Below are positions 1 through 50,587 of a stretch of 50,587 nucleotides of DNA, piece by piece (the stretch's first letter is position 1; each line of letters begins with the position of its first letter). The stretch spans positions 1-50,587 of the IMG/VR virus record IMGVR_UViG_3300017989_000155; one strand, given 5' to 3'. This DNA is from a virus. The notes under the pieces are model-generated. The model was given only the letters and a program-made list of their open reading frames with translations, was not told the DNA's origin and did no database searches. The position numbers were made by a program, and so were the translations under genes.

Positions 1-486
1 ACATCTAGATATTATAAAATAAATAGTCATCTATTATTCCCAGATGAGGAGTATACTTTATATGTAGATAGTAGTTATTTCCTTATAGAGGACTTTACTA
101 ATAAATTACTTAAAGAAATGGGTAATTATGATTTATTAATAAGAAAGCATTATGCTAGAGATTGTATATATAAAGAAGCTGAGTATCTTCTATCAAGAAG
201 GATGCATAGATATGGAGATGGAGAATTAATACCAAAACAAATAGAGTTATATAAAAAGGAAGGTTATCCTAAAGATAACGGTTTAATTATGGGTGGTATA
301 ATATTAAGAAGGCATACTAAAGAAGTTAAGAAATTTAATGAAATGTGGTGGGATATGATTAAGAATTATAGTAGTAGAGATCAATTAAGTTTTAATTATG
401 TGGCTTGGAAACAAGATTTGAAGTATAAATTAATAGAGAAGAAATTTCTTAGAGGGTATATTAAGAAAACTTATCATGGAGGCTAA
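1..486 (+). CDS. DUF616-like (TOD1/MUCI70-type) glycosyltransferase, 5'-truncated
   Basis: The reading frame is open from the first base of the window, so the gene starts upstream and only its last 161 codons are seen. The visible part reads RYYKINSHLLFPDEEYTLYVDSS near its beginning (cited in pieces: RYYKINSH, then EEYTLYVDSS), which resembles the acceptor/donor core of the DUF616 (TOD1/MUCI70) glycosyltransferase-like family, in which a target reaches its 'position' as a D-containing strand. Further on it has GLIMGGIILRRH and a late SSRDQLSFNYVAW segment, also typical of that family. A methionine at 118 is internal, not the start. It lies 2 bp ahead of a second glycosyltransferase-like gene, so both are probably co-transcribed. 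A role in adding sugars to host or virion surface glycans is inferred from context; donor and acceptor are unknown. Confidence 0.65.
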   Translation, partial: TSRYYKINSHLLFPDEEYTLYVDSSYFLIEDFTNKLLKEMGNYDLLIRKHYARDCIYKEAEYLLSRRMHRYGDGELIPKQIELYKKEGYPKDNGLIMGGIILRRHTKEVKKFNEMWWDMIKNYSSRDQLSFNYVAWKQDLKYKLIEKKFLRGYIKKTYHGG

Positions 487-488
487 GA

Positions 489-1196
489 ATGAAAAAGTTA
501 GTTATTATAACAACATGTGGTAATTCCGATAGACTAAAGGAAACTTTAGATACATTGAAAGAAGAGACTGCTGATATCCTAATTATAGATGATGGTAGTG
601 ATTCTGAGTATGATGTTGGGAAACATAAATTAATTAGGAAAGAAGAAGGTAAAGGATTGACAGATTCTTGGAATGTAGGTTATAAATATTTTAAGGATAA
701 CAATTATGATTATTGTGTATTATCTAATGATGATATAATATTCCCAGGGAGAGTACCACCTGATATGTGGAAGGGTTTGGAACAATTCACTATGCTAGGA
801 TTATTAGCTGATCCGATAGGTAGTGGTAGATTTCCAGGACAATTTCAAAATATAGAAACTTATCTTAGAGCAATAGATGATTATAAGGACACTATCACTA
901 TAAATAATAGATTACAGAAAAGACATCCATCTATAAGATTTTTAGAATTATATGATAATATAGTAGGAGAAGAATTATATATAAATGGTTTTTGTTTCTC
1001 ATTTAACAGAGATATTATAAAAGCGGAATATGATAAAGACATATTATTTAATCCAATGAAGATAAACACTGGTAATGAAAAGGAATTACAGAAGCATAGA
1101 TTATTAGATAAAAAGGCTATTTCTATTAAATCATATGTATTTCATTATAAAGGACAAAGTTTTAAAGAGAATCGTCAGGAGATAGTCAATAAATGA
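489..1196 (+). CDS. family 2-like (GT-A) glycosyltransferase
   Basis: A 235-residue protein that begins MKKLVIITTCGNSDRL, followed by an LIIDDGSDS segment (residues about 32-40) and SNDDIIFPG (about 78-86). A beta-strand plus DDGS and a second acidic ND-D motif are the usual nucleotide-sugar and metal-binding positions of GT-A fold, family 2-like glycosyltransferases. The start is supported by GGAGG about 9 nt upstream (479-483). The end overlaps the next gene by 4 bp (ATGA). The C-terminal part (FNRDIIKAEYDKD, FHYKGQSFK) is shorter than in long processive GT2 enzymes, so transfer of a single sugar is more likely than polymerisation. Sugar donor and acceptor cannot be read from sequence. Confidence 0.72.
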   Translation: MKKLVIITTCGNSDRLKETLDTLKEETADILIIDDGSDSEYDVGKHKLIRKEEGKGLTDSWNVGYKYFKDNNYDYCVLSNDDIIFPGRVPPDMWKGLEQFTMLGLLADPIGSGRFPGQFQNIETYLRAIDDYKDTITINNRLQKRHPSIRFLELYDNIVGEELYINGFCFSFNRDIIKAEYDKDILFNPMKINTGNEKELQKHRLLDKKAISIKSYVFHYKGQSFKENRQEIVNK

Positions 1197-1783
1197 TATT
1201 ATGTAAATGTAAGTATTGTGGAAAAGAGGAATATGTGTACCCTTCTAGAAATAGAAAATTTTGCTCTAGAAAATGTTATGCTAAATGGCGTAGTGAGAAT
1301 ATAAGAGGAAATAACCATCCAATGTGGAGTGGGGGACAAATCAAAAGAAATTGCATATTATGTAAAAGAGAATTTTCATTTGATAGAGGTGATACTAAAA
1401 GAAGAAATGGTAAACTTGAGAAGAAATTTTGTTCAGTGAAGTGTAAATCAATTTGGCAAAGAGAAAATAATTGGTTTAAAGGTGAAAATAATCCTAACTG
1501 GAAAGGTGGAATAACTCCTTTAAATGAAGAAATTAGAGCTTCTCATAAAAATAAAATGTGGATAAAAAGTATATTTAATAGAGATGATCATACTTGTCAA
1601 GAATGTGGTACTAGAGGTGGCACATTACATGCCCATCATATTAAGGAGTTTAATAAAATAATAAAAGAAAATAATATAGAAAACTTTGAAGATTCTTTAT
1701 ATTGCAAGTCTCTTTGGAATATTAACAATGGAGTTACATTATGTAAGGAGTGTCACTATAAATTACATAGGAAAAGTGGTTAA
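1193..1783 (+). CDS. HNH homing endonuclease with zinc-finger N terminus
   Basis: A 196-residue protein with two N-terminal zinc-binding units: CKCKYCGKEEY...KFCSRKC and NCILCKREFSF...KFCSVKC. Two short NUMOD3-like repeats follow (NNHPMWSGG and NNPNWKGG), which in homing endonucleases contact DNA. The C-terminal half carries an HNH nuclease core: CQECG, HAHHIKEF, then NNGVTLCKECHYKLH. The gene overlaps its upstream neighbour by 4 bp and its downstream neighbour by 8 bp. It interrupts a run of surface-chemistry genes without an obvious metabolic link to them, which fits a free-standing mobile endonuclease of phage type. Whether it is still active cannot be seen, but all expected Cys and His positions are present. 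Confidence 0.88.
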   Translation: MILCKCKYCGKEEYVYPSRNRKFCSRKCYAKWRSENIRGNNHPMWSGGQIKRNCILCKREFSFDRGDTKRRNGKLEKKFCSVKCKSIWQRENNWFKGENNPNWKGGITPLNEEIRASHKNKMWIKSIFNRDDHTCQECGTRGGTLHAHHIKEFNKIIKENNIENFEDSLYCKSLWNINNGVTLCKECHYKLHRKSG

Positions 1784-2573
1784 ATTGATTTGCATCACAA
1801 TAGATGGCTTAAACTGGAAATATGCTAAGAAATATTATAGTGACTTATTTCCAGAACAGTCTATGAAAATGATAAAGACTAATGTTAGACACTTTTCTCA
1901 TAGAGGAAATCCAACTACATTAGGATTAGGTTGTTTATGGTCTGGTAAGAAAATAAAAACATTTCATGACAACATGTACTATCATGTATCAGAAGAAAAT
2001 AGACCTGTTGAATGGAAACTCAAAAACGATGAAAATATGGATTTAATATTTAGTTATTTTAAATCTCCAAAATTTTATGAGAAAGTAGCAGGACCAAGTC
2101 CTTATCATAACTATGAAACTTATAATCAAGAGTATGAGAATGTACCAGTTAAGAAAGTAGATTGTGAAGAATATTGTATCTTTAGTGAAGTAGCCAAACA
2201 AGATTACGATTTATTTTGGATACATACATCTATTATAAAGACTGGAGTTATGATGCCTGGACCGTATGAACAAGGTAGAATTCCATCAGTTATACCATAT
2301 GATGTTGTTAGGAAGGATAAACCTCTTAAGAAGAAGATATATGAATTTGGTATACAAAGATATGCTCAAGCTATAAAGTATCTTATGGAATTAGCTAAAC
2401 CAAATGAGTTATTTATTATATCAAGTGATCATGGTACATTAGTAGATACAGATGAGGGATTACCTCCACAAATTGATGATATACCTTTAATAGTTAATAG
2501 AGATATCAATTTAGATGATATAAGAGGACAATGGGAAGTTAAGAAATTATTATTGAGGTTAAAAAATGGATGA
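1776..2573 (+). CDS. alkaline phosphatase / sulfatase superfamily hydrolase
   Basis: The protein begins (M)VKLICITIDGLNWKY when read from a GTG at 1776 (a TTG at 1785 is the alternative). The frame is open further upstream to 1686, but that part overlaps the HNH gene and does not look like protein. ITIDG at the N terminus supplies the first metal-ligand Asp of the alkaline phosphatase superfamily, GNPTTLG (about residues 44-50) is the likely site of the nucleophilic Thr, and IISSDHGT near the C terminus is the second metal-binding DH motif. With 265 residues it is small for a sulfatase or phosphatase. Members cut sulfate or phosphate esters or transfer phosphoglycerol. In an operon with a sulfotransferase, a sulfatase-like role is tempting but unproven; I see no Cys formylglycine motif. 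Confidence 0.62.
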   Translation: MVKLICITIDGLNWKYAKKYYSDLFPEQSMKMIKTNVRHFSHRGNPTTLGLGCLWSGKKIKTFHDNMYYHVSEENRPVEWKLKNDENMDLIFSYFKSPKFYEKVAGPSPYHNYETYNQEYENVPVKKVDCEEYCIFSEVAKQDYDLFWIHTSIIKTGVMMPGPYEQGRIPSVIPYDVVRKDKPLKKKIYEFGIQRYAQAIKYLMELAKPNELFIISSDHGTLVDTDEGLPPQIDDIPLIVNRDINLDDIRGQWEVKKLLLRLKNG

Positions 2574-2841
2574 ATATTTAGTTAAGGATGGTAAATTTAA
2601 AAAAATAATTGGTAAATTTAATCATAAAAAAATACGCTATCATACCCCCCCAAATACAATTTTTGTTACTAGAAAAGAACTTTTAAAATTATTGTATGAT
2701 GATATGTGGGAAAAGTGTCCAAAATGTGGATGTGAAACTGTATATATCAAAATACATAAAGGTGAAATTGGAGATTCCATACACATAATTTGTTATGAAT
2801 GCCAACACGAGGAGGATGTTTCACACTATGAATTGTGGTAA
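2566..2841 (+). CDS. small zinc-ribbon protein
   Basis: A 91-residue protein that overlaps the preceding gene by 8 bp. The C-terminal half has two paired cysteine knuckles, CPKCGCE and CYECQHEE, spaced about 25 residues apart, typical of a zinc ribbon. The N-terminal half is basic and lysine-rich (DGKFKKIIGKFNHKKIR). No enzyme motif is visible. It could bind nucleic acid or a partner protein. It belongs to the left operon by spacing alone. Confidence 0.6.
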   Translation: MDEYLVKDGKFKKIIGKFNHKKIRYHTPPNTIFVTRKELLKLLYDDMWEKCPKCGCETVYIKIHKGEIGDSIHIICYECQHEEDVSHYELW

Positions 2842-3463
2842 ACAAAAGATATTATATTTAGGATACCCTAAGACAGGAACTAGTACTTTTGGTACTATGT
2901 GTGAAGTGTTGGGTTATAAGTTATATGAGAATGATTTAGAATTACAAAAAGCTTGGAACAAAGGGGAATATGATAAGTTATGGGAAGTTGTTGATAAATA
3001 CGATGTATTTGAAGATACACCTTGGCCATTTACTTATAAAGAATTCGACAAAAAATATCCTGAAACTAAGTTTGTATTAGGTATAAGACCTGAAGATGGT
3101 TGGATTAAATCATTATTTTATCAATCTCTAAGGGGGAATACTGAACATAGAAAGAAGATAGCTGAAGGATACAAACATGAGTTTGGTTTTAAATACCTTG
3201 TACTACACGAGAAAGAGCTTATAGATATGTATAGAAAACATATTTTGGATGTAAGAGAATATTTTAAGGATAGACCAGAAGACTACATGGAAATAAATTT
3301 TTGGGATGGAGATGATTGGAAAGAATTATGTGAATTCTTAGATAAACCTATACCTAATTTACCTATGCCTTTTAGAAAGAACGCCTATCCCTATCCTAAT
3401 TATGATAGACTATATAGATTGGCAACTAAGCAACCTAAGAGATTCTTTGGAGAAGAAGAATAA
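2828..3463 (+). CDS. PAPS-dependent sulfotransferase
   Basis: Read from ATG 2828 the protein has 211 residues and starts MNCGKQKILYLGYPKTGTST. The PKTGTST loop (residues 14-20) is the 5'-phosphosulfate-binding loop of the sulfotransferase fold, and FVLGIRPEDGWIKSLFYQ (82-99) holds the Arg and Ser that normally bind the 3'-phosphate of PAPS. The start is chosen because GAGGAGG lies at 2809-2815; in-frame ATGs at 2795 and 2816 exist but one overlaps that site and the other lies before it. The enzyme should move sulfate from PAPS to a hydroxyl, most likely on a sugar given its neighbours. An APS kinase that makes PAPS is encoded two genes downstream. The acceptor is not known. Confidence 0.78.
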   Translation: MNCGKQKILYLGYPKTGTSTFGTMCEVLGYKLYENDLELQKAWNKGEYDKLWEVVDKYDVFEDTPWPFTYKEFDKKYPETKFVLGIRPEDGWIKSLFYQSLRGNTEHRKKIAEGYKHEFGFKYLVLHEKELIDMYRKHILDVREYFKDRPEDYMEINFWDGDDWKELCEFLDKPIPNLPMPFRKNAYPYPNYDRLYRLATKQPKRFFGEEE

Positions 3464-3464
3464 T

Positions 3465-3599
3465 ATGAATGATAATTATATATGCCCTAGTTGTGGAAAG
3501 GGATTAGAATGGGGTAAGAAATTAGTTAAAGGTAAAATAGTGTATTACTGGAGATGCTCTTGGTGTGGTTACGTAGGTGAGGATATAGTTACGATATGA
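3465..3599 (+). CDS. 44-residue zinc-ribbon protein
   Basis: From ATG 3465, one base after the sulfotransferase stop, the frame encodes MNDNYICPSCGKGLEW and later YYWRCSWCGYVGED. Two CxxC pairs about 23 residues apart make a compact zinc ribbon. The frame is open upstream to 3402 but this overlaps the sulfotransferase in another frame. The stop overlaps the APS kinase start (ATGA). Function unknown; such very small ribbons are common in viruses of archaea. Confidence 0.6.
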   Translation: MNDNYICPSCGKGLEWGKKLVKGKIVYYWRCSWCGYVGEDIVTI

Positions 3600-4084
3600 A
3601 TAAGATTATATGGTTTACAGGGTTACCTAGTGCAGGAAAGACTACATTAGCAGAAGAATTAATAAAATTAACAGATAAGAAAATAATATTATTAGATGGA
3701 GATATAGTAAGAAAATATGTATCTCCTAAATTAGGATACTCAAATAAAGATAGATATGAGCAGATGGATAGATTATATGGATTAGGTAAGATTATATTAT
3801 TTAATGACTTAATACCTATTATTTGTACTAATACTGCTCCCACTAAAAGAATGAGTGACGTTATAACAATTTATGTTAAATGTAATGTTGAAGAATGTAT
3901 AAAAAGAGATGTTAAACATCTATATGAAAAGGCTTTAAAAGGAGAAATAAAGAATCTCCCAGGAATAGACTTAAAATACAAGGAACCAATAAATACGTTC
4001 ATTACTATTGATACTGACAGATATAGCATAGATGAGTGTGTACGTTATGTACATAAAAAACTAAAAGAGGAAGAGCTTATATGA
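3596..4084 (+). CDS. cysC: adenylylsulfate (APS) kinase
   Basis: A 162-residue kinase that phosphorylates APS to PAPS, the sulfate donor of sulfotransferases. Residues 9-17 are the P-loop GLPSAGKTT. DGDIVRKY (34-41) matches the DGDxxR substrate motif. GYSNKDR (47-53) aligns with the family GFSxxDR segment. RDVKHLYEKALKGEI (104-118) followed by LPGIDLKYKEP matches the RDpKGLYkkARaGeI...FTGIDspYE lid region of APS kinases, which makes this call much stronger than a generic P-loop kinase. The protein is slightly shorter than most family members. It overlaps both neighbours by 4 bp (ATGA). No ATP sulfurylase is visible in the window, so APS would have to come from the host or from elsewhere in the virus genome. 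Confidence 0.88.
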   Translation: MNKIIWFTGLPSAGKTTLAEELIKLTDKKIILLDGDIVRKYVSPKLGYSNKDRYEQMDRLYGLGKIILFNDLIPIICTNTAPTKRMSDVITIYVKCNVEECIKRDVKHLYEKALKGEIKNLPGIDLKYKEPINTFITIDTDRYSIDECVRYVHKKLKEEELI

Positions 4085-4503
4085 AGGTAGTATATTCCTA
4101 CTACGTTCTGGATTTAATGCATACAGGACATATATATTATATGAAACAAGCCAAATCTATAGCTGGAAAGGATGGATTATCCATAGTTGGTATATTATCA
4201 GACAAAGCTACTATGGAAAAGAAAAAGAAACCTATACTCCCTTTATCAGAAAGAATGGAATTAGCTCAAGCAGTTAAATATAATGACGTAGTTATCACAC
4301 AAGATGAGTACTCTCCAATAAATAACATTAAGAGATTAAAACCTGATGTTGTATTGGAATCGAGTAGTCATAGTGATGATATCATACAAATAACAATAAA
4401 CTGTGTTGAGAGTATGAAAGGAAGAGTAATTATTATACCCTATACAAGTGCATATAAATTTTCCTCTACTAGTATAAAGAAAGGAGGAAAGAAAAATGAA
4501 TAA
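4081..4503 (+). CDS. cytidylyltransferase-like nucleotidyltransferase (HxGH)
   Basis: A 140-residue single-domain enzyme. YYVLDLMHTGHIYYM carries the HxGH active-site motif (HTGH, residues 14-17) of the cytidylyltransferase-like superfamily, PLSERMELAQAV is the following helix, and FSSTSIKKG near the C terminus corresponds to the (S/T)ST motif. Size and motifs fit glycerol-3-phosphate, phosphocholine or phosphoethanolamine cytidylyltransferases better than pantetheine-phosphate adenylyltransferase. It is translationally coupled to the APS kinase (ATGA) and is followed by a GlpT-like transporter, so uptake of an organophosphate and its activation with CTP is a plausible pair. It is not an ATP sulfurylase. 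The exact substrate cannot be read. Confidence 0.7.
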   Translation: MKVVYSYYVLDLMHTGHIYYMKQAKSIAGKDGLSIVGILSDKATMEKKKKPILPLSERMELAQAVKYNDVVITQDEYSPINNIKRLKPDVVLESSSHSDDIIQITINCVESMKGRVIIIPYTSAYKFSSTSIKKGGKKNE

Positions 4504-5665
4504 GCAATTTTGGAACATATGGTCATCATATGCTATCTATTACTTTGGTAAAGTAAACCTTAGTATAATAATTCCAGCCTTATTGATAACATTCCAAGAT
4601 TTAAGTCTATATAATTTTGGTTATGTATCTATGGGATTTATGGCTACATATGCAATCGGACAATTCCTACACGGACAGATATCAGAAAGATTTAACCCTT
4701 ATGTATATATATCGTTAGGGTTAATACTATCAGGTATTGCAAATTTAACTTTGGGATTTGTTGGGGGATTCTTTGTATTATTATTAACTCTAGAACTGTG
4801 TGATGGATTTTTCCAATCAATGGGATGGTCTTCAGTAGTAAGGGCAAATTCATTAATACATAAAGATAAGAAGAAATTAGATAAATCATCCACTGTATTA
4901 GGATGTTCTTATCAAATAGGAAACTCAATAACATGGTTAATTTCAGCATTTGCTGTTGGTGCATGGGGATGGTCAGCTGGATTCTTTGTTGCAGCTTGTA
5001 TGCTTTTGTTAAGAGGTATTACATTATATCTAACTAAACCTGATTTCAAAATAAAAAAACAACCTATGAAGAAACAAGTTAAATTAACATTGTCAACTCC
5101 AATTGTTATGAGTGGTATATCTCTATTACTACTTAACATGGTAAGATATGGAGTAATGACATGGTTATTTACTTATTATGTATTATCAGGAAACTATTCA
5201 ATAGCAGATTTTGGTGAAGTTAGTTTAAAGGTGATATTTATTCCAATAGCAGGGGTATTAGGAACATTAATATATAATAAACTCCCTTGGAATAAGGACT
5301 TAACAAGTGTATTTTTCTTAGCTGCAATGGGTATCTCATGGTTTATATTCCCATATACAGATGGTTTGACAGCAACAATATTGGTATTAGCAAGCAGTGC
5401 GTTCTTATATGGACCACATGTATTTCTAGTGTCAACTTGTCCAACTCGTTTTAAGAAGGATAATATAGTTGCTGCATCAACTGGGTTCATAGATGGAATG
5501 GGATATATAGGAACTACTTTAATTATGATATTAGTACCGTTCCTAGTATTAGATACCGTTGGTGGCTGGAATAATGTGTTCTTAGTCTGGGCATTAATAT
5601 CGTTCATGGCTAGTATATGTGTGGCAATTACATATAAATTGTCATTTAGTAAGAGGGCAATTTAA
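4496..5665 (+). CDS. MFS transporter, organophosphate:phosphate antiporter-like (GlpT/UhpT type)
   Basis: A 389-residue polytopic membrane protein with about 11-12 hydrophobic segments. The first helix reads IYYFGKVNLSIIIPAL, close to the YYFxRxNLS-type first helix of the organophosphate:Pi antiporter family; IGQFLHGQISERF is the MFS loop 2-3 signature and WSAGFFVAACMLLLRGI matches a mid-protein helix. The start is marked by GGAGG (4484-4488). A viral MFS carrier is unusual. Beside a cytidylyltransferase-like gene it could import a phosphorylated precursor such as glycerol-3-phosphate, but the substrate is inferred only from family resemblance and context. The stop codon lies within the loop of a hairpin followed by a T-run. 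Confidence 0.75.
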   Translation: MNKQFWNIWSSYAIYYFGKVNLSIIIPALLITFQDLSLYNFGYVSMGFMATYAIGQFLHGQISERFNPYVYISLGLILSGIANLTLGFVGGFFVLLLTLELCDGFFQSMGWSSVVRANSLIHKDKKKLDKSSTVLGCSYQIGNSITWLISAFAVGAWGWSAGFFVAACMLLLRGITLYLTKPDFKIKKQPMKKQVKLTLSTPIVMSGISLLLLNMVRYGVMTWLFTYYVLSGNYSIADFGEVSLKVIFIPIAGVLGTLIYNKLPWNKDLTSVFFLAAMGISWFIFPYTDGLTATILVLASSAFLYGPHVFLVSTCPTRFKKDNIVAASTGFIDGMGYIGTTLIMILVPFLVLDTVGGWNNVFLVWALISFMASICVAITYKLSFSKRAI

Positions 5666-5682
5666 CCCTCTCTTATTTTTTT
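5652..5682 (+). terminator. hairpin plus T-run after the transporter gene
   Basis: AGAGGG (5652-5657) pairs with CCCTCT (5666-5671) over an 8-nt loop that contains the transporter stop codon; a T-run (5676-5682) follows. In archaea a T-run alone can end transcription. It may separate or attenuate expression of the two downstream sugar-nucleotide genes. Confidence 0.6.
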
Positions 5683-5696
5683 ATAAGGTTATTACA

Positions 5697-6593
5697 ATGA
5701 ATAAAGAGGATGAAAATAAAACAGTAATAGGTATAATAGGATTCGGAATGGTAGGTAAAGCTATACAAGCTGGATTTTATGTGGATGCAAGATTCAGAAT
5801 ATTTGATACAAATCCAGATTTGTGTTTAAATACATTAGAAGAAGTTTGTGAGGATAGTAATTATATATTTATATGTGTACCAACACCTATGGATTATAAA
5901 ACTGGTAAAGCTGATTTATCTATAGTGGAGTTAACTGTAGCTAGATGTATGCAAAGGATATCTAATCCTGATACCATAGTCATAATTAAGTCAACTATAC
6001 CTCCAGGAACAACTGAGAATTTAAGAAATAAATATAAGGGATTAAGATTGATATTTAATCCAGAGTTCTTAACTGCAAGATCTGCTAGATTAGATTTTAT
6101 AAACTCATCGAGAATTATATTGGGTGGAGATAAGATGGATTGTTTAAAAGTTAAAGAGTTATATGAAAAGAGATTTAAGAGTACACCCATAAAGATAACT
6201 GATTCTACTACAGCTGAAATGGTTAAATATATGGCTAATTGTTTCTTTGCTGTTAAAGTATCTTTATTTAATGAGTATTATGATATATGTAAGAAATTAG
6301 ACATAGACTTTAATGAAGCAGTTGGATTAACTATGATGGATGGTAGAATAGGTAATTCCCATATAGATGTACCGGGTCATGACGATAAAAGAGGATTCGG
6401 TGGATTATGTTTTCCAAAAGATTTAAATGCTCTTATACATAGAGCTATAGAATTAGATGTTTCTCCAACTGTATTGATGGCAGCTTGGGAGAAAAATTTA
6501 GAAGTTAGAGAAGAAAAAGATTGGGAGGAAATAGATGGAGCAACAAATAAAAAAAGCAATAATACCAGCAGCAGGACTAGGAAAAAGATTTAG
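5697..6593 (+). CDS. UDP-glucose/GDP-mannose dehydrogenase family enzyme lacking the UDP-binding domain
   Basis: The 298-residue protein starts at ATG 5697 (the frame is open upstream to 5619 inside the transporter gene). Residues 12-20 hold the NAD-binding GIIGFGMVG, ICVPTPMD (59-66) and KSTIPPGT (98-105) follow as in the family, NPEFLTARSA (121-130) and the central-helix segment around NCFFAVKVSLFNEY (181-194) are conserved, and GGLCFPKD (235-242) supplies the catalytic Cys (C238). UDP-glucose 6-dehydrogenases are usually 400-450 residues; here the protein stops about 55 residues after that Cys, with no C-terminal UDP-binding Rossmann domain. The last ~20 residues (TNKKSNNTSSRTRKKI) are low-complexity and run out of frame into galU. 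With the next gene it would convert glucose-1-phosphate to UDP-glucuronate if still active. Confidence 0.8.
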   Translation: MNKEDENKTVIGIIGFGMVGKAIQAGFYVDARFRIFDTNPDLCLNTLEEVCEDSNYIFICVPTPMDYKTGKADLSIVELTVARCMQRISNPDTIVIIKSTIPPGTTENLRNKYKGLRLIFNPEFLTARSARLDFINSSRIILGGDKMDCLKVKELYEKRFKSTPIKITDSTTAEMVKYMANCFFAVKVSLFNEYYDICKKLDIDFNEAVGLTMMDGRIGNSHIDVPGHDDKRGFGGLCFPKDLNALIHRAIELDVSPTVLMAAWEKNLEVREEKDWEEIDGATNKKSNNTSSRTRKKI

Positions 6594-7278
6594 ACCTATA
6601 ACTGTCTGTATACCTAAAGAGATGTTACCTATTGGTAATAAACCCATCATACATTATGTTATAGAAGAAGCTATAGAATCAGGGATAACTGATATAGCTG
6701 TAATAACTAGTAAGGGGAAAACAATTATAGAAGATTATATAGATGCAATGAACTTTGATGTTAATATGTGTTATATAAGACAAAATGTACCTAAAGGGTT
6801 AGGTGATGCTATATTGAAGGCTAACGGTTTTATAGATGATGAACCCTTTGCAGTATTATTAGGTGATGATATAATTAAATCAAAAGTACCTTCTATAAAG
6901 CAATTAATTGATATATATAGTGAAACAAAAAGTACAATTATAGCTTTAGAGAATGTAGTTCATAAAGAACGAATAAAAAAATATGCTACAGTTCATGGAG
7001 AATTTTTAGATACTAGAACATTTGATATTCAAAAAATAATAGAGAAACCTAAATTCCATGAAATAAGTAGAAACTTAGCTGTGATTGGTAGATATATATT
7101 ATTACCAGAAATATTTGATTATTTAAAAGAAACTAAACCTGGATATGGTAACGAAATACAATTAACCGATGCTATAAGACAACTAAAAAAAGTGTATGGT
7201 TATGTAATAGATGGTAGGCGTTATGACTGTGGATACCCGGAGGGGTATACAGAAGGGACGCGGCATTTTATTATATAG
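6535..7278 (+). CDS. galU: UTP-glucose-1-phosphate uridylyltransferase
   Basis: A 247-residue nucleotidyltransferase. IIPAAGLGKRFRPIT (9-23) is the glycine-rich UTP-binding loop, IPKEMLPIGNKPIIHYVIEE (26-45) is the GalU/RmlA signature in its GalU form, and the late segment GYGNEIQLTDAIRQL matches the GalU C-terminal core. It is about 40 residues shorter than bacterial GalU. GGGAGG 7 nt upstream (6523-6528) fixes the start, so the 59-bp overlap with the dehydrogenase is real. It makes UDP-glucose, the substrate of the upstream enzyme. It is the last gene of the left operon. Confidence 0.85.
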   Translation: MEQQIKKAIIPAAGLGKRFRPITVCIPKEMLPIGNKPIIHYVIEEAIESGITDIAVITSKGKTIIEDYIDAMNFDVNMCYIRQNVPKGLGDAILKANGFIDDEPFAVLLGDDIIKSKVPSIKQLIDIYSETKSTIIALENVVHKERIKKYATVHGEFLDTRTFDIQKIIEKPKFHEISRNLAVIGRYILLPEIFDYLKETKPGYGNEIQLTDAIRQLKKVYGYVIDGRRYDCGYPEGYTEGTRHFII

Positions 7279-7310
7279 ACTGGCACTATACCATTCGGAA
7301 AATGCCAAAT

Positions 7311-7363
7311 TGCCGCATGCAGCAGTTTTTGATGTCAAAATTTAGTATATGCGGCAGTTTTTT
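7311..7363 (+). terminator. terminator-like hairpin region at the convergent gene junction
   Basis: TGCCGCAT (7311-7318) pairs with ATGCGGCA (7349-7356), followed by GTTTTTT. Inside and after it are two near-identical tracts, GCAGCAGTTTTT (7319-7330) and GCGGCAGTTTTTT (7351-7363). A second inverted pair lies just upstream (GGCATTTT at 7262-7269 and AAAATGCC at 7299-7306). The region lies between the end of the rightward glycan operon and the end of the leftward late operon, where termination is expected. T-runs point to termination of + strand transcripts. Confidence 0.6.
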
Positions 7364-7406
7364 AAATATCCTCGACCTCTATTTTGCAAATTATTTTTAA
7401 TGTTAA

Positions 7407-8822
7407 TTATAAGTCTTGTGAGCCACTAAGAACTCCCTCTAATTTTATTTCAATCCATCCGCTAGCACCTGCTATTGGATGTTCAGTTATATTTTTAATT
7501 ATCATTGTTTTTTCACTTCTCATTAAATTTATGTTGCTAACACAATCTACAGGAATAATTCTTAATGTATTACTTGCAGACCATGTCTTATCATAAAAAT
7601 GGGGTCTTCCTAAGATAGTATATAATGTACCGAAAGCTCCTGGTTTTACACTATCCCTTAAATTATCGAGATCAGCTTTTTTTAACCAAGTTTCTATAAC
7701 CATATTATAATTTTGTATATCCCATCTAGAGCAACCACAATTTATTGAACAAGTAATACCCGATATAGTTATATCGTAAGTAGATCCACCAGTATATATA
7801 TCTCCAACTCCAATTATTGTACGGAATGTATCTGTTGAATTAAACCAATCTTGTCCAGCCCCATTAGTTGCTGATGATATAAAAGCTGAAAAACTATAGG
7901 ATGTATCTTCATTTAAACCAGTTAAATTAGTAGTTACGTAATTACCAGATACCTTTTCACCTGTTAATGATACACAATTACTCCAATTACTAGAGATTGT
8001 GGGACTAGCAGGTGCATCACCTTGTTGCCAATAGAACCAAACATTTCCTGAGCCATCATCTACAAAAGCTGATATTGTTGCGGATGCACTACCAGAAGCA
8101 GTAGCACCACTAATATTAGATATAACAGGAAGTGTTTTACCTGGAGCAACAGTAACTTCTTGCCATGTAGCGGCTATCATCACCATTCTCTGTGATGTAC
8201 CCGTCATAGACCAAGCCATTGTTTCTCCACCACTAGTACCATCTATTTCATATGATACAGCCGCCTTTAAATCTTCATATTCAGCGTTCCCTAATACTGT
8301 ATCGTCTACGCCAGCTGATAATGTATTTGATTCATACCCTATATTAACCGCACTAAAACACAAATTGGAGGAATCTCCAGGTGTAATAGAACAACTAATA
8401 TTATCCCCTTCTTTGACAGTATCAGTATCTGTACTCTCAGGAACTGATTGTTTTACATTATAATAACTAGTTGCATATACAACACAACTAAGATTTGGAT
8501 CTACATCATCAGAGTCGAATGTAACACTAACGGTATTTGTACCAACCGATGGTGCAAGAAGATAATACATTTCCACTGTGCTTGTATACCCAGAATCACT
8601 AGCGATTGTTGCTATATAGTCACTAGTATCAACCTTAGAGCAGACTGTACCATCATAAGTAACCCCATTTGTGGATACATTTCTAGGAGAGCTAGAATGC
8701 TCATAAAAAACTGAAATAATTAATAATCTATTAGTTTGATTAGCTACTGTGTGATTAAAGGTTACTGGTGAATTAGGATTGGTATCCTCATGTATACTAT
8801 TATCATCGTAAGTTATTGCCAT
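7407..8822 (-). CDS. tail-associated adhesin with fibronectin-III-like domain and shared C-terminal module
   Basis: A 471-residue protein, last gene of the late operon. Residues 1-230 form a beta-rich region of unknown family (NRLLIISVFYEHSS, MVMIAATWQEV). Residues about 235-340 look like a fibronectin-III-type domain (LPVISNISGATAS ... TNLTGLNEDTSYSFSAFIS). Residues about 355-471 (CSRWDIQNYNMVIETW, VKPGAFGTLYTILGRPHF, SNTLRIIPVDC, MIIKNITEH, IEIKLEGV) are clearly paralogous to the C-terminal module of the neighbouring 347-residue protein. The position after tape measure and hub suggests a distal tail or receptor-binding role. No enzymatic motif is seen. Confidence 0.6.
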   Translation of the reverse strand: MAITYDDNSIHEDTNPNSPVTFNHTVANQTNRLLIISVFYEHSSSPRNVSTNGVTYDGTVCSKVDTSDYIATIASDSGYTSTVEMYYLLAPSVGTNTVSVTFDSDDVDPNLSCVVYATSYYNVKQSVPESTDTDTVKEGDNISCSITPGDSSNLCFSAVNIGYESNTLSAGVDDTVLGNAEYEDLKAAVSYEIDGTSGGETMAWSMTGTSQRMVMIAATWQEVTVAPGKTLPVISNISGATASGSASATISAFVDDGSGNVWFYWQQGDAPASPTISSNWSNCVSLTGEKVSGNYVTTNLTGLNEDTSYSFSAFISSATNGAGQDWFNSTDTFRTIIGVGDIYTGGSTYDITISGITCSINCGCSRWDIQNYNMVIETWLKKADLDNLRDSVKPGAFGTLYTILGRPHFYDKTWSASNTLRIIPVDCVSNINLMRSEKTMIIKNITEHPIAGASGWIEIKLEGVLSGSQDL

Positions 8823-8827
8823 TTATA

Positions 8828-9871
8828 TCACGTTATATCCAATCTAACGCCTTCGATTTTTACACCAAAGGTTTCATAATTTATAAAAGTATCAGAAATA
8901 TTTTTAACAGCTACTATTCTTTTATGTCTAACACTAGATACACCATAATTAGATATAGGCTCAAATATAAGTGTATTACCTGAATTATATGTAGTATCTA
9001 TGTATTTTGGTGTACCTAAGATATTATATATTTCTCTATTAGCACCTGGAGTTACATTTCTAAATAATAAATTTCTATCACATGCATCTACGAAAGTTTC
9101 TATTATAACATTATAATTAGATTCATCCCATCTAGTATTCCAACATCTAATTTCTCTTTCATACCATTCTCCGCCAGTTAGTGTTCCATCGTTTTCATAA
9201 CTTGTTGAATCTTCTAGAGTAGTACCATCTCTATCTGTAAATTTATAATAACCAATTAATTTATCGCTATGTATATCTATACCATTATATACTTGTTTAA
9301 CTTGATTAGCTGTAAGACAAACCCCACTCCATATTCTTACATCATGTATTTGACCACTGAGAGGATTTCCACTACCAGCTCCAATAAACATATTATTTCC
9401 ATGTATTGATGAATTACCACTTAATTCAGTTGCAGTACCCTCTAATTCTCCATTAACATATATTGATAAAGTTCTATCTCCACTGACTTTATCTCCACCA
9501 GCATATGTACCAGCTATATGAAACCATTTATCAAGGTTACCAGCTGAACCACCAGATACCTTAGTTGTACTCTTTGCATAATGAGAACTACTAGCATGAA
9601 AACAAAATACAGGCTCATAATGAGTAGTTATAGATAAACCACAATCTTTATTTGATTCGTGTTTACCAATTATATTAGACCAAGTCCCACCTGGATTAGC
9701 TCCTAGATTGTTTACTTTAATCCAACAACTCATGGATACAGCATTACCTGATGCAGGAGTCATTCCTGATATAGATGATAAAGTTGCATAATCATTACCA
9801 GTCCCATCCCCAAATTTATAAGATCCTTGAGGTATTTTAATATACATTGAACCCTTATCCACCATACTCAT
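8828..9871 (-). CDS. tail adhesin with LamG/concanavalin-A-like domain
   Basis: A 347-residue protein. Residues about 20-225 form a LamG-type jelly roll: VSMSCWIKVNN, NLDKWFHIAGTYAGG, LSIYVNGELEGTATELSG, MFIGAGSG, IHDVRIWSGVCLTANQVKQ and LIGYYKFTDRDGTTLEDSTS are the usual strand motifs of sugar-binding laminin-G_3 domains in phage and archaeal surface proteins. Residues about 240-347 are the C-terminal module shared with the next gene (RWDESNYNVIIETF, VTPGANREIYNILGTP, NTLIFEP). Carbohydrate binding on the host surface is the likely job. It lies 2 bp from the hub gene and 5 bp from its paralogue. Confidence 0.72.
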   Translation of the reverse strand: MSMVDKGSMYIKIPQGSYKFGDGTGNDYATLSSISGMTPASGNAVSMSCWIKVNNLGANPGGTWSNIIGKHESNKDCGLSITTHYEPVFCFHASSSHYAKSTTKVSGGSAGNLDKWFHIAGTYAGGDKVSGDRTLSIYVNGELEGTATELSGNSSIHGNNMFIGAGSGNPLSGQIHDVRIWSGVCLTANQVKQVYNGIDIHSDKLIGYYKFTDRDGTTLEDSTSYENDGTLTGGEWYEREIRCWNTRWDESNYNVIIETFVDACDRNLLFRNVTPGANREIYNILGTPKYIDTTYNSGNTLIFEPISNYGVSSVRHKRIVAVKNISDTFINYETFGVKIEGVRLDIT

Positions 9872-9873
9872 AA

Positions 9874-12800
9874 TTAATCACCTGTCTCTAATTGTTTTTC
9901 TAATTTACTAACTTTAGCTGCCATATCAAAGGGTTGTTCACCATAATTAATTGTAGTAGTAAAACCATTTTTATCTATCTTTTGTGTATAAGAACGTATA
10001 TCCCATAGAGAAGATATACCAAAATTTGTTAAGTTACTTGAAAACATATATTCAGTAGACATATCTGTTCTACCTTCTATAGTTATAGTCCCCTTTCTAG
10101 GTATTGAATCCATATTGAGAACTTCTTGATCAGCTCTTGTTTGAGCAGTCTCTAGGGTATTTATATTTTCATCACTTATTTTTTTGAAATGCCTTCCATA
10201 TAAATCTATACTGGTTTGATTTGATGCTTTAGCGGATATAGAACCTTGTTTCCAACCTAATTGCATACTCATATTACCATCAGGTACCGTTGATGAACTT
10301 GTAGCGTGACTATACCAATCTGTACCCTCATTATTAGAGAAAGTTATTTTTCCATCATAATCAGTTACATCATCATAACCAAATCCCCAAAAAGATGTTG
10401 CCCCTTCAACTTTACAATTAGTAGCATACATCCCTTTATACATACCTCTTATTTTTATACCTATATTTCCATTACCTGGATTTCTTTCATCTGGTATTTT
10501 AAAGGTATATGTTCCTTCAGGAGGATCACTCTCTAATATATGACCCACATAACTTCCTACTGAGAAATCATAACCGTTTCCTGATATATAGATATACATA
10601 TGAGCTGGATTTACATAAGGATATGTAGAAACAGTTACCCATAAAGTAGTATAATCTCCACCCGTTGCTATATCCCATTTTTCTATGTTACCATTTTGTG
10701 ATGGTCCATCAGCACCTAATCTATATCTATCATTAGCTGCATCATAAGAAGTATATTCAGTTTGAGTCCAAGTGTCAGTCGAGAAATCATCTGAGAAAAT
10801 AGTACTAGTAGTGATATCACCTTTAGTATATAATACACACCAATATTTATCATCAACCGTTAATCCACTTAATTTAGGGCTTGTATAGGTTTTCCAATTA
10901 GTTTCAGCTGGAGGATATGGAACGTCTGTATCAGAAAATGAAATATCATCTGACCATTCAATTTTAGTCCCAGATTTAGGAAAACCCCCACCTTGAACTA
11001 ACCAAGCAGTTAATTTACAGGAATCTATAGTTGGAGTTACAGGTTTATGGGTTAAACCTGATTTACCAAAACCCGATACAGTACCGCTTGGTTCCATAAC
11101 TATTTTTAATTTAACTTCCTTTCCAGGTGTAGTCATTGTTGTTGATTCATTTGGAGTTAATTTATCCCAAGTAGTTCCATTATCACATGTACCATAATAA
11201 GTGATATTATCAGGTACTGTTTCAGTGGTTGGTTCTACTAATAAGTAACTCATATTAACATTTGTTCCTACCGTATATAATTTTGATTCTATGATACCAG
11301 ATGATTTATAATCAGGTAATGAATGTAAAAAAACTCCATAATTATTAATGTCATACATTGGAGCACCAGTATTATTGGTTATTTCTAATCTAAATCCTTT
11401 AACGCCTGAATAAGTATAACCATTCTTAAATGAACGACTATAGGGTTGTACATTAAGTGCTTCATTTTCTTCATGATAAACCTTTTGCCAGCTAACTCCA
11501 GCACTAGTAGATATCCAAGCTTCAACCGTATAACCTCCCTTACCTTGTAATACCGTAAATCCATCTGTTGTTACAGGATAATCATAATACATATAGATAG
11601 TTGTTCCATAACCATCAACCCAACCATTTGCATGAGCATAATAAGGCTCATACATTCTTGTATCATTAATATAATTAACATTGTCAGTCCAAGCAGTTGC
11701 GGTAAAATCATTATTTGATGCTATATATTCAGGATATCCAGCACCCTCTGTGTCAGTATAGGAAGGATAGCCACTAGTATGTCTAGCTCCAGTTCCTTCT
11801 ATTTGTAATTTTCCATCATAGCTACAAGAGCTTATAGCAGTATCCCCTGACATATAAGTTGTTACATCATTAAAAGGATCATTGAGAATTTCTTCATCAA
11901 AACCTCCTGAATTATCTGATATAGATAGAGTAGCACCACCTATTTTAGGTGAGAAATCCCCATTAGATGATAATATATATTTTAAAATACAACCTGTAGA
12001 TGATTCACTAGAAAATTCACTCCATTCACCATCAGTTAATGTTATCCATGATGTTCCATTATCATTACTTCCTGACAATAAAATATAATTAGATGAGAAT
12101 GTATCAGTTAACGTAGCCTTCATATATTTACAGGTTTCAGTATATATTTCAGATTCAACACTACCACTTATATTGTATCCTCCTGATGATACAACATATA
12201 CTTTAAATGTTAAATCAATTTCATCAAAACTACCACCATGATCAGCTGAAAAAGTATTCCATGGACCAGTTTTAGATGTTGCATACATAGCCTCACAATC
12301 AGTAGTACGATATCTATGGGTAGCATCATCAACACCATTTGTCCATTTATCGTAAGCTACACTCGGACAATCACCAGTACTATTATATACAACTATTGCA
12401 TATTTAGTACCTGATGCTAATTGAACCTCATCATAAAGAGTTATATAACCCCAAAAATTGTTAGAGAAAGTTACACTAACATTACCAGATGCTAATACTG
12501 TATCGGATGGATCGCCACCTGATGTAGTACGTAATTCATATGTATAAGGATTATATGAAGGATTTGCATTATGATGTTGCATACCTATTTTATAACAAAC
12601 ACAATTCACAGAAGGTTTAAATATCTGAGCAAAATAATTCCCCCAACCACAACTTAATGTTTGAGTTCCATATGTTTGAGTATGGGCATGTAGTGAAGTC
12701 CCTTTTCTTTCTAACTTTAAATCAGAATATTCTAGAACTACATTAGAGGAAGTTGTATTGGTAAGATATCCCCAATTATCAAAGTCATCAGTAAATAAAG

Positions 12801-13638
12801 TTTTTTCGGTATTTTCCCAAATTTCAAAGTTAAGAGTACCAGGTTGATTTGGATCAGTAGATCTATCTAAATAAAATTTAACTGCAGATAAACTAACCTC
12901 TTCAGCATTAAATAATTGAGCTATATATACTCCAGAAGGGATAACTGTTGTTGCATCATGATAAGGTAAAATAGTTTTTTGAGAGTAACCTGTACCTCCA
13001 ACAACTAAAACATCATTAACTAAATCTTCATCAGCTTCTTCAATAGGAGTCATACCTATTATGTCATCTTCAGTTATATTAAATTGATATGTTCCACTTT
13101 CAGCTTTATAATATTTAAACTCATTCTCCTCATTCACATAGAATCTATAGTTATCTATGTCCGTTAATTTTACAAGAGCATCTCCAACAGTCATATTTGT
13201 TAAATCAAATTCATCTGTTAGTTCAACACCACCTGTTACAATTATTGAGGATGTATCTATACCAGTACAATATGTACCTATAATTGATGATGCAATGAAA
13301 GCAGTAGTCCCTTCATATAAAGCGTTGTCATCAGTTGCATATCTCCACAAATCGTAAGTTTTACCAACTAATTGGTATGTATTATATGCAGTTCCAGCAT
13401 CAATTTGCTGTTGTTTTCTAGATATATACCCATTAAATTGCAATACATCATCTATCCATACCATAACCGTTTCACCAACAATGTGATTAGTTTGTGTATT
13501 AAATGTCACTATTTTACCATTTTGGTAATAAGTTTGATCAGAATTAGTTATTTCTAAATATGAAACATTACTACCATTAGTTAATATTTCTTCTGATGAT
13601 TGACCACTATCAATAGTTATATTGAAGGATGTACCCAT
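9874..13638 (-). CDS. tail hub/baseplate protein with inserted beta-sandwich adhesin domains
   Basis: A 1254-residue protein directly after the tape measure (1-bp overlap). The N terminus (residues 1-215: FNGYISRKQQQID, TYQLVGKTYDLWRYATD, MTVGDALVKLTDIDNYRFYV, NEFKYYKAE) and C terminus (last ~100: INTLETAQTRADQEVLNM, KGTITIEGRTDM) look like the two halves of a gpD/gp27-type tail hub. Between them lie several beta-sandwich units: one choice-of-anchor-like domain (YFAQIFKPSVNCVCYKIGM ... ASGTKYAIVVYNS), and two copies of a module beginning GSVESEIYTET and GIIESKLYTVG with an internal NGT(S/T)W segment. The last residues form a short coiled coil (VSKLEKQLETGD). It probably caps the tail tip and displays binding domains. 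Confidence 0.68.
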   Translation of the reverse strand: MGTSFNITIDSGQSSEEILTNGSNVSYLEITNSDQTYYQNGKIVTFNTQTNHIVGETVMVWIDDVLQFNGYISRKQQQIDAGTAYNTYQLVGKTYDLWRYATDDNALYEGTTAFIASSIIGTYCTGIDTSSIIVTGGVELTDEFDLTNMTVGDALVKLTDIDNYRFYVNEENEFKYYKAESGTYQFNITEDDIIGMTPIEEADEDLVNDVLVVGGTGYSQKTILPYHDATTVIPSGVYIAQLFNAEEVSLSAVKFYLDRSTDPNQPGTLNFEIWENTEKTLFTDDFDNWGYLTNTTSSNVVLEYSDLKLERKGTSLHAHTQTYGTQTLSCGWGNYFAQIFKPSVNCVCYKIGMQHHNANPSYNPYTYELRTTSGGDPSDTVLASGNVSVTFSNNFWGYITLYDEVQLASGTKYAIVVYNSTGDCPSVAYDKWTNGVDDATHRYRTTDCEAMYATSKTGPWNTFSADHGGSFDEIDLTFKVYVVSSGGYNISGSVESEIYTETCKYMKATLTDTFSSNYILLSGSNDNGTSWITLTDGEWSEFSSESSTGCILKYILSSNGDFSPKIGGATLSISDNSGGFDEEILNDPFNDVTTYMSGDTAISSCSYDGKLQIEGTGARHTSGYPSYTDTEGAGYPEYIASNNDFTATAWTDNVNYINDTRMYEPYYAHANGWVDGYGTTIYMYYDYPVTTDGFTVLQGKGGYTVEAWISTSAGVSWQKVYHEENEALNVQPYSRSFKNGYTYSGVKGFRLEITNNTGAPMYDINNYGVFLHSLPDYKSSGIIESKLYTVGTNVNMSYLLVEPTTETVPDNITYYGTCDNGTTWDKLTPNESTTMTTPGKEVKLKIVMEPSGTVSGFGKSGLTHKPVTPTIDSCKLTAWLVQGGGFPKSGTKIEWSDDISFSDTDVPYPPAETNWKTYTSPKLSGLTVDDKYWCVLYTKGDITTSTIFSDDFSTDTWTQTEYTSYDAANDRYRLGADGPSQNGNIEKWDIATGGDYTTLWVTVSTYPYVNPAHMYIYISGNGYDFSVGSYVGHILESDPPEGTYTFKIPDERNPGNGNIGIKIRGMYKGMYATNCKVEGATSFWGFGYDDVTDYDGKITFSNNEGTDWYSHATSSSTVPDGNMSMQLGWKQGSISAKASNQTSIDLYGRHFKKISDENINTLETAQTRADQEVLNMDSIPRKGTITIEGRTDMSTEYMFSSNLTNFGISSLWDIRSYTQKIDKNGFTTTINYGEQPFDMAAKVSKLEKQLETGD

Positions 13639-16600
13639 TATCTTGAACTCCTATATCTATACTTGAACTCTTCTGACATATCTTGAACTGATCCTATACC
13701 TGTTACATTAACTGGACCTAATATATTGAAATTATCTGTATATGTATCTCCATTCCCACCTACTGAGGATGATGCACCTCCACCGAATATTCCACCTGTC
13801 TGATGTAACATTTCTGGATAATATTCAGTCAATACAGTTTCAAGTATATTTCTACCAAATTTTCTATTTGCACCTTCTAGAGGTATTAAAGCTTCAGCTC
13901 CAGCTTCACCAAATACTCCAAGAGTTGCTCCTTTAGCTATACCTCCTCTAGCAAAACCTCCTATACCAGGAATAAAATCAGGAACAATTCCTTGTTTACC
14001 AGATAGATAATCCCCAGCACTTTTTTTAATATCTTTAACTATATTAACAACTCTATCTCTTATACCTATTAAAGTTTCAAATAACCTATTTTTAACTGCA
14101 TTTATACCGTTAATTAAACCTTGTATTAGATTCCAACCTGCACTATATAACCAATTAGCTGCATTAGTGAATTTATTAATTATATTTAGATATACATTAT
14201 GTAAGGTTGATGTTATTGTAGAAACTACTGACCTTATACCATTAGCTAAACCAGTTATTATATTTCTACCTGCACTTAATAACCAAGTTATAGCTCCAGC
14301 AAATTTACCCTTTATTTGATTTATTAATTCAGTTATAGTTGATAATAGAGATGAAATCATACCAATGATTCCATTTATTAAACCTGTTATTAAATTTCTA
14401 CCCCATTCAAAAAATTTAGTGGTTAATGTATACATATGAGAATATAATATCATAGGTAATTGCATTATGGGTATCACTATCCTTGTAAATATAGTTAAGA
14501 ATCCATTTATAAACCAATCTACAAGTGTTCTACCAGCTTGCATAAACCAAGATGCTACACCAGTTATTGCATTTACAAAACCAGTGGCTATATCATTAGC
14601 TAAAGAACCCCAGTCTATAAAACTCAGTAAGTTAAACAATATATCGTAAAACATAAAAATAGGTGATATGGCTTTAAGAATTTGCCATAATGCAGCCCAG
14701 AAATCTGGTGCACTCTTACCTGCATCTTTAGCTAATTCATCATAATCTATGTTTTCTAAATCTTCTCCTAACTCATCTTTATCTAACAATTCAGCATTTC
14801 CGATAGTGATATATAGATTACTAACATTCATTGTTGCATCATCTAAATCACCTATATATTCTCCACCGATTAAGAAATCACTTGCATTAATACCAACTTT
14901 AGTTCCCAATAAATCGACTTTATCCATAAGTGTTTGAGTTGCACTTGCAACATCATTGGTTGTATCCTCAGCTTTTTTCATCGCTAAAGCATATGTTATT
15001 AAACCATCTTCAGCATCATATAAATTCTTATAAACCCTTTGTATAGAAGTTGCTAATTCATCTTGAGCATCATCTGTATTTTCTGAACTAACTAAGAAAG
15101 CTTGCATTGCTAAATCTCCACCTAACATCCCCTCTTCATACATTCCTAATTGAGTTCCTACCATTTTGAGTGTTGCTGCCAATATTAAATCCTCATCACT
15201 GAAATCTGACATACCTTCAGCTGATTTACCTGTTAAAGCATTAATTTCTGCAACTGACATTGCACCTACACCTAATGTGTCAGTTAATTCACCAAATATA
15301 TCTTGCATAGATTCCCCTTCATCCATTAATGCAGTTGCCATTTGACTAACTACGCTTAAGACTACTTCAAAGTTCTCTGCAACTTCTTCTTGTTTATCTC
15401 CTAATTTAGCTTCAGCTGCGGCTAACTCATACGCATTATCAATTAAATCATAATATTGTTTAGCAGTTTCAGATGATACTATCCCAGTTTCTGTCAAATC
15501 TCCAACTAAAGGAGTCATTTCAGCATCTAATTCTGATGTAGCTTTTTTCAAATCATCTTGGGCATCCTTCATTGATATAAAAGTATCTACATTAGCTATA
15601 CCAGCATTCCTTAATTCTTGTTCAGTTGCTTCTCCTTTCATATAAGCTTTTACTAAATTCTCTTCTTCTTCAGTTAAATCTGATAATGCTTGTATATAAG
15701 AATGATTTAAGGATAACACAGCTCCTTCAGCTTTTTCCATTTCAACATATTTATCTATCATTTCGTCACTAATTAAACCTTGTTCAGCTAATGTTTGGAA
15801 CATTTCATCTAATTGATCATCTTCATCATGTCTTAGTTTATATAGTTTATATTCTATTTCAAATAATTTGTCTTGAACTTCGTATAATTTAGCTACTCTA
15901 TCTTCTAGATATTTATAACCTTCAGCTCTTACTTTTTGTAGATGAGCTAATCTAGCATCCCATAGAGCATCCTCAGCTTTAGCTGCTATTAATTGTTCTC
16001 TAGCAACTATTACATCTCTAGTTAATTCTAATAAATCCTTTTCTTCCTTACCTAAAACAGTTGTTGCACGAGAGACATCATGTAGAGTAACTTCCCCTTC
16101 TTTGAGAGCATTATTAACAAGATTCCAAGCTTCACTAGATTCAACTTCTAATTCAGATATATCCTCTGTTATATCTATACGATTCCTAATAGCTGACATT
16201 AAGTCCTCTTCTGCATCAACAGCTTCTGATGTACCAGCCCCATATTCTAACATGGCATCGGTTAAATCCTCTGTAGCTTCTATAACATCTCTTTCAGCTC
16301 TCTCTAAATCATCATGTTTACTCTTTATCTTAAATGTAGCTTCAGCCCATTTTTCTAATTTTCCTACATAGAAATCTAGAGATTCAGTTAATGTCCTAAC
16401 ATCTCTGATTACCCCACCTGTTGCTGATATTAGAGATTTTTCAGATGCTACTACATCCATATTAGCTCTCTCAAACATTTCATCCCAAGCAACTAATGGT
16501 CCAAATTTTTCTATTAATTCATCTAAATCTTCACCATATACATTAGTGATTCCATCAGCTTGTATTAAAGCTCTATATATATCTTGATATATTTTAACTT

Positions 16601-18896
16601 GTTGTGTATCTCCCAACGCCATAGCTTCATCAGCTAAACTAGATGTAGCCGACGCTAAATCAGTTGTTCCCATTGCTTGAGCTCGAGTTAAGATAGCAAA
16701 TTTAGCTTGATCTCTAGTTAATGCATATAGTGACACTTCATATCTATCAAAGGTATCCTTTAATTGAGCACCTGCAACATTCATATCACCAGCTACTTTT
16801 ACGAATAATATACTACTCTCAGTCATTTGTTGTGTATTAAAGATTACTTCTTTACCAGCTTTCCTCATTTCTTCAGTGGACATATCAACTAAGCCAAATG
16901 TAAAATTTTCTACGAAACCTCTACCCCATTGTTCAGCTACACTTCCTCCACCTTCTTTTGCTATTTCTTCCATAGTAGCAGATCTACCTGCAAATTTATC
17001 AGGATCTAATAAAGCTTCCATACCTAACATAGCTGAGCCTAATATTCCAGCTGGAGCACCTTGTTTGATACCATCCCAAAGGTTATCAAAGGCTTCATCC
17101 ATATCCTCAACACCAGCTGTTAATTGATATACATAACCAGTTACACCTTTTAAAGTACTAGCAAAGTATTTTTGTTCAGAATTTAATTCATTTATTGGTT
17201 GTAACATAGACCATAAAGCTACAGCCGCTATCACAATAGCACCTATCAATAATAAGATAGGATTAGCCATAATAATTTTGGATAACATTATTAAACCTTT
17301 ACCTAATACAGATGCACCGAATGCAGCTGCTAATTCAGACTTAAATAACGCCCAATTACTTAAAGTTAATTTTAGAGATGCAGCAGTATCCATAGTTTTA
17401 GCTAAAGCTACAGCTATAAATTTAACAATAGATGATGCTAAAATCACATTTAATAATTTATAGCCTATATATAATAATATTATAAAAGGAGATAATTTCA
17501 ATAATATATTAATTAAGGGTTTGAATATCTTATATAGTCTACCAACTATATCAGCAAAACTTCTTAAAGCTGGGACTACAGAATCCTTTACGAATGATAT
17601 AACTTTTTTGATGGTTGGTAATAATTCCTCCGCTATATCCATACCTAAAGTTTGAAACTCGTGTTTCATAAGTTCCATGGCACCATAAAGAGTATTTTGT
17701 TGAGCTGAAGCTAAAGAGGATGTAATTCCTTCAGCCATTTCATATCTTTGTGATAGATAAGCTACTGCTTCAGCATTAGCTACCAATACTGCTGCAGCAC
17801 CAGCTGTTCTGGCTCTAAACATATCAACAGCTGTACCTGCATTAAATGAGCTTTCTTGTAAGCGGAACAATACATCCATTAGGTTATTACCTAAAGGTGT
17901 TATTTCTTCCATTTCATAACCCATAGCTTGTAAAGTGTTTTGAGCTTTATCAGTGGGTTTAATTAATTTAGTTAAAATCATAGCCAATCTCTGACCAGCT
18001 TGCCCTCCAGCTAATCCTCTATCAGCTAATACTGCTAGAGCTGCGGTAGTTTCAGCTACTGATACTCCTAGAGTACCAGCTATTGGAGCTACATATTTCA
18101 TACCTTCTCTTAACTTTTCCATAGTTAAGAATGAAGTTGTAATTGCTGATGTAAATATATCAACCACTTGAGTTGCATCAGCTAATTCTAATGAAAATGC
18201 TTTTAATGTTACTGTTACTGCTTGTATAGACTGTTTTAAATCCGATTGAGTTGCTGTAGCATAATTAATGAAAGGCATTAAATCCTGTTCACCCATTTGT
18301 GATACATCATATCCTGCACTAGCTAAATCATAAAAAGCATCTATAACTTGTTGAGCTGAAAACAAAGTATGTTTACTAAGAGCTTTAGATACACCCATAA
18401 GGTGTTTTTGAACGCTTTTCATTGATGCACCAAGATAACCACTAACTGATGCTGCATTTACAGCTGCTCTTTCAAAATCAGCAAAACCTTTTATCATATC
18501 TACGAAGGCTTTTCTAACCATCATAACCATCTGTACACCAATACTGAAAGTTATATAGTGGATAATCTTACCAAAGAAAGATTGAAATGATAACATATTT
18601 TTCATCATCATTCCAAAAGTTTGTTTTGTTTGTACTGAAGTTCTAGCCATTCCTACCTGATAACCCTTTAAACCTTTTGTAACGTTTACACTTGCATTTA
18701 CTCCAGCATCTTCAAAATCCTTTAATTGACTTTCAGCTTGTTTTAATGCAGGGTTTAAACTAGAAAATCCTCCTGCACCTTTCTTCTGCATATTAACTGC
18801 GGCTTTAGAAACTTCTTTTGAGGCAGCTTGTAAACCCTGAGTTAATCCCTTTATATCAGCTTTTAAGAAGACTGTTAAATTTCCTAAACTAGTCAT
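13638..18896 (-). CDS. tail tape measure protein
   Basis: A 1752-residue protein and the clearest tail-length determinant. The N-terminal third has the TP901-type tape-measure core (FADFERAAVNAASVSGYLG, LSKHTLFSAQQVIDAFYDLA, LRRGM-like LREGMKYVAPIAGTLGVS, TAALAVLADRGLAGGQAGQR). Hydrophobic stretches follow around residues 460-500 and 540-570. The middle is long, helical and acidic (SELEVESSEAW, EEEENLVKAYMKG). The C-terminal part repeats GRNLITGLINGI, GRNIITGLANGI and GWNLIQGLINGI, then FARGGIAKGATLGVFGEAGAEALIPLE, cited here in part, which is typical of tape-measure C termini. At about 0.15 nm per residue a tail near 260 nm would be expected. No lysozyme, peptidase or pseudomurein hydrolase domain is visible, in line with a host lacking murein. 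Confidence 0.93.
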   Translation of the reverse strand: MTSLGNLTVFLKADIKGLTQGLQAASKEVSKAAVNMQKKGAGGFSSLNPALKQAESQLKDFEDAGVNASVNVTKGLKGYQVGMARTSVQTKQTFGMMMKNMLSFQSFFGKIIHYITFSIGVQMVMMVRKAFVDMIKGFADFERAAVNAASVSGYLGASMKSVQKHLMGVSKALSKHTLFSAQQVIDAFYDLASAGYDVSQMGEQDLMPFINYATATQSDLKQSIQAVTVTLKAFSLELADATQVVDIFTSAITTSFLTMEKLREGMKYVAPIAGTLGVSVAETTAALAVLADRGLAGGQAGQRLAMILTKLIKPTDKAQNTLQAMGYEMEEITPLGNNLMDVLFRLQESSFNAGTAVDMFRARTAGAAAVLVANAEAVAYLSQRYEMAEGITSSLASAQQNTLYGAMELMKHEFQTLGMDIAEELLPTIKKVISFVKDSVVPALRSFADIVGRLYKIFKPLINILLKLSPFIILLYIGYKLLNVILASSIVKFIAVALAKTMDTAASLKLTLSNWALFKSELAAAFGASVLGKGLIMLSKIIMANPILLLIGAIVIAAVALWSMLQPINELNSEQKYFASTLKGVTGYVYQLTAGVEDMDEAFDNLWDGIKQGAPAGILGSAMLGMEALLDPDKFAGRSATMEEIAKEGGGSVAEQWGRGFVENFTFGLVDMSTEEMRKAGKEVIFNTQQMTESSILFVKVAGDMNVAGAQLKDTFDRYEVSLYALTRDQAKFAILTRAQAMGTTDLASATSSLADEAMALGDTQQVKIYQDIYRALIQADGITNVYGEDLDELIEKFGPLVAWDEMFERANMDVVASEKSLISATGGVIRDVRTLTESLDFYVGKLEKWAEATFKIKSKHDDLERAERDVIEATEDLTDAMLEYGAGTSEAVDAEEDLMSAIRNRIDITEDISELEVESSEAWNLVNNALKEGEVTLHDVSRATTVLGKEEKDLLELTRDVIVAREQLIAAKAEDALWDARLAHLQKVRAEGYKYLEDRVAKLYEVQDKLFEIEYKLYKLRHDEDDQLDEMFQTLAEQGLISDEMIDKYVEMEKAEGAVLSLNHSYIQALSDLTEEEENLVKAYMKGEATEQELRNAGIANVDTFISMKDAQDDLKKATSELDAEMTPLVGDLTETGIVSSETAKQYYDLIDNAYELAAAEAKLGDKQEEVAENFEVVLSVVSQMATALMDEGESMQDIFGELTDTLGVGAMSVAEINALTGKSAEGMSDFSDEDLILAATLKMVGTQLGMYEEGMLGGDLAMQAFLVSSENTDDAQDELATSIQRVYKNLYDAEDGLITYALAMKKAEDTTNDVASATQTLMDKVDLLGTKVGINASDFLIGGEYIGDLDDATMNVSNLYITIGNAELLDKDELGEDLENIDYDELAKDAGKSAPDFWAALWQILKAISPIFMFYDILFNLLSFIDWGSLANDIATGFVNAITGVASWFMQAGRTLVDWFINGFLTIFTRIVIPIMQLPMILYSHMYTLTTKFFEWGRNLITGLINGIIGMISSLLSTITELINQIKGKFAGAITWLLSAGRNIITGLANGIRSVVSTITSTLHNVYLNIINKFTNAANWLYSAGWNLIQGLINGINAVKNRLFETLIGIRDRVVNIVKDIKKSAGDYLSGKQGIVPDFIPGIGGFARGGIAKGATLGVFGEAGAEALIPLEGANRKFGRNILETVLTEYYPEMLHQTGGIFGGGASSSVGGNGDTYTDNFNILGPVNVTGIGSVQDMSEEFKYRYRSSR

Positions 18897-18905
18897 TTAA
18901 ATCTT

Positions 18906-19226
18906 TTAATCTTGTTCTACATCAACAACTTGAATAGCATCTCTTTGGGTTATTTTCTTGTAGCCATAAGAACCACCTAGATTATGATAACCGTGCCAGA
19001 TTACTACCCATACACCTAAAGGATCAGTTTCACTTGGAGTGAAATAGTATGAATATTCTCCAACGCCATCTCTAGTAGTTGATGCATCCTCTATAAAATA
19101 AGTTCCATCGGATTTAATTACATCAACAAATGCAACACTTCCTGATGGATCTGTTAGAGTATCATTCATCTTGAAATCTATTTCGGTTTTTATGGTATTA
19201 TGCCTTTCAAATTTACTAAGACTCAT
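18906..19226 (-). CDS. small tail protein with single Ig-like domain
   Basis: A 106-residue beta-rich protein immediately upstream of the tape measure gene. The segment GVGEYSYYFTPSETDPLGVWVVIWHG has the alternating pattern of an Ig-like or A2M-type beta sandwich (Y-Y-F, then VWVVxW). The C terminus (DAIQVVDVEQD) fits a final strand. No specific family is recognised. The place between repeat protein and tape measure suggests a minor tail protein. Confidence 0.5.
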   Translation of the reverse strand: MSLSKFERHNTIKTEIDFKMNDTLTDPSGSVAFVDVIKSDGTYFIEDASTTRDGVGEYSYYFTPSETDPLGVWVVIWHGYHNLGGSYGYKKITQRDAIQVVDVEQD

Positions 19227-19261
19227 TTTTTTATCCTATTCTTTACAAACAACAAACATAT

Positions 19262-20953
19262 TTAATCTGCAGCTTCATATGATATTGAAGTTGAAAACAC
19301 TGATGAATTACTTATCGAAATATCATATAAATCTGTATTACTTATAGACATATCAAATACTGATGTATTGGTTATCCTTCTCGAGAATAAATCCGATACT
19401 GATGCAACCATATTATAAAAAGAAGAATGTGTTTGGGTGGCTGTATCTATGAATACAAACCTAAACAATCCAGCTGTTATATTATGTGAACTTGTTACAT
19501 TTTCAGTTGAAATGAGTGTATCTAATAAATATTTCTTATCAGATAATCCCTTTAGTATCGTATCCTCTATTAAATTTGATTTAAAAGTATATGATAATAT
19601 TGTATCTAGAAGATAGCTTTTTAATATGTTGGATGTAGATAATATTGCATCCTGATAATATTGACTTTCATTCTCCTTAGATAATATTGTATCTTGAAGA
19701 TACTCTGGCATACCTGTTATTGATAAGATGGTATTAGTTATGTAACTTTCCTCTACATTTAAATCTTTTAACAATACATCAGTTAAAAATTCTTTTTTTA
19801 CATTTAATTTATTTACTATTGTATCTATTGATATCCTATCAGTTCTAGCTAAACTCAATAGAGTATCAGTTGTTATTTCTTCCTCTATATCTAACAAGGT
19901 TAATAAAGTATCTAATTTATATTCTTTAGTGTTAGCTCCCATAGATAAATAAGTATCCATTAAATATGATTTTGGGATATTTATTTTTTTAGCCAACAAA
20001 TCTATAAAAGCTGATTTTGCTGAAGTTTCAGTTAATATTGTATCTATATTGTAACCTTTAGATAGAGTTTTATATAATAAAGTATCTATATCATATTCTT
20101 CTAAACTAGCTCTAGATAATATTATATCTATATTCATACCTAATTCAACTGTATGCTCTAATAAGATATCTATGAGATATTTTCTATCGACATTTAATTT
20201 ATTGAGAATAGTATCAAATTTCATATCCTTTTTGATATTTTCTCTAATTAGTATGATATCTATTGGGATATCCTTTTCTAATGATACCCTACTTAACAAT
20301 ATATCAAATAATGTATCTTTATCTACATTAAATTTCTCTAATAATGTATCCATATCTATTTTTTGCTTAACCAATACGTCTTTTAGTAATGTATCAAAAT
20401 ATAAATACTTATAAGAAAATCCATATACTAATACTAAGGATATAGCATATGAGACACTTTCTGATTGATTTTCTAAGATAGTATCTACATTTACATTCTT
20501 TTCTAATAATTTTAATAATACTGTATCTATAACCTGTTCTACTGTTAAGTTTTCTCTACTTAACATAGTATCTATATCTGAATCTACACTTCTTATTCTT
20601 TTAGCTAGCATATCTATGAGATAATTTCTAGATACACCACTCTCTAAAAGAGCATCGATAGTTATTTCATCCTTTCTTAATAAGGTTAATAAAGTATCTA
20701 TATTTATATCTTTTATTTCTGATGATTGCGTTATTACATCATTAAGGTAATTACTAGTATCCTTTCCTTCTAATAATGTATCTATTATAATATTCTTTTC
20801 TACACTAGTCCTTGATAATAAAGTGTCATAGATTACTCTACCTTTATCAAGTCTTGATAGTAATGTATCTATCAAAAACTTTTCTAGGATTGTATTAAAT
20901 CCAGATTGCCCAAATTTTCCTGTGCCAAACTTGGCTGAAGTAATTATTGCCAT
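19262..20953 (-). CDS. tandem 15-residue repeat protein (about 30 IDTLL repeats)
   Basis: A 563-residue protein that is almost entirely one repeat. After MAIITSAKFGTGKFGQSGF, about 30 copies of a 14-16-residue unit follow to about residue 480, each centred on (I/L/F)D(T/I/V)(L/I)L and followed by a charged turn, for example YLIDILLEHTVELGMN, NIDIILSRASLEEYD, KFDTILNKLNVDRKY. The C-terminal 35 residues change to a shorter repeat, ISNTSVFDM, ISNTDLYDI, ISNSSVF. I know no family with this pattern. A regular spacing of D and L every ~15 residues suggests an elongated solenoid of short helices or a rod. It lies in the adhesin block upstream of the tape measure and so may be a fibre shaft or a tail sheath-like accessory. 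Expression is from the late strand. Confidence 0.55.
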   Translation of the reverse strand: MAIITSAKFGTGKFGQSGFNTILEKFLIDTLLSRLDKGRVIYDTLLSRTSVEKNIIIDTLLEGKDTSNYLNDVITQSSEIKDINIDTLLTLLRKDEITIDALLESGVSRNYLIDMLAKRIRSVDSDIDTMLSRENLTVEQVIDTVLLKLLEKNVNVDTILENQSESVSYAISLVLVYGFSYKYLYFDTLLKDVLVKQKIDMDTLLEKFNVDKDTLFDILLSRVSLEKDIPIDIILIRENIKKDMKFDTILNKLNVDRKYLIDILLEHTVELGMNIDIILSRASLEEYDIDTLLYKTLSKGYNIDTILTETSAKSAFIDLLAKKINIPKSYLMDTYLSMGANTKEYKLDTLLTLLDIEEEITTDTLLSLARTDRISIDTIVNKLNVKKEFLTDVLLKDLNVEESYITNTILSITGMPEYLQDTILSKENESQYYQDAILSTSNILKSYLLDTILSYTFKSNLIEDTILKGLSDKKYLLDTLISTENVTSSHNITAGLFRFVFIDTATQTHSSFYNMVASVSDLFSRRITNTSVFDMSISNTDLYDISISNSSVFSTSISYEAAD

Positions 20954-20955
20954 TA

Positions 20956-22338
20956 TTAATAAACACTCGTTTTAATATAAGCTTCTGAAGGAGTAGGTCC
21001 AGCATCTGCAGCATATGTGGCATACATACCACGAACATAACCTGCATATTTATCTCCACCCATTGGATCGTCAAATGCAGGAGGTGAAGTACAAGTGGCA
21101 TTATATTGTATTGATAAACCATCAGAAGCATAAAATACACTAATATGATCATGTGTTCCACCTGCATCAGACGTTGCACCAAGAAGGTATTCAGTTGATG
21201 CAGTAACAGCAACTGGTGATGCAAATGTATGAGTTACCCATTCAGTAGTTTCTGCAGTATTATTACCTTTATGTACATCTCCAGTTTCTTGTATTAAATT
21301 CTTACTACTATCAAATAAAGCACATCTACTATCAAACTCTCCACCAGAATCAGTCCAATAATATGCATAGATACTTATGGATTCTATATTACCTCCACCA
21401 TCTCCTGCTGTTGAGGCATATAAACCTTGAGTCCTACTATCAATATGATTAGATGTACCACCTTCAGTTTGATCTCCAAACCAAGGATCTATTGATAGAG
21501 TTTCACCAGAAGATATAGCACCAAATGTTGCCCCTATTCTAAGACAATATGTAGTTTCACTGTTAGGTAAAGTTACTTCTTCTATCTTAACAAATCTATT
21601 ATTAGAGTTTCTAAATATACTATCAAATTCAAAGTGACACAATAATTTTGATTTATCATCATTATAAAAATTAAATATATAAGCATCTAAAGATGGTATA
21701 CTGGTTATCTCCATTAATTTAGTTATATCATAATCTGTATATACAAATGTACCTTCTTCACCAGGAGCCCCTGGTTCATAAGTTGTATATACTCTTACCC
21801 ATTTAATATTCTTTTGTGCATCGGATGCAAAATCAGGATTCAAGTAGAATTGATATTCAATACCAATATTCTGTAAATCAATTGGGGTTGTTATTTTAGT
21901 CTTTAATGCCTGTGGTAATCCTAAAGGCTCTGCTAATACAGCTACATCAACATCAAAGTCATTACCACCGTAGTCTATTGTACCTGTCCAACCCATCTTA
22001 CGTTCATCAGGAGCTATATTATCATTTGTTTGATGATAAGGGGTTCTTACAGTATCTGTTGTAGTTATATAGAATTTATGCCAATTATCATTTATTTTAC
22101 CCCATGCTTTCTGATAGATATAAAATAAAGGTTTATCATATGTATATGGTTGTCTTGGATACCATGTGATACACCCCAGATTCTTATGAAAACCAACAAT
22201 ATGATTTTTAGATTTGAGTCCTATCTCTTTAACTTGAGACCAAACTATATCATCCCAATTGACATCATTTAATATTGAATCATCTGTCTTTCTTATTATG
22301 ATTTGTAAATCTTCTCCTATACTTCCTAATACTTTCAT
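20956..22338 (-). CDS. adhesin-like protein with choice-of-anchor-type domain
   Basis: A 460-residue soluble beta-rich protein without signal peptide or membrane segment. The N-terminal half (GSIGEDLQIIIRKTDDS, HIVGFHKNLGCITWYPRQP, NIKWVRVYTTYEPG) is unrecognised. From about residue 280 comes ETLSIDPWFGDQTEGG followed by a jelly-roll-like domain (IESISIYAYYW, SRCALFDSSKNLIQETG, TEWVTHTF, ASTEYLLGATS). The same DPxFG-led domain appears in the membrane-anchored protein two genes upstream, so the two are paralogous in this part. The stop is 2 bp before the repeat-protein start. A virion adhesin is likely by position. Confidence 0.5.
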   Translation of the reverse strand: MKVLGSIGEDLQIIIRKTDDSILNDVNWDDIVWSQVKEIGLKSKNHIVGFHKNLGCITWYPRQPYTYDKPLFYIYQKAWGKINDNWHKFYITTTDTVRTPYHQTNDNIAPDERKMGWTGTIDYGGNDFDVDVAVLAEPLGLPQALKTKITTPIDLQNIGIEYQFYLNPDFASDAQKNIKWVRVYTTYEPGAPGEEGTFVYTDYDITKLMEITSIPSLDAYIFNFYNDDKSKLLCHFEFDSIFRNSNNRFVKIEEVTLPNSETTYCLRIGATFGAISSGETLSIDPWFGDQTEGGTSNHIDSRTQGLYASTAGDGGGNIESISIYAYYWTDSGGEFDSRCALFDSSKNLIQETGDVHKGNNTAETTEWVTHTFASPVAVTASTEYLLGATSDAGGTHDHISVFYASDGLSIQYNATCTSPPAFDDPMGGDKYAGYVRGMYATYAADAGPTPSEAYIKTSVY

Positions 22339-22339
22339 A

Positions 22340-22684
22340 TTATAACTCCCAAGAATCGTTATCTAGATATAATTCATTACCGTAACTTAACGTATCCATA
22401 TAAATTTCCCCACCACCTAAAGAAAAATTTAATTGTTTTCCAGGATCCGAAACTACTAATTTAAATGAGCCATTCTTTTGTAAATTATCATTCTTACATT
22501 TTACACTCACTGTTATACCTGAAGATGCATAATCTTGTAAATTTATCAAATATTTACCATCATTATCAGTTGTATCTGTTGTAGCTGTATCTCCTATTGC
22601 TTCAACTGTTGCACCCGAAATACCAGTAGATCCATCAGATTGATAGATATAACCATATAGTATCCACGGAAATGCCAAAGTCAT
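22340..22684 (-). CDS. small secreted-type protein with carboxypeptidase-regulatory-like Ig domain
   Basis: A 114-residue protein, overlapping its upstream neighbour by 1 bp. GYIYQSDGSTGISGATVEAI followed by GDTATTDTTDNDGKYLINLQ is the pattern of CarboxypepD_reg-like (CNA-B-like) beta-sandwich domains: a G-xV strand, then T-DxDGxY. The C terminus returns to short hydrophobic strands (GNELYLDNDSWEL). Such domains act as stalks or spacers in surface and fibre proteins. Hydrophobic N terminus (LAFPWILYGYIY) is too short to call a signal peptide. Confidence 0.55.
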   Translation of the reverse strand: MTLAFPWILYGYIYQSDGSTGISGATVEAIGDTATTDTTDNDGKYLINLQDYASSGITVSVKCKNDNLQKNGSFKLVVSDPGKQLNFSLGGGEIYMDTLSYGNELYLDNDSWEL

Positions 22685-25600
22685 TATTTACCGCCTATCT
22701 CTAAAGTTTCTGCATCAGTTACCGCTATCATAATTACATCATCTTCATGTATATCTATTGTAGGTTCCCAAAACCCTACTATAAAGAAATCATCCCAATC
22801 GTGAGTAGTTGAATTCCAATAATATATTATTTCATTAGCATCTAGAGTAGTTGTTATATGAGTATCAGCTATATCATTTGCTGTAGTTGAAGCATCATCA
22901 GTCCAACTAACATAATTTTTAGCACCACTTGTAGTAACTAAGGATACACTTCTAGTTGCAGTATAATCGATATTAGTATTTTCTAACATATCTATAGTTT
23001 GTGTACCTGAATCATCCAAATATATTTTAATTATATCAAATGTGTGTAATTCTAAATCGGTACCTGTACCATCACCATACCATAATTGCCACCAACCATG
23101 TGTTTCGTCATAGCTATCATTATTCCAGATAGCTATATATTCTGTAGAACTATCAAATCCTGTTATGTTATCGTCAAAATCACTAGCTGATATGTTACCT
23201 CCTAGATATACAAAATAATCTATACCATCATTTCTTATAGTTGCATTATAAGTAACATCTACATCAGTAATCCATGTTACATTATAATAAGTTATATTAA
23301 TATTTCCTGTAAATACTCCTTTAACTCTTATAGTTCCATTGGTTACACTACTAATGTCATCACCATTACCCGTAAGGCTACCTAATAATTCATTATTTGA
23401 TGTATCCACTATACTAAATACTGAACCGCTATCATTATCATGACCAACATAAAGTTTATCCCATGTTGTTCCCGTAAGAGTTATATCCTTACTAATGAAA
23501 TTTCCATCACTATATGTATCAGTATAGGTATATCCGGCATAAAAAGTAAAATTACGAACAGTATAGGTATAAGCTGGAGTCCAAGGATTTTCTGGAAAAT
23601 TAGTAAAAGTTAATGTATCCCCATAAGCTGAGTTATAACCTGATACACTAACAGCATTATAATAACAATTGCAAGTAGATGATGCTCTAGCAGCTAAACA
23701 ATATCTAGTACCTGCGGTTACAGATAAGGGAGTATCGAATTCAGCTTTAAACCAACTTCTTGAAGTAGTATTCCAAGTATCTGTTATTGTAGTATTACCA
23801 ATTAAGGATAAATCAGAATATAAATATAATGCAATTTTTAAATCAGTTGTTGCAACCGTAAAATCTAAATTTAGATAATAATATTTTATATCCCCTGATT
23901 TAGGGGCAATAAAGTTTGCTGAATACATATAAGAGCCAAGAGCTTTATTTGTTGCTCCTCTATGAACTTGTTTACCAAAAGTATCATCAATATCCTCACT
24001 CAAAACAAATACACCTTTACCTGAAGAAAATGTTACATTAGTACTAGTTTCTATAAATCCAATATTATTAATTGAATCATTGAAATAATCACTCCTATAT
24101 GGTGTTGTTACAAAATTACTATAAAATGTACTATTAAATACTGCATCATTTGCAGTAACCTTCATATAATATAGTTGGCTATAATCATTTAAATTGCTAG
24201 ATAAATCAACAGACACACTTTGATTTAAGATAGTAGTATTTTTACCTATATGAGTCCAAGTAGCATTATCAGTTGATATATAAAAGTCAACCGCACTATT
24301 GTTACCATCCAAATCAGTAACGGTAACATTATATATTGCTGACATACTTATGTTGGAGCCTTCATTAGCTGGAGTTGGGTTAGATATAATAGGATAAAAC
24401 TCCTCTTCATAATCAATATATGCAAGCGAATCAACTGTTGCCGATACAGAAGTATCAGCATAAAATGTATCAGGTGGAACTCCAGAATAAGGATCATGAT
24501 AATGAGATACAAGACCTGATCCACTTATGGTAGTTGACTTACCATTTTCAGTATATAGACTTATTTTATATTCAACCCCATTCTCTAATATAAATTCATT
24601 ACTAAAATTAACTTGATACCATTCTGCTGAGGAAACTGATATATCATCTAAAGTTGCAAGTAAATTATCATTACTATCATATATACAAGGCACTACATCA
24701 TAAGCATCACCTTCTACACCATAGAAATTAAATGAAACAGGAGTACCATCATTGCCAGAAAATGTTTTAGCTGTTGCTCTAATACACGCCCATATTGCAC
24801 TAGCAGAACCAGTAACTGAATCATCATCATTTCCAAAATGTGGATCAACCGTAAAACTGTTTCCAGCATTAAGGGTTTGATTGGATATTATTCTGAACCA
24901 GAAATATTCATTATCTCCAATTGTTTTTATACCATGTTTAGCATGAATTTTACCAGCTTGAACAAGGCTTTTAATATCACTAAAATTAAAAAAGACATTA
25001 TATTCTTCTGTTTCATTTGCTTGAAATGTTAATATATAATTCCACTTGGTAGAACTCTCATTAATATAATTCTTTACTCGTAAGTCTATAGCAAAACTAA
25101 AACGAAACTTCAACGCTTGAGTTGGATGGTTATTAGTAACAGTTAGATTTATTTTTTCGGATGTATTATCAATATTTGGTGTTCGCTCTATATTAAGCCA
25201 TTGATTTAGATTAGTTCCCTCCCATTCATCTAGCCATTCAAGACTTACTGGATGTTGTGCTTCAAGTTGCCACAGACTATTCTCTCTGAATAGCTTCCAG
25301 AATGTAGTTTTATTTAAATTTTTAACAACCACTCTATTACCTAAAACACTTTTATTTTCTAGAGATGGTGGATATATATAATCAAATGCTGGATCATCAA
25401 TTGGACTATCACTTGGAGTAATTGGAGGTAAATCAATATCCTCTATTAAGATAACACCAGCAGTGGATGCTGATGTAGCAAGTAATATTGCTAAACCTTT
25501 CTTTTTATTCCTTTTAACCCATTTGATTATTGGATCTTTATATAATATAATTATAATTAAAGAGGATAAAATTACACCTATTGGTATACTTATCTTCTTA

Positions 25601-25710
25601 GGTAAATCTAAATAAAATAAAGCTAATATCATCACTATTATAGATGATATAGCTATTATAGGTTTTATGAGAGTAGAACTCTTAAATAAACTATTTATTT
25701 TCTCTATCAT
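22684..25710 (-). CDS. membrane-anchored adhesin-like protein with large ectodomain
   Basis: A 1008-residue protein with three N-terminal hydrophobic helices (about residues 14-34, 41-57 and 72-89), the last two separated by a basic loop (KWVKRNKKKG). The remaining 900 residues are beta-rich and contain many N-x-S/T sequons. Recognisable units: NSFTVDPHFGNDDD plus a jelly-roll-like domain, a bacterial-Ig-like unit (PIISNPTPANEGSNISMSA, YYMKVTANDAVFNST), a choice-of-anchor-type unit (YLNLDFTVATTDLKIALYL, SVTAGTRYCLAARAS), and a C-terminal archaeal surface-protein-like part (NYVSWTDDASTTAND, EIIYYWNSTTHDWDD). A three-helix anchor is unusual for a virion adhesin. It may sit in the host membrane or at the virion tip. 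Sequons suggest exposure outside the cell. Confidence 0.55.
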   Translation of the reverse strand: MIEKINSLFKSSTLIKPIIAISSIIVMILALFYLDLPKKISIPIGVILSSLIIIILYKDPIIKWVKRNKKKGLAILLATSASTAGVILIEDIDLPPITPSDSPIDDPAFDYIYPPSLENKSVLGNRVVVKNLNKTTFWKLFRENSLWQLEAQHPVSLEWLDEWEGTNLNQWLNIERTPNIDNTSEKINLTVTNNHPTQALKFRFSFAIDLRVKNYINESSTKWNYILTFQANETEEYNVFFNFSDIKSLVQAGKIHAKHGIKTIGDNEYFWFRIISNQTLNAGNSFTVDPHFGNDDDSVTGSASAIWACIRATAKTFSGNDGTPVSFNFYGVEGDAYDVVPCIYDSNDNLLATLDDISVSSAEWYQVNFSNEFILENGVEYKISLYTENGKSTTISGSGLVSHYHDPYSGVPPDTFYADTSVSATVDSLAYIDYEEEFYPIISNPTPANEGSNISMSAIYNVTVTDLDGNNSAVDFYISTDNATWTHIGKNTTILNQSVSVDLSSNLNDYSQLYYMKVTANDAVFNSTFYSNFVTTPYRSDYFNDSINNIGFIETSTNVTFSSGKGVFVLSEDIDDTFGKQVHRGATNKALGSYMYSANFIAPKSGDIKYYYLNLDFTVATTDLKIALYLYSDLSLIGNTTITDTWNTTSRSWFKAEFDTPLSVTAGTRYCLAARASSTCNCYYNAVSVSGYNSAYGDTLTFTNFPENPWTPAYTYTVRNFTFYAGYTYTDTYSDGNFISKDITLTGTTWDKLYVGHDNDSGSVFSIVDTSNNELLGSLTGNGDDISSVTNGTIRVKGVFTGNINITYYNVTWITDVDVTYNATIRNDGIDYFVYLGGNISASDFDDNITGFDSSTEYIAIWNNDSYDETHGWWQLWYGDGTGTDLELHTFDIIKIYLDDSGTQTIDMLENTNIDYTATRSVSLVTTSGAKNYVSWTDDASTTANDIADTHITTTLDANEIIYYWNSTTHDWDDFFIVGFWEPTIDIHEDDVIMIAVTDAETLEIGGK

Positions 25711-28700
25711 TAATACACCGATACTTGCATAAATCCAGTTCCATATTGGATACCCGATGCACCACCACCTGAATACATGAATCTTATTTCTGTTTTACCA
25801 CCATCAGATACTCCTAAAGGACTACCTTGTTGTAATTCCGCTGAGGATGTCTTATAGACACTTGTAGAGCCTGATAGTAATTCTATGCATAAATCACCCA
25901 CCATAGCACCACCTGAATTACAAGCTGCGGCTTGCCAGATATAAGCCTTTTTACCAGCTGGACATGTAAATCTAGTTACATTAATATTTTGCTGAGCTGA
26001 TATCATAATGTTAGCTACATTGAAATTCATAGCTGGCATTTTGTTTTCCCAATCAGCTCCATCCCACATTAATACCTCTCCACTAGCTGGAGTATTAATA
26101 TTAGTATCAGTATGACCTGATATTAACATCATATCATGTTCATCACCAGCTCCATCTTGGAAGTAAAATTTATTATCGGATTTAGTATATATTGCTCCCA
26201 TAGAAGCTTTAGCTGAAGGGGTTGTGGTTTCTGCAAAGAAATGAACCCCATTTGCATTAAAGTTATGTTTATGGGTTGTTTGATGTAAAAATCTAACTTC
26301 ATCTGTTGCATCTTGTAAAGCTACATGAACATAATCATTATCAAGGATATCCATAAATGGATAATCGGTACCTGCACCAATTCTTAAAGCATTACCAGCT
26401 CCACCTTGCCCCCAAAGATAAGACCAATCTCCTGAACTACGGAGTTTAAATATTTGAGTTGCACCTGAATTAATTATTATTGGATCCTTACTTCTTATAT
26501 CACTAGTATTTATTATTGTTGAAGATATATAAGGTATAGCAACTAAACCATAAGAGCTCTGTCCATCTAATTCTCCACCTAATTGAGGTGTAGTATCCTC
26601 TACTACATTATCTATACCTCCACCTGCTGCAACTGGACCTTGGAATACAGCACAAGATATAGTATGGGCTTGTAATGAACTACTAGATATACCTATCTTA
26701 GAACCTGATAAGCATATTTGACCTGAGCCATATAGTCTAATATAAGGATAATCATCTAAAGTATTGGCTTTTAATTTTAAATCATCTCCACTAGTTGCCC
26801 CACCTTCTATAGTAGATACATTTGAAGCATAAGAAAATTTAAAGTCTTGTGTAGATTGTTCCCAGAATGTGATGTCAGCATTAGAATATACCCTAACATC
26901 ACCTGCACCATACATAATCATATAAGGATATGAATCGGAAGTATTTGCCTTTATTTTTAAATCGTCATTAGCAGTTGTGCCTCCCTCAATTATATTATCG
27001 TCACCATCTCTATAAAATTGGAATAATTGTGTAGTTCCAGATCTTAATACTATATTATACTTAGAATCTAAATATATATTTGATTTAGCTGTATCAGTAG
27101 ATATATATGTACTTGGAGCGGAATAAGAAAATTTAAGGGCATTTGTTCCATTATCATAAAAGAAAGTATCTCCATCTGTATCAAATACTATATTACCTCC
27201 ACCTTGTAATACTATATTTGGATAAGTATCGGAAGTGTTTCCATATAAGGTTAAATCATCACCAGCTGTGGTACCACCATATATCTTTTTACCTATATAT
27301 TGAGCACTGGAAGCACTAGCACCTGATAGATTTCCATAGAATGTCACTGCAGTTAATGAGCCGGTTGTGGTATCGTCAGCGTTATTTACAAGATAATCAG
27401 TGTGAGCTTGAGTGTTGTCTTGACTATGGGTATAGGCTGTTCCATATTTTGAACTTGATGTTTTATAATATCCCAATACGCTACCTGATGCATCCGCAAA
27501 GTCTTTTCCTTGTTTAGCTTGAGATGATATAGTAGCATATCCTAATACTGTAACATCATTATCACCAGAGCCACTAATACCTACACCTGTTATGGGTGCA
27601 ATACCAGTTCCTTCTGTAAGTGTACCCCATGTTGTGGGTGTATCGGACATTGCATCGATTTTAGTATCCAAAGCTCCTGATACAGTATTTACATAAGCTT
27701 TAATAGATTGTTGTGTAGCTAAGGATGTTGCACTATCACTTGCAAAACTATCCTCATCTAATATAGATGTAACCCTAGTTGCACCTACTTTTAAGGATGC
27801 AGTTGATATAGCTATTCCTGATACAGGTCCATAAAATGTTTTAGCGGTTAAACTACCAGTAGTAGCATCATCATTATTATTAAGTAAGTAATCGCTATGA
27901 GCTTGAGTATTATCTTGTGAGTGAGTGTAAGCAGTCCCATATTTAGTACTAGAGGCTTTATAATAACCCAGTACACTCCCTGAAGTGTTAGCAAAATCTT
28001 TACCTTGTTTTGCATTTGAGGATATAGTTGAATATGCAACTACTTCTAAAGATACTGCAGTAGAGCCACTAACTCCAATAGCCCCTTCAAATGGTGCTAT
28101 ACCACTATCAGCTGTAGCTGTGAGGGTAGTCCAATTTGTTGGAGTATCAGATAAGGCATCTATCTTTGTATCTAATGCACCCGATATAGTATTAATAAAT
28201 GCTTTTATGGACTGTTGAGTAGCTAATCCAGTAGCTGAATCTGATGCAAAACTATCTTCATCATATATTTCATTAACTCTAACGGCACCTATTTTTAATG
28301 TATTACTAGATATATTTTGTGAGGATACTGACACTAAACCTTCTAAAGTTGTATCAAGATTAATGGTTCTTGTTGAGGTTATATCTCCTCCACCATTAAG
28401 ATTAGTACCTGCTGTAATATCTACACCAGAATGGTCTATATGTTCATCAGCTACAAAGTTAGTTGTAGCATCATGGTCTACATGTTTACTATCATAAAAA
28501 GCAATCTGAGCAGAAGCATAAGCTTGATGGTATTTCTGAGCAGAAGTCTTATAGTATCCTAAGATACTTCCAGAGGCATCTGCATAATCCTTTCCTTGCT
28601 TTGCTTGAGAGGATATAACTAGATAACCCGGAACACTTATAGTTAATGCACCATCACCTGATATTGCATATGCACCCGTCATTCCAGCTATACTTCCATC

Positions 28701-31700
28701 ACCTGCTGTGAATGCTTGCCAAGATGATATACCACCTTGAGGTGCAGCTTGACTAGACCATTTATTTTGAGTTGTATCCCAAGTTAATAAATCTCCATCA
28801 GCTCTATTATGCATGACAGCTACATCAATTAATCCTGATATATTATCATATAATGCACCAACTGATGAAGGGTAATAATTATGAGATATATGAGTAATTA
28901 TAGAGCTTGATATAGCATTTACTTCTGTTTCAGTATAATATCTATCATCATGTGTGTGACTTGCATTAGCAAATATACCAGTACTAGTAGATATATAGGC
29001 TTTTTGCCAGTTAGCTCCAGATTTAATAACATCTTGAGGTATATCTGATAAAGTAACTTTTAAAGCACCTGATATCTTTCCTACTCCAATAAGAGTAACA
29101 CCAGATGCAGAGGTTGGTGCTGTCCAAGATGATGGAGCACCATCAATAGAAGGATGTATATGTAATGCATCAGCATCTGAGCCATCAGTTAATGTTTCTA
29201 ATTGTGATGCGGTTGCATCAGTTCCACCAATGAATTGAGTAAATCTAATTGTATTAGCTGATATTTTAGCACCCGATAAATAACCACTTAAGTGATTAAT
29301 GTGTTCTGATGCTACAAAATTAGTAGTTTCATCATGATTAACATGAGCTGAATCATAAAAAGCTATTTGAGAAGATTGATAGGCTTGATGATACTTCTGA
29401 GCGGATGTCTTATAATAACCAAGAATACCTCCAGATGCATTAGTATAATTGTAAGCTTGAATAGCATTGGATGATATCGTATCTATATAATCTTTATTTA
29501 CTACACCACTTGCAGTATATCTACCATCGTGAACATGTAAAGTGGATGCATCTGAACCATCCGTTAATGTATCAAAATTAGTATCATCTGTAGCGGTTAA
29601 GTGATAGTATTCACCAGTAGTACCTCCTTGTATACCACCTAAATCGTTATGTTGGTCTACATTACCAGCAGTAAATGATGTAGTCCAAGGATAAGAATAG
29701 GTTGCATCATCTAAAGAAGTTTGACCTTGTTGAACTATTACCCTAGCAGCTAGAATACTTGTGACATCTAATTGAGATGGTATTGTTGCAGGGGTAATAG
29801 AATCCTCAGCTTGTGCAAGGGTATAGTCACCTTGACCATATAATATATTAACATCACCTGTTATATCAACATATACCCAATGTACACCATATCTATTAGA
29901 TGTTAGTGTATTTAATGTACCTGAATTATCATCATAATAATCAATATTTAAACCTACTTGCCCACTTGAATTATACCAACCACTAGAGCCATCTCTCCAC
30001 CAATAAGTAAATACATTATCATGTAAATGTCCATCAGCAGTGGTATCAGATACCCCCTTACCATTTCCACTCCATATATATATTCTTTTATAACCAGCTG
30101 AACTTGGAATAGTAGTGGAACTAACAATATATATTCCATCATTTCCAGTGGATTCTTGTACTAATACATGATTTCCTCTAACTACGGTATGGGTACAACC
30201 TGTTACTGAAAACCAATTTTCTTCGTGATTTAGTGCCGTTATATCATGGTTACTCCCAGCATCAAAAGCAGTAGTTGTAAATTTATTTAGAGCTCTCCAT
30301 AAAGTTCCTGTTGTTACTTGTAAAGAAGAGGGATGTCCAGTTGTTTGTGAAGAAGCAGTTATTATACCTGTTTGTCTTTCAGTTCCATATGAACTAAATC
30401 TTTTTAATACTTTATTACCTAAATCATTTATTCTATACCCACCTTCTACTATATGAGTTTCGGGTATGTATCCAGTATCCCAATCATTATAAATTCTAGC
30501 AAAATGTATTTGAGTAGTTCCATTGAAATTTCCAGTAGTTCTATGAGCATATTTAGGTGAGCCACCATTATAATCTATATAAAGATAATGTGAACCTTCA
30601 CCCATTGTAATATTTGATGATGCTACAATATCAGCTCTCCATAATAGAGCATGTTCATCAGTAGCCTCTCTAACTGCTACATATGATTTAGATATATTAA
30701 TTGAACCAGTTGGTCCACCAATAGTTACATTAGCTCCAGATAATAATACTGCTGAGCCGTAATTATCTACCCAACCTTGTAAAGAGCATTCAGTAGCTCC
30801 TGGAAGACAATCCATCATTACATTGTGTTCAGTTACTCCTGATATGTTTTGTGTAGATATAGATATTATATTGAGATGTTGAGTAGATGTACCTGATTCT
30901 TGAAATCTAGCTATTGCACTAGAACTTGTTATGAAGATATTATGATCGAATGCATCTTGAACTCGTTGTCCACTAAGATATGCTTGATGATATTTTTGTG
31001 CTGAGGCTTTATAGTACCCTAAAATAGCACCTGAAGCATTTGTAAAGTTATAAGCTTGTTTAGCTTGACTAGAAACTGTACCAAGGATAGATCCTTGATC
31101 AACTGATAAAGTAACTGCTGATGCTCCACTAATCTTTCCTGTAAAATCGTTGATACCAACTCCATCTTCTATTGTTACCCATCCAACTGTACCTTCTGAA
31201 TTGTCATCCACATATTTTTTAATAGACTGTTGAGTGGCAAGAGCAGTAGCACTATTAGTAGACATATCATCTTCATCTAATATTGTAGTTACTCTAGAAG
31301 CACCCAACTTAAGTGATGCACTAGATATAGCAGTTGATGATATTGGACCTACATATGATTTAGCAGTTAAAGTACCTGATGTAGAGTCATCTCCATCATT
31401 TATTAAGAAAGCATCATCAACATTTAAAGTATTAGTTGATAATGTAATATTAGTGCCAGCTACCAAATTAGTCTCATTCATATCCAATTTAGCTAATGTT
31501 ATTTGTTGATCGGATAATGTAAGGTAGGTTTCTCCTGTTAAGGTTACTCTAGGATGAGCTAATTGTCCTGATAAATATGCTTGGTGATACTTCTGAGCTG
31601 AAGTTTTATAATATCCTAAAATATTACCTGATGTATTTATGTAATTATATGCTTGGAGAGCGTTGCTAGATACTGTACCTAATATAGCACCCTCATCTAC

Positions 31701-31979
31701 TGATAATGTTATGGCACTAGCTCCAGATATCTTTCCAGAGAAATCATTAATACCATTACCATCTTGAATAGACACCCATCCAACAGTATTCTCATAGTTA
31801 CCCTCAGATTCATATAGAGTATCGAACCAAGTTTTTAGATTACTAGAAGGTGAATGTATTGCCTTATTACCACTATGTCCATAATAGCTACCGCTAATAG
31901 CATCCGTTACATCAGTATGATCATTCCAATCAGTTGCATTAATTAAATCTCCTATGTTCTTAGTATCATTATAAGCCAT
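25710..31979 (-). CDS. giant tail fibre protein with internal repeats
   Basis: A 2089-residue protein. Six copies of a block containing ILGYYKTSAQKYHQAY (or the variant VLGYYKASSTKYGTAY) are spread over DNA from about 31680 down to 27430. They are linked by another repeat of type SATxLATQQSIKAYV, common in trimeric phage tail fibres (for example DSATSLATQQSIKAYVN). Nearer the C terminus are three copies of a unit containing GG(T/A)TxxDDLKxKANT and a FKFSYAS strand. The N terminus starts MAYNDTKNIGDLINATDWN, a head-like fibre N terminus. The end (FTCPAGKKAYIWQAAACNSGG ... GFMQVSVY, cited in parts) is a single beta domain that could be the receptor-binding tip. No chaperone or peptidase domain is seen. 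Confidence 0.8.
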   Translation of the reverse strand: MAYNDTKNIGDLINATDWNDHTDVTDAISGSYYGHSGNKAIHSPSSNLKTWFDTLYESEGNYENTVGWVSIQDGNGINDFSGKISGASAITLSVDEGAILGTVSSNALQAYNYINTSGNILGYYKTSAQKYHQAYLSGQLAHPRVTLTGETYLTLSDQQITLAKLDMNETNLVAGTNITLSTNTLNVDDAFLINDGDDSTSGTLTAKSYVGPISSTAISSASLKLGASRVTTILDEDDMSTNSATALATQQSIKKYVDDNSEGTVGWVTIEDGVGINDFTGKISGASAVTLSVDQGSILGTVSSQAKQAYNFTNASGAILGYYKASAQKYHQAYLSGQRVQDAFDHNIFITSSSAIARFQESGTSTQHLNIISISTQNISGVTEHNVMMDCLPGATECSLQGWVDNYGSAVLLSGANVTIGGPTGSINISKSYVAVREATDEHALLWRADIVASSNITMGEGSHYLYIDYNGGSPKYAHRTTGNFNGTTQIHFARIYNDWDTGYIPETHIVEGGYRINDLGNKVLKRFSSYGTERQTGIITASSQTTGHPSSLQVTTGTLWRALNKFTTTAFDAGSNHDITALNHEENWFSVTGCTHTVVRGNHVLVQESTGNDGIYIVSSTTIPSSAGYKRIYIWSGNGKGVSDTTADGHLHDNVFTYWWRDGSSGWYNSSGQVGLNIDYYDDNSGTLNTLTSNRYGVHWVYVDITGDVNILYGQGDYTLAQAEDSITPATIPSQLDVTSILAARVIVQQGQTSLDDATYSYPWTTSFTAGNVDQHNDLGGIQGGTTGEYYHLTATDDTNFDTLTDGSDASTLHVHDGRYTASGVVNKDYIDTISSNAIQAYNYTNASGGILGYYKTSAQKYHQAYQSSQIAFYDSAHVNHDETTNFVASEHINHLSGYLSGAKISANTIRFTQFIGGTDATASQLETLTDGSDADALHIHPSIDGAPSSWTAPTSASGVTLIGVGKISGALKVTLSDIPQDVIKSGANWQKAYISTSTGIFANASHTHDDRYYTETEVNAISSSIITHISHNYYPSSVGALYDNISGLIDVAVMHNRADGDLLTWDTTQNKWSSQAAPQGGISSWQAFTAGDGSIAGMTGAYAISGDGALTISVPGYLVISSQAKQGKDYADASGSILGYYKTSAQKYHQAYASAQIAFYDSKHVDHDATTNFVADEHIDHSGVDITAGTNLNGGGDITSTRTINLDTTLEGLVSVSSQNISSNTLKIGAVRVNEIYDEDSFASDSATGLATQQSIKAFINTISGALDTKIDALSDTPTNWTTLTATADSGIAPFEGAIGVSGSTAVSLEVVAYSTISSNAKQGKDFANTSGSVLGYYKASSTKYGTAYTHSQDNTQAHSDYLLNNNDDATTGSLTAKTFYGPVSGIAISTASLKVGATRVTSILDEDSFASDSATSLATQQSIKAYVNTVSGALDTKIDAMSDTPTTWGTLTEGTGIAPITGVGISGSGDNDVTVLGYATISSQAKQGKDFADASGSVLGYYKTSSSKYGTAYTHSQDNTQAHTDYLVNNADDTTTGSLTAVTFYGNLSGASASSAQYIGKKIYGGTTAGDDLTLYGNTSDTYPNIVLQGGGNIVFDTDGDTFFYDNGTNALKFSYSAPSTYISTDTAKSNIYLDSKYNIVLRSGTTQLFQFYRDGDDNIIEGGTTANDDLKIKANTSDSYPYMIMYGAGDVRVYSNADITFWEQSTQDFKFSYASNVSTIEGGATSGDDLKLKANTLDDYPYIRLYGSGQICLSGSKIGISSSSLQAHTISCAVFQGPVAAGGGIDNVVEDTTPQLGGELDGQSSYGLVAIPYISSTIINTSDIRSKDPIIINSGATQIFKLRSSGDWSYLWGQGGAGNALRIGAGTDYPFMDILDNDYVHVALQDATDEVRFLHQTTHKHNFNANGVHFFAETTTPSAKASMGAIYTKSDNKFYFQDGAGDEHDMMLISGHTDTNINTPASGEVLMWDGADWENKMPAMNFNVANIMISAQQNINVTRFTCPAGKKAYIWQAAACNSGGAMVGDLCIELLSGSTSVYKTSSAELQQGSPLGVSDGGKTEIRFMYSGGGASGIQYGTGFMQVSVY

Positions 31980-32002
31980 TTTTACACCTTTTTAATTTTA
32001 AT

Positions 32003-32019
32003 CCTTTTATAAATTAAAC
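32003..32019 (-). promoter_or_regulatory. archaeal TATA promoter of the tail fibre gene
   Basis: On the - strand GTTTAATTTATAAAAGG centres a TATA-like box about 31 nt upstream of the fibre start, giving an expected leader of only a few nucleotides; AGGTG (31985-31989 complement) is the only SD-like site. The rest of the 132-bp gap upstream (31980-32111) holds only a T-run behind the previous gene and nothing else I recognise. Confidence 0.5.
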
Positions 32020-32111
32020 AAGAAAACATAGAAATATATGAAACTAAACCCAAGCGTCTCTGGTTTTAAAAAAGTTCACTTGCTTTGGGATACATATTCA
32101 ATATATCTCAC

Positions 32112-32738
32112 CTAGGTAATTATTGAATCTCCTCTTTCATCAATCTTTAAGAGGGTTTTATAGTTATTACCCTTTACTTTTGTTTGATAACCTAGAAAAT
32201 ATTCTATCCAACGTTTTTCTCTAGAATATTGCCCAGATGTAAATCTTTCTCTCTTTAAATGTCCTTTACAATCACACATACCAAACTTAGCATCTTCAAA
32301 TCTCTGGTATTCTTTACCACAGCTTTTACAGATGAATAAGTCATGTGAATTGCAATTAGGGCATATAGGAGAAGAATATTTTGAATTTGTTTTAGGGGAA
32401 GTTGAACTAAATTCAAATTCTTTCCCACACTTTCTACATAAATGATATTCCTCGTGACTAATGAAGACATCCCTATAGTGGATTAGTCTTCTGTCATTAT
32501 CTAAATTAATCTCATATTTTGGTAAGAAAGGTATTGATACCACAGGATCTATTCCCTTTTTGGTAATACCTTCAGCCAATTCTTTATCAAATGGATATAA
32601 CCCAAATTTTATTAATTTATCCTGCTCTATATCAGAGAATCTATTCTCTAAATATGTTATAGGATTATATTGAGGCAAACAAGTGCCATCATCATATTGA
32701 GCTATCCAATAATATACTAACGGTCTATTTTGAGTCAT
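32112..32738 (-). CDS. zinc-finger protein of unknown function
   Basis: A 208-residue protein. The central part has several paired cysteines: LCRKCGKEFEF, ICPNCNSHDLFICKSCGKEYQ and FGMCDCKGH, which form one or two zinc ribbons. The N-terminal 80 residues (RPLVYYWIAQYDDGTCLPQY, KFGLYPFDKELAEGI) have the look of a conserved phage-type small protein but I recognise no family. The C terminus is basic (RERFTSGQYSREKRWIEYF). It lies between a homing endonuclease and the tail fibre gene, so it could be an intruder rather than a tail protein. Its promoter region (32739-32806) has a TATA-like GTTATAAATAATG on the - strand. Confidence 0.5.
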   Translation of the reverse strand: MTQNRPLVYYWIAQYDDGTCLPQYNPITYLENRFSDIEQDKLIKFGLYPFDKELAEGITKKGIDPVVSIPFLPKYEINLDNDRRLIHYRDVFISHEEYHLCRKCGKEFEFSSTSPKTNSKYSSPICPNCNSHDLFICKSCGKEYQRFEDAKFGMCDCKGHLKRERFTSGQYSREKRWIEYFLGYQTKVKGNNYKTLLKIDERGDSIIT

Positions 32739-32806
32739 AAGCGGATTGTATTCCTGTCTCCTTCCATTTTATTGGAGGATTCAATAGTATTTACACATTA
32801 AAAACA

Positions 32807-33235
32807 TTATTTATAACACTCTCCAATTTCATTAAAGTGTTTTATTTTTGCTATAAGTTTTATCTCATTGTTATTTAATTTGTTAAATTTATTTGAAGAT
32901 TCAAATCTACTTTCTAAATATTGTATCATTAAATCAGCCAAATCTGATTTTATTATAAGATAAGGTCTTACAATCTTAAGGAACCAATACATTTCCTGTT
33001 GTTTTACAAATTGAAGTGTTAATATATTATTATTCTTTCTAACATATATTATACCACCAAATCTATGTTGAATCCATTCTAACATGTCTCTAGATAAATT
33101 AGAAATGCAAACACCATAATATGTTTGTGGATATCCAGTATCGTTCCTTACTTTTCTATTAGCGTAGATATGTCCTTCAGCATCTAACATTGCAGCCGCA
33201 TAGGCTTTTTCTGATGCACTGTAATTATTCTTCAT
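32807..33235 (-). CDS. LAGLIDADG homing endonuclease
   Basis: From ATG 33235 a 142-residue protein starts MKNNYSASEKAYAAAMLDAEGHIY; AYAAAMLDAEGHI matches the LAGLIDADG helix-plus-acid motif, with the catalytic acid in DAEG. The following YGVCISNLSRDMLEWIQHRFGG, then LQFVKQQEMYWFLKIVRPYL, fits one alpha-beta-beta-alpha-beta-beta-alpha unit. A single motif implies a homodimer. The start is chosen for the GAGGTGAG site 8 nt upstream; the frame extends to 33265 but lacks an SD there. It has its own TATA promoter. It is a stand-alone gene between two late genes, as usual for viral homing endonucleases. Confidence 0.85.
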   Translation of the reverse strand: MKNNYSASEKAYAAAMLDAEGHIYANRKVRNDTGYPQTYYGVCISNLSRDMLEWIQHRFGGIIYVRKNNNILTLQFVKQQEMYWFLKIVRPYLIIKSDLADLMIQYLESRFESSNKFNKLNNNEIKLIAKIKHFNEIGECYK

Positions 33236-33269
33236 ACAAATCTCACCTCGATTGTATGATAACATTTAA

Positions 33270-33282
33270 CATAAATATATAC
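33270..33282 (-). promoter_or_regulatory. TATA promoter of the LAGLIDADG gene
   Basis: The - strand reads GTATATATTTATG centred about 41 nt upstream of the chosen start. A transcript start about 25 nt downstream gives a short leader that contains GAGGTGAG (complement of 33242-33249). TATA and SD together are typical of SD-led archaeal genes. Confidence 0.55.
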
Positions 33283-33284
33283 AA

Positions 33285-33947
33285 TCAAACCTCACTATAA
33301 ACAAATGTTGCTGTTTTATCAGACTTTTCTCCTTGTGTTGCTCCACTACCAACAATAACTTGTGTAGCTATACAATAACTTCTACCTGTAGTAGCCCCAA
33401 CTACTTGTCCTGATTGAACCATCAGAGCATTAGTTTGAGAGTTAAAGTTATCTATCAGACACATTCCACCAGATAATCTTGGTTGCCCAACTGATGTTCC
33501 TGAAAAGAAAGTATAACCTGTTGTTGCTGCAGATATCAATGTCCCAGCTACTGATTCAGTACCGGTTGCTTGTTTATACATACTAGAAGGAAAACCTTGT
33601 GTTAAAGTCTGACAACTTGCTACTGTTGATGCTGACACTGCAATATATAAACCTGCTGGTGTAGCTTGACTACTACCTAAAGTCCAATCTACTCTTGAAG
33701 AATTTGTCCATGTTTGATAATACTTCAAATTCTTTATATAGGTTGAAGGTGCTGCAGTAACGTTTATACAATGAGTAGTCCAATAAGATCCACTAAATCC
33801 TAAATCTACAGTAGGTATAGGAATAGGATAAGTAGTTAAACTACCATCAACTTGATCAGAAGTTTGATATCTTGTACCTGATTTAGCTGTACCTGAGTTA
33901 TCTTTATAAGTGAAAGTCCCAGGAGTTGCTCCAGTAATCTGTTCCAC
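33285..33947 (-). CDS. virion structural protein (unknown), probable GTG start
   Basis: A 220-residue Ser/Thr/Gly-rich protein: EQITGATPGTFTYKDNSGT, YWTTHCINVTAAPSTYIKNL, YYQTWTNSSRVDWTLGSSQ, MCLIDNFNSQTNALMVQSGQ. The composition and the conserved-looking HCINVT, IKNLKYYQTW and DWTLG pieces resemble tail or capsid surface proteins, but I cannot name a family. The start is uncertain: a GTG at 33947 begins MEQITG, but the frame runs upstream to 33974 as DNIVATVQV without ATG, GTG or TTG. A TATA-like GTTATAAATATAG sits at about 33978-33990 on the - strand, so transcripts would begin near the GTG. It lies after the tail chaperone gene. Confidence 0.5.
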   Translation of the reverse strand: MEQITGATPGTFTYKDNSGTAKSGTRYQTSDQVDGSLTTYPIPIPTVDLGFSGSYWTTHCINVTAAPSTYIKNLKYYQTWTNSSRVDWTLGSSQATPAGLYIAVSASTVASCQTLTQGFPSSMYKQATGTESVAGTLISAATTGYTFFSGTSVGQPRLSGGMCLIDNFNSQTNALMVQSGQVVGATTGRSYCIATQVIVGSGATQGEKSDKTATFVYSEV

Positions 33948-34015
33948 TTGAACAGTTGCTACGATATTATCACACTATATTTATAACATTTAAACATACT
34001 AACATACATTAATGT

Positions 34016-34228
34016 CTATATTCTTCGGGATTTACCTTTATGAGATTTTTTTCCAGCTTCTTTATAAGCCTTTGCTTTTTCTTCAGCTTCATTTACTATA
34101 TAATTCTCAATAAAAGCTATATCAATTGGATTTTTTCTACGTATATTTCCAACCTCCGAAGGTGTTTTGTGTAAGAATTTACAGACTCTAGCTTCTAACT
34201 GGCCTAATCCGCTCTTAACGAAATTTCT
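34016..34228 (-). CDS. tail assembly chaperone T-part, reached by predicted +1 frameshift
   Basis: An open frame with no start codon directly follows, in the +1 frame, the 161-residue chaperone gene: FVKSGLGQLEARVCKFLHKT, PSEVGNIRRKNPIDIAFIEN, YIVNEAEEKAKAYKEAGK, ending SRRI (68 codons with the Phe at the shift site). The order L-E-x-R-V, KTPSEVGNIRRKNP and IDIAFIENYI, then a basic helical tail, is characteristic of the frameshifted GT product of siphophage tail chaperones. The frame opens only after a TAA (34229-34231 complement), so it must be entered in the 13 nt before the 0-frame stop. Product size would be about 227 residues. It lies between tail-tube genes and the downstream tail block, as expected. 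Confidence 0.72.
   Translation of the reverse strand, partial: RNFVKSGLGQLEARVCKFLHKTPSEVGNIRRKNPIDIAFIENYIVNEAEEKAKAYKEAGKKSHKGKSRRI
34215..34220 (-). other. predicted +1 frameshift site (UUU C)
   Basis: On the - strand the 0 frame reads AAG AAA TTT CGT TAA. A tRNA-Phe on TTT can re-pair with the overlapping TTC one base later and continue GTT AAG AGC in the downstream chaperone frame. The stop is two codons away. The slip window includes 34221-34223 as well. A -2 shift in the same window would give the same frame and cannot be excluded from sequence. Confidence 0.5.
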
Positions 34229-34700
34229 TTAATTCGTCTGAAGTAACACCACTACCCCTCTGTGTCTCTCTAATTAACTCTGTTATAAAACTTTGTAATG
34301 TAGAGAAAGAAATTTTCTCTTTCCAAAATTCTATATTAAGAGATGCATCTAAACTAAGTGTAGCTGCTAATTCAGGTAACTTTTCGTAAATTTCCACCAT
34401 TTTCTGAAGAGATTCGTTATCCATTTTCCCTTCATATATTGCGGCTTCAGCTGATAGTCTCATTATCATCATCATTTCTTGTTGTGTAGGTTTTTTTGCC
34501 TTTATCATCCTTTTAGTCTCTGGGGATGATTCAAATGTGACGCTCAATATATCCTCTTGATAATCTCTTTCAAGTTTATCTCTAGTTGCTATTTGCTTTA
34601 TAACAGCTTCTCTATCAGTTCCTTCTTTCTTTTTTATTTTTCTTTTGAGATCATCAAAATCTTTTGGTGGTGTATTTTCATTTTTAGTATCTTCTGCCAT
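34215..34700 (-). CDS. tail assembly chaperone G-part
   Basis: A 161-residue, helical, highly charged protein. N terminus: MAEDTKNENTPPKDFDDLKR, then KQIATRDKLERDYQEDILS. The middle reads KKPTQQEMMMIMRLSAEAAIYEGK and the last helices EFWKEKISFSTLQSFITELIR. Position (tail-tube genes upstream) and the frameshifted extension downstream match the gpG/gpGT tail chaperones that bind tape measure during tail assembly. Its own TATA promoter lies upstream and GAGGT precedes the start by about 11 nt. The tape measure is not the next gene here; about 15 kb of other genes intervene. Confidence 0.68.
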   Translation of the reverse strand: MAEDTKNENTPPKDFDDLKRKIKKKEGTDREAVIKQIATRDKLERDYQEDILSVTFESSPETKRMIKAKKPTQQEMMMIMRLSAEAAIYEGKMDNESLQKMVEIYEKLPELAATLSLDASLNIEFWKEKISFSTLQSFITELIRETQRGSGVTSDELKKFR

Positions 34701-34729
34701 ATTAATGAATTACCTCTATTTTACTTTTT

Positions 34730-34748
34730 GATATAATATATAAACATT
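34730..34748 (-). promoter_or_regulatory. TATA promoter of the tail chaperone gene
   Basis: The - strand has AATGTTTATATATTATATC centred about 40 nt upstream of the chaperone start. A transcript start about 25 nt downstream leaves a ~15-nt leader containing GAGGT. A chaperone with its own promoter may be made in a different amount from the tube proteins. Confidence 0.45.
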
Positions 34749-34767
34749 AAGACATAAATTAGTACAA

Positions 34768-35253
34768 TTAGCTCCAGTTCCAACATTCTGATATTATTGG
34801 ATAATTTGCACCTGATGCTGTGGATCTATTTGAAGATAACAGATATGGATATAGCATTGTAAAATCTATTGTTCCTTCTGTGATATCGTCAGCAGTTCCT
34901 ATACTGAAATCAAATCCAGTAACTTGACAACTTTGTAAAAAGAAGTGCAAAGAATTTGCTCCACAATTGCCTGATACACTTATAGGACAACCAACTATCA
35001 TATTATTAACTAACTTACCGACAGCTGTAGAATGCATCTTACAAGCGGTTAGAGAGCCTTCAGCTGATAATGAACCTGCTAATGAAAAGTTACCCTTCTC
35101 ACCAACTAATTCCTGTTCAGCGGTACCTTTACTCAGTGTTAACGAAAAATCAGATATAGCTAATGTTGAGTGACTGAGCTTATTTGTTACTCCTCCACTA
35201 CCTAAATAGATAGTTGCATCTTCTCCTGTATATACTGTAGGTGTTCCTGCCAT
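34768..35253 (-). CDS. tail tube protein paralogue 2
   Basis: A 161-residue protein: MAGTPTVYTGEDATIYLGSG, DFSLTLSKGTAEQELVGEKGN, GSLSAEGSLTACK, then SCQVTGFDFSIGTADDITE and GTIDFTMLYPYL. It aligns over its whole length with the adjacent 159-residue protein (shared EQ(E/D)L(V/I)GEKGN, GSL(T)AS/CK, SCQVTG(F/Y)D(F/I)SIGxAD). Size, beta-rich pattern and position between tail terminator and chaperone fit a major tail tube protein. The second copy could replace or alternate with the first, or form a different part of the tube. Confidence 0.68.
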   Translation of the reverse strand: MAGTPTVYTGEDATIYLGSGGVTNKLSHSTLAISDFSLTLSKGTAEQELVGEKGNFSLAGSLSAEGSLTACKMHSTAVGKLVNNMIVGCPISVSGNCGANSLHFFLQSCQVTGFDFSIGTADDITEGTIDFTMLYPYLLSSNRSTASGANYPIISECWNWS

Positions 35254-35256
35254 AAT

Positions 35257-35736
35257 TTAACCCCACAAACAATTGCTTAGGTAGTTAATATCCTGTGGAT
35301 TTAGAACTACGAAATCTATACTTGCTTCTGTTATTGTATCAGCATCCCCGATGGATATATCATAACCAGTTACTTGGCATGATGTAAGATACCAACTGAG
35401 ATATACTGCATCTGTATCTGTAGATATTGTTCCTGAAATGGCTAAATATGCATAAGTTCCTGCATCGTTGTCAAGTAAGTTATCTAAGATATCAGATAAA
35501 CCACTTGTTGCAAATTTTGATGCAGTAAGAGAACCATCTAAAGATAAAGATCCTTGTTCAAAATAATTGCCTTTTTCTCCAATCAAATCTTGTTCGATAG
35601 TACCTCTATCAATTGTTAGAGAGAAATCAGCAATACCCCATGTTGAATGGGTTTTATTTGTCCAAGTTGGTGCTGCTCCACCTGCATGTGCTGCTAGATG
35701 TACTTTAGCGTTTTTACCTGTGACTGTTCCAGCCAT
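35257..35736 (-). CDS. tail tube protein paralogue 1
   Basis: A 159-residue protein: MAGTVTGKNAKVHLAAHAGG, DFSLTIDRGTIEQDLIGEKGN, GSLSLDGSLTASK, SCQVTGYDISIGDADTITEA and SIDFVVLNPQD. It is the upstream member of a tandem pair of paralogues separated by 3 bp. The pattern of a beta barrel with a conserved inner-surface QVTGYDISIG strand fits tail-tube subunits. An AGGT site about 10 nt upstream supports the start. Which paralogue is the more abundant cannot be seen. Confidence 0.7.
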   Translation of the reverse strand: MAGTVTGKNAKVHLAAHAGGAAPTWTNKTHSTWGIADFSLTIDRGTIEQDLIGEKGNYFEQGSLSLDGSLTASKFATSGLSDILDNLLDNDAGTYAYLAISGTISTDTDAVYLSWYLTSCQVTGYDISIGDADTITEASIDFVVLNPQDINYLSNCLWG

Positions 35737-35799
35737 AATTAATCTTACCTATCATTAAAACATTAATTTACTTACAAATATTAACAATACATTTAAACA

Positions 35800-36195
35800 T
35801 CAGTCATCGAAAACTTTTGTCATAGTATAAGTTTGAATTTTTCTATATTTACCATACTCATCGAGATAATCATCTATATCAGCATCCTTCCTACATCCAC
35901 CTGAAATCATTCTTGGAACAACTGCATCAGCAATCTGTAGAGTTTGTAGACGTGTGTTACCATAAATATCAATCTGAACAGTAGAAGTCTCTCTTCTCAT
36001 TTGAGAGCCTGCTGCTGCAGTATTATATCCTAGATAACCAACATCCGTACCAGTTGCTTGATTAATTGTTATACAAGGAAAATTATCCTCTTTTTTTATC
36101 CAACCTATATTTATATCGTTTTTACTGACAATATTAGTTATTGTAGTTGAACTTAATAAGAATTTTCTTATATCAGTTATTGCACTTAAACTCAT
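35800..36195 (-). CDS. tail terminator/completion protein
   Basis: A 131-residue protein: AITDIRKFLLSSTTITNIVS, INIGWIKKEDNFPCITINQATG, RRETSTVQIDIYGNTRLQTLQIAD, then YGKYRKIQTYTMTKVFDD. The order (short helix, FPCI strand, QIDIYG strand, late helix, C-terminal strand) resembles DUF3168-type tail terminators that cap the tube at the head-proximal end. It overlaps the gp10-like gene by 4 bp and precedes the tail-tube genes, the usual place. Confidence 0.65.
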   Translation of the reverse strand: MSLSAITDIRKFLLSSTTITNIVSKNDINIGWIKKEDNFPCITINQATGTDVGYLGYNTAAAGSQMRRETSTVQIDIYGNTRLQTLQIADAVVPRMISGGCRKDADIDDYLDEYGKYRKIQTYTMTKVFDD

Positions 36196-36716
36196 AATAC
36201 GCTCCTCATACTCTTCCAGACATCTCTTTTGATTCTATTTTTTATACTTTCCTTTACCCATTGAGATTCAATAGCACTTCTAAAATAATATTTTGGTCTT
36301 TGTATTAGAAATGCTCTTCTTATCATAGGTTTACCTTGATCATCAAAACTTGCTTGACCATATTGTTGCTTTCCGATTGGAAAACCTCCACTACCTCTCT
36401 TTACAACTAGAGTTGTACCTGTTTGTTCACCACCAAGTTCAACTACTGCGGCATGTTTTGAATTACATGATAGTCTTCCAGTTAATTGAGATTCAGGTTG
36501 CCATCCCCAATTTTCTTTATTGGCTATGGATTCCCCATCCAAAGACATACCAGGCTCCTTAGAGAGATTAACTAAATTTTGTATAGCTCTATCTCTTAGT
36601 AAATCAGCTCCATATTGTAATGCATGTTGCATAGAATTTGGAACGAATTTATCTATTTTCTCTAATTTCCTAATTATATCCTTTTTTCCTCTAATTTGAG
36701 TTACTTTTAAATTCAT
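36192..36716 (-). CDS. HK97 gp10-like head-tail connector (neck) protein
   Basis: A 174-residue basic protein: IIRKLEKIDKFVPNSMQHAL, ADLLRDRAIQNLVNLS, then TGRLSCNSKHAAVVELGGEQ and RPKYYFRSAIESQWVKESI. The N-terminal helix followed by a strand bundle with A-VVELGG and a C-terminal helix matches the HK97-gp10 tail-completion family. It sits between the head-closure-like and tail-terminator genes, overlapping both by 4 bp, the standard order. Confidence 0.72.
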   Translation of the reverse strand: MNLKVTQIRGKKDIIRKLEKIDKFVPNSMQHALQYGADLLRDRAIQNLVNLSKEPGMSLDGESIANKENWGWQPESQLTGRLSCNSKHAAVVELGGEQTGTTLVVKRGSGGFPIGKQQYGQASFDDQGKPMIRRAFLIQRPKYYFRSAIESQWVKESIKNRIKRDVWKSMRSVL

Positions 36717-37033
36717 GATATCAAACTCAATAAAGCTTTTTGATGATGAAACGAAGAATCGAATTCACATGCTTTTACTCTGTAATTAACACCTTGATAT
36801 GTTATCGTGGAATTTGTAGTTAAACCTGCTGAAGATACACAATAGCAAGTATATTTAACATCATCAAATATACCTGGTCTTTCTATCCTTTCACTTATAG
36901 TTATAGGAACCATTCTACATTTAGTTTTGGTTGTACTGTCAGTATAAGTGTAAGTCCATTCTCCTAATTGATTTTGGGATGACGCTTTAGTAGTTTTATA
37001 TAATACGTTATTCAATAAAGTTTCGTAACTCAT
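36713..37033 (-). CDS. head closure (head-tail adaptor) protein
   Basis: A 106-residue beta-rich protein: WTYTYTDSTTKTKCRMVPIT, RPGIFDDVKYTCYCVSSAG, TITYQGVNYRVKACEFDS. The strand pattern with a VNYRVKAC segment near the end resembles SPP1 gp16 / FII-type head-closure proteins. Its order after a gp6-like adaptor and before gp10 supports the call. 4-bp overlaps with both neighbours. Confidence 0.6.
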   Translation of the reverse strand: MSYETLLNNVLYKTTKASSQNQLGEWTYTYTDSTTKTKCRMVPITISERIERPGIFDDVKYTCYCVSSAGLTTNSTITYQGVNYRVKACEFDSSFHHQKALLSLIS

Positions 37034-37272
37034 ATATATCTCTTATATTTTCTATCATGATGAATTTGATAATGACAATCTGAACATAATACTACTAAAT
37101 TTGACTCACTATGAGAGCCTCCAAGTTTAACTGGTTTTTTATGGTGTAAGTGAAGATGTCCTTTTGAATATCTACCACATAATTGGCATGTATAATTATA
37201 TTTTTCAAATAGAGCGAATCTTAATTTGTTCCAATTAGGTGGATATAGATTTGAAGGTCTGGTATAAACCAT
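37030..37272 (-). CDS. HNH endonuclease inserted in the connector genes
   Basis: An 80-residue protein: CQLCGRYSKGHLHLHHKKPV, GSHSESNLVVLCSDCHYQIHHD. These are the paired CxxC, the LHHKKPV HNH histidines, and the NLVxLCxxCHxxIH closing motif of a minimal HNH nuclease. It overlaps both neighbours by 1-4 bp and sits between two head-tail connector genes, so it is translationally coupled into the late operon. In many phages a small HNH protein aids terminase; a free-riding homing endonuclease is equally possible. Confidence 0.85.
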   Translation of the reverse strand: MVYTRPSNLYPPNWNKLRFALFEKYNYTCQLCGRYSKGHLHLHHKKPVKLGGSHSESNLVVLCSDCHYQIHHDRKYKRYI

Positions 37273-37694
37273 TAATCATTACTCCTATATACCTTCCACC
37301 TGTTATTAGTTGACCTCTTATTTAGCATTTGTAATGCCATTTTTTCCCAAGTTACTGAAATAACATGTGGAGATGATTGTATATCGGTACCTCTTGATAT
37401 AGGCTGAGCTAATTCATACTCATAATCACCTAAAGCTTCTCTACTTAGAGTATAATATTTTTTAGCTAATTCTGGTGCTAATATTATTTTTGATGCTATT
37501 AATAGAAGACAAGGTATCCTTGCTTTTCCAGATGTTGTTGAACCATCATTGAAATAAACTGCTTCAACATAATCTTCTACAGCCTCTATTTTTCTTAGGA
37601 TTTCATTTGTTGTGATGTCATCATAATCTAATGGAGGTGTAAAGAATCCTCTAACATCTTCTTCATTAACGTATTTTGTAGTATAATCCGCCAT
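37272..37694 (-). CDS. gp6-like head-tail connector / adaptor
   Basis: A 140-residue mainly helical protein: TKYVNEEDVRGFFTPPLDYD, TTNEILRKIEAVEDYVEAVYF, RIPCLLLIASKIILAPELAK, TWEKMALQMLNKRS. An early EEDVRGFF helix, a long middle helix and a late one resemble HK97 gp6-like DNA-packaging adaptors, which form the ring beneath the portal. It follows the capsid gene group and precedes the head-closure gene. No enzyme motif. Confidence 0.65.
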   Translation of the reverse strand: MADYTTKYVNEEDVRGFFTPPLDYDDITTNEILRKIEAVEDYVEAVYFNDGSTTSGKARIPCLLLIASKIILAPELAKKYYTLSREALGDYEYELAQPISRGTDIQSSPHVISVTWEKMALQMLNKRSTNNRWKVYRSND

Positions 37695-37702
37695 AGCTTA
37701 CT

Positions 37703-37990
37703 TTAGATGATATCTTCTTGGTCGCCTATTTTCTTATCAACTTTCCTCATATCTATAGTTTTTCTTCTTCTTATACTCTGATCTGTTGGAAAAGGGAACT
37801 GTTTTATTTGAAAAGTGTCACTATTTGTTGCTCCTCTACCTTGAGAACCTGATATTTCATATTCAAGAATCTCATCGTTAGTTAATTTAGTTCTATCTAG
37901 TAAACCCTTTCTTCTCTTAGCTTGATATTTCTTTGTAAGCCAAGATTGACTCCCTTGTGAATAATTACCTGCTCCTTTTCCATGCAACAT
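37703..37990 (-). CDS. small basic virion-associated protein, unknown
   Basis: From ATG 37990 a 95-residue basic protein: MLHGKGAGNYSQGSQSWLTK, KYQAKRRKGLLDRTKLTNDE, QSIRRRKTIDMRKVDKKIGD. The frame also allows a GTG at 37999, overlapping the previous stop. No family recognised. Basic composition and the place between capsid and adaptor genes would suit a small head or DNA-binding protein. Confidence 0.4.
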   Translation of the reverse strand: MLHGKGAGNYSQGSQSWLTKKYQAKRRKGLLDRTKLTNDEILEYEISGSQGRGATNSDTFQIKQFPFPTDQSIRRRKTIDMRKVDKKIGDQEDII

Positions 37991-37992
37991 AT

Positions 37993-38256
37993 TTACCACT
38001 TATATTTAAAGACAGGTAAATAGCCAGTGAATGAAGTTCCAGTACCACCACTCATCATGGTGATTCTAACCCAACCGTTTGTACTTGCAGCTGGTAATAC
38101 TTGTTCACCGCCTGCTCCTGAAGCATATATACCACAGGTTGCTGCACCAGAAAAGAAATTGGTACCGTCCCAATGGAGATTTATACCTCTACCAGTATGG
38201 TCTATCCAAAGTTTTTCGATTGATAATACAGGAATGCTACCGCCTTGTGTAGGCAT
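37993..38256 (-). CDS. small beta-rich head protein, unknown
   Basis: An 87-residue protein: VLSIEKLWIDHTGRGINLHW, GTNFFSGAATCGIYASGAGG, TNGWVRITMMSGGTGTSFTG. Alternating strands and glycine turns suggest a small barrel, possibly a second decoration or head-stabilising protein. It follows the capsid gene after a 155-bp gap that contains a short hairpin and a TATA-like element. No family recognised. Confidence 0.4.
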   Translation of the reverse strand: MPTQGGSIPVLSIEKLWIDHTGRGINLHWDGTNFFSGAATCGIYASGAGGEQVLPAASTNGWVRITMMSGGTGTSFTGYLPVFKYKW

Positions 38257-38411
38257 ATCATCATTTCCTCATTTTATAACATTTATTAAACATAAATTCA
38301 TCATCTATGCAGTTCATTCCTAATACTAGGATTTAAGGATAATCCTAACAAAACCAACGAACATAGATAACATACACGATTCACTAATTGATTATAGAAA
38401 TCTTTGTGAGA
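38257..38411 (-). other. 155-bp gap behind the capsid gene
   Basis: TAGGATT (38327-38333) and AATCCTA (38341-38347) can form a 7-bp hairpin with a 7-nt loop, next to a smaller CCTA/TAGG dyad. On the - strand this lies about 65-85 nt after the capsid stop with no strong T-run, so it could be an mRNA end-protecting structure. GTTTAATAAATG upstream of the 38256 start may be a weak TATA box. Confidence 0.35.
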
Positions 38412-39425
38412 CTACTTATGATAAATCTTACAAGCTGATGCTTCTTGAAGTACACCATATCCATATCTCATAGTAAGTGCTAAACCTACTAAGTCATGGA
38501 TTGGATCATCGTATTGTTCGACTGTAAGATCCCTTCTCATACATGTAGCTCCGAGATCGTTCTTAGAGAATACTAAAGCGGTTACGTCACTACCAGCTGT
38601 GGTATCATCCCATGTTGGTGATGCTGCATCGGTTGCAGTACAATCAAATGGAGTTAAACCCATAAGTTTTCCACCAAGACCGTAATTTCTTAAGGTTTGG
38701 TTTCCGCCAGCCCAAGATACATATGCAAGATTTGAATCTTGTATAAGATATGCTTCTGCTGTTGGATGTAGAACTAATGTGTCTGGTAGGTAATTTTGTT
38801 TTTTGACTTTACCTATACCCTGTGCAATATCAGAAACTGCAATATGTGGTCCAGCTGGGTTTAGAGTGTTTGTGGTTACACCAGCTAAAACAGCGTTAAG
38901 GATAACTCTGTTAAGCTTGTTCTCCATTCTTGCTCCAGCTTTCTTTAATTCAAGTTCGATTACATCGAAGAGAGCATCTTCAATCAATTCATTTGTAATT
39001 AAAGGTCTTACACCATATTTATCTATTGTGATATCGGTCTTTGAATATTCCTGTGTATCTATGGTGATTTTGGCTCCTTCTGCTACTTTTTCTGCATAGG
39101 TTCCATCCTCTCCTTTTACAAATCTAACAGAATAACTATCTGTGTTTATAATTGGTTGGGCTTCTCTCCAGCATTTGAATGGTTCTGAACCCTCAATTAC
39201 TGTTTTGTATACTTCCTCTTGAACTAAAGTGGATGCATTTATAGCGTTTCTTTCAGATTGCAATAGAGCTTTATAACCATCTATTCTCTTTGGATTATCT
39301 TCATCTCTAAAATAACAAGATGAGTCCTCTAAAGCTGTTTTGAAGGATTCTTTGTTTAGGAGTCTTTTACGTTCTGAGTTACCAGCGAATCCATACTCCA
39401 AAAGTTTTGTTAATGCTTTTGTCAT
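38412..39425 (-). CDS. HK97-fold major capsid protein
   Basis: A 337-residue protein. The N-terminal ~40 residues are helical and charged. From about residue 60 the HK97 core appears: NASTLVQEEVYKTVIEGSEP (N-arm/E-loop region), SYSVRFVKGEDGTYAEKVAE, KTDITIDKYGVRPLITNELI (spine/P-domain), EDALFDVIELELKKAGARME (long spine helix), DTLVLHPTAEAYLIQDSN (A-domain), RDLTVEQYDDPIHDLVGLAL and MRYGYGVLQEASACKIYH at the end. This order is that of phage HK97-type coat proteins. It follows protease-scaffold and decoration genes, the canonical order. No N-terminal scaffold domain, so scaffold function probably comes from the protease fusion gene. Confidence 0.85.
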   Translation of the reverse strand: MTKALTKLLEYGFAGNSERKRLLNKESFKTALEDSSCYFRDEDNPKRIDGYKALLQSERNAINASTLVQEEVYKTVIEGSEPFKCWREAQPIINTDSYSVRFVKGEDGTYAEKVAEGAKITIDTQEYSKTDITIDKYGVRPLITNELIEDALFDVIELELKKAGARMENKLNRVILNAVLAGVTTNTLNPAGPHIAVSDIAQGIGKVKKQNYLPDTLVLHPTAEAYLIQDSNLAYVSWAGGNQTLRNYGLGGKLMGLTPFDCTATDAASPTWDDTTAGSDVTALVFSKNDLGATCMRRDLTVEQYDDPIHDLVGLALTMRYGYGVLQEASACKIYHK

Positions 39426-39461
39426 AATTACCTAAATATTTATTTTACATAAAATTAACAT

Positions 39462-39473
39462 ACGTATATACGT
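39462..39473 (-). promoter_or_regulatory. palindromic TATA promoter of the capsid gene
   Basis: ACGTATATACGT is a perfect 12-bp palindrome centred about 42 nt upstream of the capsid start and 17-nt leader distance from the expected transcript start. It is the most symmetric TATA-like site in the late block. A palindromic TATA could be used in one direction only because the BRE side decides polarity. High capsid output is expected from a private promoter. Confidence 0.45.
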
Positions 39474-39489
39474 GTTTGGGTTTTTTTGC

Positions 39490-39903
39490 TTAGACTAATA
39501 GAGCTCTAATTGTTCCGTGTTGTGTAGTTGATGTCTCTAATGCAATAGCCTGTACTCCAGAACAACATGCATTTGCTTGTGCTTGATGATCTTCTGTGAA
39601 GTAACCTTCAGCTGTACATGCCATAGCATCTCCAGCTGCGACTGCTACTGAAGAACCACTGACTTTACACCTAACTATGTTACCTGGTCCGTAAACTGCT
39701 ACTGGGTTTCCATCAGCGATTTCATATGCAGCTACACCGACACAACCATGTGCTATCTTAGTTGTTGCGGCAGGAGCTTTAACTTGTAAAGTACCGATTG
39801 CATATACTCCTTGACCAGCATAAACTGTTCCTGAAGCATCGTAATCGAAAGCAAATGTTCCTTCCTGGACTATAACATCTTCTGCTACTGAGGTAAATGC
39901 CAT
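39490..39903 (-). CDS. capsid decoration protein (DUF2190-like)
   Basis: A 137-residue, Ala/Gly/Val-rich beta protein: EGTFAFDYDASGTVYAGQGV, VYAIGTLQVKAPAATTKIAH, GCVGVAAYEIADGNPVAVYG, NIVRCKVSGSSVAVAAGDAM. The G-V-A-x-I-A-x-G-xPVAVYxxGNIVRC pattern is that of DUF2190/gpD-type capsid decoration proteins. It lies between protease-scaffold and capsid genes. It has no private strong promoter visible. Confidence 0.68.
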   Translation of the reverse strand: MAFTSVAEDVIVQEGTFAFDYDASGTVYAGQGVYAIGTLQVKAPAATTKIAHGCVGVAAYEIADGNPVAVYGPGNIVRCKVSGSSVAVAAGDAMACTAEGYFTEDHQAQANACCSGVQAIALETSTTQHGTIRALLV

Positions 39904-39954
39904 ATTTTTATCACTTTATTTTAATAACATTATGTACTGACATCTTATCTTAAA

Positions 39955-41307
39955 TTAAGGTTTAAGATAAACTTCGCCTCTTCTGACTATAAAATTGTCA
40001 TCGTGCTCTAATTCTTCAGTTTCATTTTCTTCTTGAACTGTTTTAGGTTCTTCTTTTGACTTATCTAATATTTTAACTTTTTCTTTTAGAGCTTCGATTT
40101 GGTCGTCTCTAGCTTTGATTGAAAGTTTCTGTTCCTCTTTGTCTATCAATGATTTTACTGCTTTTGTGAGTGTGTCTATAGACTCTTTAAGGTCATCAAA
40201 TTGGGATTTATAAAATGCAGGAGGTTCCAAAGAATCTGGACTTGGAGCTGCTGCAGATGATTGGTTTGCTGGATCCATGCTTCCAAAGGGTGCACCTTTT
40301 TCTTCCTCTTCTGGAGGTTCCTCTTCTTTTGGAGGCTCTTCCACTGGAGGCTCTTCGGCTTTTTCTTCAGGAGTCTCTTCAGGAATTTCTTCTGATTTTT
40401 CTTCTTTTGGCTCAACCATATTTTGTATGATTTCAGTTATAGAAGATACAGATCTTTCTATATTAGATATTCTATCTTCAATAGATTTATTCCATTCTTC
40501 GACTTCCTCTTCCTCTGGGAGTTCTTCTTCAGGCATTTCTTCCTCATCTTCTTGTTTTTCCTCTTTTGGTTGCTCTTCAGTCTTCTCTTCTTCTTTTGTT
40601 TCTTTTTCCTCTACTTCCTCTTTAACTTCCTCAGTCTTAGTCTCTTTCTTTGATTTCGTCATTTCTTTCACATTTTCTAGACATTTGTTACATACATAAT
40701 CATCCAAATTAGACTTAGATACTATAATAAAACCTGAATTTTCATTAACAGGTTTTGAGCAAACACTAACCTCAAATATATTAATTTCATCAAGGACAGT
40801 TATACATTTTTTATCTTCACAATGTTCATGATCTCTTAAAACTTCACATCCAATTGAGAAACCATTTATTTCTTTATCTAAAATAGATTTCCAAATTTCA
40901 TCTGCTGTTTTAATATCTCTTCTTATTTCTGCTACTATAAAGAGACCTTTATCATCAACATGTGTCTCTAAGTCTCCATAACTAGGTATTATTTTACCTA
41001 TTTGGATATTTTGGTGAACTAACATTAAATTTGAATAATGTGGATCTTTAAGTAATGTTTCTATACCTTTCTTTAAAGTTTCTATAGGTATAAATTGATC
41101 CTCTAAATCTACAACTGCTATGTTAGCATAACCAGCTATAATTCTATCATTTTCCGCTTTATTGATTATATTTATATTTCCTCTTAAGTTGAAAGGAGTT
41201 TTTTCAATTATATTAATATTTGATTTTTCACTAATTTTTTTAGCTTGCTTTAAGCTTAATATGTATTCCCCTTCTTCACTTAATTTTAATAAACCTTCTA
41301 CTTTCAT
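39955..41307 (-). CDS. prohead protease fused to acidic scaffold (XkdF/S78-like)
   Basis: A 450-residue protein. Residues ~45-205 are protease-like: RIIAGYANIAVVDLEDQFIP, LMLVHQNIQIGKIIPSYGDL (catalytic His in LVHQ), VDDKGLFIVAEIRRDIKT, EINGFSIGCEVL (catalytic Ser), then INIFEVSVCSKPVNENSGF, as in XkdF-type serine proteases. Residues ~220-345 are an acidic, Glu/Pro/Lys-rich linker, then two helical/coiled-coil segments (EEVEEWNKSIEDRISNIERS; FYKSQFDDLKESIDTLTKAV; DQIEALKEKVKILDKSKE). A protease with a scaffold-like tail in one polypeptide is common in tailed viruses. Four cysteines at about 165-215 (CEVL, CEDKKC, CNKC) may bind metal. An antisense Ser-rich frame over the acidic part is a shadow. 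Confidence 0.75.
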   Translation of the reverse strand: MKVEGLLKLSEEGEYILSLKQAKKISEKSNINIIEKTPFNLRGNINIINKAENDRIIAGYANIAVVDLEDQFIPIETLKKGIETLLKDPHYSNLMLVHQNIQIGKIIPSYGDLETHVDDKGLFIVAEIRRDIKTADEIWKSILDKEINGFSIGCEVLRDHEHCEDKKCITVLDEINIFEVSVCSKPVNENSGFIIVSKSNLDDYVCNKCLENVKEMTKSKKETKTEEVKEEVEEKETKEEEKTEEQPKEEKQEDEEEMPEEELPEEEEVEEWNKSIEDRISNIERSVSSITEIIQNMVEPKEEKSEEIPEETPEEKAEEPPVEEPPKEEEPPEEEEKGAPFGSMDPANQSSAAAPSPDSLEPPAFYKSQFDDLKESIDTLTKAVKSLIDKEEQKLSIKARDDQIEALKEKVKILDKSKEEPKTVQEENETEELEHDDNFIVRRGEVYLKP

Positions 41308-41311
41308 ATAA

Positions 41312-41533
41312 TTATACCATTACCGCTACAGCTAAAGTTATCATAGCTATTATACCCGATACTGTACCTGCTATTGTTGCTACTCTTACATTAGTTCGAT
41401 TAATTTGTTTCTTTATATCTTTGATGTCAGACTTAATCTCATCTACATCTCGGTTTATATTATCGAGTTTATTTGTGACTTCTCCACGCCATTCAGTTTG
41501 CTTAAGCATAAACTTTTCGTAATCTAATGCCAT
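41312..41533 (-). CDS. coiled-coil plus single-membrane-helix protein (XhlA-like)
   Basis: From ATG 41533 (overlapping the previous stop as TAATG) a 73-residue protein: KQTEWRGEVTNKLDNINRDV, DEIKSDIKDIKKQINRTNV form a coiled coil, then ATIAGTVSGIIAMITLAVAV is a C-terminal membrane helix. This is the layout of XhlA/hemolysin-like small phage proteins, sometimes linked to holin function. Here it sits between a PAS protein and the protease gene. A membrane role at assembly or egress is plausible. The frame is open a few codons further upstream, but without an SD. Confidence 0.55.
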   Translation of the reverse strand: MALDYEKFMLKQTEWRGEVTNKLDNINRDVDEIKSDIKDIKKQINRTNVRVATIAGTVSGIIAMITLAVAVMV

Positions 41534-41958
41534 TATTCCTCTTCTTCTGTCCACATTTCAACAACTGATGATACACCATTGTATTTTAGAGGCATGCAAA
41601 CTAAATCATAAATTTTATCGGACATTGGACTCTTTGTATTTTTTTTAACTACTACTTTTTTAGTTTCCATACATTTAACCACTGGACAATTATCCTTTAG
41701 TGGGCATTCACCTGTTAATATTCCTATACAAGGAGCTCTAATAAATTTTTCAGGATCGTGTCCTAAATCTGATATTCTATCTTTAATTGATTCATTTAAG
41801 AATAATATATTTCTTTTCTTATCCGTTATTACTATATAGGTATCGAATGTATTGAAGTAAGTGAAAAGGATATCCAATAGGGGTCCATTTGATAATTTAC
41901 CTTCTACCTCCAGCCTCAATTCTTCTTCTAATTGTTTTAACCGTGATAAATCTACCAT
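41533..41958 (-). CDS. PAS-domain protein in the head gene cluster
   Basis: A 141-residue protein. After a short helix (LSRLKQLEEELRLEVEGKLS) comes a PAS-like core: FNTFDTYIVITDKKRNILFL, NESIKDRISDLGHDPEKFIR, then a Cys-rich loop APCIGILTGECPLKDNC and PVVKCMETKKVVVKK, ending with beta strands DLVCMPLKYNGVSSVVEMW. The strand-helix order and NESIKDR region match PAS sensor domains. Four Cys in the loop (C-x6-C-x6-C-x5-C approximately) resemble metal- or cluster-binding PAS variants. PAS domains are signal sensors and are not a normal part of virus head operons. No kinase or output domain is attached, so it may interact with a separate partner. Confidence 0.6.
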   Translation of the reverse strand: MVDLSRLKQLEEELRLEVEGKLSNGPLLDILFTYFNTFDTYIVITDKKRNILFLNESIKDRISDLGHDPEKFIRAPCIGILTGECPLKDNCPVVKCMETKKVVVKKNTKSPMSDKIYDLVCMPLKYNGVSSVVEMWTEEEE

Positions 41959-41987
41959 CTTGATTCAAATATAAATACATTAAGACA

Positions 41988-42194
41988 TTATAGCCATTCA
42001 CGTTTTAGTGGTATCCAGTCACCATGAACATGACTTGAACCTGACCAAACATATAAACAAACAGCTAAAGCATTACCATAATGTAAACCTGAAGGTCTAA
42101 AACCTGTAAAACTAATTACCCTCGATGAGGAGGATGGACCTGCATCTTCAAGACATTTATTACAGCTTGCTCTATACGTTCCAATAAGACTCAT
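41988..42194 (-). CDS. 68-residue conserved-looking protein, unknown
   Basis: A small protein: MSLIGTYRASCNKCLEDAGP, SSSSRVISFTGFRPSGLHYG, NALAVCLYVWSGSSHVHGDW. CNKC near the N terminus could bind zinc together with a later Cys/His. Hydrophobic strand ALAVCLYVW. No family recognised. It lies between two small genes and the PAS gene. Confidence 0.35.
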   Translation of the reverse strand: MSLIGTYRASCNKCLEDAGPSSSSRVISFTGFRPSGLHYGNALAVCLYVWSGSSHVHGDWIPLKREWL

Positions 42195-42230
42195 TTTTCT
42201 CTTTTATGTTTTTTTACATATTATACATAC

Positions 42231-42494
42231 TTAATCAACTTCTACAGTTTCGGATGGTACGTAAGGGGTATAATGTCCAGATATATGAGGTAATCTATCC
42301 TTTATATCCTCTATTATACTCATGATATTATCATAATCTTCTTTATTTACTTGAATAGCTCTACCTTGTCTTACCGCTTTATCGTAAGCTTCTTTCTTAG
42401 ATTGCTCATTACCTGGAGTATAGGTGTAACATTTACCTGAATCTCCCCAGGAATAACCTGGTTTACCATCAGTGTGACAAGATTTTACTGGCAT
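42231..42494 (-). CDS. small KPGYxWGDSGKCYTY-motif protein
   Basis: An 87-residue protein: MPVKSCHTDGKPGYSWGDSG, KCYTYTPGNEQSKKEAYDKA, VRQGRAIQVNKEDYDNIMSI. Short proteins with the N-terminal GKPGYxWGxxGKCYTY motif followed by an alanine/lysine helix recur near head genes of tailed viruses, but their function is unknown. The C-terminal 40 residues (IEDIKDRLPHISGHYTPYVP) are variable-looking. Probably an accessory head protein. Confidence 0.5.
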   Translation of the reverse strand: MPVKSCHTDGKPGYSWGDSGKCYTYTPGNEQSKKEAYDKAVRQGRAIQVNKEDYDNIMSIIEDIKDRLPHISGHYTPYVPSETVEVD

Positions 42495-42495
42495 A

Positions 42496-42648
42496 TTAAC
42501 AAGATATATAATAATTATCTACATTCTTTGGATTTAGTTGTGGAATTGTTTCTCCATGTAGCATAAGTTTATCAGCCCACCAAGTTGCTCTATCTTCGTA
42601 ACCACTTTCTTCAAATGGTTTATTGGCATTATATGTTTTTTCAATCAT
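42496..42648 (-). CDS. 50-residue protein in a micro-gene run
   Basis: From ATG 42648 the frame reads MIEKTYNANKPFEESGYEDR, ATWWADKLMLHGETIPQLNP, KNVDNYYISC. AxWWADKLM looks protein-like. The next gene downstream starts 2 bp after this stop. It is too short for routine gene prediction. Function unknown. Confidence 0.4.
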   Translation of the reverse strand: MIEKTYNANKPFEESGYEDRATWWADKLMLHGETIPQLNPKNVDNYYISC

Positions 42649-42659
42649 ATATATCTCAT

Positions 42660-42740
42660 TTAAAAACTAAAAGAGCAAAAACAATAACCCATCATTTTTG
42701 CATTAAACCCTGGATTTTCTCCAGTTTCCATTACTCTCAT
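42660..42740 (-). CDS. 26-residue micro-ORF
   Basis: The frame from ATG 42740 reads MRVMETGENPGFNAKMMGYC followed by FCSFSF. GGAGAAAATAAA immediately upstream contains an SD-like GGAG. The stop is 12 bp before the 50-residue gene. ATG 42731 is an alternative. Translation is plausible but unproven. Confidence 0.3.
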   Translation of the reverse strand: MRVMETGENPGFNAKMMGYCFCSFSF

Positions 42741-42741
42741 T

Positions 42742-42813
42742 TTATTTTCTCCTATAACCTATGATATATGGGAATATACCTGGTCCAAAGGGGACTACGT
42801 TTCTTATACACAT
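42742..42813 (-). CDS. 23-residue micro-ORF
   Basis: From ATG 42813 the frame reads MCIRNVVPFGPGIFPYIIGY then RRK. GGAGGT lies about 12 nt upstream (complement of 42825-42830), a strong SD. The stop is within the SD region of the next micro-ORF. PGIFPYIIGY is hydrophobic, so a small peptide at a membrane is possible. Confidence 0.35.
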   Translation of the reverse strand: MCIRNVVPFGPGIFPYIIGYRRK

Positions 42814-42814
42814 A

Positions 42815-42904
42815 TTAATTAACTACCTCCGTTAATATATACCATATTGCTACTAATGTTAGAACAAGCCAGGATATTTTGTTAGCTACATATTTAAATT
42901 TCAT
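42815..42904 (-). CDS. 29-residue small membrane protein
   Basis: From ATG 42904 (overlapping the previous stop as ATGA) the frame reads MKFKYVANKISWLVLTLVAI, WYILTEVVN: a basic N terminus followed by one ~17-residue membrane helix. Coupling by ATGA and the membrane pattern make it likely to be real despite the size. It could be a holin-like or regulatory membrane peptide. Confidence 0.45.
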   Translation of the reverse strand: MKFKYVANKISWLVLTLVAIWYILTEVVN

Positions 42905-43221
42905 ATTTTATTAATACCCATTATATGACAATGATGATGATCAAATATTCTTCTGCCTTTACATCTTAGGGTGATTCCACCACCAAATATTCTTCTACTC
43001 CTATATAATATTCTGCCCCATGACTCTCTAGTTATTTGTGTTATATGTTCACCGTAAATTACCATAGGAGTTTTACAAGTTAGACAATCAACTATGATGA
43101 ATTCGGCTTTAGGTATATCCTCAACTTTCTCTGGGTAATATAATTTTGTTTTTAGATTATTTTTTGGATCTAAAAATATATCACAGAGAGGACAACCCTT
43201 TACTCTAATTTGATGATCCAT
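42901..43221 (-). CDS. HIT-like zinc-binding protein
   Basis: A 106-residue protein. KGCPLCDIFLD near the N terminus and VDCLTCKTPMVIYGEH in the middle each hold a CxxC. The C terminus has FDHHHCHIMG, in which alternate histidines (HxHxH) resemble the HIT-family catalytic triad. The segment KTPMVIYGEHITQITRESWG, then RRIFGGGITLR, is similar to HIT-like proteins with a PMV and a late DH-x-H. A nucleotide-binding or hydrolase role is possible; zinc through CxxC pairs likely. No named enzyme can be assigned. Confidence 0.45.
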   Translation of the reverse strand: MDHQIRVKGCPLCDIFLDPKNNLKTKLYYPEKVEDIPKAEFIIVDCLTCKTPMVIYGEHITQITRESWGRILYRSRRIFGGGITLRCKGRRIFDHHHCHIMGINKI

Positions 43222-43223
43222 TA

Positions 43224-43379
43224 TTAACTCTCTAAGTATCGGATGGTTTTACCATCTTCAGTTTCTAATACCAAATAGTTTCCTAATTCACAAGATGCAT
43301 TCCACTTACAATGATGACATTCTTTGCCATAATTTTTACAACGGTTGTAGAATGAGCATACTATATTTTTTGTTTTCAT
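43224..43379 (-). CDS. 51-residue cysteine-rich protein
   Basis: From ATG 43379, overlapping the previous stop (ATGA), the frame reads MKTKNIVCSFYNRCKNYGKE, CHHCKWNASCELGNYLVLET, EDGKTIRYLES. Five cysteines and two histidines in 30 residues (CSFYNRC...CHHC...C) form a compact zinc-binding or disulfide module. Too short for most gene finders but well framed by its neighbours. Function unknown. Confidence 0.5.
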   Translation of the reverse strand: MKTKNIVCSFYNRCKNYGKECHHCKWNASCELGNYLVLETEDGKTIRYLES

Positions 43380-43630
43380 AGTGTATTTACCATTATCACA
43401 TCATTCAATTCTTCTCTAAATTTCTTATTGAATTTCCTACCTAACTTAGGAATCACTTTAATATCCTTTGAATAGTATTTAATTTTATTTTCAATTAGAT
43501 ATTCAGCTATATTATTTATTATGGTATCAAAACCACTATCTATAAATACTATAGTTGGTGTTCCACTATATGTTAAACATATACATTCCTTTCCAAATAC
43601 TTCTTTCATTTCAATGTATTCAGTTATCAA
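43376..43630 (-). CDS. 84-residue protein, unknown, TTG start
   Basis: Reads (M)ITEYIEMKEVFGKECICLTY, SGTPTIVFIDSGFDTIINNI, AEYLIENKIKYYSKDIKVIP. A TTG overlapping the previous stop (TTGA) is preceded by GAGGA 8 nt upstream; an ATG at codon 8 is the alternative. Hydrophobic strand TIVFIDSG and two helices give a mixed alpha-beta fold. No family recognised. Confidence 0.4.
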   Translation of the reverse strand: MITEYIEMKEVFGKECICLTYSGTPTIVFIDSGFDTIINNIAEYLIENKIKYYSKDIKVIPKLGRKFNKKFREELNDVIMVNTL

Positions 43631-44091
43631 GGTTTAATCCTCGTATTTTCACAAGCTGGATATAGAACTACTGCTGCTCCTATGAATTCTATATTACTTG
43701 CATATCTTTTATTATCATCTGGATTCCAATAATCTTGAGTGGTTAGCTCAACTGAAAGCCAATTAACTAAACCATTATCTATCATTTTAATTACACTCTT
43801 AGCATTTTCAGTTATTGGGAAGATATATAAATCTCCTCTAACAGCTCCGTCCTTGAAATACGTATTCTTAATAAAACCTACTCTCTTTAGAACTTCAAAC
43901 GAATGATCTAAATTAAGAAAATTAGCTGACCAATTTGTTGCACCCTTTTCAATTTCATCATATGTGTACATAACTGGGCTCATAGTAATTGAATCTGAGA
44001 ACTCACCTTCTGTTAATAGGATTGTGTCTCTATAGATTCTTACATCTGAAGATTTACTAAGAATTTTTTTATTATATTTAAACGGAATCAT
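43627..44091 (-). CDS. prohead protease-like protein 1
   Basis: From ATG 44091 a 154-residue protein: MIPFKYNKKILSKSSDVRIY, TWSANF-like region NWSANFLNLDHSFEVLKRVG (His in LDHS), DGAVRGDLYIFPITENAKSV, NGLVNWLSVELTTQDYW (Ser in WLSVE), NIEFIGAAVVLYPACENTRI. A His on one strand, dGxvrGdL, a helix and then LSVE is the core layout of HK97-type (S78-like) prohead proteases. It comes right after the portal gene, the canonical place. The frame is open upstream to 44139, but that part is a shadow of the portal C terminus; the chosen start overlaps the portal stop by 14 bp. A second protease-like gene lies 2.3 kb further on. Confidence 0.6.
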   Translation of the reverse strand: MIPFKYNKKILSKSSDVRIYRDTILLTEGEFSDSITMSPVMYTYDEIEKGATNWSANFLNLDHSFEVLKRVGFIKNTYFKDGAVRGDLYIFPITENAKSVIKMIDNGLVNWLSVELTTQDYWNPDDNKRYASNIEFIGAAVVLYPACENTRIKP

Positions 44092-45367
44092 CGGGAAGTG
44101 AAGGTTTCTTTCCTTCTGTTTCTTCATCTTCATTGTCATCCTCTTCTTCTTTAACAGGCTCGATTACAATTAATTCATCCCCACCTTCTATTGGAGCGTA
44201 ACCGAACATAGATCTTACTTCATTTATAGTAAATGGTTGTTTACCAGATGGATATCCTCTTAATAAATTTCCAAGCCATTTTGATTTAACAGCTTCATCA
44301 GCATCAGTCACTGAATTGAATCTAAGAAATACTATATCAGGTTCAAATCCATTCTTTTCTAGTATTGGATTTATTAATTCCATCCTGATTTGATTTGCTA
44401 TTTTAGTTTGTATGGAACGAACAAATCTTTCATACATAACTTCCTTGATTTTAGCTGTAGCTTCTGTAGATCCTTTACCTAGTCCAAGAGCTTCTTCTGG
44501 GCATAACATTCCTATAACTAATTGAGTTTGGAATATATTTGAATACTCCTCTACTCCTGGAACTCCTTTTTCATCAATTACCTCTATATCAACTAATCCT
44601 GGTAATATAATCTCATTTAACTCTGTAATGTCCTCTAATTCACTCTGTATGTCAGTAAATACCGATGTAGGTGGTATTTCCTCTGGTGTACCTACTCTAA
44701 CCTTATATTTAGGTGTACCGTGTCTGATAATTGCATTAGCTAAAGCTTGATCGGTAGCTATTTTTCTATCTATAGTCTCCTTAGAAGGTTCTATTAGAGA
44801 GAGACCATAAGGAGAACTTGCTCTCGGGAAGAACTTGATATGTATTATATCCTCCGGTTTTAATACGGTAGGTTGTAGTTTTCCACCAATCTTTTGTTGA
44901 AAACCTGTAGTTACCCCAAATTTATCATAAAGTATATTCATAGTTATTGGATCAACTGATTTGAGTCTAGTTATATCTCCTTTAGAAGTTTTAACTAACT
45001 CTATGAATGCATCTCCATATACTAATGTATATATTACACTATCCAATAACACTTCATCTAATGTTATCTTATCTAAATAAGACTTAATTAAAGTTGTTGC
45101 ATTCTCATCATCCGACATTAAATTATAACCTACCATTATAGCGTTCCAAGCAGTTATATTTACTGCTGCAAAGACTGTATTTTCTCCCTCATAATAATCT
45201 TTATAAGATTTTAATAGGAACTCAGTTCTTTCACTAGATGAAGAAATTTTACCTTTTTCTGCACCCTTTCCAGTTGCTATTATGGTTTTAGGTTTACCTT
45301 TATCGTCAAGATAAATAGATCTTTTCTTTCTCCTTAATTGTAAAGGAATTCTATCTCTTAATCCCAT
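44078..45367 (-). CDS. portal protein
   Basis: A 429-residue protein. Typical portal pieces are NTVFAAVNITAWNAIMVGYN, LLDSVIYTLVYGDAFIELVK, RLKSVDPITMNILYDKFG, LKPEDIIHIKFFPRASSPYG, SLIEPSKETIDRKIATDQAL and IGMLCPEEALGLGKGSTEAT, ending in a helix KIANQIRMELINPILEKNGF and an acidic C-terminal tail (EEEDDNEDEETEGKK). These are the SPP1/HK97-like portal core: stem helices, crown and clip. Genome position directly after terminase and Alba is standard for the portal. No frameshift or truncation seen. Confidence 0.88.
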   Translation of the reverse strand: MGLRDRIPLQLRRKKRSIYLDDKGKPKTIIATGKGAEKGKISSSSERTEFLLKSYKDYYEGENTVFAAVNITAWNAIMVGYNLMSDDENATTLIKSYLDKITLDEVLLDSVIYTLVYGDAFIELVKTSKGDITRLKSVDPITMNILYDKFGVTTGFQQKIGGKLQPTVLKPEDIIHIKFFPRASSPYGLSLIEPSKETIDRKIATDQALANAIIRHGTPKYKVRVGTPEEIPPTSVFTDIQSELEDITELNEIILPGLVDIEVIDEKGVPGVEEYSNIFQTQLVIGMLCPEEALGLGKGSTEATAKIKEVMYERFVRSIQTKIANQIRMELINPILEKNGFEPDIVFLRFNSVTDADEAVKSKWLGNLLRGYPSGKQPFTINEVRSMFGYAPIEGGDELIVIEPVKEEEDDNEDEETEGKKPSLPDDSV

Positions 45368-45381
45368 ATAATCCTCTTCTT

Positions 45382-45663
45382 TTAATCTTTTTCAATTTTT
45401 TTAATATTTTCCTTTTCTGTACCAGTTAGTGTGATTTCTAATGTGGATACCTTTCTTTTATCAAAAGGTTCACTATCAACTTTTATTACGTACTTTGGAT
45501 TGTCTAAATAATCTCTAATTAGTATAGCTAGAATATCTATAGCTTTCTTAATATTGCTACCTCTAGCCATTATAATTATATTCTTTTCTTTTTCTGGAGT
45601 ATAGAAAACCGCAGAGATGTATCTAGAAATATCTTTGCTTCCAATATAAATTTGTTCTGACAT
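45382..45663 (-). CDS. alba: Alba-family DNA/RNA-binding protein
   Basis: From ATG 45663 a 93-residue protein: MSEQIYIGSKDISRYISAVF, YTPEKEKNIIIMARGSNIKK, AIDILAILIRDYLDNPKYVI, KVDSEPFDKRKVSTLEITLT. The GSK start, the IIMARGSNIKKAIDI segment (28-44, compare ARGxAIxKAVD) and the late VSTLEITLTG strand match Alba. The start is set by GGAGG (complement of 45666-45670); a longer frame reaches 45705 but overlaps terminase. Alba compacts chromatin in archaea and can bind RNA. A viral Alba between large terminase and portal could package or condense genome DNA, or silence host or virus genes. It supports an archaeal host. Confidence 0.82.
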   Translation of the reverse strand: MSEQIYIGSKDISRYISAVFYTPEKEKNIIIMARGSNIKKAIDILAILIRDYLDNPKYVIKVDSEPFDKRKVSTLEITLTGTEKENIKKIEKD

Positions 45664-45673
45664 GTGTCCTCCA

Positions 45674-47092
45674 TTATACTTTGGTAATTTTATACCTATT
45701 AACATTAGGTTTTGTAGAACCTACTTTCTTTCCTATGGATATCATATCCTTGACTGCCCCCCAGTCTACTGGTTTATCTATGTCACTTTCATGTTGTGAA
45801 GCTTGTACTGCAAAGGACAATGAGTCAATAGTATCATCATGTGCTCCTCTAGGAAAATATATCATTTCATCTGCCCATTCTACTAATTTTGGGTTTAAAT
45901 ATATTCGTTGAGTTTCAAATAATACAGATAATCTCTGTACTCTAGACATCCTATCATTTACGATGGATGATTTTATAGGAACTATCGGGAGTGTAGTAGA
46001 TTCTGTTAATTGATCTACAATCATTTTCTGTTGTGCTGCTTGTTCTATTCCTATTCTTGAAGGTGTCCATTTAGTATCATATGATTTAATGAGATCAAAT
46101 TGCCTAAATAAAGAGGCTTTAGTTCTTAATCCATCCAATACATATACCTTTCCTTCATATACTCCTATCACAGTTATGGTGAAAAAATCAGTATCCTTTC
46201 CTTTAGATGATAAATCTACTCCTATAAAAGTTTCTATTTCATCTTGTGGATATTTAAAGTGCTCCACTGAATATTCAACCCATGCTCTTTTAATGGGTGA
46301 ATCCTCAGAGGATACTATTTCATTTTGATATTGCATTTCAAAACTGATACTCCCCATACCAGCTTTTCTTTTCATAAGTTCCTCGTAGGTCCATTGTCCT
46401 GGCCAAAGAACTTCCTTTTTCTCCTCATCTATGATAGCTTTATATGTAGCTGATTTATAATTGGTAAGTTTCTGAAAGTAATTATGAATATCATCTTCGT
46501 GCCATCTTGTACCTATAGAGATTATTTGTCCATTAGGTTCAAGCATAGGTGTTATGGTGGAATTATACCAATCAACTAATTCCTTTCTTCTATGTTCAGT
46601 TCGTGAATTTTTTTGGTCAGTTATATCGTCTAAGACGATTATATCGTAATGTCCTCCAACCATTCCTGCAGTAACTCCATATACCGTGAAGGTTGGTTCC
46701 TTGTTAGCCATACCACCTTGTCCAGATCTTAATACTCTAAGAGTAGATCTTGACCAATCAGCATAACCCTTCTGTTGACCAAAAGTTTGTATTAAGGTAT
46801 CATTAGATTCCAAAGGTCTTTGTACTAATGACATCATTTCGTTAGCTTTATCTTGATTAATTGTGACAGTTAGAACCCTTATATTTGGGTTCTTAACTAT
46901 TCTCCAAGTGAGATAAGCTCCTACTAGGACTGATTTACCATGTCCTCTTGGAGCTAATAAAGAAGAATATTGATTCTTCTCAAATAATTCTATCCATTCC
47001 TTGTGAAACCATTCACATTTGAGTCCAAGAATATCGGTTATGAATCCTTCGTAATCGAGTGCATATTTAAATGAGTCTAAGTCTTGTGTCAT
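45674..47092 (-). CDS. terL: terminase large subunit
   Basis: A 472-residue packaging motor. Residues 47-54 are the Walker A variant APRGHGKS; DIIVLDD (150-156) is Walker B with catalytic acid; IISIGTRWHEDD (190-201) matches the coupling motif region. The nuclease half has GVDLSSKGKD (291-300) and RGAHDDTIDSLSFAV (415-429) that carry the metal-binding acids of the RNase H-like fold. Both halves are intact. It has its own TATA box about 28 nt upstream and no clear SD, so it may be leaderless. It is followed by the Alba gene. Confidence 0.93.
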   Translation of the reverse strand: MTQDLDSFKYALDYEGFITDILGLKCEWFHKEWIELFEKNQYSSLLAPRGHGKSVLVGAYLTWRIVKNPNIRVLTVTINQDKANEMMSLVQRPLESNDTLIQTFGQQKGYADWSRSTLRVLRSGQGGMANKEPTFTVYGVTAGMVGGHYDIIVLDDITDQKNSRTEHRRKELVDWYNSTITPMLEPNGQIISIGTRWHEDDIHNYFQKLTNYKSATYKAIIDEEKKEVLWPGQWTYEELMKRKAGMGSISFEMQYQNEIVSSEDSPIKRAWVEYSVEHFKYPQDEIETFIGVDLSSKGKDTDFFTITVIGVYEGKVYVLDGLRTKASLFRQFDLIKSYDTKWTPSRIGIEQAAQQKMIVDQLTESTTLPIVPIKSSIVNDRMSRVQRLSVLFETQRIYLNPKLVEWADEMIYFPRGAHDDTIDSLSFAVQASQHESDIDKPVDWGAVKDMISIGKKVGSTKPNVNRYKITKV

Positions 47093-47115
47093 AATATCGA
47101 ATGAATAGAAAAAAA

Positions 47116-47129
47116 CATATAAACATAAC
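47116..47129 (-). promoter_or_regulatory. TATA promoter of terL (leaderless)
   Basis: The - strand has GTTATGTTTATATG with the box GTTTATATG centred about 28 nt before the terL ATG. A start site about 25 nt downstream of the box would fall within a few bases of the ATG, so the mRNA would be nearly leaderless. No SD lies ahead of the ATG. Confidence 0.6.
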
Positions 47130-47157
47130 TTTTTATTGATTAGGACTTTATTTAACC

Positions 47158-47280
47158 TTAGAAGTTAAAGCCAAATGAGAAAGTTAATCCTAACAAACTC
47201 TGTGCAATAAATAGTATACCGAAGAACGGTAATACCCATTTAGATGCATCGGATAACCACTTATCTAAATCCATTTTCAT
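47158..47280 (-). CDS. 40-residue small membrane protein
   Basis: From ATG 47280 the frame reads MKMDLDKWLSDASKWVLPFF, GILFIAQSLLGLTFSFGFNF: an amphipathic start and one or two short membrane segments. It lies between a two-helix membrane gene and terL. A TATA-like GTTATATTATG is about 30 nt upstream. Such small hydrophobic proteins can act in egress, but this one has no known family. Confidence 0.45.
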   Translation of the reverse strand: MKMDLDKWLSDASKWVLPFFGILFIAQSLLGLTFSFGFNF

Positions 47281-47310
47281 CTTTTTCTATTTTTTAATAA
47301 CATAATATAA

Positions 47311-47391
47311 CATACCATTGGTTCTGAGCTTTGTTTTGCTCTGTAGAAATCTACAGTGTCTACTGTCTGTCTTAAAGAACCATTAGGTATG
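47311..47391 (-). other. long imperfect hairpin with inner hairpin (possible structured RNA)
   Basis: CATACCATTGGTTCT (47311-47325) pairs with AGAACCATTAGGTATG (47376-47391) with one bulged base, enclosing about 50 nt. Within it CTGTAG (47341-47346) pairs exactly with CTACAG (47351-47356) over an AAAT loop. The element sits in the intergenic space 47281-47445 between the two-helix membrane gene and the 40-residue gene, on the late strand. It could be a transcript-processing or regulatory structure or an ncRNA. I see no coding sense in it. Confidence 0.4.
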
Positions 47392-47445
47392 ATTCTTTAT
47401 GTCTTCAAAAGATTCGACAGTCTTTACAGAAATTCTGACTTATTA

Positions 47446-47697
47446 TTAAGCTTCAACTTCTATTGTCTTAGTATCGTTGTAGTGCTTCAATAGGTTCATT
47501 AAAGCATGTATCATACCAACAATTATAGGTATATATACTGCGTATTCAACTGGAAATTCAGGTCCTTGTACGAAGTCAATGATATAAGCTAGTATAATAG
47601 GTACTAAAGTTATTAAAAGTCCTGTGAAGAACTTTTTAACTGTTATCCATGGATCGTATGCCGAAACGGTTACTGTCTTATATTTCTTTTTAGCCAT
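47446..47697 (-). CDS. two-helix membrane protein (holin-like)
   Basis: An 83-residue protein with a basic N terminus (AKKKYKTVTVSAYDPWITVK), membrane helix 1 (FTGLLITLVPIILAYIIDFV), a short loop (QGPEFPVEYA) and helix 2 (VYIPIIVGMIHALMNLLK), ending in a charged tail. Size and two-helix topology fit class II holins, and it lies between small and large terminase. In an archaeal host with no murein a holin-like name is only structural; a membrane role in egress is likely. Confidence 0.5.
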   Translation of the reverse strand: MAKKKYKTVTVSAYDPWITVKKFFTGLLITLVPIILAYIIDFVQGPEFPVEYAVYIPIIVGMIHALMNLLKHYNDTKTIEVEA

Positions 47698-47709
47698 ATT
47701 TATCTTCTC

Positions 47710-48291
47710 CTAATTTGTATCAACATTTTTTGTGTAGATTTTATTTATCTTATTTAATACACGCTCTCTACACTCGGGACATAAATCATTTTCTGCTATA
47801 TCAATCATGATTATGTTTAGATTCTGTATTTTCTTTTGATTTATCTCTCCAACATTCTTTATTTGTTTACCTAGATGGAACATTTTTGACTCAGAAAGTT
47901 TTAGTTTGTCCATCATGTTTTTATTAGATTGTTGGATTACCTTTGTTAAATCAGAATAACTCCCATCTTTTTCAGCCTTCTTATATAGCTTATCTAATCT
48001 AGTTGACCATTTATTTAATTCTTTTCTGATTTCATCAGATGTTTCTTTATAGTCTCTTTTTACAAAATCAACTAAATCTTCTCCTTTCTCATCCAATTCG
48101 ATGAGTTGGTTTTCGTCCTTTCTTTCTTTATATCTCTGGACAGCCATATGAGAAATTTTAACTAGCTCAGGCTCATCTGAGTGATTGTTTCTGATAACAT
48201 CTCTAATACTGTATGTTGAATAACCATTTTCTAAAAGTGAATCTACTTCTGGTTCTAGTCCGTATTTTATAATTAGATTAGTTCTAGTCAT
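47710..48291 (-). CDS. terminase small subunit-like protein
   Basis: A 193-residue protein. The N-terminal part (TRTNLIIKYGLEPEVDSLLE, NGYSTYSIRDVIRNNHSDEP) resembles a helix-turn-helix DNA-binding domain; a long coiled-coil follows (EIRKELNKWSTRLDKLYKKA, SDLTKVIQQSNKNMMDKLKL). The C terminus has ENDLCPECRERVLNKINKIY with a CxxC pair. HTH plus coiled coil upstream of terL is the usual architecture of small terminase. Sequence-level family membership is not clear. The 24-residue ORF just upstream is coupled to it (TATATGACTAG overlap). Confidence 0.55.
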   Translation of the reverse strand: MTRTNLIIKYGLEPEVDSLLENGYSTYSIRDVIRNNHSDEPELVKISHMAVQRYKERKDENQLIELDEKGEDLVDFVKRDYKETSDEIRKELNKWSTRLDKLYKKAEKDGSYSDLTKVIQQSNKNMMDKLKLSESKMFHLGKQIKNVGEINQKKIQNLNIIMIDIAENDLCPECRERVLNKINKIYTKNVDTN

Positions 48292-48358
48292 ATATAAAAT
48301 CCCTAATACTAACAGTACCGTAATAGGTACCTGCTTTATATAAATCTATAACTTTCAT
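48284..48358 (-). CDS. 24-residue micro-ORF ahead of small terminase
   Basis: From ATG 48358 the frame reads MKVIDLYKAGTYYGTVSIRD, FIYD, and its stop overlaps the small terminase start. GAGAG precedes it by about 6 nt. Coupling could make it a leader peptide; coding is uncertain. Confidence 0.3.
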   Translation of the reverse strand: MKVIDLYKAGTYYGTVSIRDFIYD

Positions 48359-48377
48359 AATATCTCTCTATTTATTT

Positions 48378-48461
48378 TTAAATTAATATAGGTAGCATTA
48401 AAATTAATGTAACCCACCTGTTCCTAATACCCGGCTTAGCTTGCCTCTCCTTGTTTGACAT
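48378..48461 (-). CDS. 27-residue small membrane protein
   Basis: From ATG 48461 the frame reads MSNKERQAKPGIRNRWVTLI, LMLPILI: a basic, tail-anchored peptide with one short C-terminal membrane helix. It is the first ORF after the strongest late-strand TATA box and its expected 16-nt leader includes AGAG-like purine bases. Confidence 0.4.
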   Translation of the reverse strand: MSNKERQAKPGIRNRWVTLILMLPILI

Positions 48462-48495
48462 ATTTTATTATATCTCTTTTGTGAGTAGGTAGAAA

Positions 48496-48514
48496 GGTAT
48501 ATATATAGTTTTCC
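48496..48514 (-). promoter_or_regulatory. main late-strand promoter
   Basis: The - strand has GGAAAACTATATATATACC: a purine-rich BRE-like part followed by a long TATA box, centred about 42 nt ahead of the first late ORF at 48461. It is the only strong BRE/TATA box facing the late genes near their upstream end. The inverted copy of the TATA box faces right too, but BRE polarity favours the late direction. Confidence 0.6.
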
Positions 48515-48585
48515 TTTCTTCTCTCTCAATAATATTATATGTTGGTCGATTTGTTACATATAAATAATTCCCCTCCTGTTAGCTA

Positions 48586-48602
48586 CCGAAACCTTTATAT
48601 AC
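48586..48602 (+). promoter_or_regulatory. BRE/TATA promoter facing right (P1)
   Basis: CCGAAACCTTTATATAC is a textbook archaeal BRE+TATA. It would start transcription near 48622. A second TATA-like CACTATATAAAG lies at 48616-48627. The first small ORF starts at 48775, so the leader is about 150 nt, unlike the other early promoters. The stretch 48603-48774 contains two copies of TAGCGTTATA (48631-48640 and 48706-48715) and no clear coding frame. Confidence 0.7.
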
Positions 48603-48774
48603 TACCTGGTTGCCACACTATATAAAGTTTTAGCGTTATATTACCACAAAAATCAACCTAGTATTATATTGATTTCGACTAAGGATATCAGGACTGCTTT
48701 TGGGATAGCGTTATACCGAAGGTAGATAACTAAGCACTATGGATTTTATAGGGGAATTTCCGTAAGGTTTCTTT

Positions 48775-48888
48775 ATGTCTAATAGGTTAAACGAAAGTGA
48801 ACAAATGCGTTTCCAAAGTCTTGAATTAAACCAAGATTACCACCTGTTGCAACGAGCTGAATCAACGGGATATGTATCTTATTATTAA
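48775..48888 (+). CDS. 37-residue small protein, unknown
   Basis: From ATG 48775 the frame reads MSNRLNESEQMRFQSLELNQ, DYHLLQRAESTGYVSYY. AAGG about 9 nt upstream is a weak SD. The peptide is polar and helical-looking. It is the first ORF behind P1. Coding is plausible but unproven. Confidence 0.4.
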   Translation: MSNRLNESEQMRFQSLELNQDYHLLQRAESTGYVSYY

Positions 48889-48980
48889 GGTAAATGATGT
48901 CATAGGTGTTTACGTTGGACTTCCTATTCGTTACCATATTATTAATTAAAGCACTACCGTTGCACTTCCGTTGAGAAAAT

Positions 48981-48996
48981 CGAAAGTGATATAAGT
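48981..48996 (+). promoter_or_regulatory. promoter of the metallopeptidase gene (leaderless)
   Basis: CGAAAGTGATATAAGT: a BRE-like CGAAA and a TATA box centred about 26 nt ahead of ATG 49018. This makes 49018, not the ATG at 48997 that lies directly behind the box, the likely start. Confidence 0.55.
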
Positions 48997-49017
48997 ATGT
49001 ATGTTATATCTACTTGC

Positions 49018-49809
49018 ATGACAGGAATTGAAGTGGACGGCTCAAAGTCGTCAGGAAATTTAGAAGCTGGAATTGAGAACGACTTGGTTGTAATACCAAG
49101 ACTAACAGGAGAAGAGCTAAAAAGCTTTAAGAAAAATCCGCTTAAATTTGTATGCTCAAAAGGAAAATGGTTTAAAATAAATGAATGGGCAAGTGGAAAA
49201 ATCTACTGGGGAACAACAGGTATGCCTATGAATAAAAGATATGAAATAGTCAAAAGGATAGCTAATAAGAATTTAAATGGTTGGGAAACTCTTGAGCTAC
49301 TCGAAGGGATTCTCCAAGAGAAAAAAGAACTCGTAAAGAAAATCAACAACCCCTTCCAACAGGTAAGACGACAGAAGATAAAAGAGTTTATAGCAATAGT
49401 AGAACTTGACTTCAAAGAACTCCTAAGAACTACTACAAAGGATAAGGGTGGAGTAACCCACCCGATTCTCTTTGGTAAATCAAAAGGAACTTATTATAGA
49501 GTGAGTAGCCAACAGATATTCATAGGGAAAGGACTTCTAAGAGATTGTCTACAACACTTGACAACAGATGAGGTAATAGGAGAGATAAGCAGAGTAATCC
49601 ACCATGAAACAGTTCATAAGGTAATCCACTTGATAGGAGAGAGTAACCGAGCCTCACAGGGTTGGGATTACGTGGAAACTCGAGCAAGCCTAAAGGATAA
49701 AGAGCAACAGAGAATATTAAAGAAGATGGGTTGGAGAACAAAGAGCATAAAGCAAATAGCAAGACAATATGGACACATAGACGTCCTAAGAAGTCTTGGG
49801 GCAATTTAA
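49018..49809 (+). CDS. putative HEXXH zinc metallopeptidase-like protein
   Basis: From ATG 49018 a 263-residue protein. HHETVHKVIHLIGE contains an HEXXH zinc-binding motif (HETVH, residues 196-200) and a Glu about 20 residues later (YVETRAS, E220) that could be the third ligand, the gluzincin arrangement. The first ~130 residues (GMPMNKRYEIVKRIANKNLN, QEKKELVKKINNPFQQVRRQ) are helical. No signal peptide or membrane helix is visible, so a cytoplasmic role early in infection is likely. An in-frame ATG at 48997 lies directly behind the TATA box and is less likely. Base composition is visibly richer in G and C than the left part of the window. The peptidase call rests on the motif alone. Confidence 0.5.
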   Translation: MTGIEVDGSKSSGNLEAGIENDLVVIPRLTGEELKSFKKNPLKFVCSKGKWFKINEWASGKIYWGTTGMPMNKRYEIVKRIANKNLNGWETLELLEGILQEKKELVKKINNPFQQVRRQKIKEFIAIVELDFKELLRTTTKDKGGVTHPILFGKSKGTYYRVSSQQIFIGKGLLRDCLQHLTTDEVIGEISRVIHHETVHKVIHLIGESNRASQGWDYVETRASLKDKEQQRILKKMGWRTKSIKQIARQYGHIDVLRSLGAI

Positions 49810-49810
49810 G

Positions 49811-49828
49811 CCGAAAGGCTTATATACC
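49811..49828 (+). promoter_or_regulatory. BRE/TATA promoter of the 36-residue gene
   Basis: CCGAAAGGCTTATATACC begins 1 bp after the metallopeptidase stop. The TATA centre is about 33 nt before ATG 49856, giving an ~8-nt leader that includes GAGGAG. The same core CCGAAAGGCTTATATAC recurs at 50083. Confidence 0.75.
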
Positions 49829-49855
49829 CCTATTGCATTACAGGTGTGAGGAGAA

Positions 49856-49966
49856 ATGAAAGGGAAACTAAGAAACTTGGAGAAAGAAAGGAGTAGACGA
49901 TACTGGATACTCTATCCGATTAGCCAAGAGGGAAAGGTTATACGAAAGTATATTCCTGTCAGGTAA
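49856..49966 (+). CDS. 36-residue basic protein
   Basis: From ATG 49856 the frame reads MKGKLRNLEKERSRRYWILY, PISQEGKVIRKYIPVR: basic, with a short WILYPI strand. GAGGAG lies 2 nt upstream as SD. It is followed by a T-run. The gene is a self-contained cassette with its own promoter and terminator. Nucleic-acid binding is a guess from the charge. Confidence 0.45.
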   Translation: MKGKLRNLEKERSRRYWILYPISQEGKVIRKYIPVR

Positions 49967-49974
49967 TCTTTCTC

Positions 49975-49984
49975 TTTTTTTTTT
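49975..49984 (+). terminator. T-run behind the 36-residue gene
   Basis: A run of ten T starts 8 nt after the stop codon. Archaeal RNA polymerase ends transcription on such runs without needing a hairpin. Confidence 0.55.
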
Positions 49985-50015
49985 GTTATTACTTATAGTA
50001 TCTATTCATATTAAT

Positions 50016-50034
50016 GGGTGGTGTATTCCCACCC
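50016..50034 (+). repeat. GGGTGG/CCACCC dyad 1
   Basis: GGGTGG (50016-50021) pairs with CCACCC (50029-50034) over a 7-nt loop. It lies 48 bp upstream of the CCGAAA of the 50083 promoter. A second dyad of the same type stands at 50391-50406. Candidate operator. Confidence 0.5.
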
Positions 50035-50082
50035 TATATATATTCAATTAAGGATACTGCTGATATCGTTCAATGGGAGATA

Positions 50083-50100
50083 CCGAAAGGCTTATATACT
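50083..50100 (+). promoter_or_regulatory. BRE/TATA promoter of the zinc-ribbon gene (leaderless)
   Basis: CCGAAAGGCTTATATACT, with the TATA centre about 26 nt ahead of ATG 50121, so the transcript should start at or next to the ATG. The core is the same as at 49811. Confidence 0.75.
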
Positions 50101-50120
50101 CATAAGTAGATACGGTTGCT

Positions 50121-50300
50121 ATGCAAACTGTGGAAGCAAGTCGGAAATTGTCTATCCCTAAAGCAATGATTGACTATATGGAGAAATCCTGTGTAGTTGA
50201 TGAGATTGATGGGGAACTCTATTGCAAAAAGTGTGGTAATAGGGTTAGAATAGATTGGTTTGAGAAATCCATAGAGTGTCTTGGCTGTGATGAACTCTAA
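50121..50300 (+). CDS. 59-residue zinc-ribbon protein
   Basis: From ATG 50121 the frame reads MQTVEASRKLSIPKAMIDYM, EKSCVVDEIDGELYCKKCGN, RVRIDWFEKSIECLGCDEL. CKKC and CLGC are about 18 residues apart and make a C4 zinc ribbon; the N-terminal helix is amphipathic. It is expressed from a leaderless promoter and followed by a T-run. A small transcription or DNA-binding regulator is likely by type and early position. Confidence 0.55.
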   Translation: MQTVEASRKLSIPKAMIDYMEKSCVVDEIDGELYCKKCGNRVRIDWFEKSIECLGCDEL

Positions 50301-50324
50301 GGTTACTCAATCCAATCTTCTTTC

Positions 50325-50334
50325 TTTTTTTTTT
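50325..50334 (+). terminator. T-run behind the zinc-ribbon gene
   Basis: Ten T starting about 25 nt after the stop codon, as behind the previous cassette. Confidence 0.55.
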
Positions 50335-50390
50335 ATAGGAAACCTCGTGATATAGTTACTATTATATGTATTGGTTACTATACCTACAAT

Positions 50391-50406
50391 GGGTGGGTAT
50401 CCCACC
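50391..50406 (+). repeat. GGGTGG/CCACC dyad 2
   Basis: GGTGGG (50392-50397) pairs with CCCACC (50401-50406) over TAT. It lies 53 bp upstream of the CCGAAA of the next promoter, nearly the same distance as dyad 1 from its promoter. A third GGGTGG/CCACCC dyad lies in the metallopeptidase gene (49446-49463). Confidence 0.5.
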
Positions 50407-50459
50407 TCATAGGGACCGGGTCGGTTAGAAGACCACCATGCTATACAATGTCATGCACA

Positions 50460-50476
50460 CCGAAAACTATATAAAC
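50460..50476 (+). promoter_or_regulatory. BRE/TATA promoter of the last, partial gene
   Basis: CCGAAAACTATATAAAC with TATA centre about 34 nt ahead of ATG 50506, giving a short leader of about 9 nt. Confidence 0.7.
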
Positions 50477-50505
50477 CCCCAAGTGTATACAGGGTTAGTG
50501 GTAAA

Positions 50506-50587
50506 ATGAACGGACTTGAGATATTAAAGGAATTAGAAGCAAAGGAAAGCACATCTGAATCTGATGGTAAAAAAATGCAGATGATAT
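50506..50587 (+). CDS. small protein, 3'-truncated by window end
   Basis: From ATG 50506 the frame reads MNGLEILKELEAKESTSESD, GKKMQMI to the end of the window. Start and promoter fit an early cassette gene. Too little is visible to name it. Confidence 0.4.
   Translation, partial: MNGLEILKELEAKESTSESDGKKMQMI

Follow-up and report, generated by a model that had tools for sequence, protein, structure and literature searches.

An unnamed repeat of 14 or 15 residues in a putative tail protein of uncultured tailed viruses

The window analysed here is a virus record of 50,587 bases. It encodes a protein of 563 residues that consists almost wholly of diverged copies of a unit of 14 or 15 residues. 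Judged from its sequence, this unit defines an unnamed repeat family, new in itself but of a kind already known, that of viral tail adhesin and fibre proteins. The protein probably forms an extended piece of the tail, helping the virus to reach or hold its host. We lean towards a structural role in the host-contact apparatus of the tail, as a rod or scaffold whose length is set by the gain and loss of whole units. The unnamed repeat joins viral tail proteins that are otherwise unrelated, so that a single structure would inform many of them, and it provides a handle on the host-contact parts of uncultured tailed viruses.

The repetition is far beyond what composition alone produces. The motif [DN][TISVMA][LIVMY][LIVA] occurs 33 times in the window protein, whereas 2000 shuffles gave 4.5 on average and never more than 12. 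For 25 of these copies, another lies at a distance of exactly 14 or 15 residues further on, compared with a maximum of 3 in 5000 shuffles. Registration by dynamic programming placed 33 units whose 32 spacings are 14 (16 times) or 15 (16 times) and nothing else. Two of these units, near residues 172 and 493, are degenerate and lack the motif, so that 31 units are convincing and the honest count is 31–33. The earlier note, which had described about 30 copies filling almost the whole protein, is borne out on both points, the array covering roughly residues 25–508. Its unit of 15 residues at a spacing of 14–16 was right in its regularity, whereas neither a fixed length of 15 nor a spacing of 16 was recovered. 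Indeed, identity autocorrelation peaks at 14 and 15 (0.181 and 0.166, respectively) and at their multiples, which together with the registration defines a unit of 14 or 15 residues. Autocorrelation in the window protein was at background at lag 7 (0.075), giving no heptad periodicity, and equally at lag 5 (0.084), giving no five-residue periodicity; periods of 5 and 10 residues are limited to the short N-terminal end and the C-terminal beads. A super-periodicity of two units (29–30 residues) was absent from the window protein, present in the relative L014 and in both repeat proteins of the more distant contig L042 (z 3.2–3.9) and of opposite sign in the relative L007; given this mixed outcome, it is not claimed.

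The consensus of the unit reads [S/E/D/N]-Y-x-I-[D/N]-[T/A/S]-L-L-[S/E/K]-[K/R]-L-[N/G]-[I/V]-x-K, where the [I/V] position is found mainly in units of 15 residues; the additional residue of this longer form falls in the segment following L(+6). Residues that are common helix caps are frequent at position -4, and the succession of Asn/Gly and Ile/Val at +7/+8 in the 15-residue form resembles a helix C-cap; reading these positions as caps is tentative.

The array is enclosed by two different ends (Table 1). The N-terminal cap carries a motif with a five-residue spacing that is kept in all near relatives, L029 and L033 having D at the G/N position. At the other end, which is likewise conserved, the shorter ISN-type repeat mentioned in the earlier note is real: it is made of 10-residue units, underlain by a 30-base tandem at 19295–19369.

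Table 1. Features of the repeat gene and its neighbours in the window.
Feature	Positions	Strand	Description	Basis
Repeat gene	19262–20953	minus	563 aa, ATG start	Open reading frame; identical partial copy in a second contig
N-terminal cap	20873–20953	minus	Residues 1–27, motif A-x-F-x4-F-[GN]-x-S-x-F-N (AKFGTGKFGQSGFN)	Alignments
Repeat array	19430–20881	minus	Residues ~25–508, 31–33 units of 14 or 15 residues	Motif and spacing tests, registration
C-terminal short repeats	19265–19399	minus	Residues ~519–563, 10-residue S-[VL]-[FY]-x-x-S-I-S-N-x beads	
Next gene	18906–19226	minus	106 aa	65–69% identical in two nearest relatives
Tail length tape measure protein	13638–18896	minus	1752 aa	phrog_1533, E = 7.7e-57
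Upstream gene	20956–22338	minus	460 aa	Weak DUF4082 similarity, below cut-off
Upstream protein	22684–25710	minus	1008 aa	DUF4082, 28.5 bits against a cut-off of 28.4
Fibre-like protein	25710–31979	minus	2089 aa, own internal repeats SG-x-x-LGYYK-[TA]-S-x-x-KY...	Translation

The coordinates and the length reported previously for the gene stand, and its strand is corrected to minus, the plus strand being full of stops over the same interval. The first 1119 bases of the gene recur with 0 mismatches in a second viral contig (3300029258_001469), which makes an assembly artefact unlikely. The genes for terminase, portal, protease, major head protein and tape measure share its strand, with the major head, portal and terminase genes lying upstream. 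The repeat gene belongs to the tail module: it sits between a cluster of fibre-like genes and the tape measure gene, which is one gene away, and the same holds in relatives. The 106-aa protein encoded in between is probably a partner or adaptor of the repeat protein. On the other side, the 460-aa product is probably an adhesin or surface-type protein, and family searches with the 2089-aa fibre-like protein gave no match; in the latter, a segment like QAYNYTNASGGILGYYKTSAQKYHQAY recurs several times in imperfect form.

Elsewhere in the window, a run of glycan- and transport-type genes occupies the plus strand at 489–7278, opposite to the structural genes. It encodes a glycosyltransferase 2, an HNH endonuclease (below cut-off), a sulfotransferase, an MFS transporter, a UDP-glucose/GDP-mannose dehydrogenase and a nucleotidyltransferase, and represents either surface-sugar genes carried by the virus or flanking host DNA. 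After the tape measure region, a protein at 8828–9871 matches Laminin_G_3, a ConA-like lectin family, strongly (E = 1.7e-19) and is likely, from this match, a carbohydrate-binding part of the tail. Ranked by E-value among the records listed, the best match of the tape measure protein comes from a virus assigned to Methanosarcinales (1e-25), and haloarchaeal viruses come next; such matches hint at an archaeal host and prove nothing.

Near relatives, which share the N-terminal motif and are followed by the same gene, occur in six other viruses: L007 (591 aa), L014 (767 aa), L022 (~715 aa), L023/L029 (542 aa), L033 (728 aa) and L021. The downstream gene follows the repeat gene directly at every one of these loci and always encodes 102–107 residues. 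In the two nearest relatives it is 65–69% identical to that of the window, against 33–40% for the repeat protein. The order repeat gene, 102–107-residue gene, tape measure gene is found in the window, L007, L014/L036, L021 and L033, and L029 has its tape measure gene about 3 kb farther along. Registration of the seven family proteins yielded 294 units, with spacings of 14 or 15 in 282 of 287 cases. Units within one protein are strongly diverged despite this kept spacing, and the proteins differ in size by whole units. The protein of L033 contains a duplicated block of 11 units (z = 5.2), suggesting how the length of the array changes. L023 and L029 differ by 37 synonymous and 11 non-synonymous substitutions (pN/pS 0.0087/0.101), a ratio that indicates purifying selection on the repeat protein in this pair.

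Two of these relatives deserve further description. The contig of L021 closes on itself through identical ends of 123 bases, so that the repeat gene runs across the joint. Its product begins with about 370 residues that end in a weak match to the choice-of-anchor-Q family (E = 0.0013, below cut-off), and for this fused domain tail spike proteins appear only among sub-threshold PDB matches. L033 was reached through the neighbour gene in cellular genomes and is filed under a Planctomycetota metagenome-assembled genome; its repeat protein is also present in a virus record of equal length, 26938 bases, and the host name is consequently not trusted. At 2418–7415, a protein of 1665 aa is encoded in the viral tail operon of L033. 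It has a Peptidase_C25 domain (E = 9.4e-22), and its place is taken in the window by the 1008-aa DUF4082 protein; both have a hydrophobic, membrane-type N-terminus.

The unit extends well beyond this core family, to at least five more distant proteins. Scans with DNA patterns added L004, L008 and L016 and later L042 and L045, which are built differently and keep the 14/15 spacing. The profile search suggested in the earlier note was run with a core profile (A7) built from segments of the core family only, leaving out L004, L008, L016 and L042, and it matched the unit in these four differently built viral contigs: L042 at 4.5e-22, L008 at 2.1e-18, L016 at 5.5e-12 and L004 at 2.5e-10. Repetitiveness inflates the E-values of repeat profiles, as an antisense frame of L016 at 1e-4 shows, and all four matches are several orders of magnitude clear of this value. 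No match was obtained with the core profile in three control contigs or in a huge-phage record. The latter encodes a 1214-aa protein (L018, LR756501.1 635243–643767) with 14-residue repeats of the PPVSGTIDTSFKPH type (IDT-type) that look similar by eye; as the core profile misses it, it is not counted.

L004, a more distant relative than the members of the window protein's own family, is a single protein of 841 aa. Its C-terminal half is a 14/15-residue array, and towards the N-terminus it matches proteins annotated as tail collar or tail fibre in many phages. L042 has two genes of interest, at 745–2304 and 8945–9640, one tape-measure-like and one of the IDTLL type. The short tape-measure-like protein contains many near-identical 11-residue GFGNWWEGITT repeats, and the other gene, a second one of the IDTLL type in L042, has near-identical tandem units in which recent unit duplication is visible. 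The units of L045 are nearly identical as well.

The fold of the unit was approached by structure prediction. AlphaFold applied to the full window protein with three alignment rows was uninformative (pLDDT 40). A depth-boosted run on a register-checked pseudo-alignment of 41 non-overlapping seven-unit segments reached a pLDDT of 72.9 and a pTM of 0.53, with one short helix per unit. Together with the sequence properties given below, this model favours short helices in a chain over a beta-structured fibre. The main rival is that the array forms a trimeric shaft of the adenovirus type, with Y-x-I-D-T-L-L as strand and the remainder as turn, the helix being an artefact of folding a single chain. 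The length of 14–15 residues agrees with such a shaft, as do the residues T, I, Y and V, which favour strands, at positions -3 to +3, the high beta propensity of L008 and L042, the T-Y-T-I-D units of L045, whose sequence favours strand over helix, and the hydrophobic periodicity of L004, which peaks at 180 degrees. However, blocks of the deep-alignment model have a pLDDT of mostly 70–86 and no strand, and hydrophobic periodicity is helical in the core family (peak at 80–90 degrees) and also in L008 and L042. Nor is there a turn signature: none of the positions of 282 registered 14/15-residue units is regularly Gly or Pro, proline is absent from positions -1 to +4 of these units and rare elsewhere, and the window protein contains only 2.5% Gly and 0.5% Pro. 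We therefore regard the beta shaft as unlikely, but as a serious rival, since single-chain folding can mislead for fibres.

The model, with its pTM of only 0.53, had no match at E ≤ 0.001 in Foldseek searches of PDB and BFVD, and a second look gave one chain at Z 2.6, which is not convincing; no rod or solenoid was thus actually seen. Mutual information, of low power here, revealed two couplings above z = 4, one between positions of a single unit and the other between adjacent units. None reached 4 over offsets of 2–6, and a single value of 4.0 occurred at offset 7. The units would pack mainly on their immediate neighbours. The long, regular solenoid or rod foreseen in the earlier note is plausible, as the strict spacing fits it, whereas the model provides local helices only and no confident global fold.

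As for the role of the protein, small and probably mostly helical units in a long array would make a rod, spacer or scaffold of the fibre or spike apparatus. The collar-type fusion of L004, the weak tailspike-like fusion of L021 and the position of the gene together assign the array to that part of the tail which contacts the host. These fusions and the tail-module position support the fibre shaft or tail decoration proposed earlier, of which the shaft is no more than plausible. The window protein itself has no receptor-binding, collar, spike or enzymatic domain recognisable by family searches, and the upstream neighbours of 460, 1008 and 2089 aa may supply the missing host-contact domain. The repeat protein would be part of the virion, with the ends of the array attaching it to other tail parts, the number of units setting its reach and the 102–107-residue neighbour acting as its partner.

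Alternatively, the protein could be no exposed part of a fibre but an internal or assembly factor, such as a chaperone, a tape-measure partner or a tail-length spacer. Its gene is indeed one gene from the tape measure in five loci, but about 3 kb away from it in L029. Moreover, arrays of 33, 36 and 48 units accompany tape measures of 1752, 2343 and 1671 residues, respectively; array size is not coupled to the size of the tape measure, contrary to what a tail-length role would suggest, and the domains fused to the array in relatives are tail domains of the exposed type. We find this explanation quite improbable. Binding of nucleic acid, with unit junctions resembling helix-turn-helix motifs, is hardly credible. 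It draws on L042, which weakly resembles helix-turn-helix families (phrog_8522, E = 1.1e-6 summed over copies, no single stretch passing). Matches to such families are, however, all sub-threshold, with none at the curated cut-off, the gene sits in the tail module, and the array of the window is acidic (pI 4.6, net charge -24), as the core arrays generally are, six of the seven having net charges from -13 to -62 and the seventh -4.

The novelty of the repeat was assessed in databases and literature. In Pfam, the window protein had no match at E ≤ 0.1, to a curated repeat family or otherwise, and four relatives had only noise below cut-off. With the window protein, NCBIfam gave nothing above cut-off, a single-sequence search of PDB sequences no match, cultured phages and plasmids nothing, and PHROGs only sub-threshold, partial matches and none at the domain level; a profile search of PDB yielded only marginal matches (best E = 0.028). 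No relative of the repeat protein was found in cellular genomes, and the repeat was not described in the open-access literature searched. The earlier statement that no family like this was known agrees with the lack of a curated match in Pfam, NCBIfam and PDB, yet a family does exist, comprising six near relatives and, at a greater distance, five or more further proteins.

Among known systems, the pentapeptide-repeat proteins differ by a five-residue period that does not run through the array, and coiled coils by a heptad period that is lacking here, 15-residue units being as frequent as those of 14 in the window. The adenovirus fibre shaft, a triple beta-spiral of 15-residue repeats, is similar in repeat length and in proposed role, whereas the present array lacks the Gly/Pro turn signature, is predicted to be helical and has no sequence match to it. 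Right-handed beta-helix proteins of the tailspike type (choice-of-anchor Q, NF041518) are echoed by the weak match ending the fused domain of L021, which is below cut-off there and absent from the window protein. Tail Collar (PF07484) fibre and short tail fibre proteins share the position in the tail module, and L004 has a collar-type sequence before its repeat; the window protein, on the contrary, has no collar domain, and its unit is predicted to be helical while known fibre shafts are largely beta-structured. The alpha-solenoids (TPR, HEAT, TAL and similar) are alike in the predicted regular array of short helices. Their units comprise two helices in about 30–40 residues, whereas one helix per 14–15 residues is predicted here, with no Pfam match; to our knowledge, such a single-helix unit is shorter than that of any known alpha-solenoid. 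We tentatively raise the possibility, which we would not yet favour, that these single-helix units form a continuous superhelix of a kind not described before, an extendable rod or spring in the tails of diverse viruses with its length counted in whole units. If true, this would lower the smallest unit size known for helical repeat proteins and would provide a regular scaffold of adjustable length.
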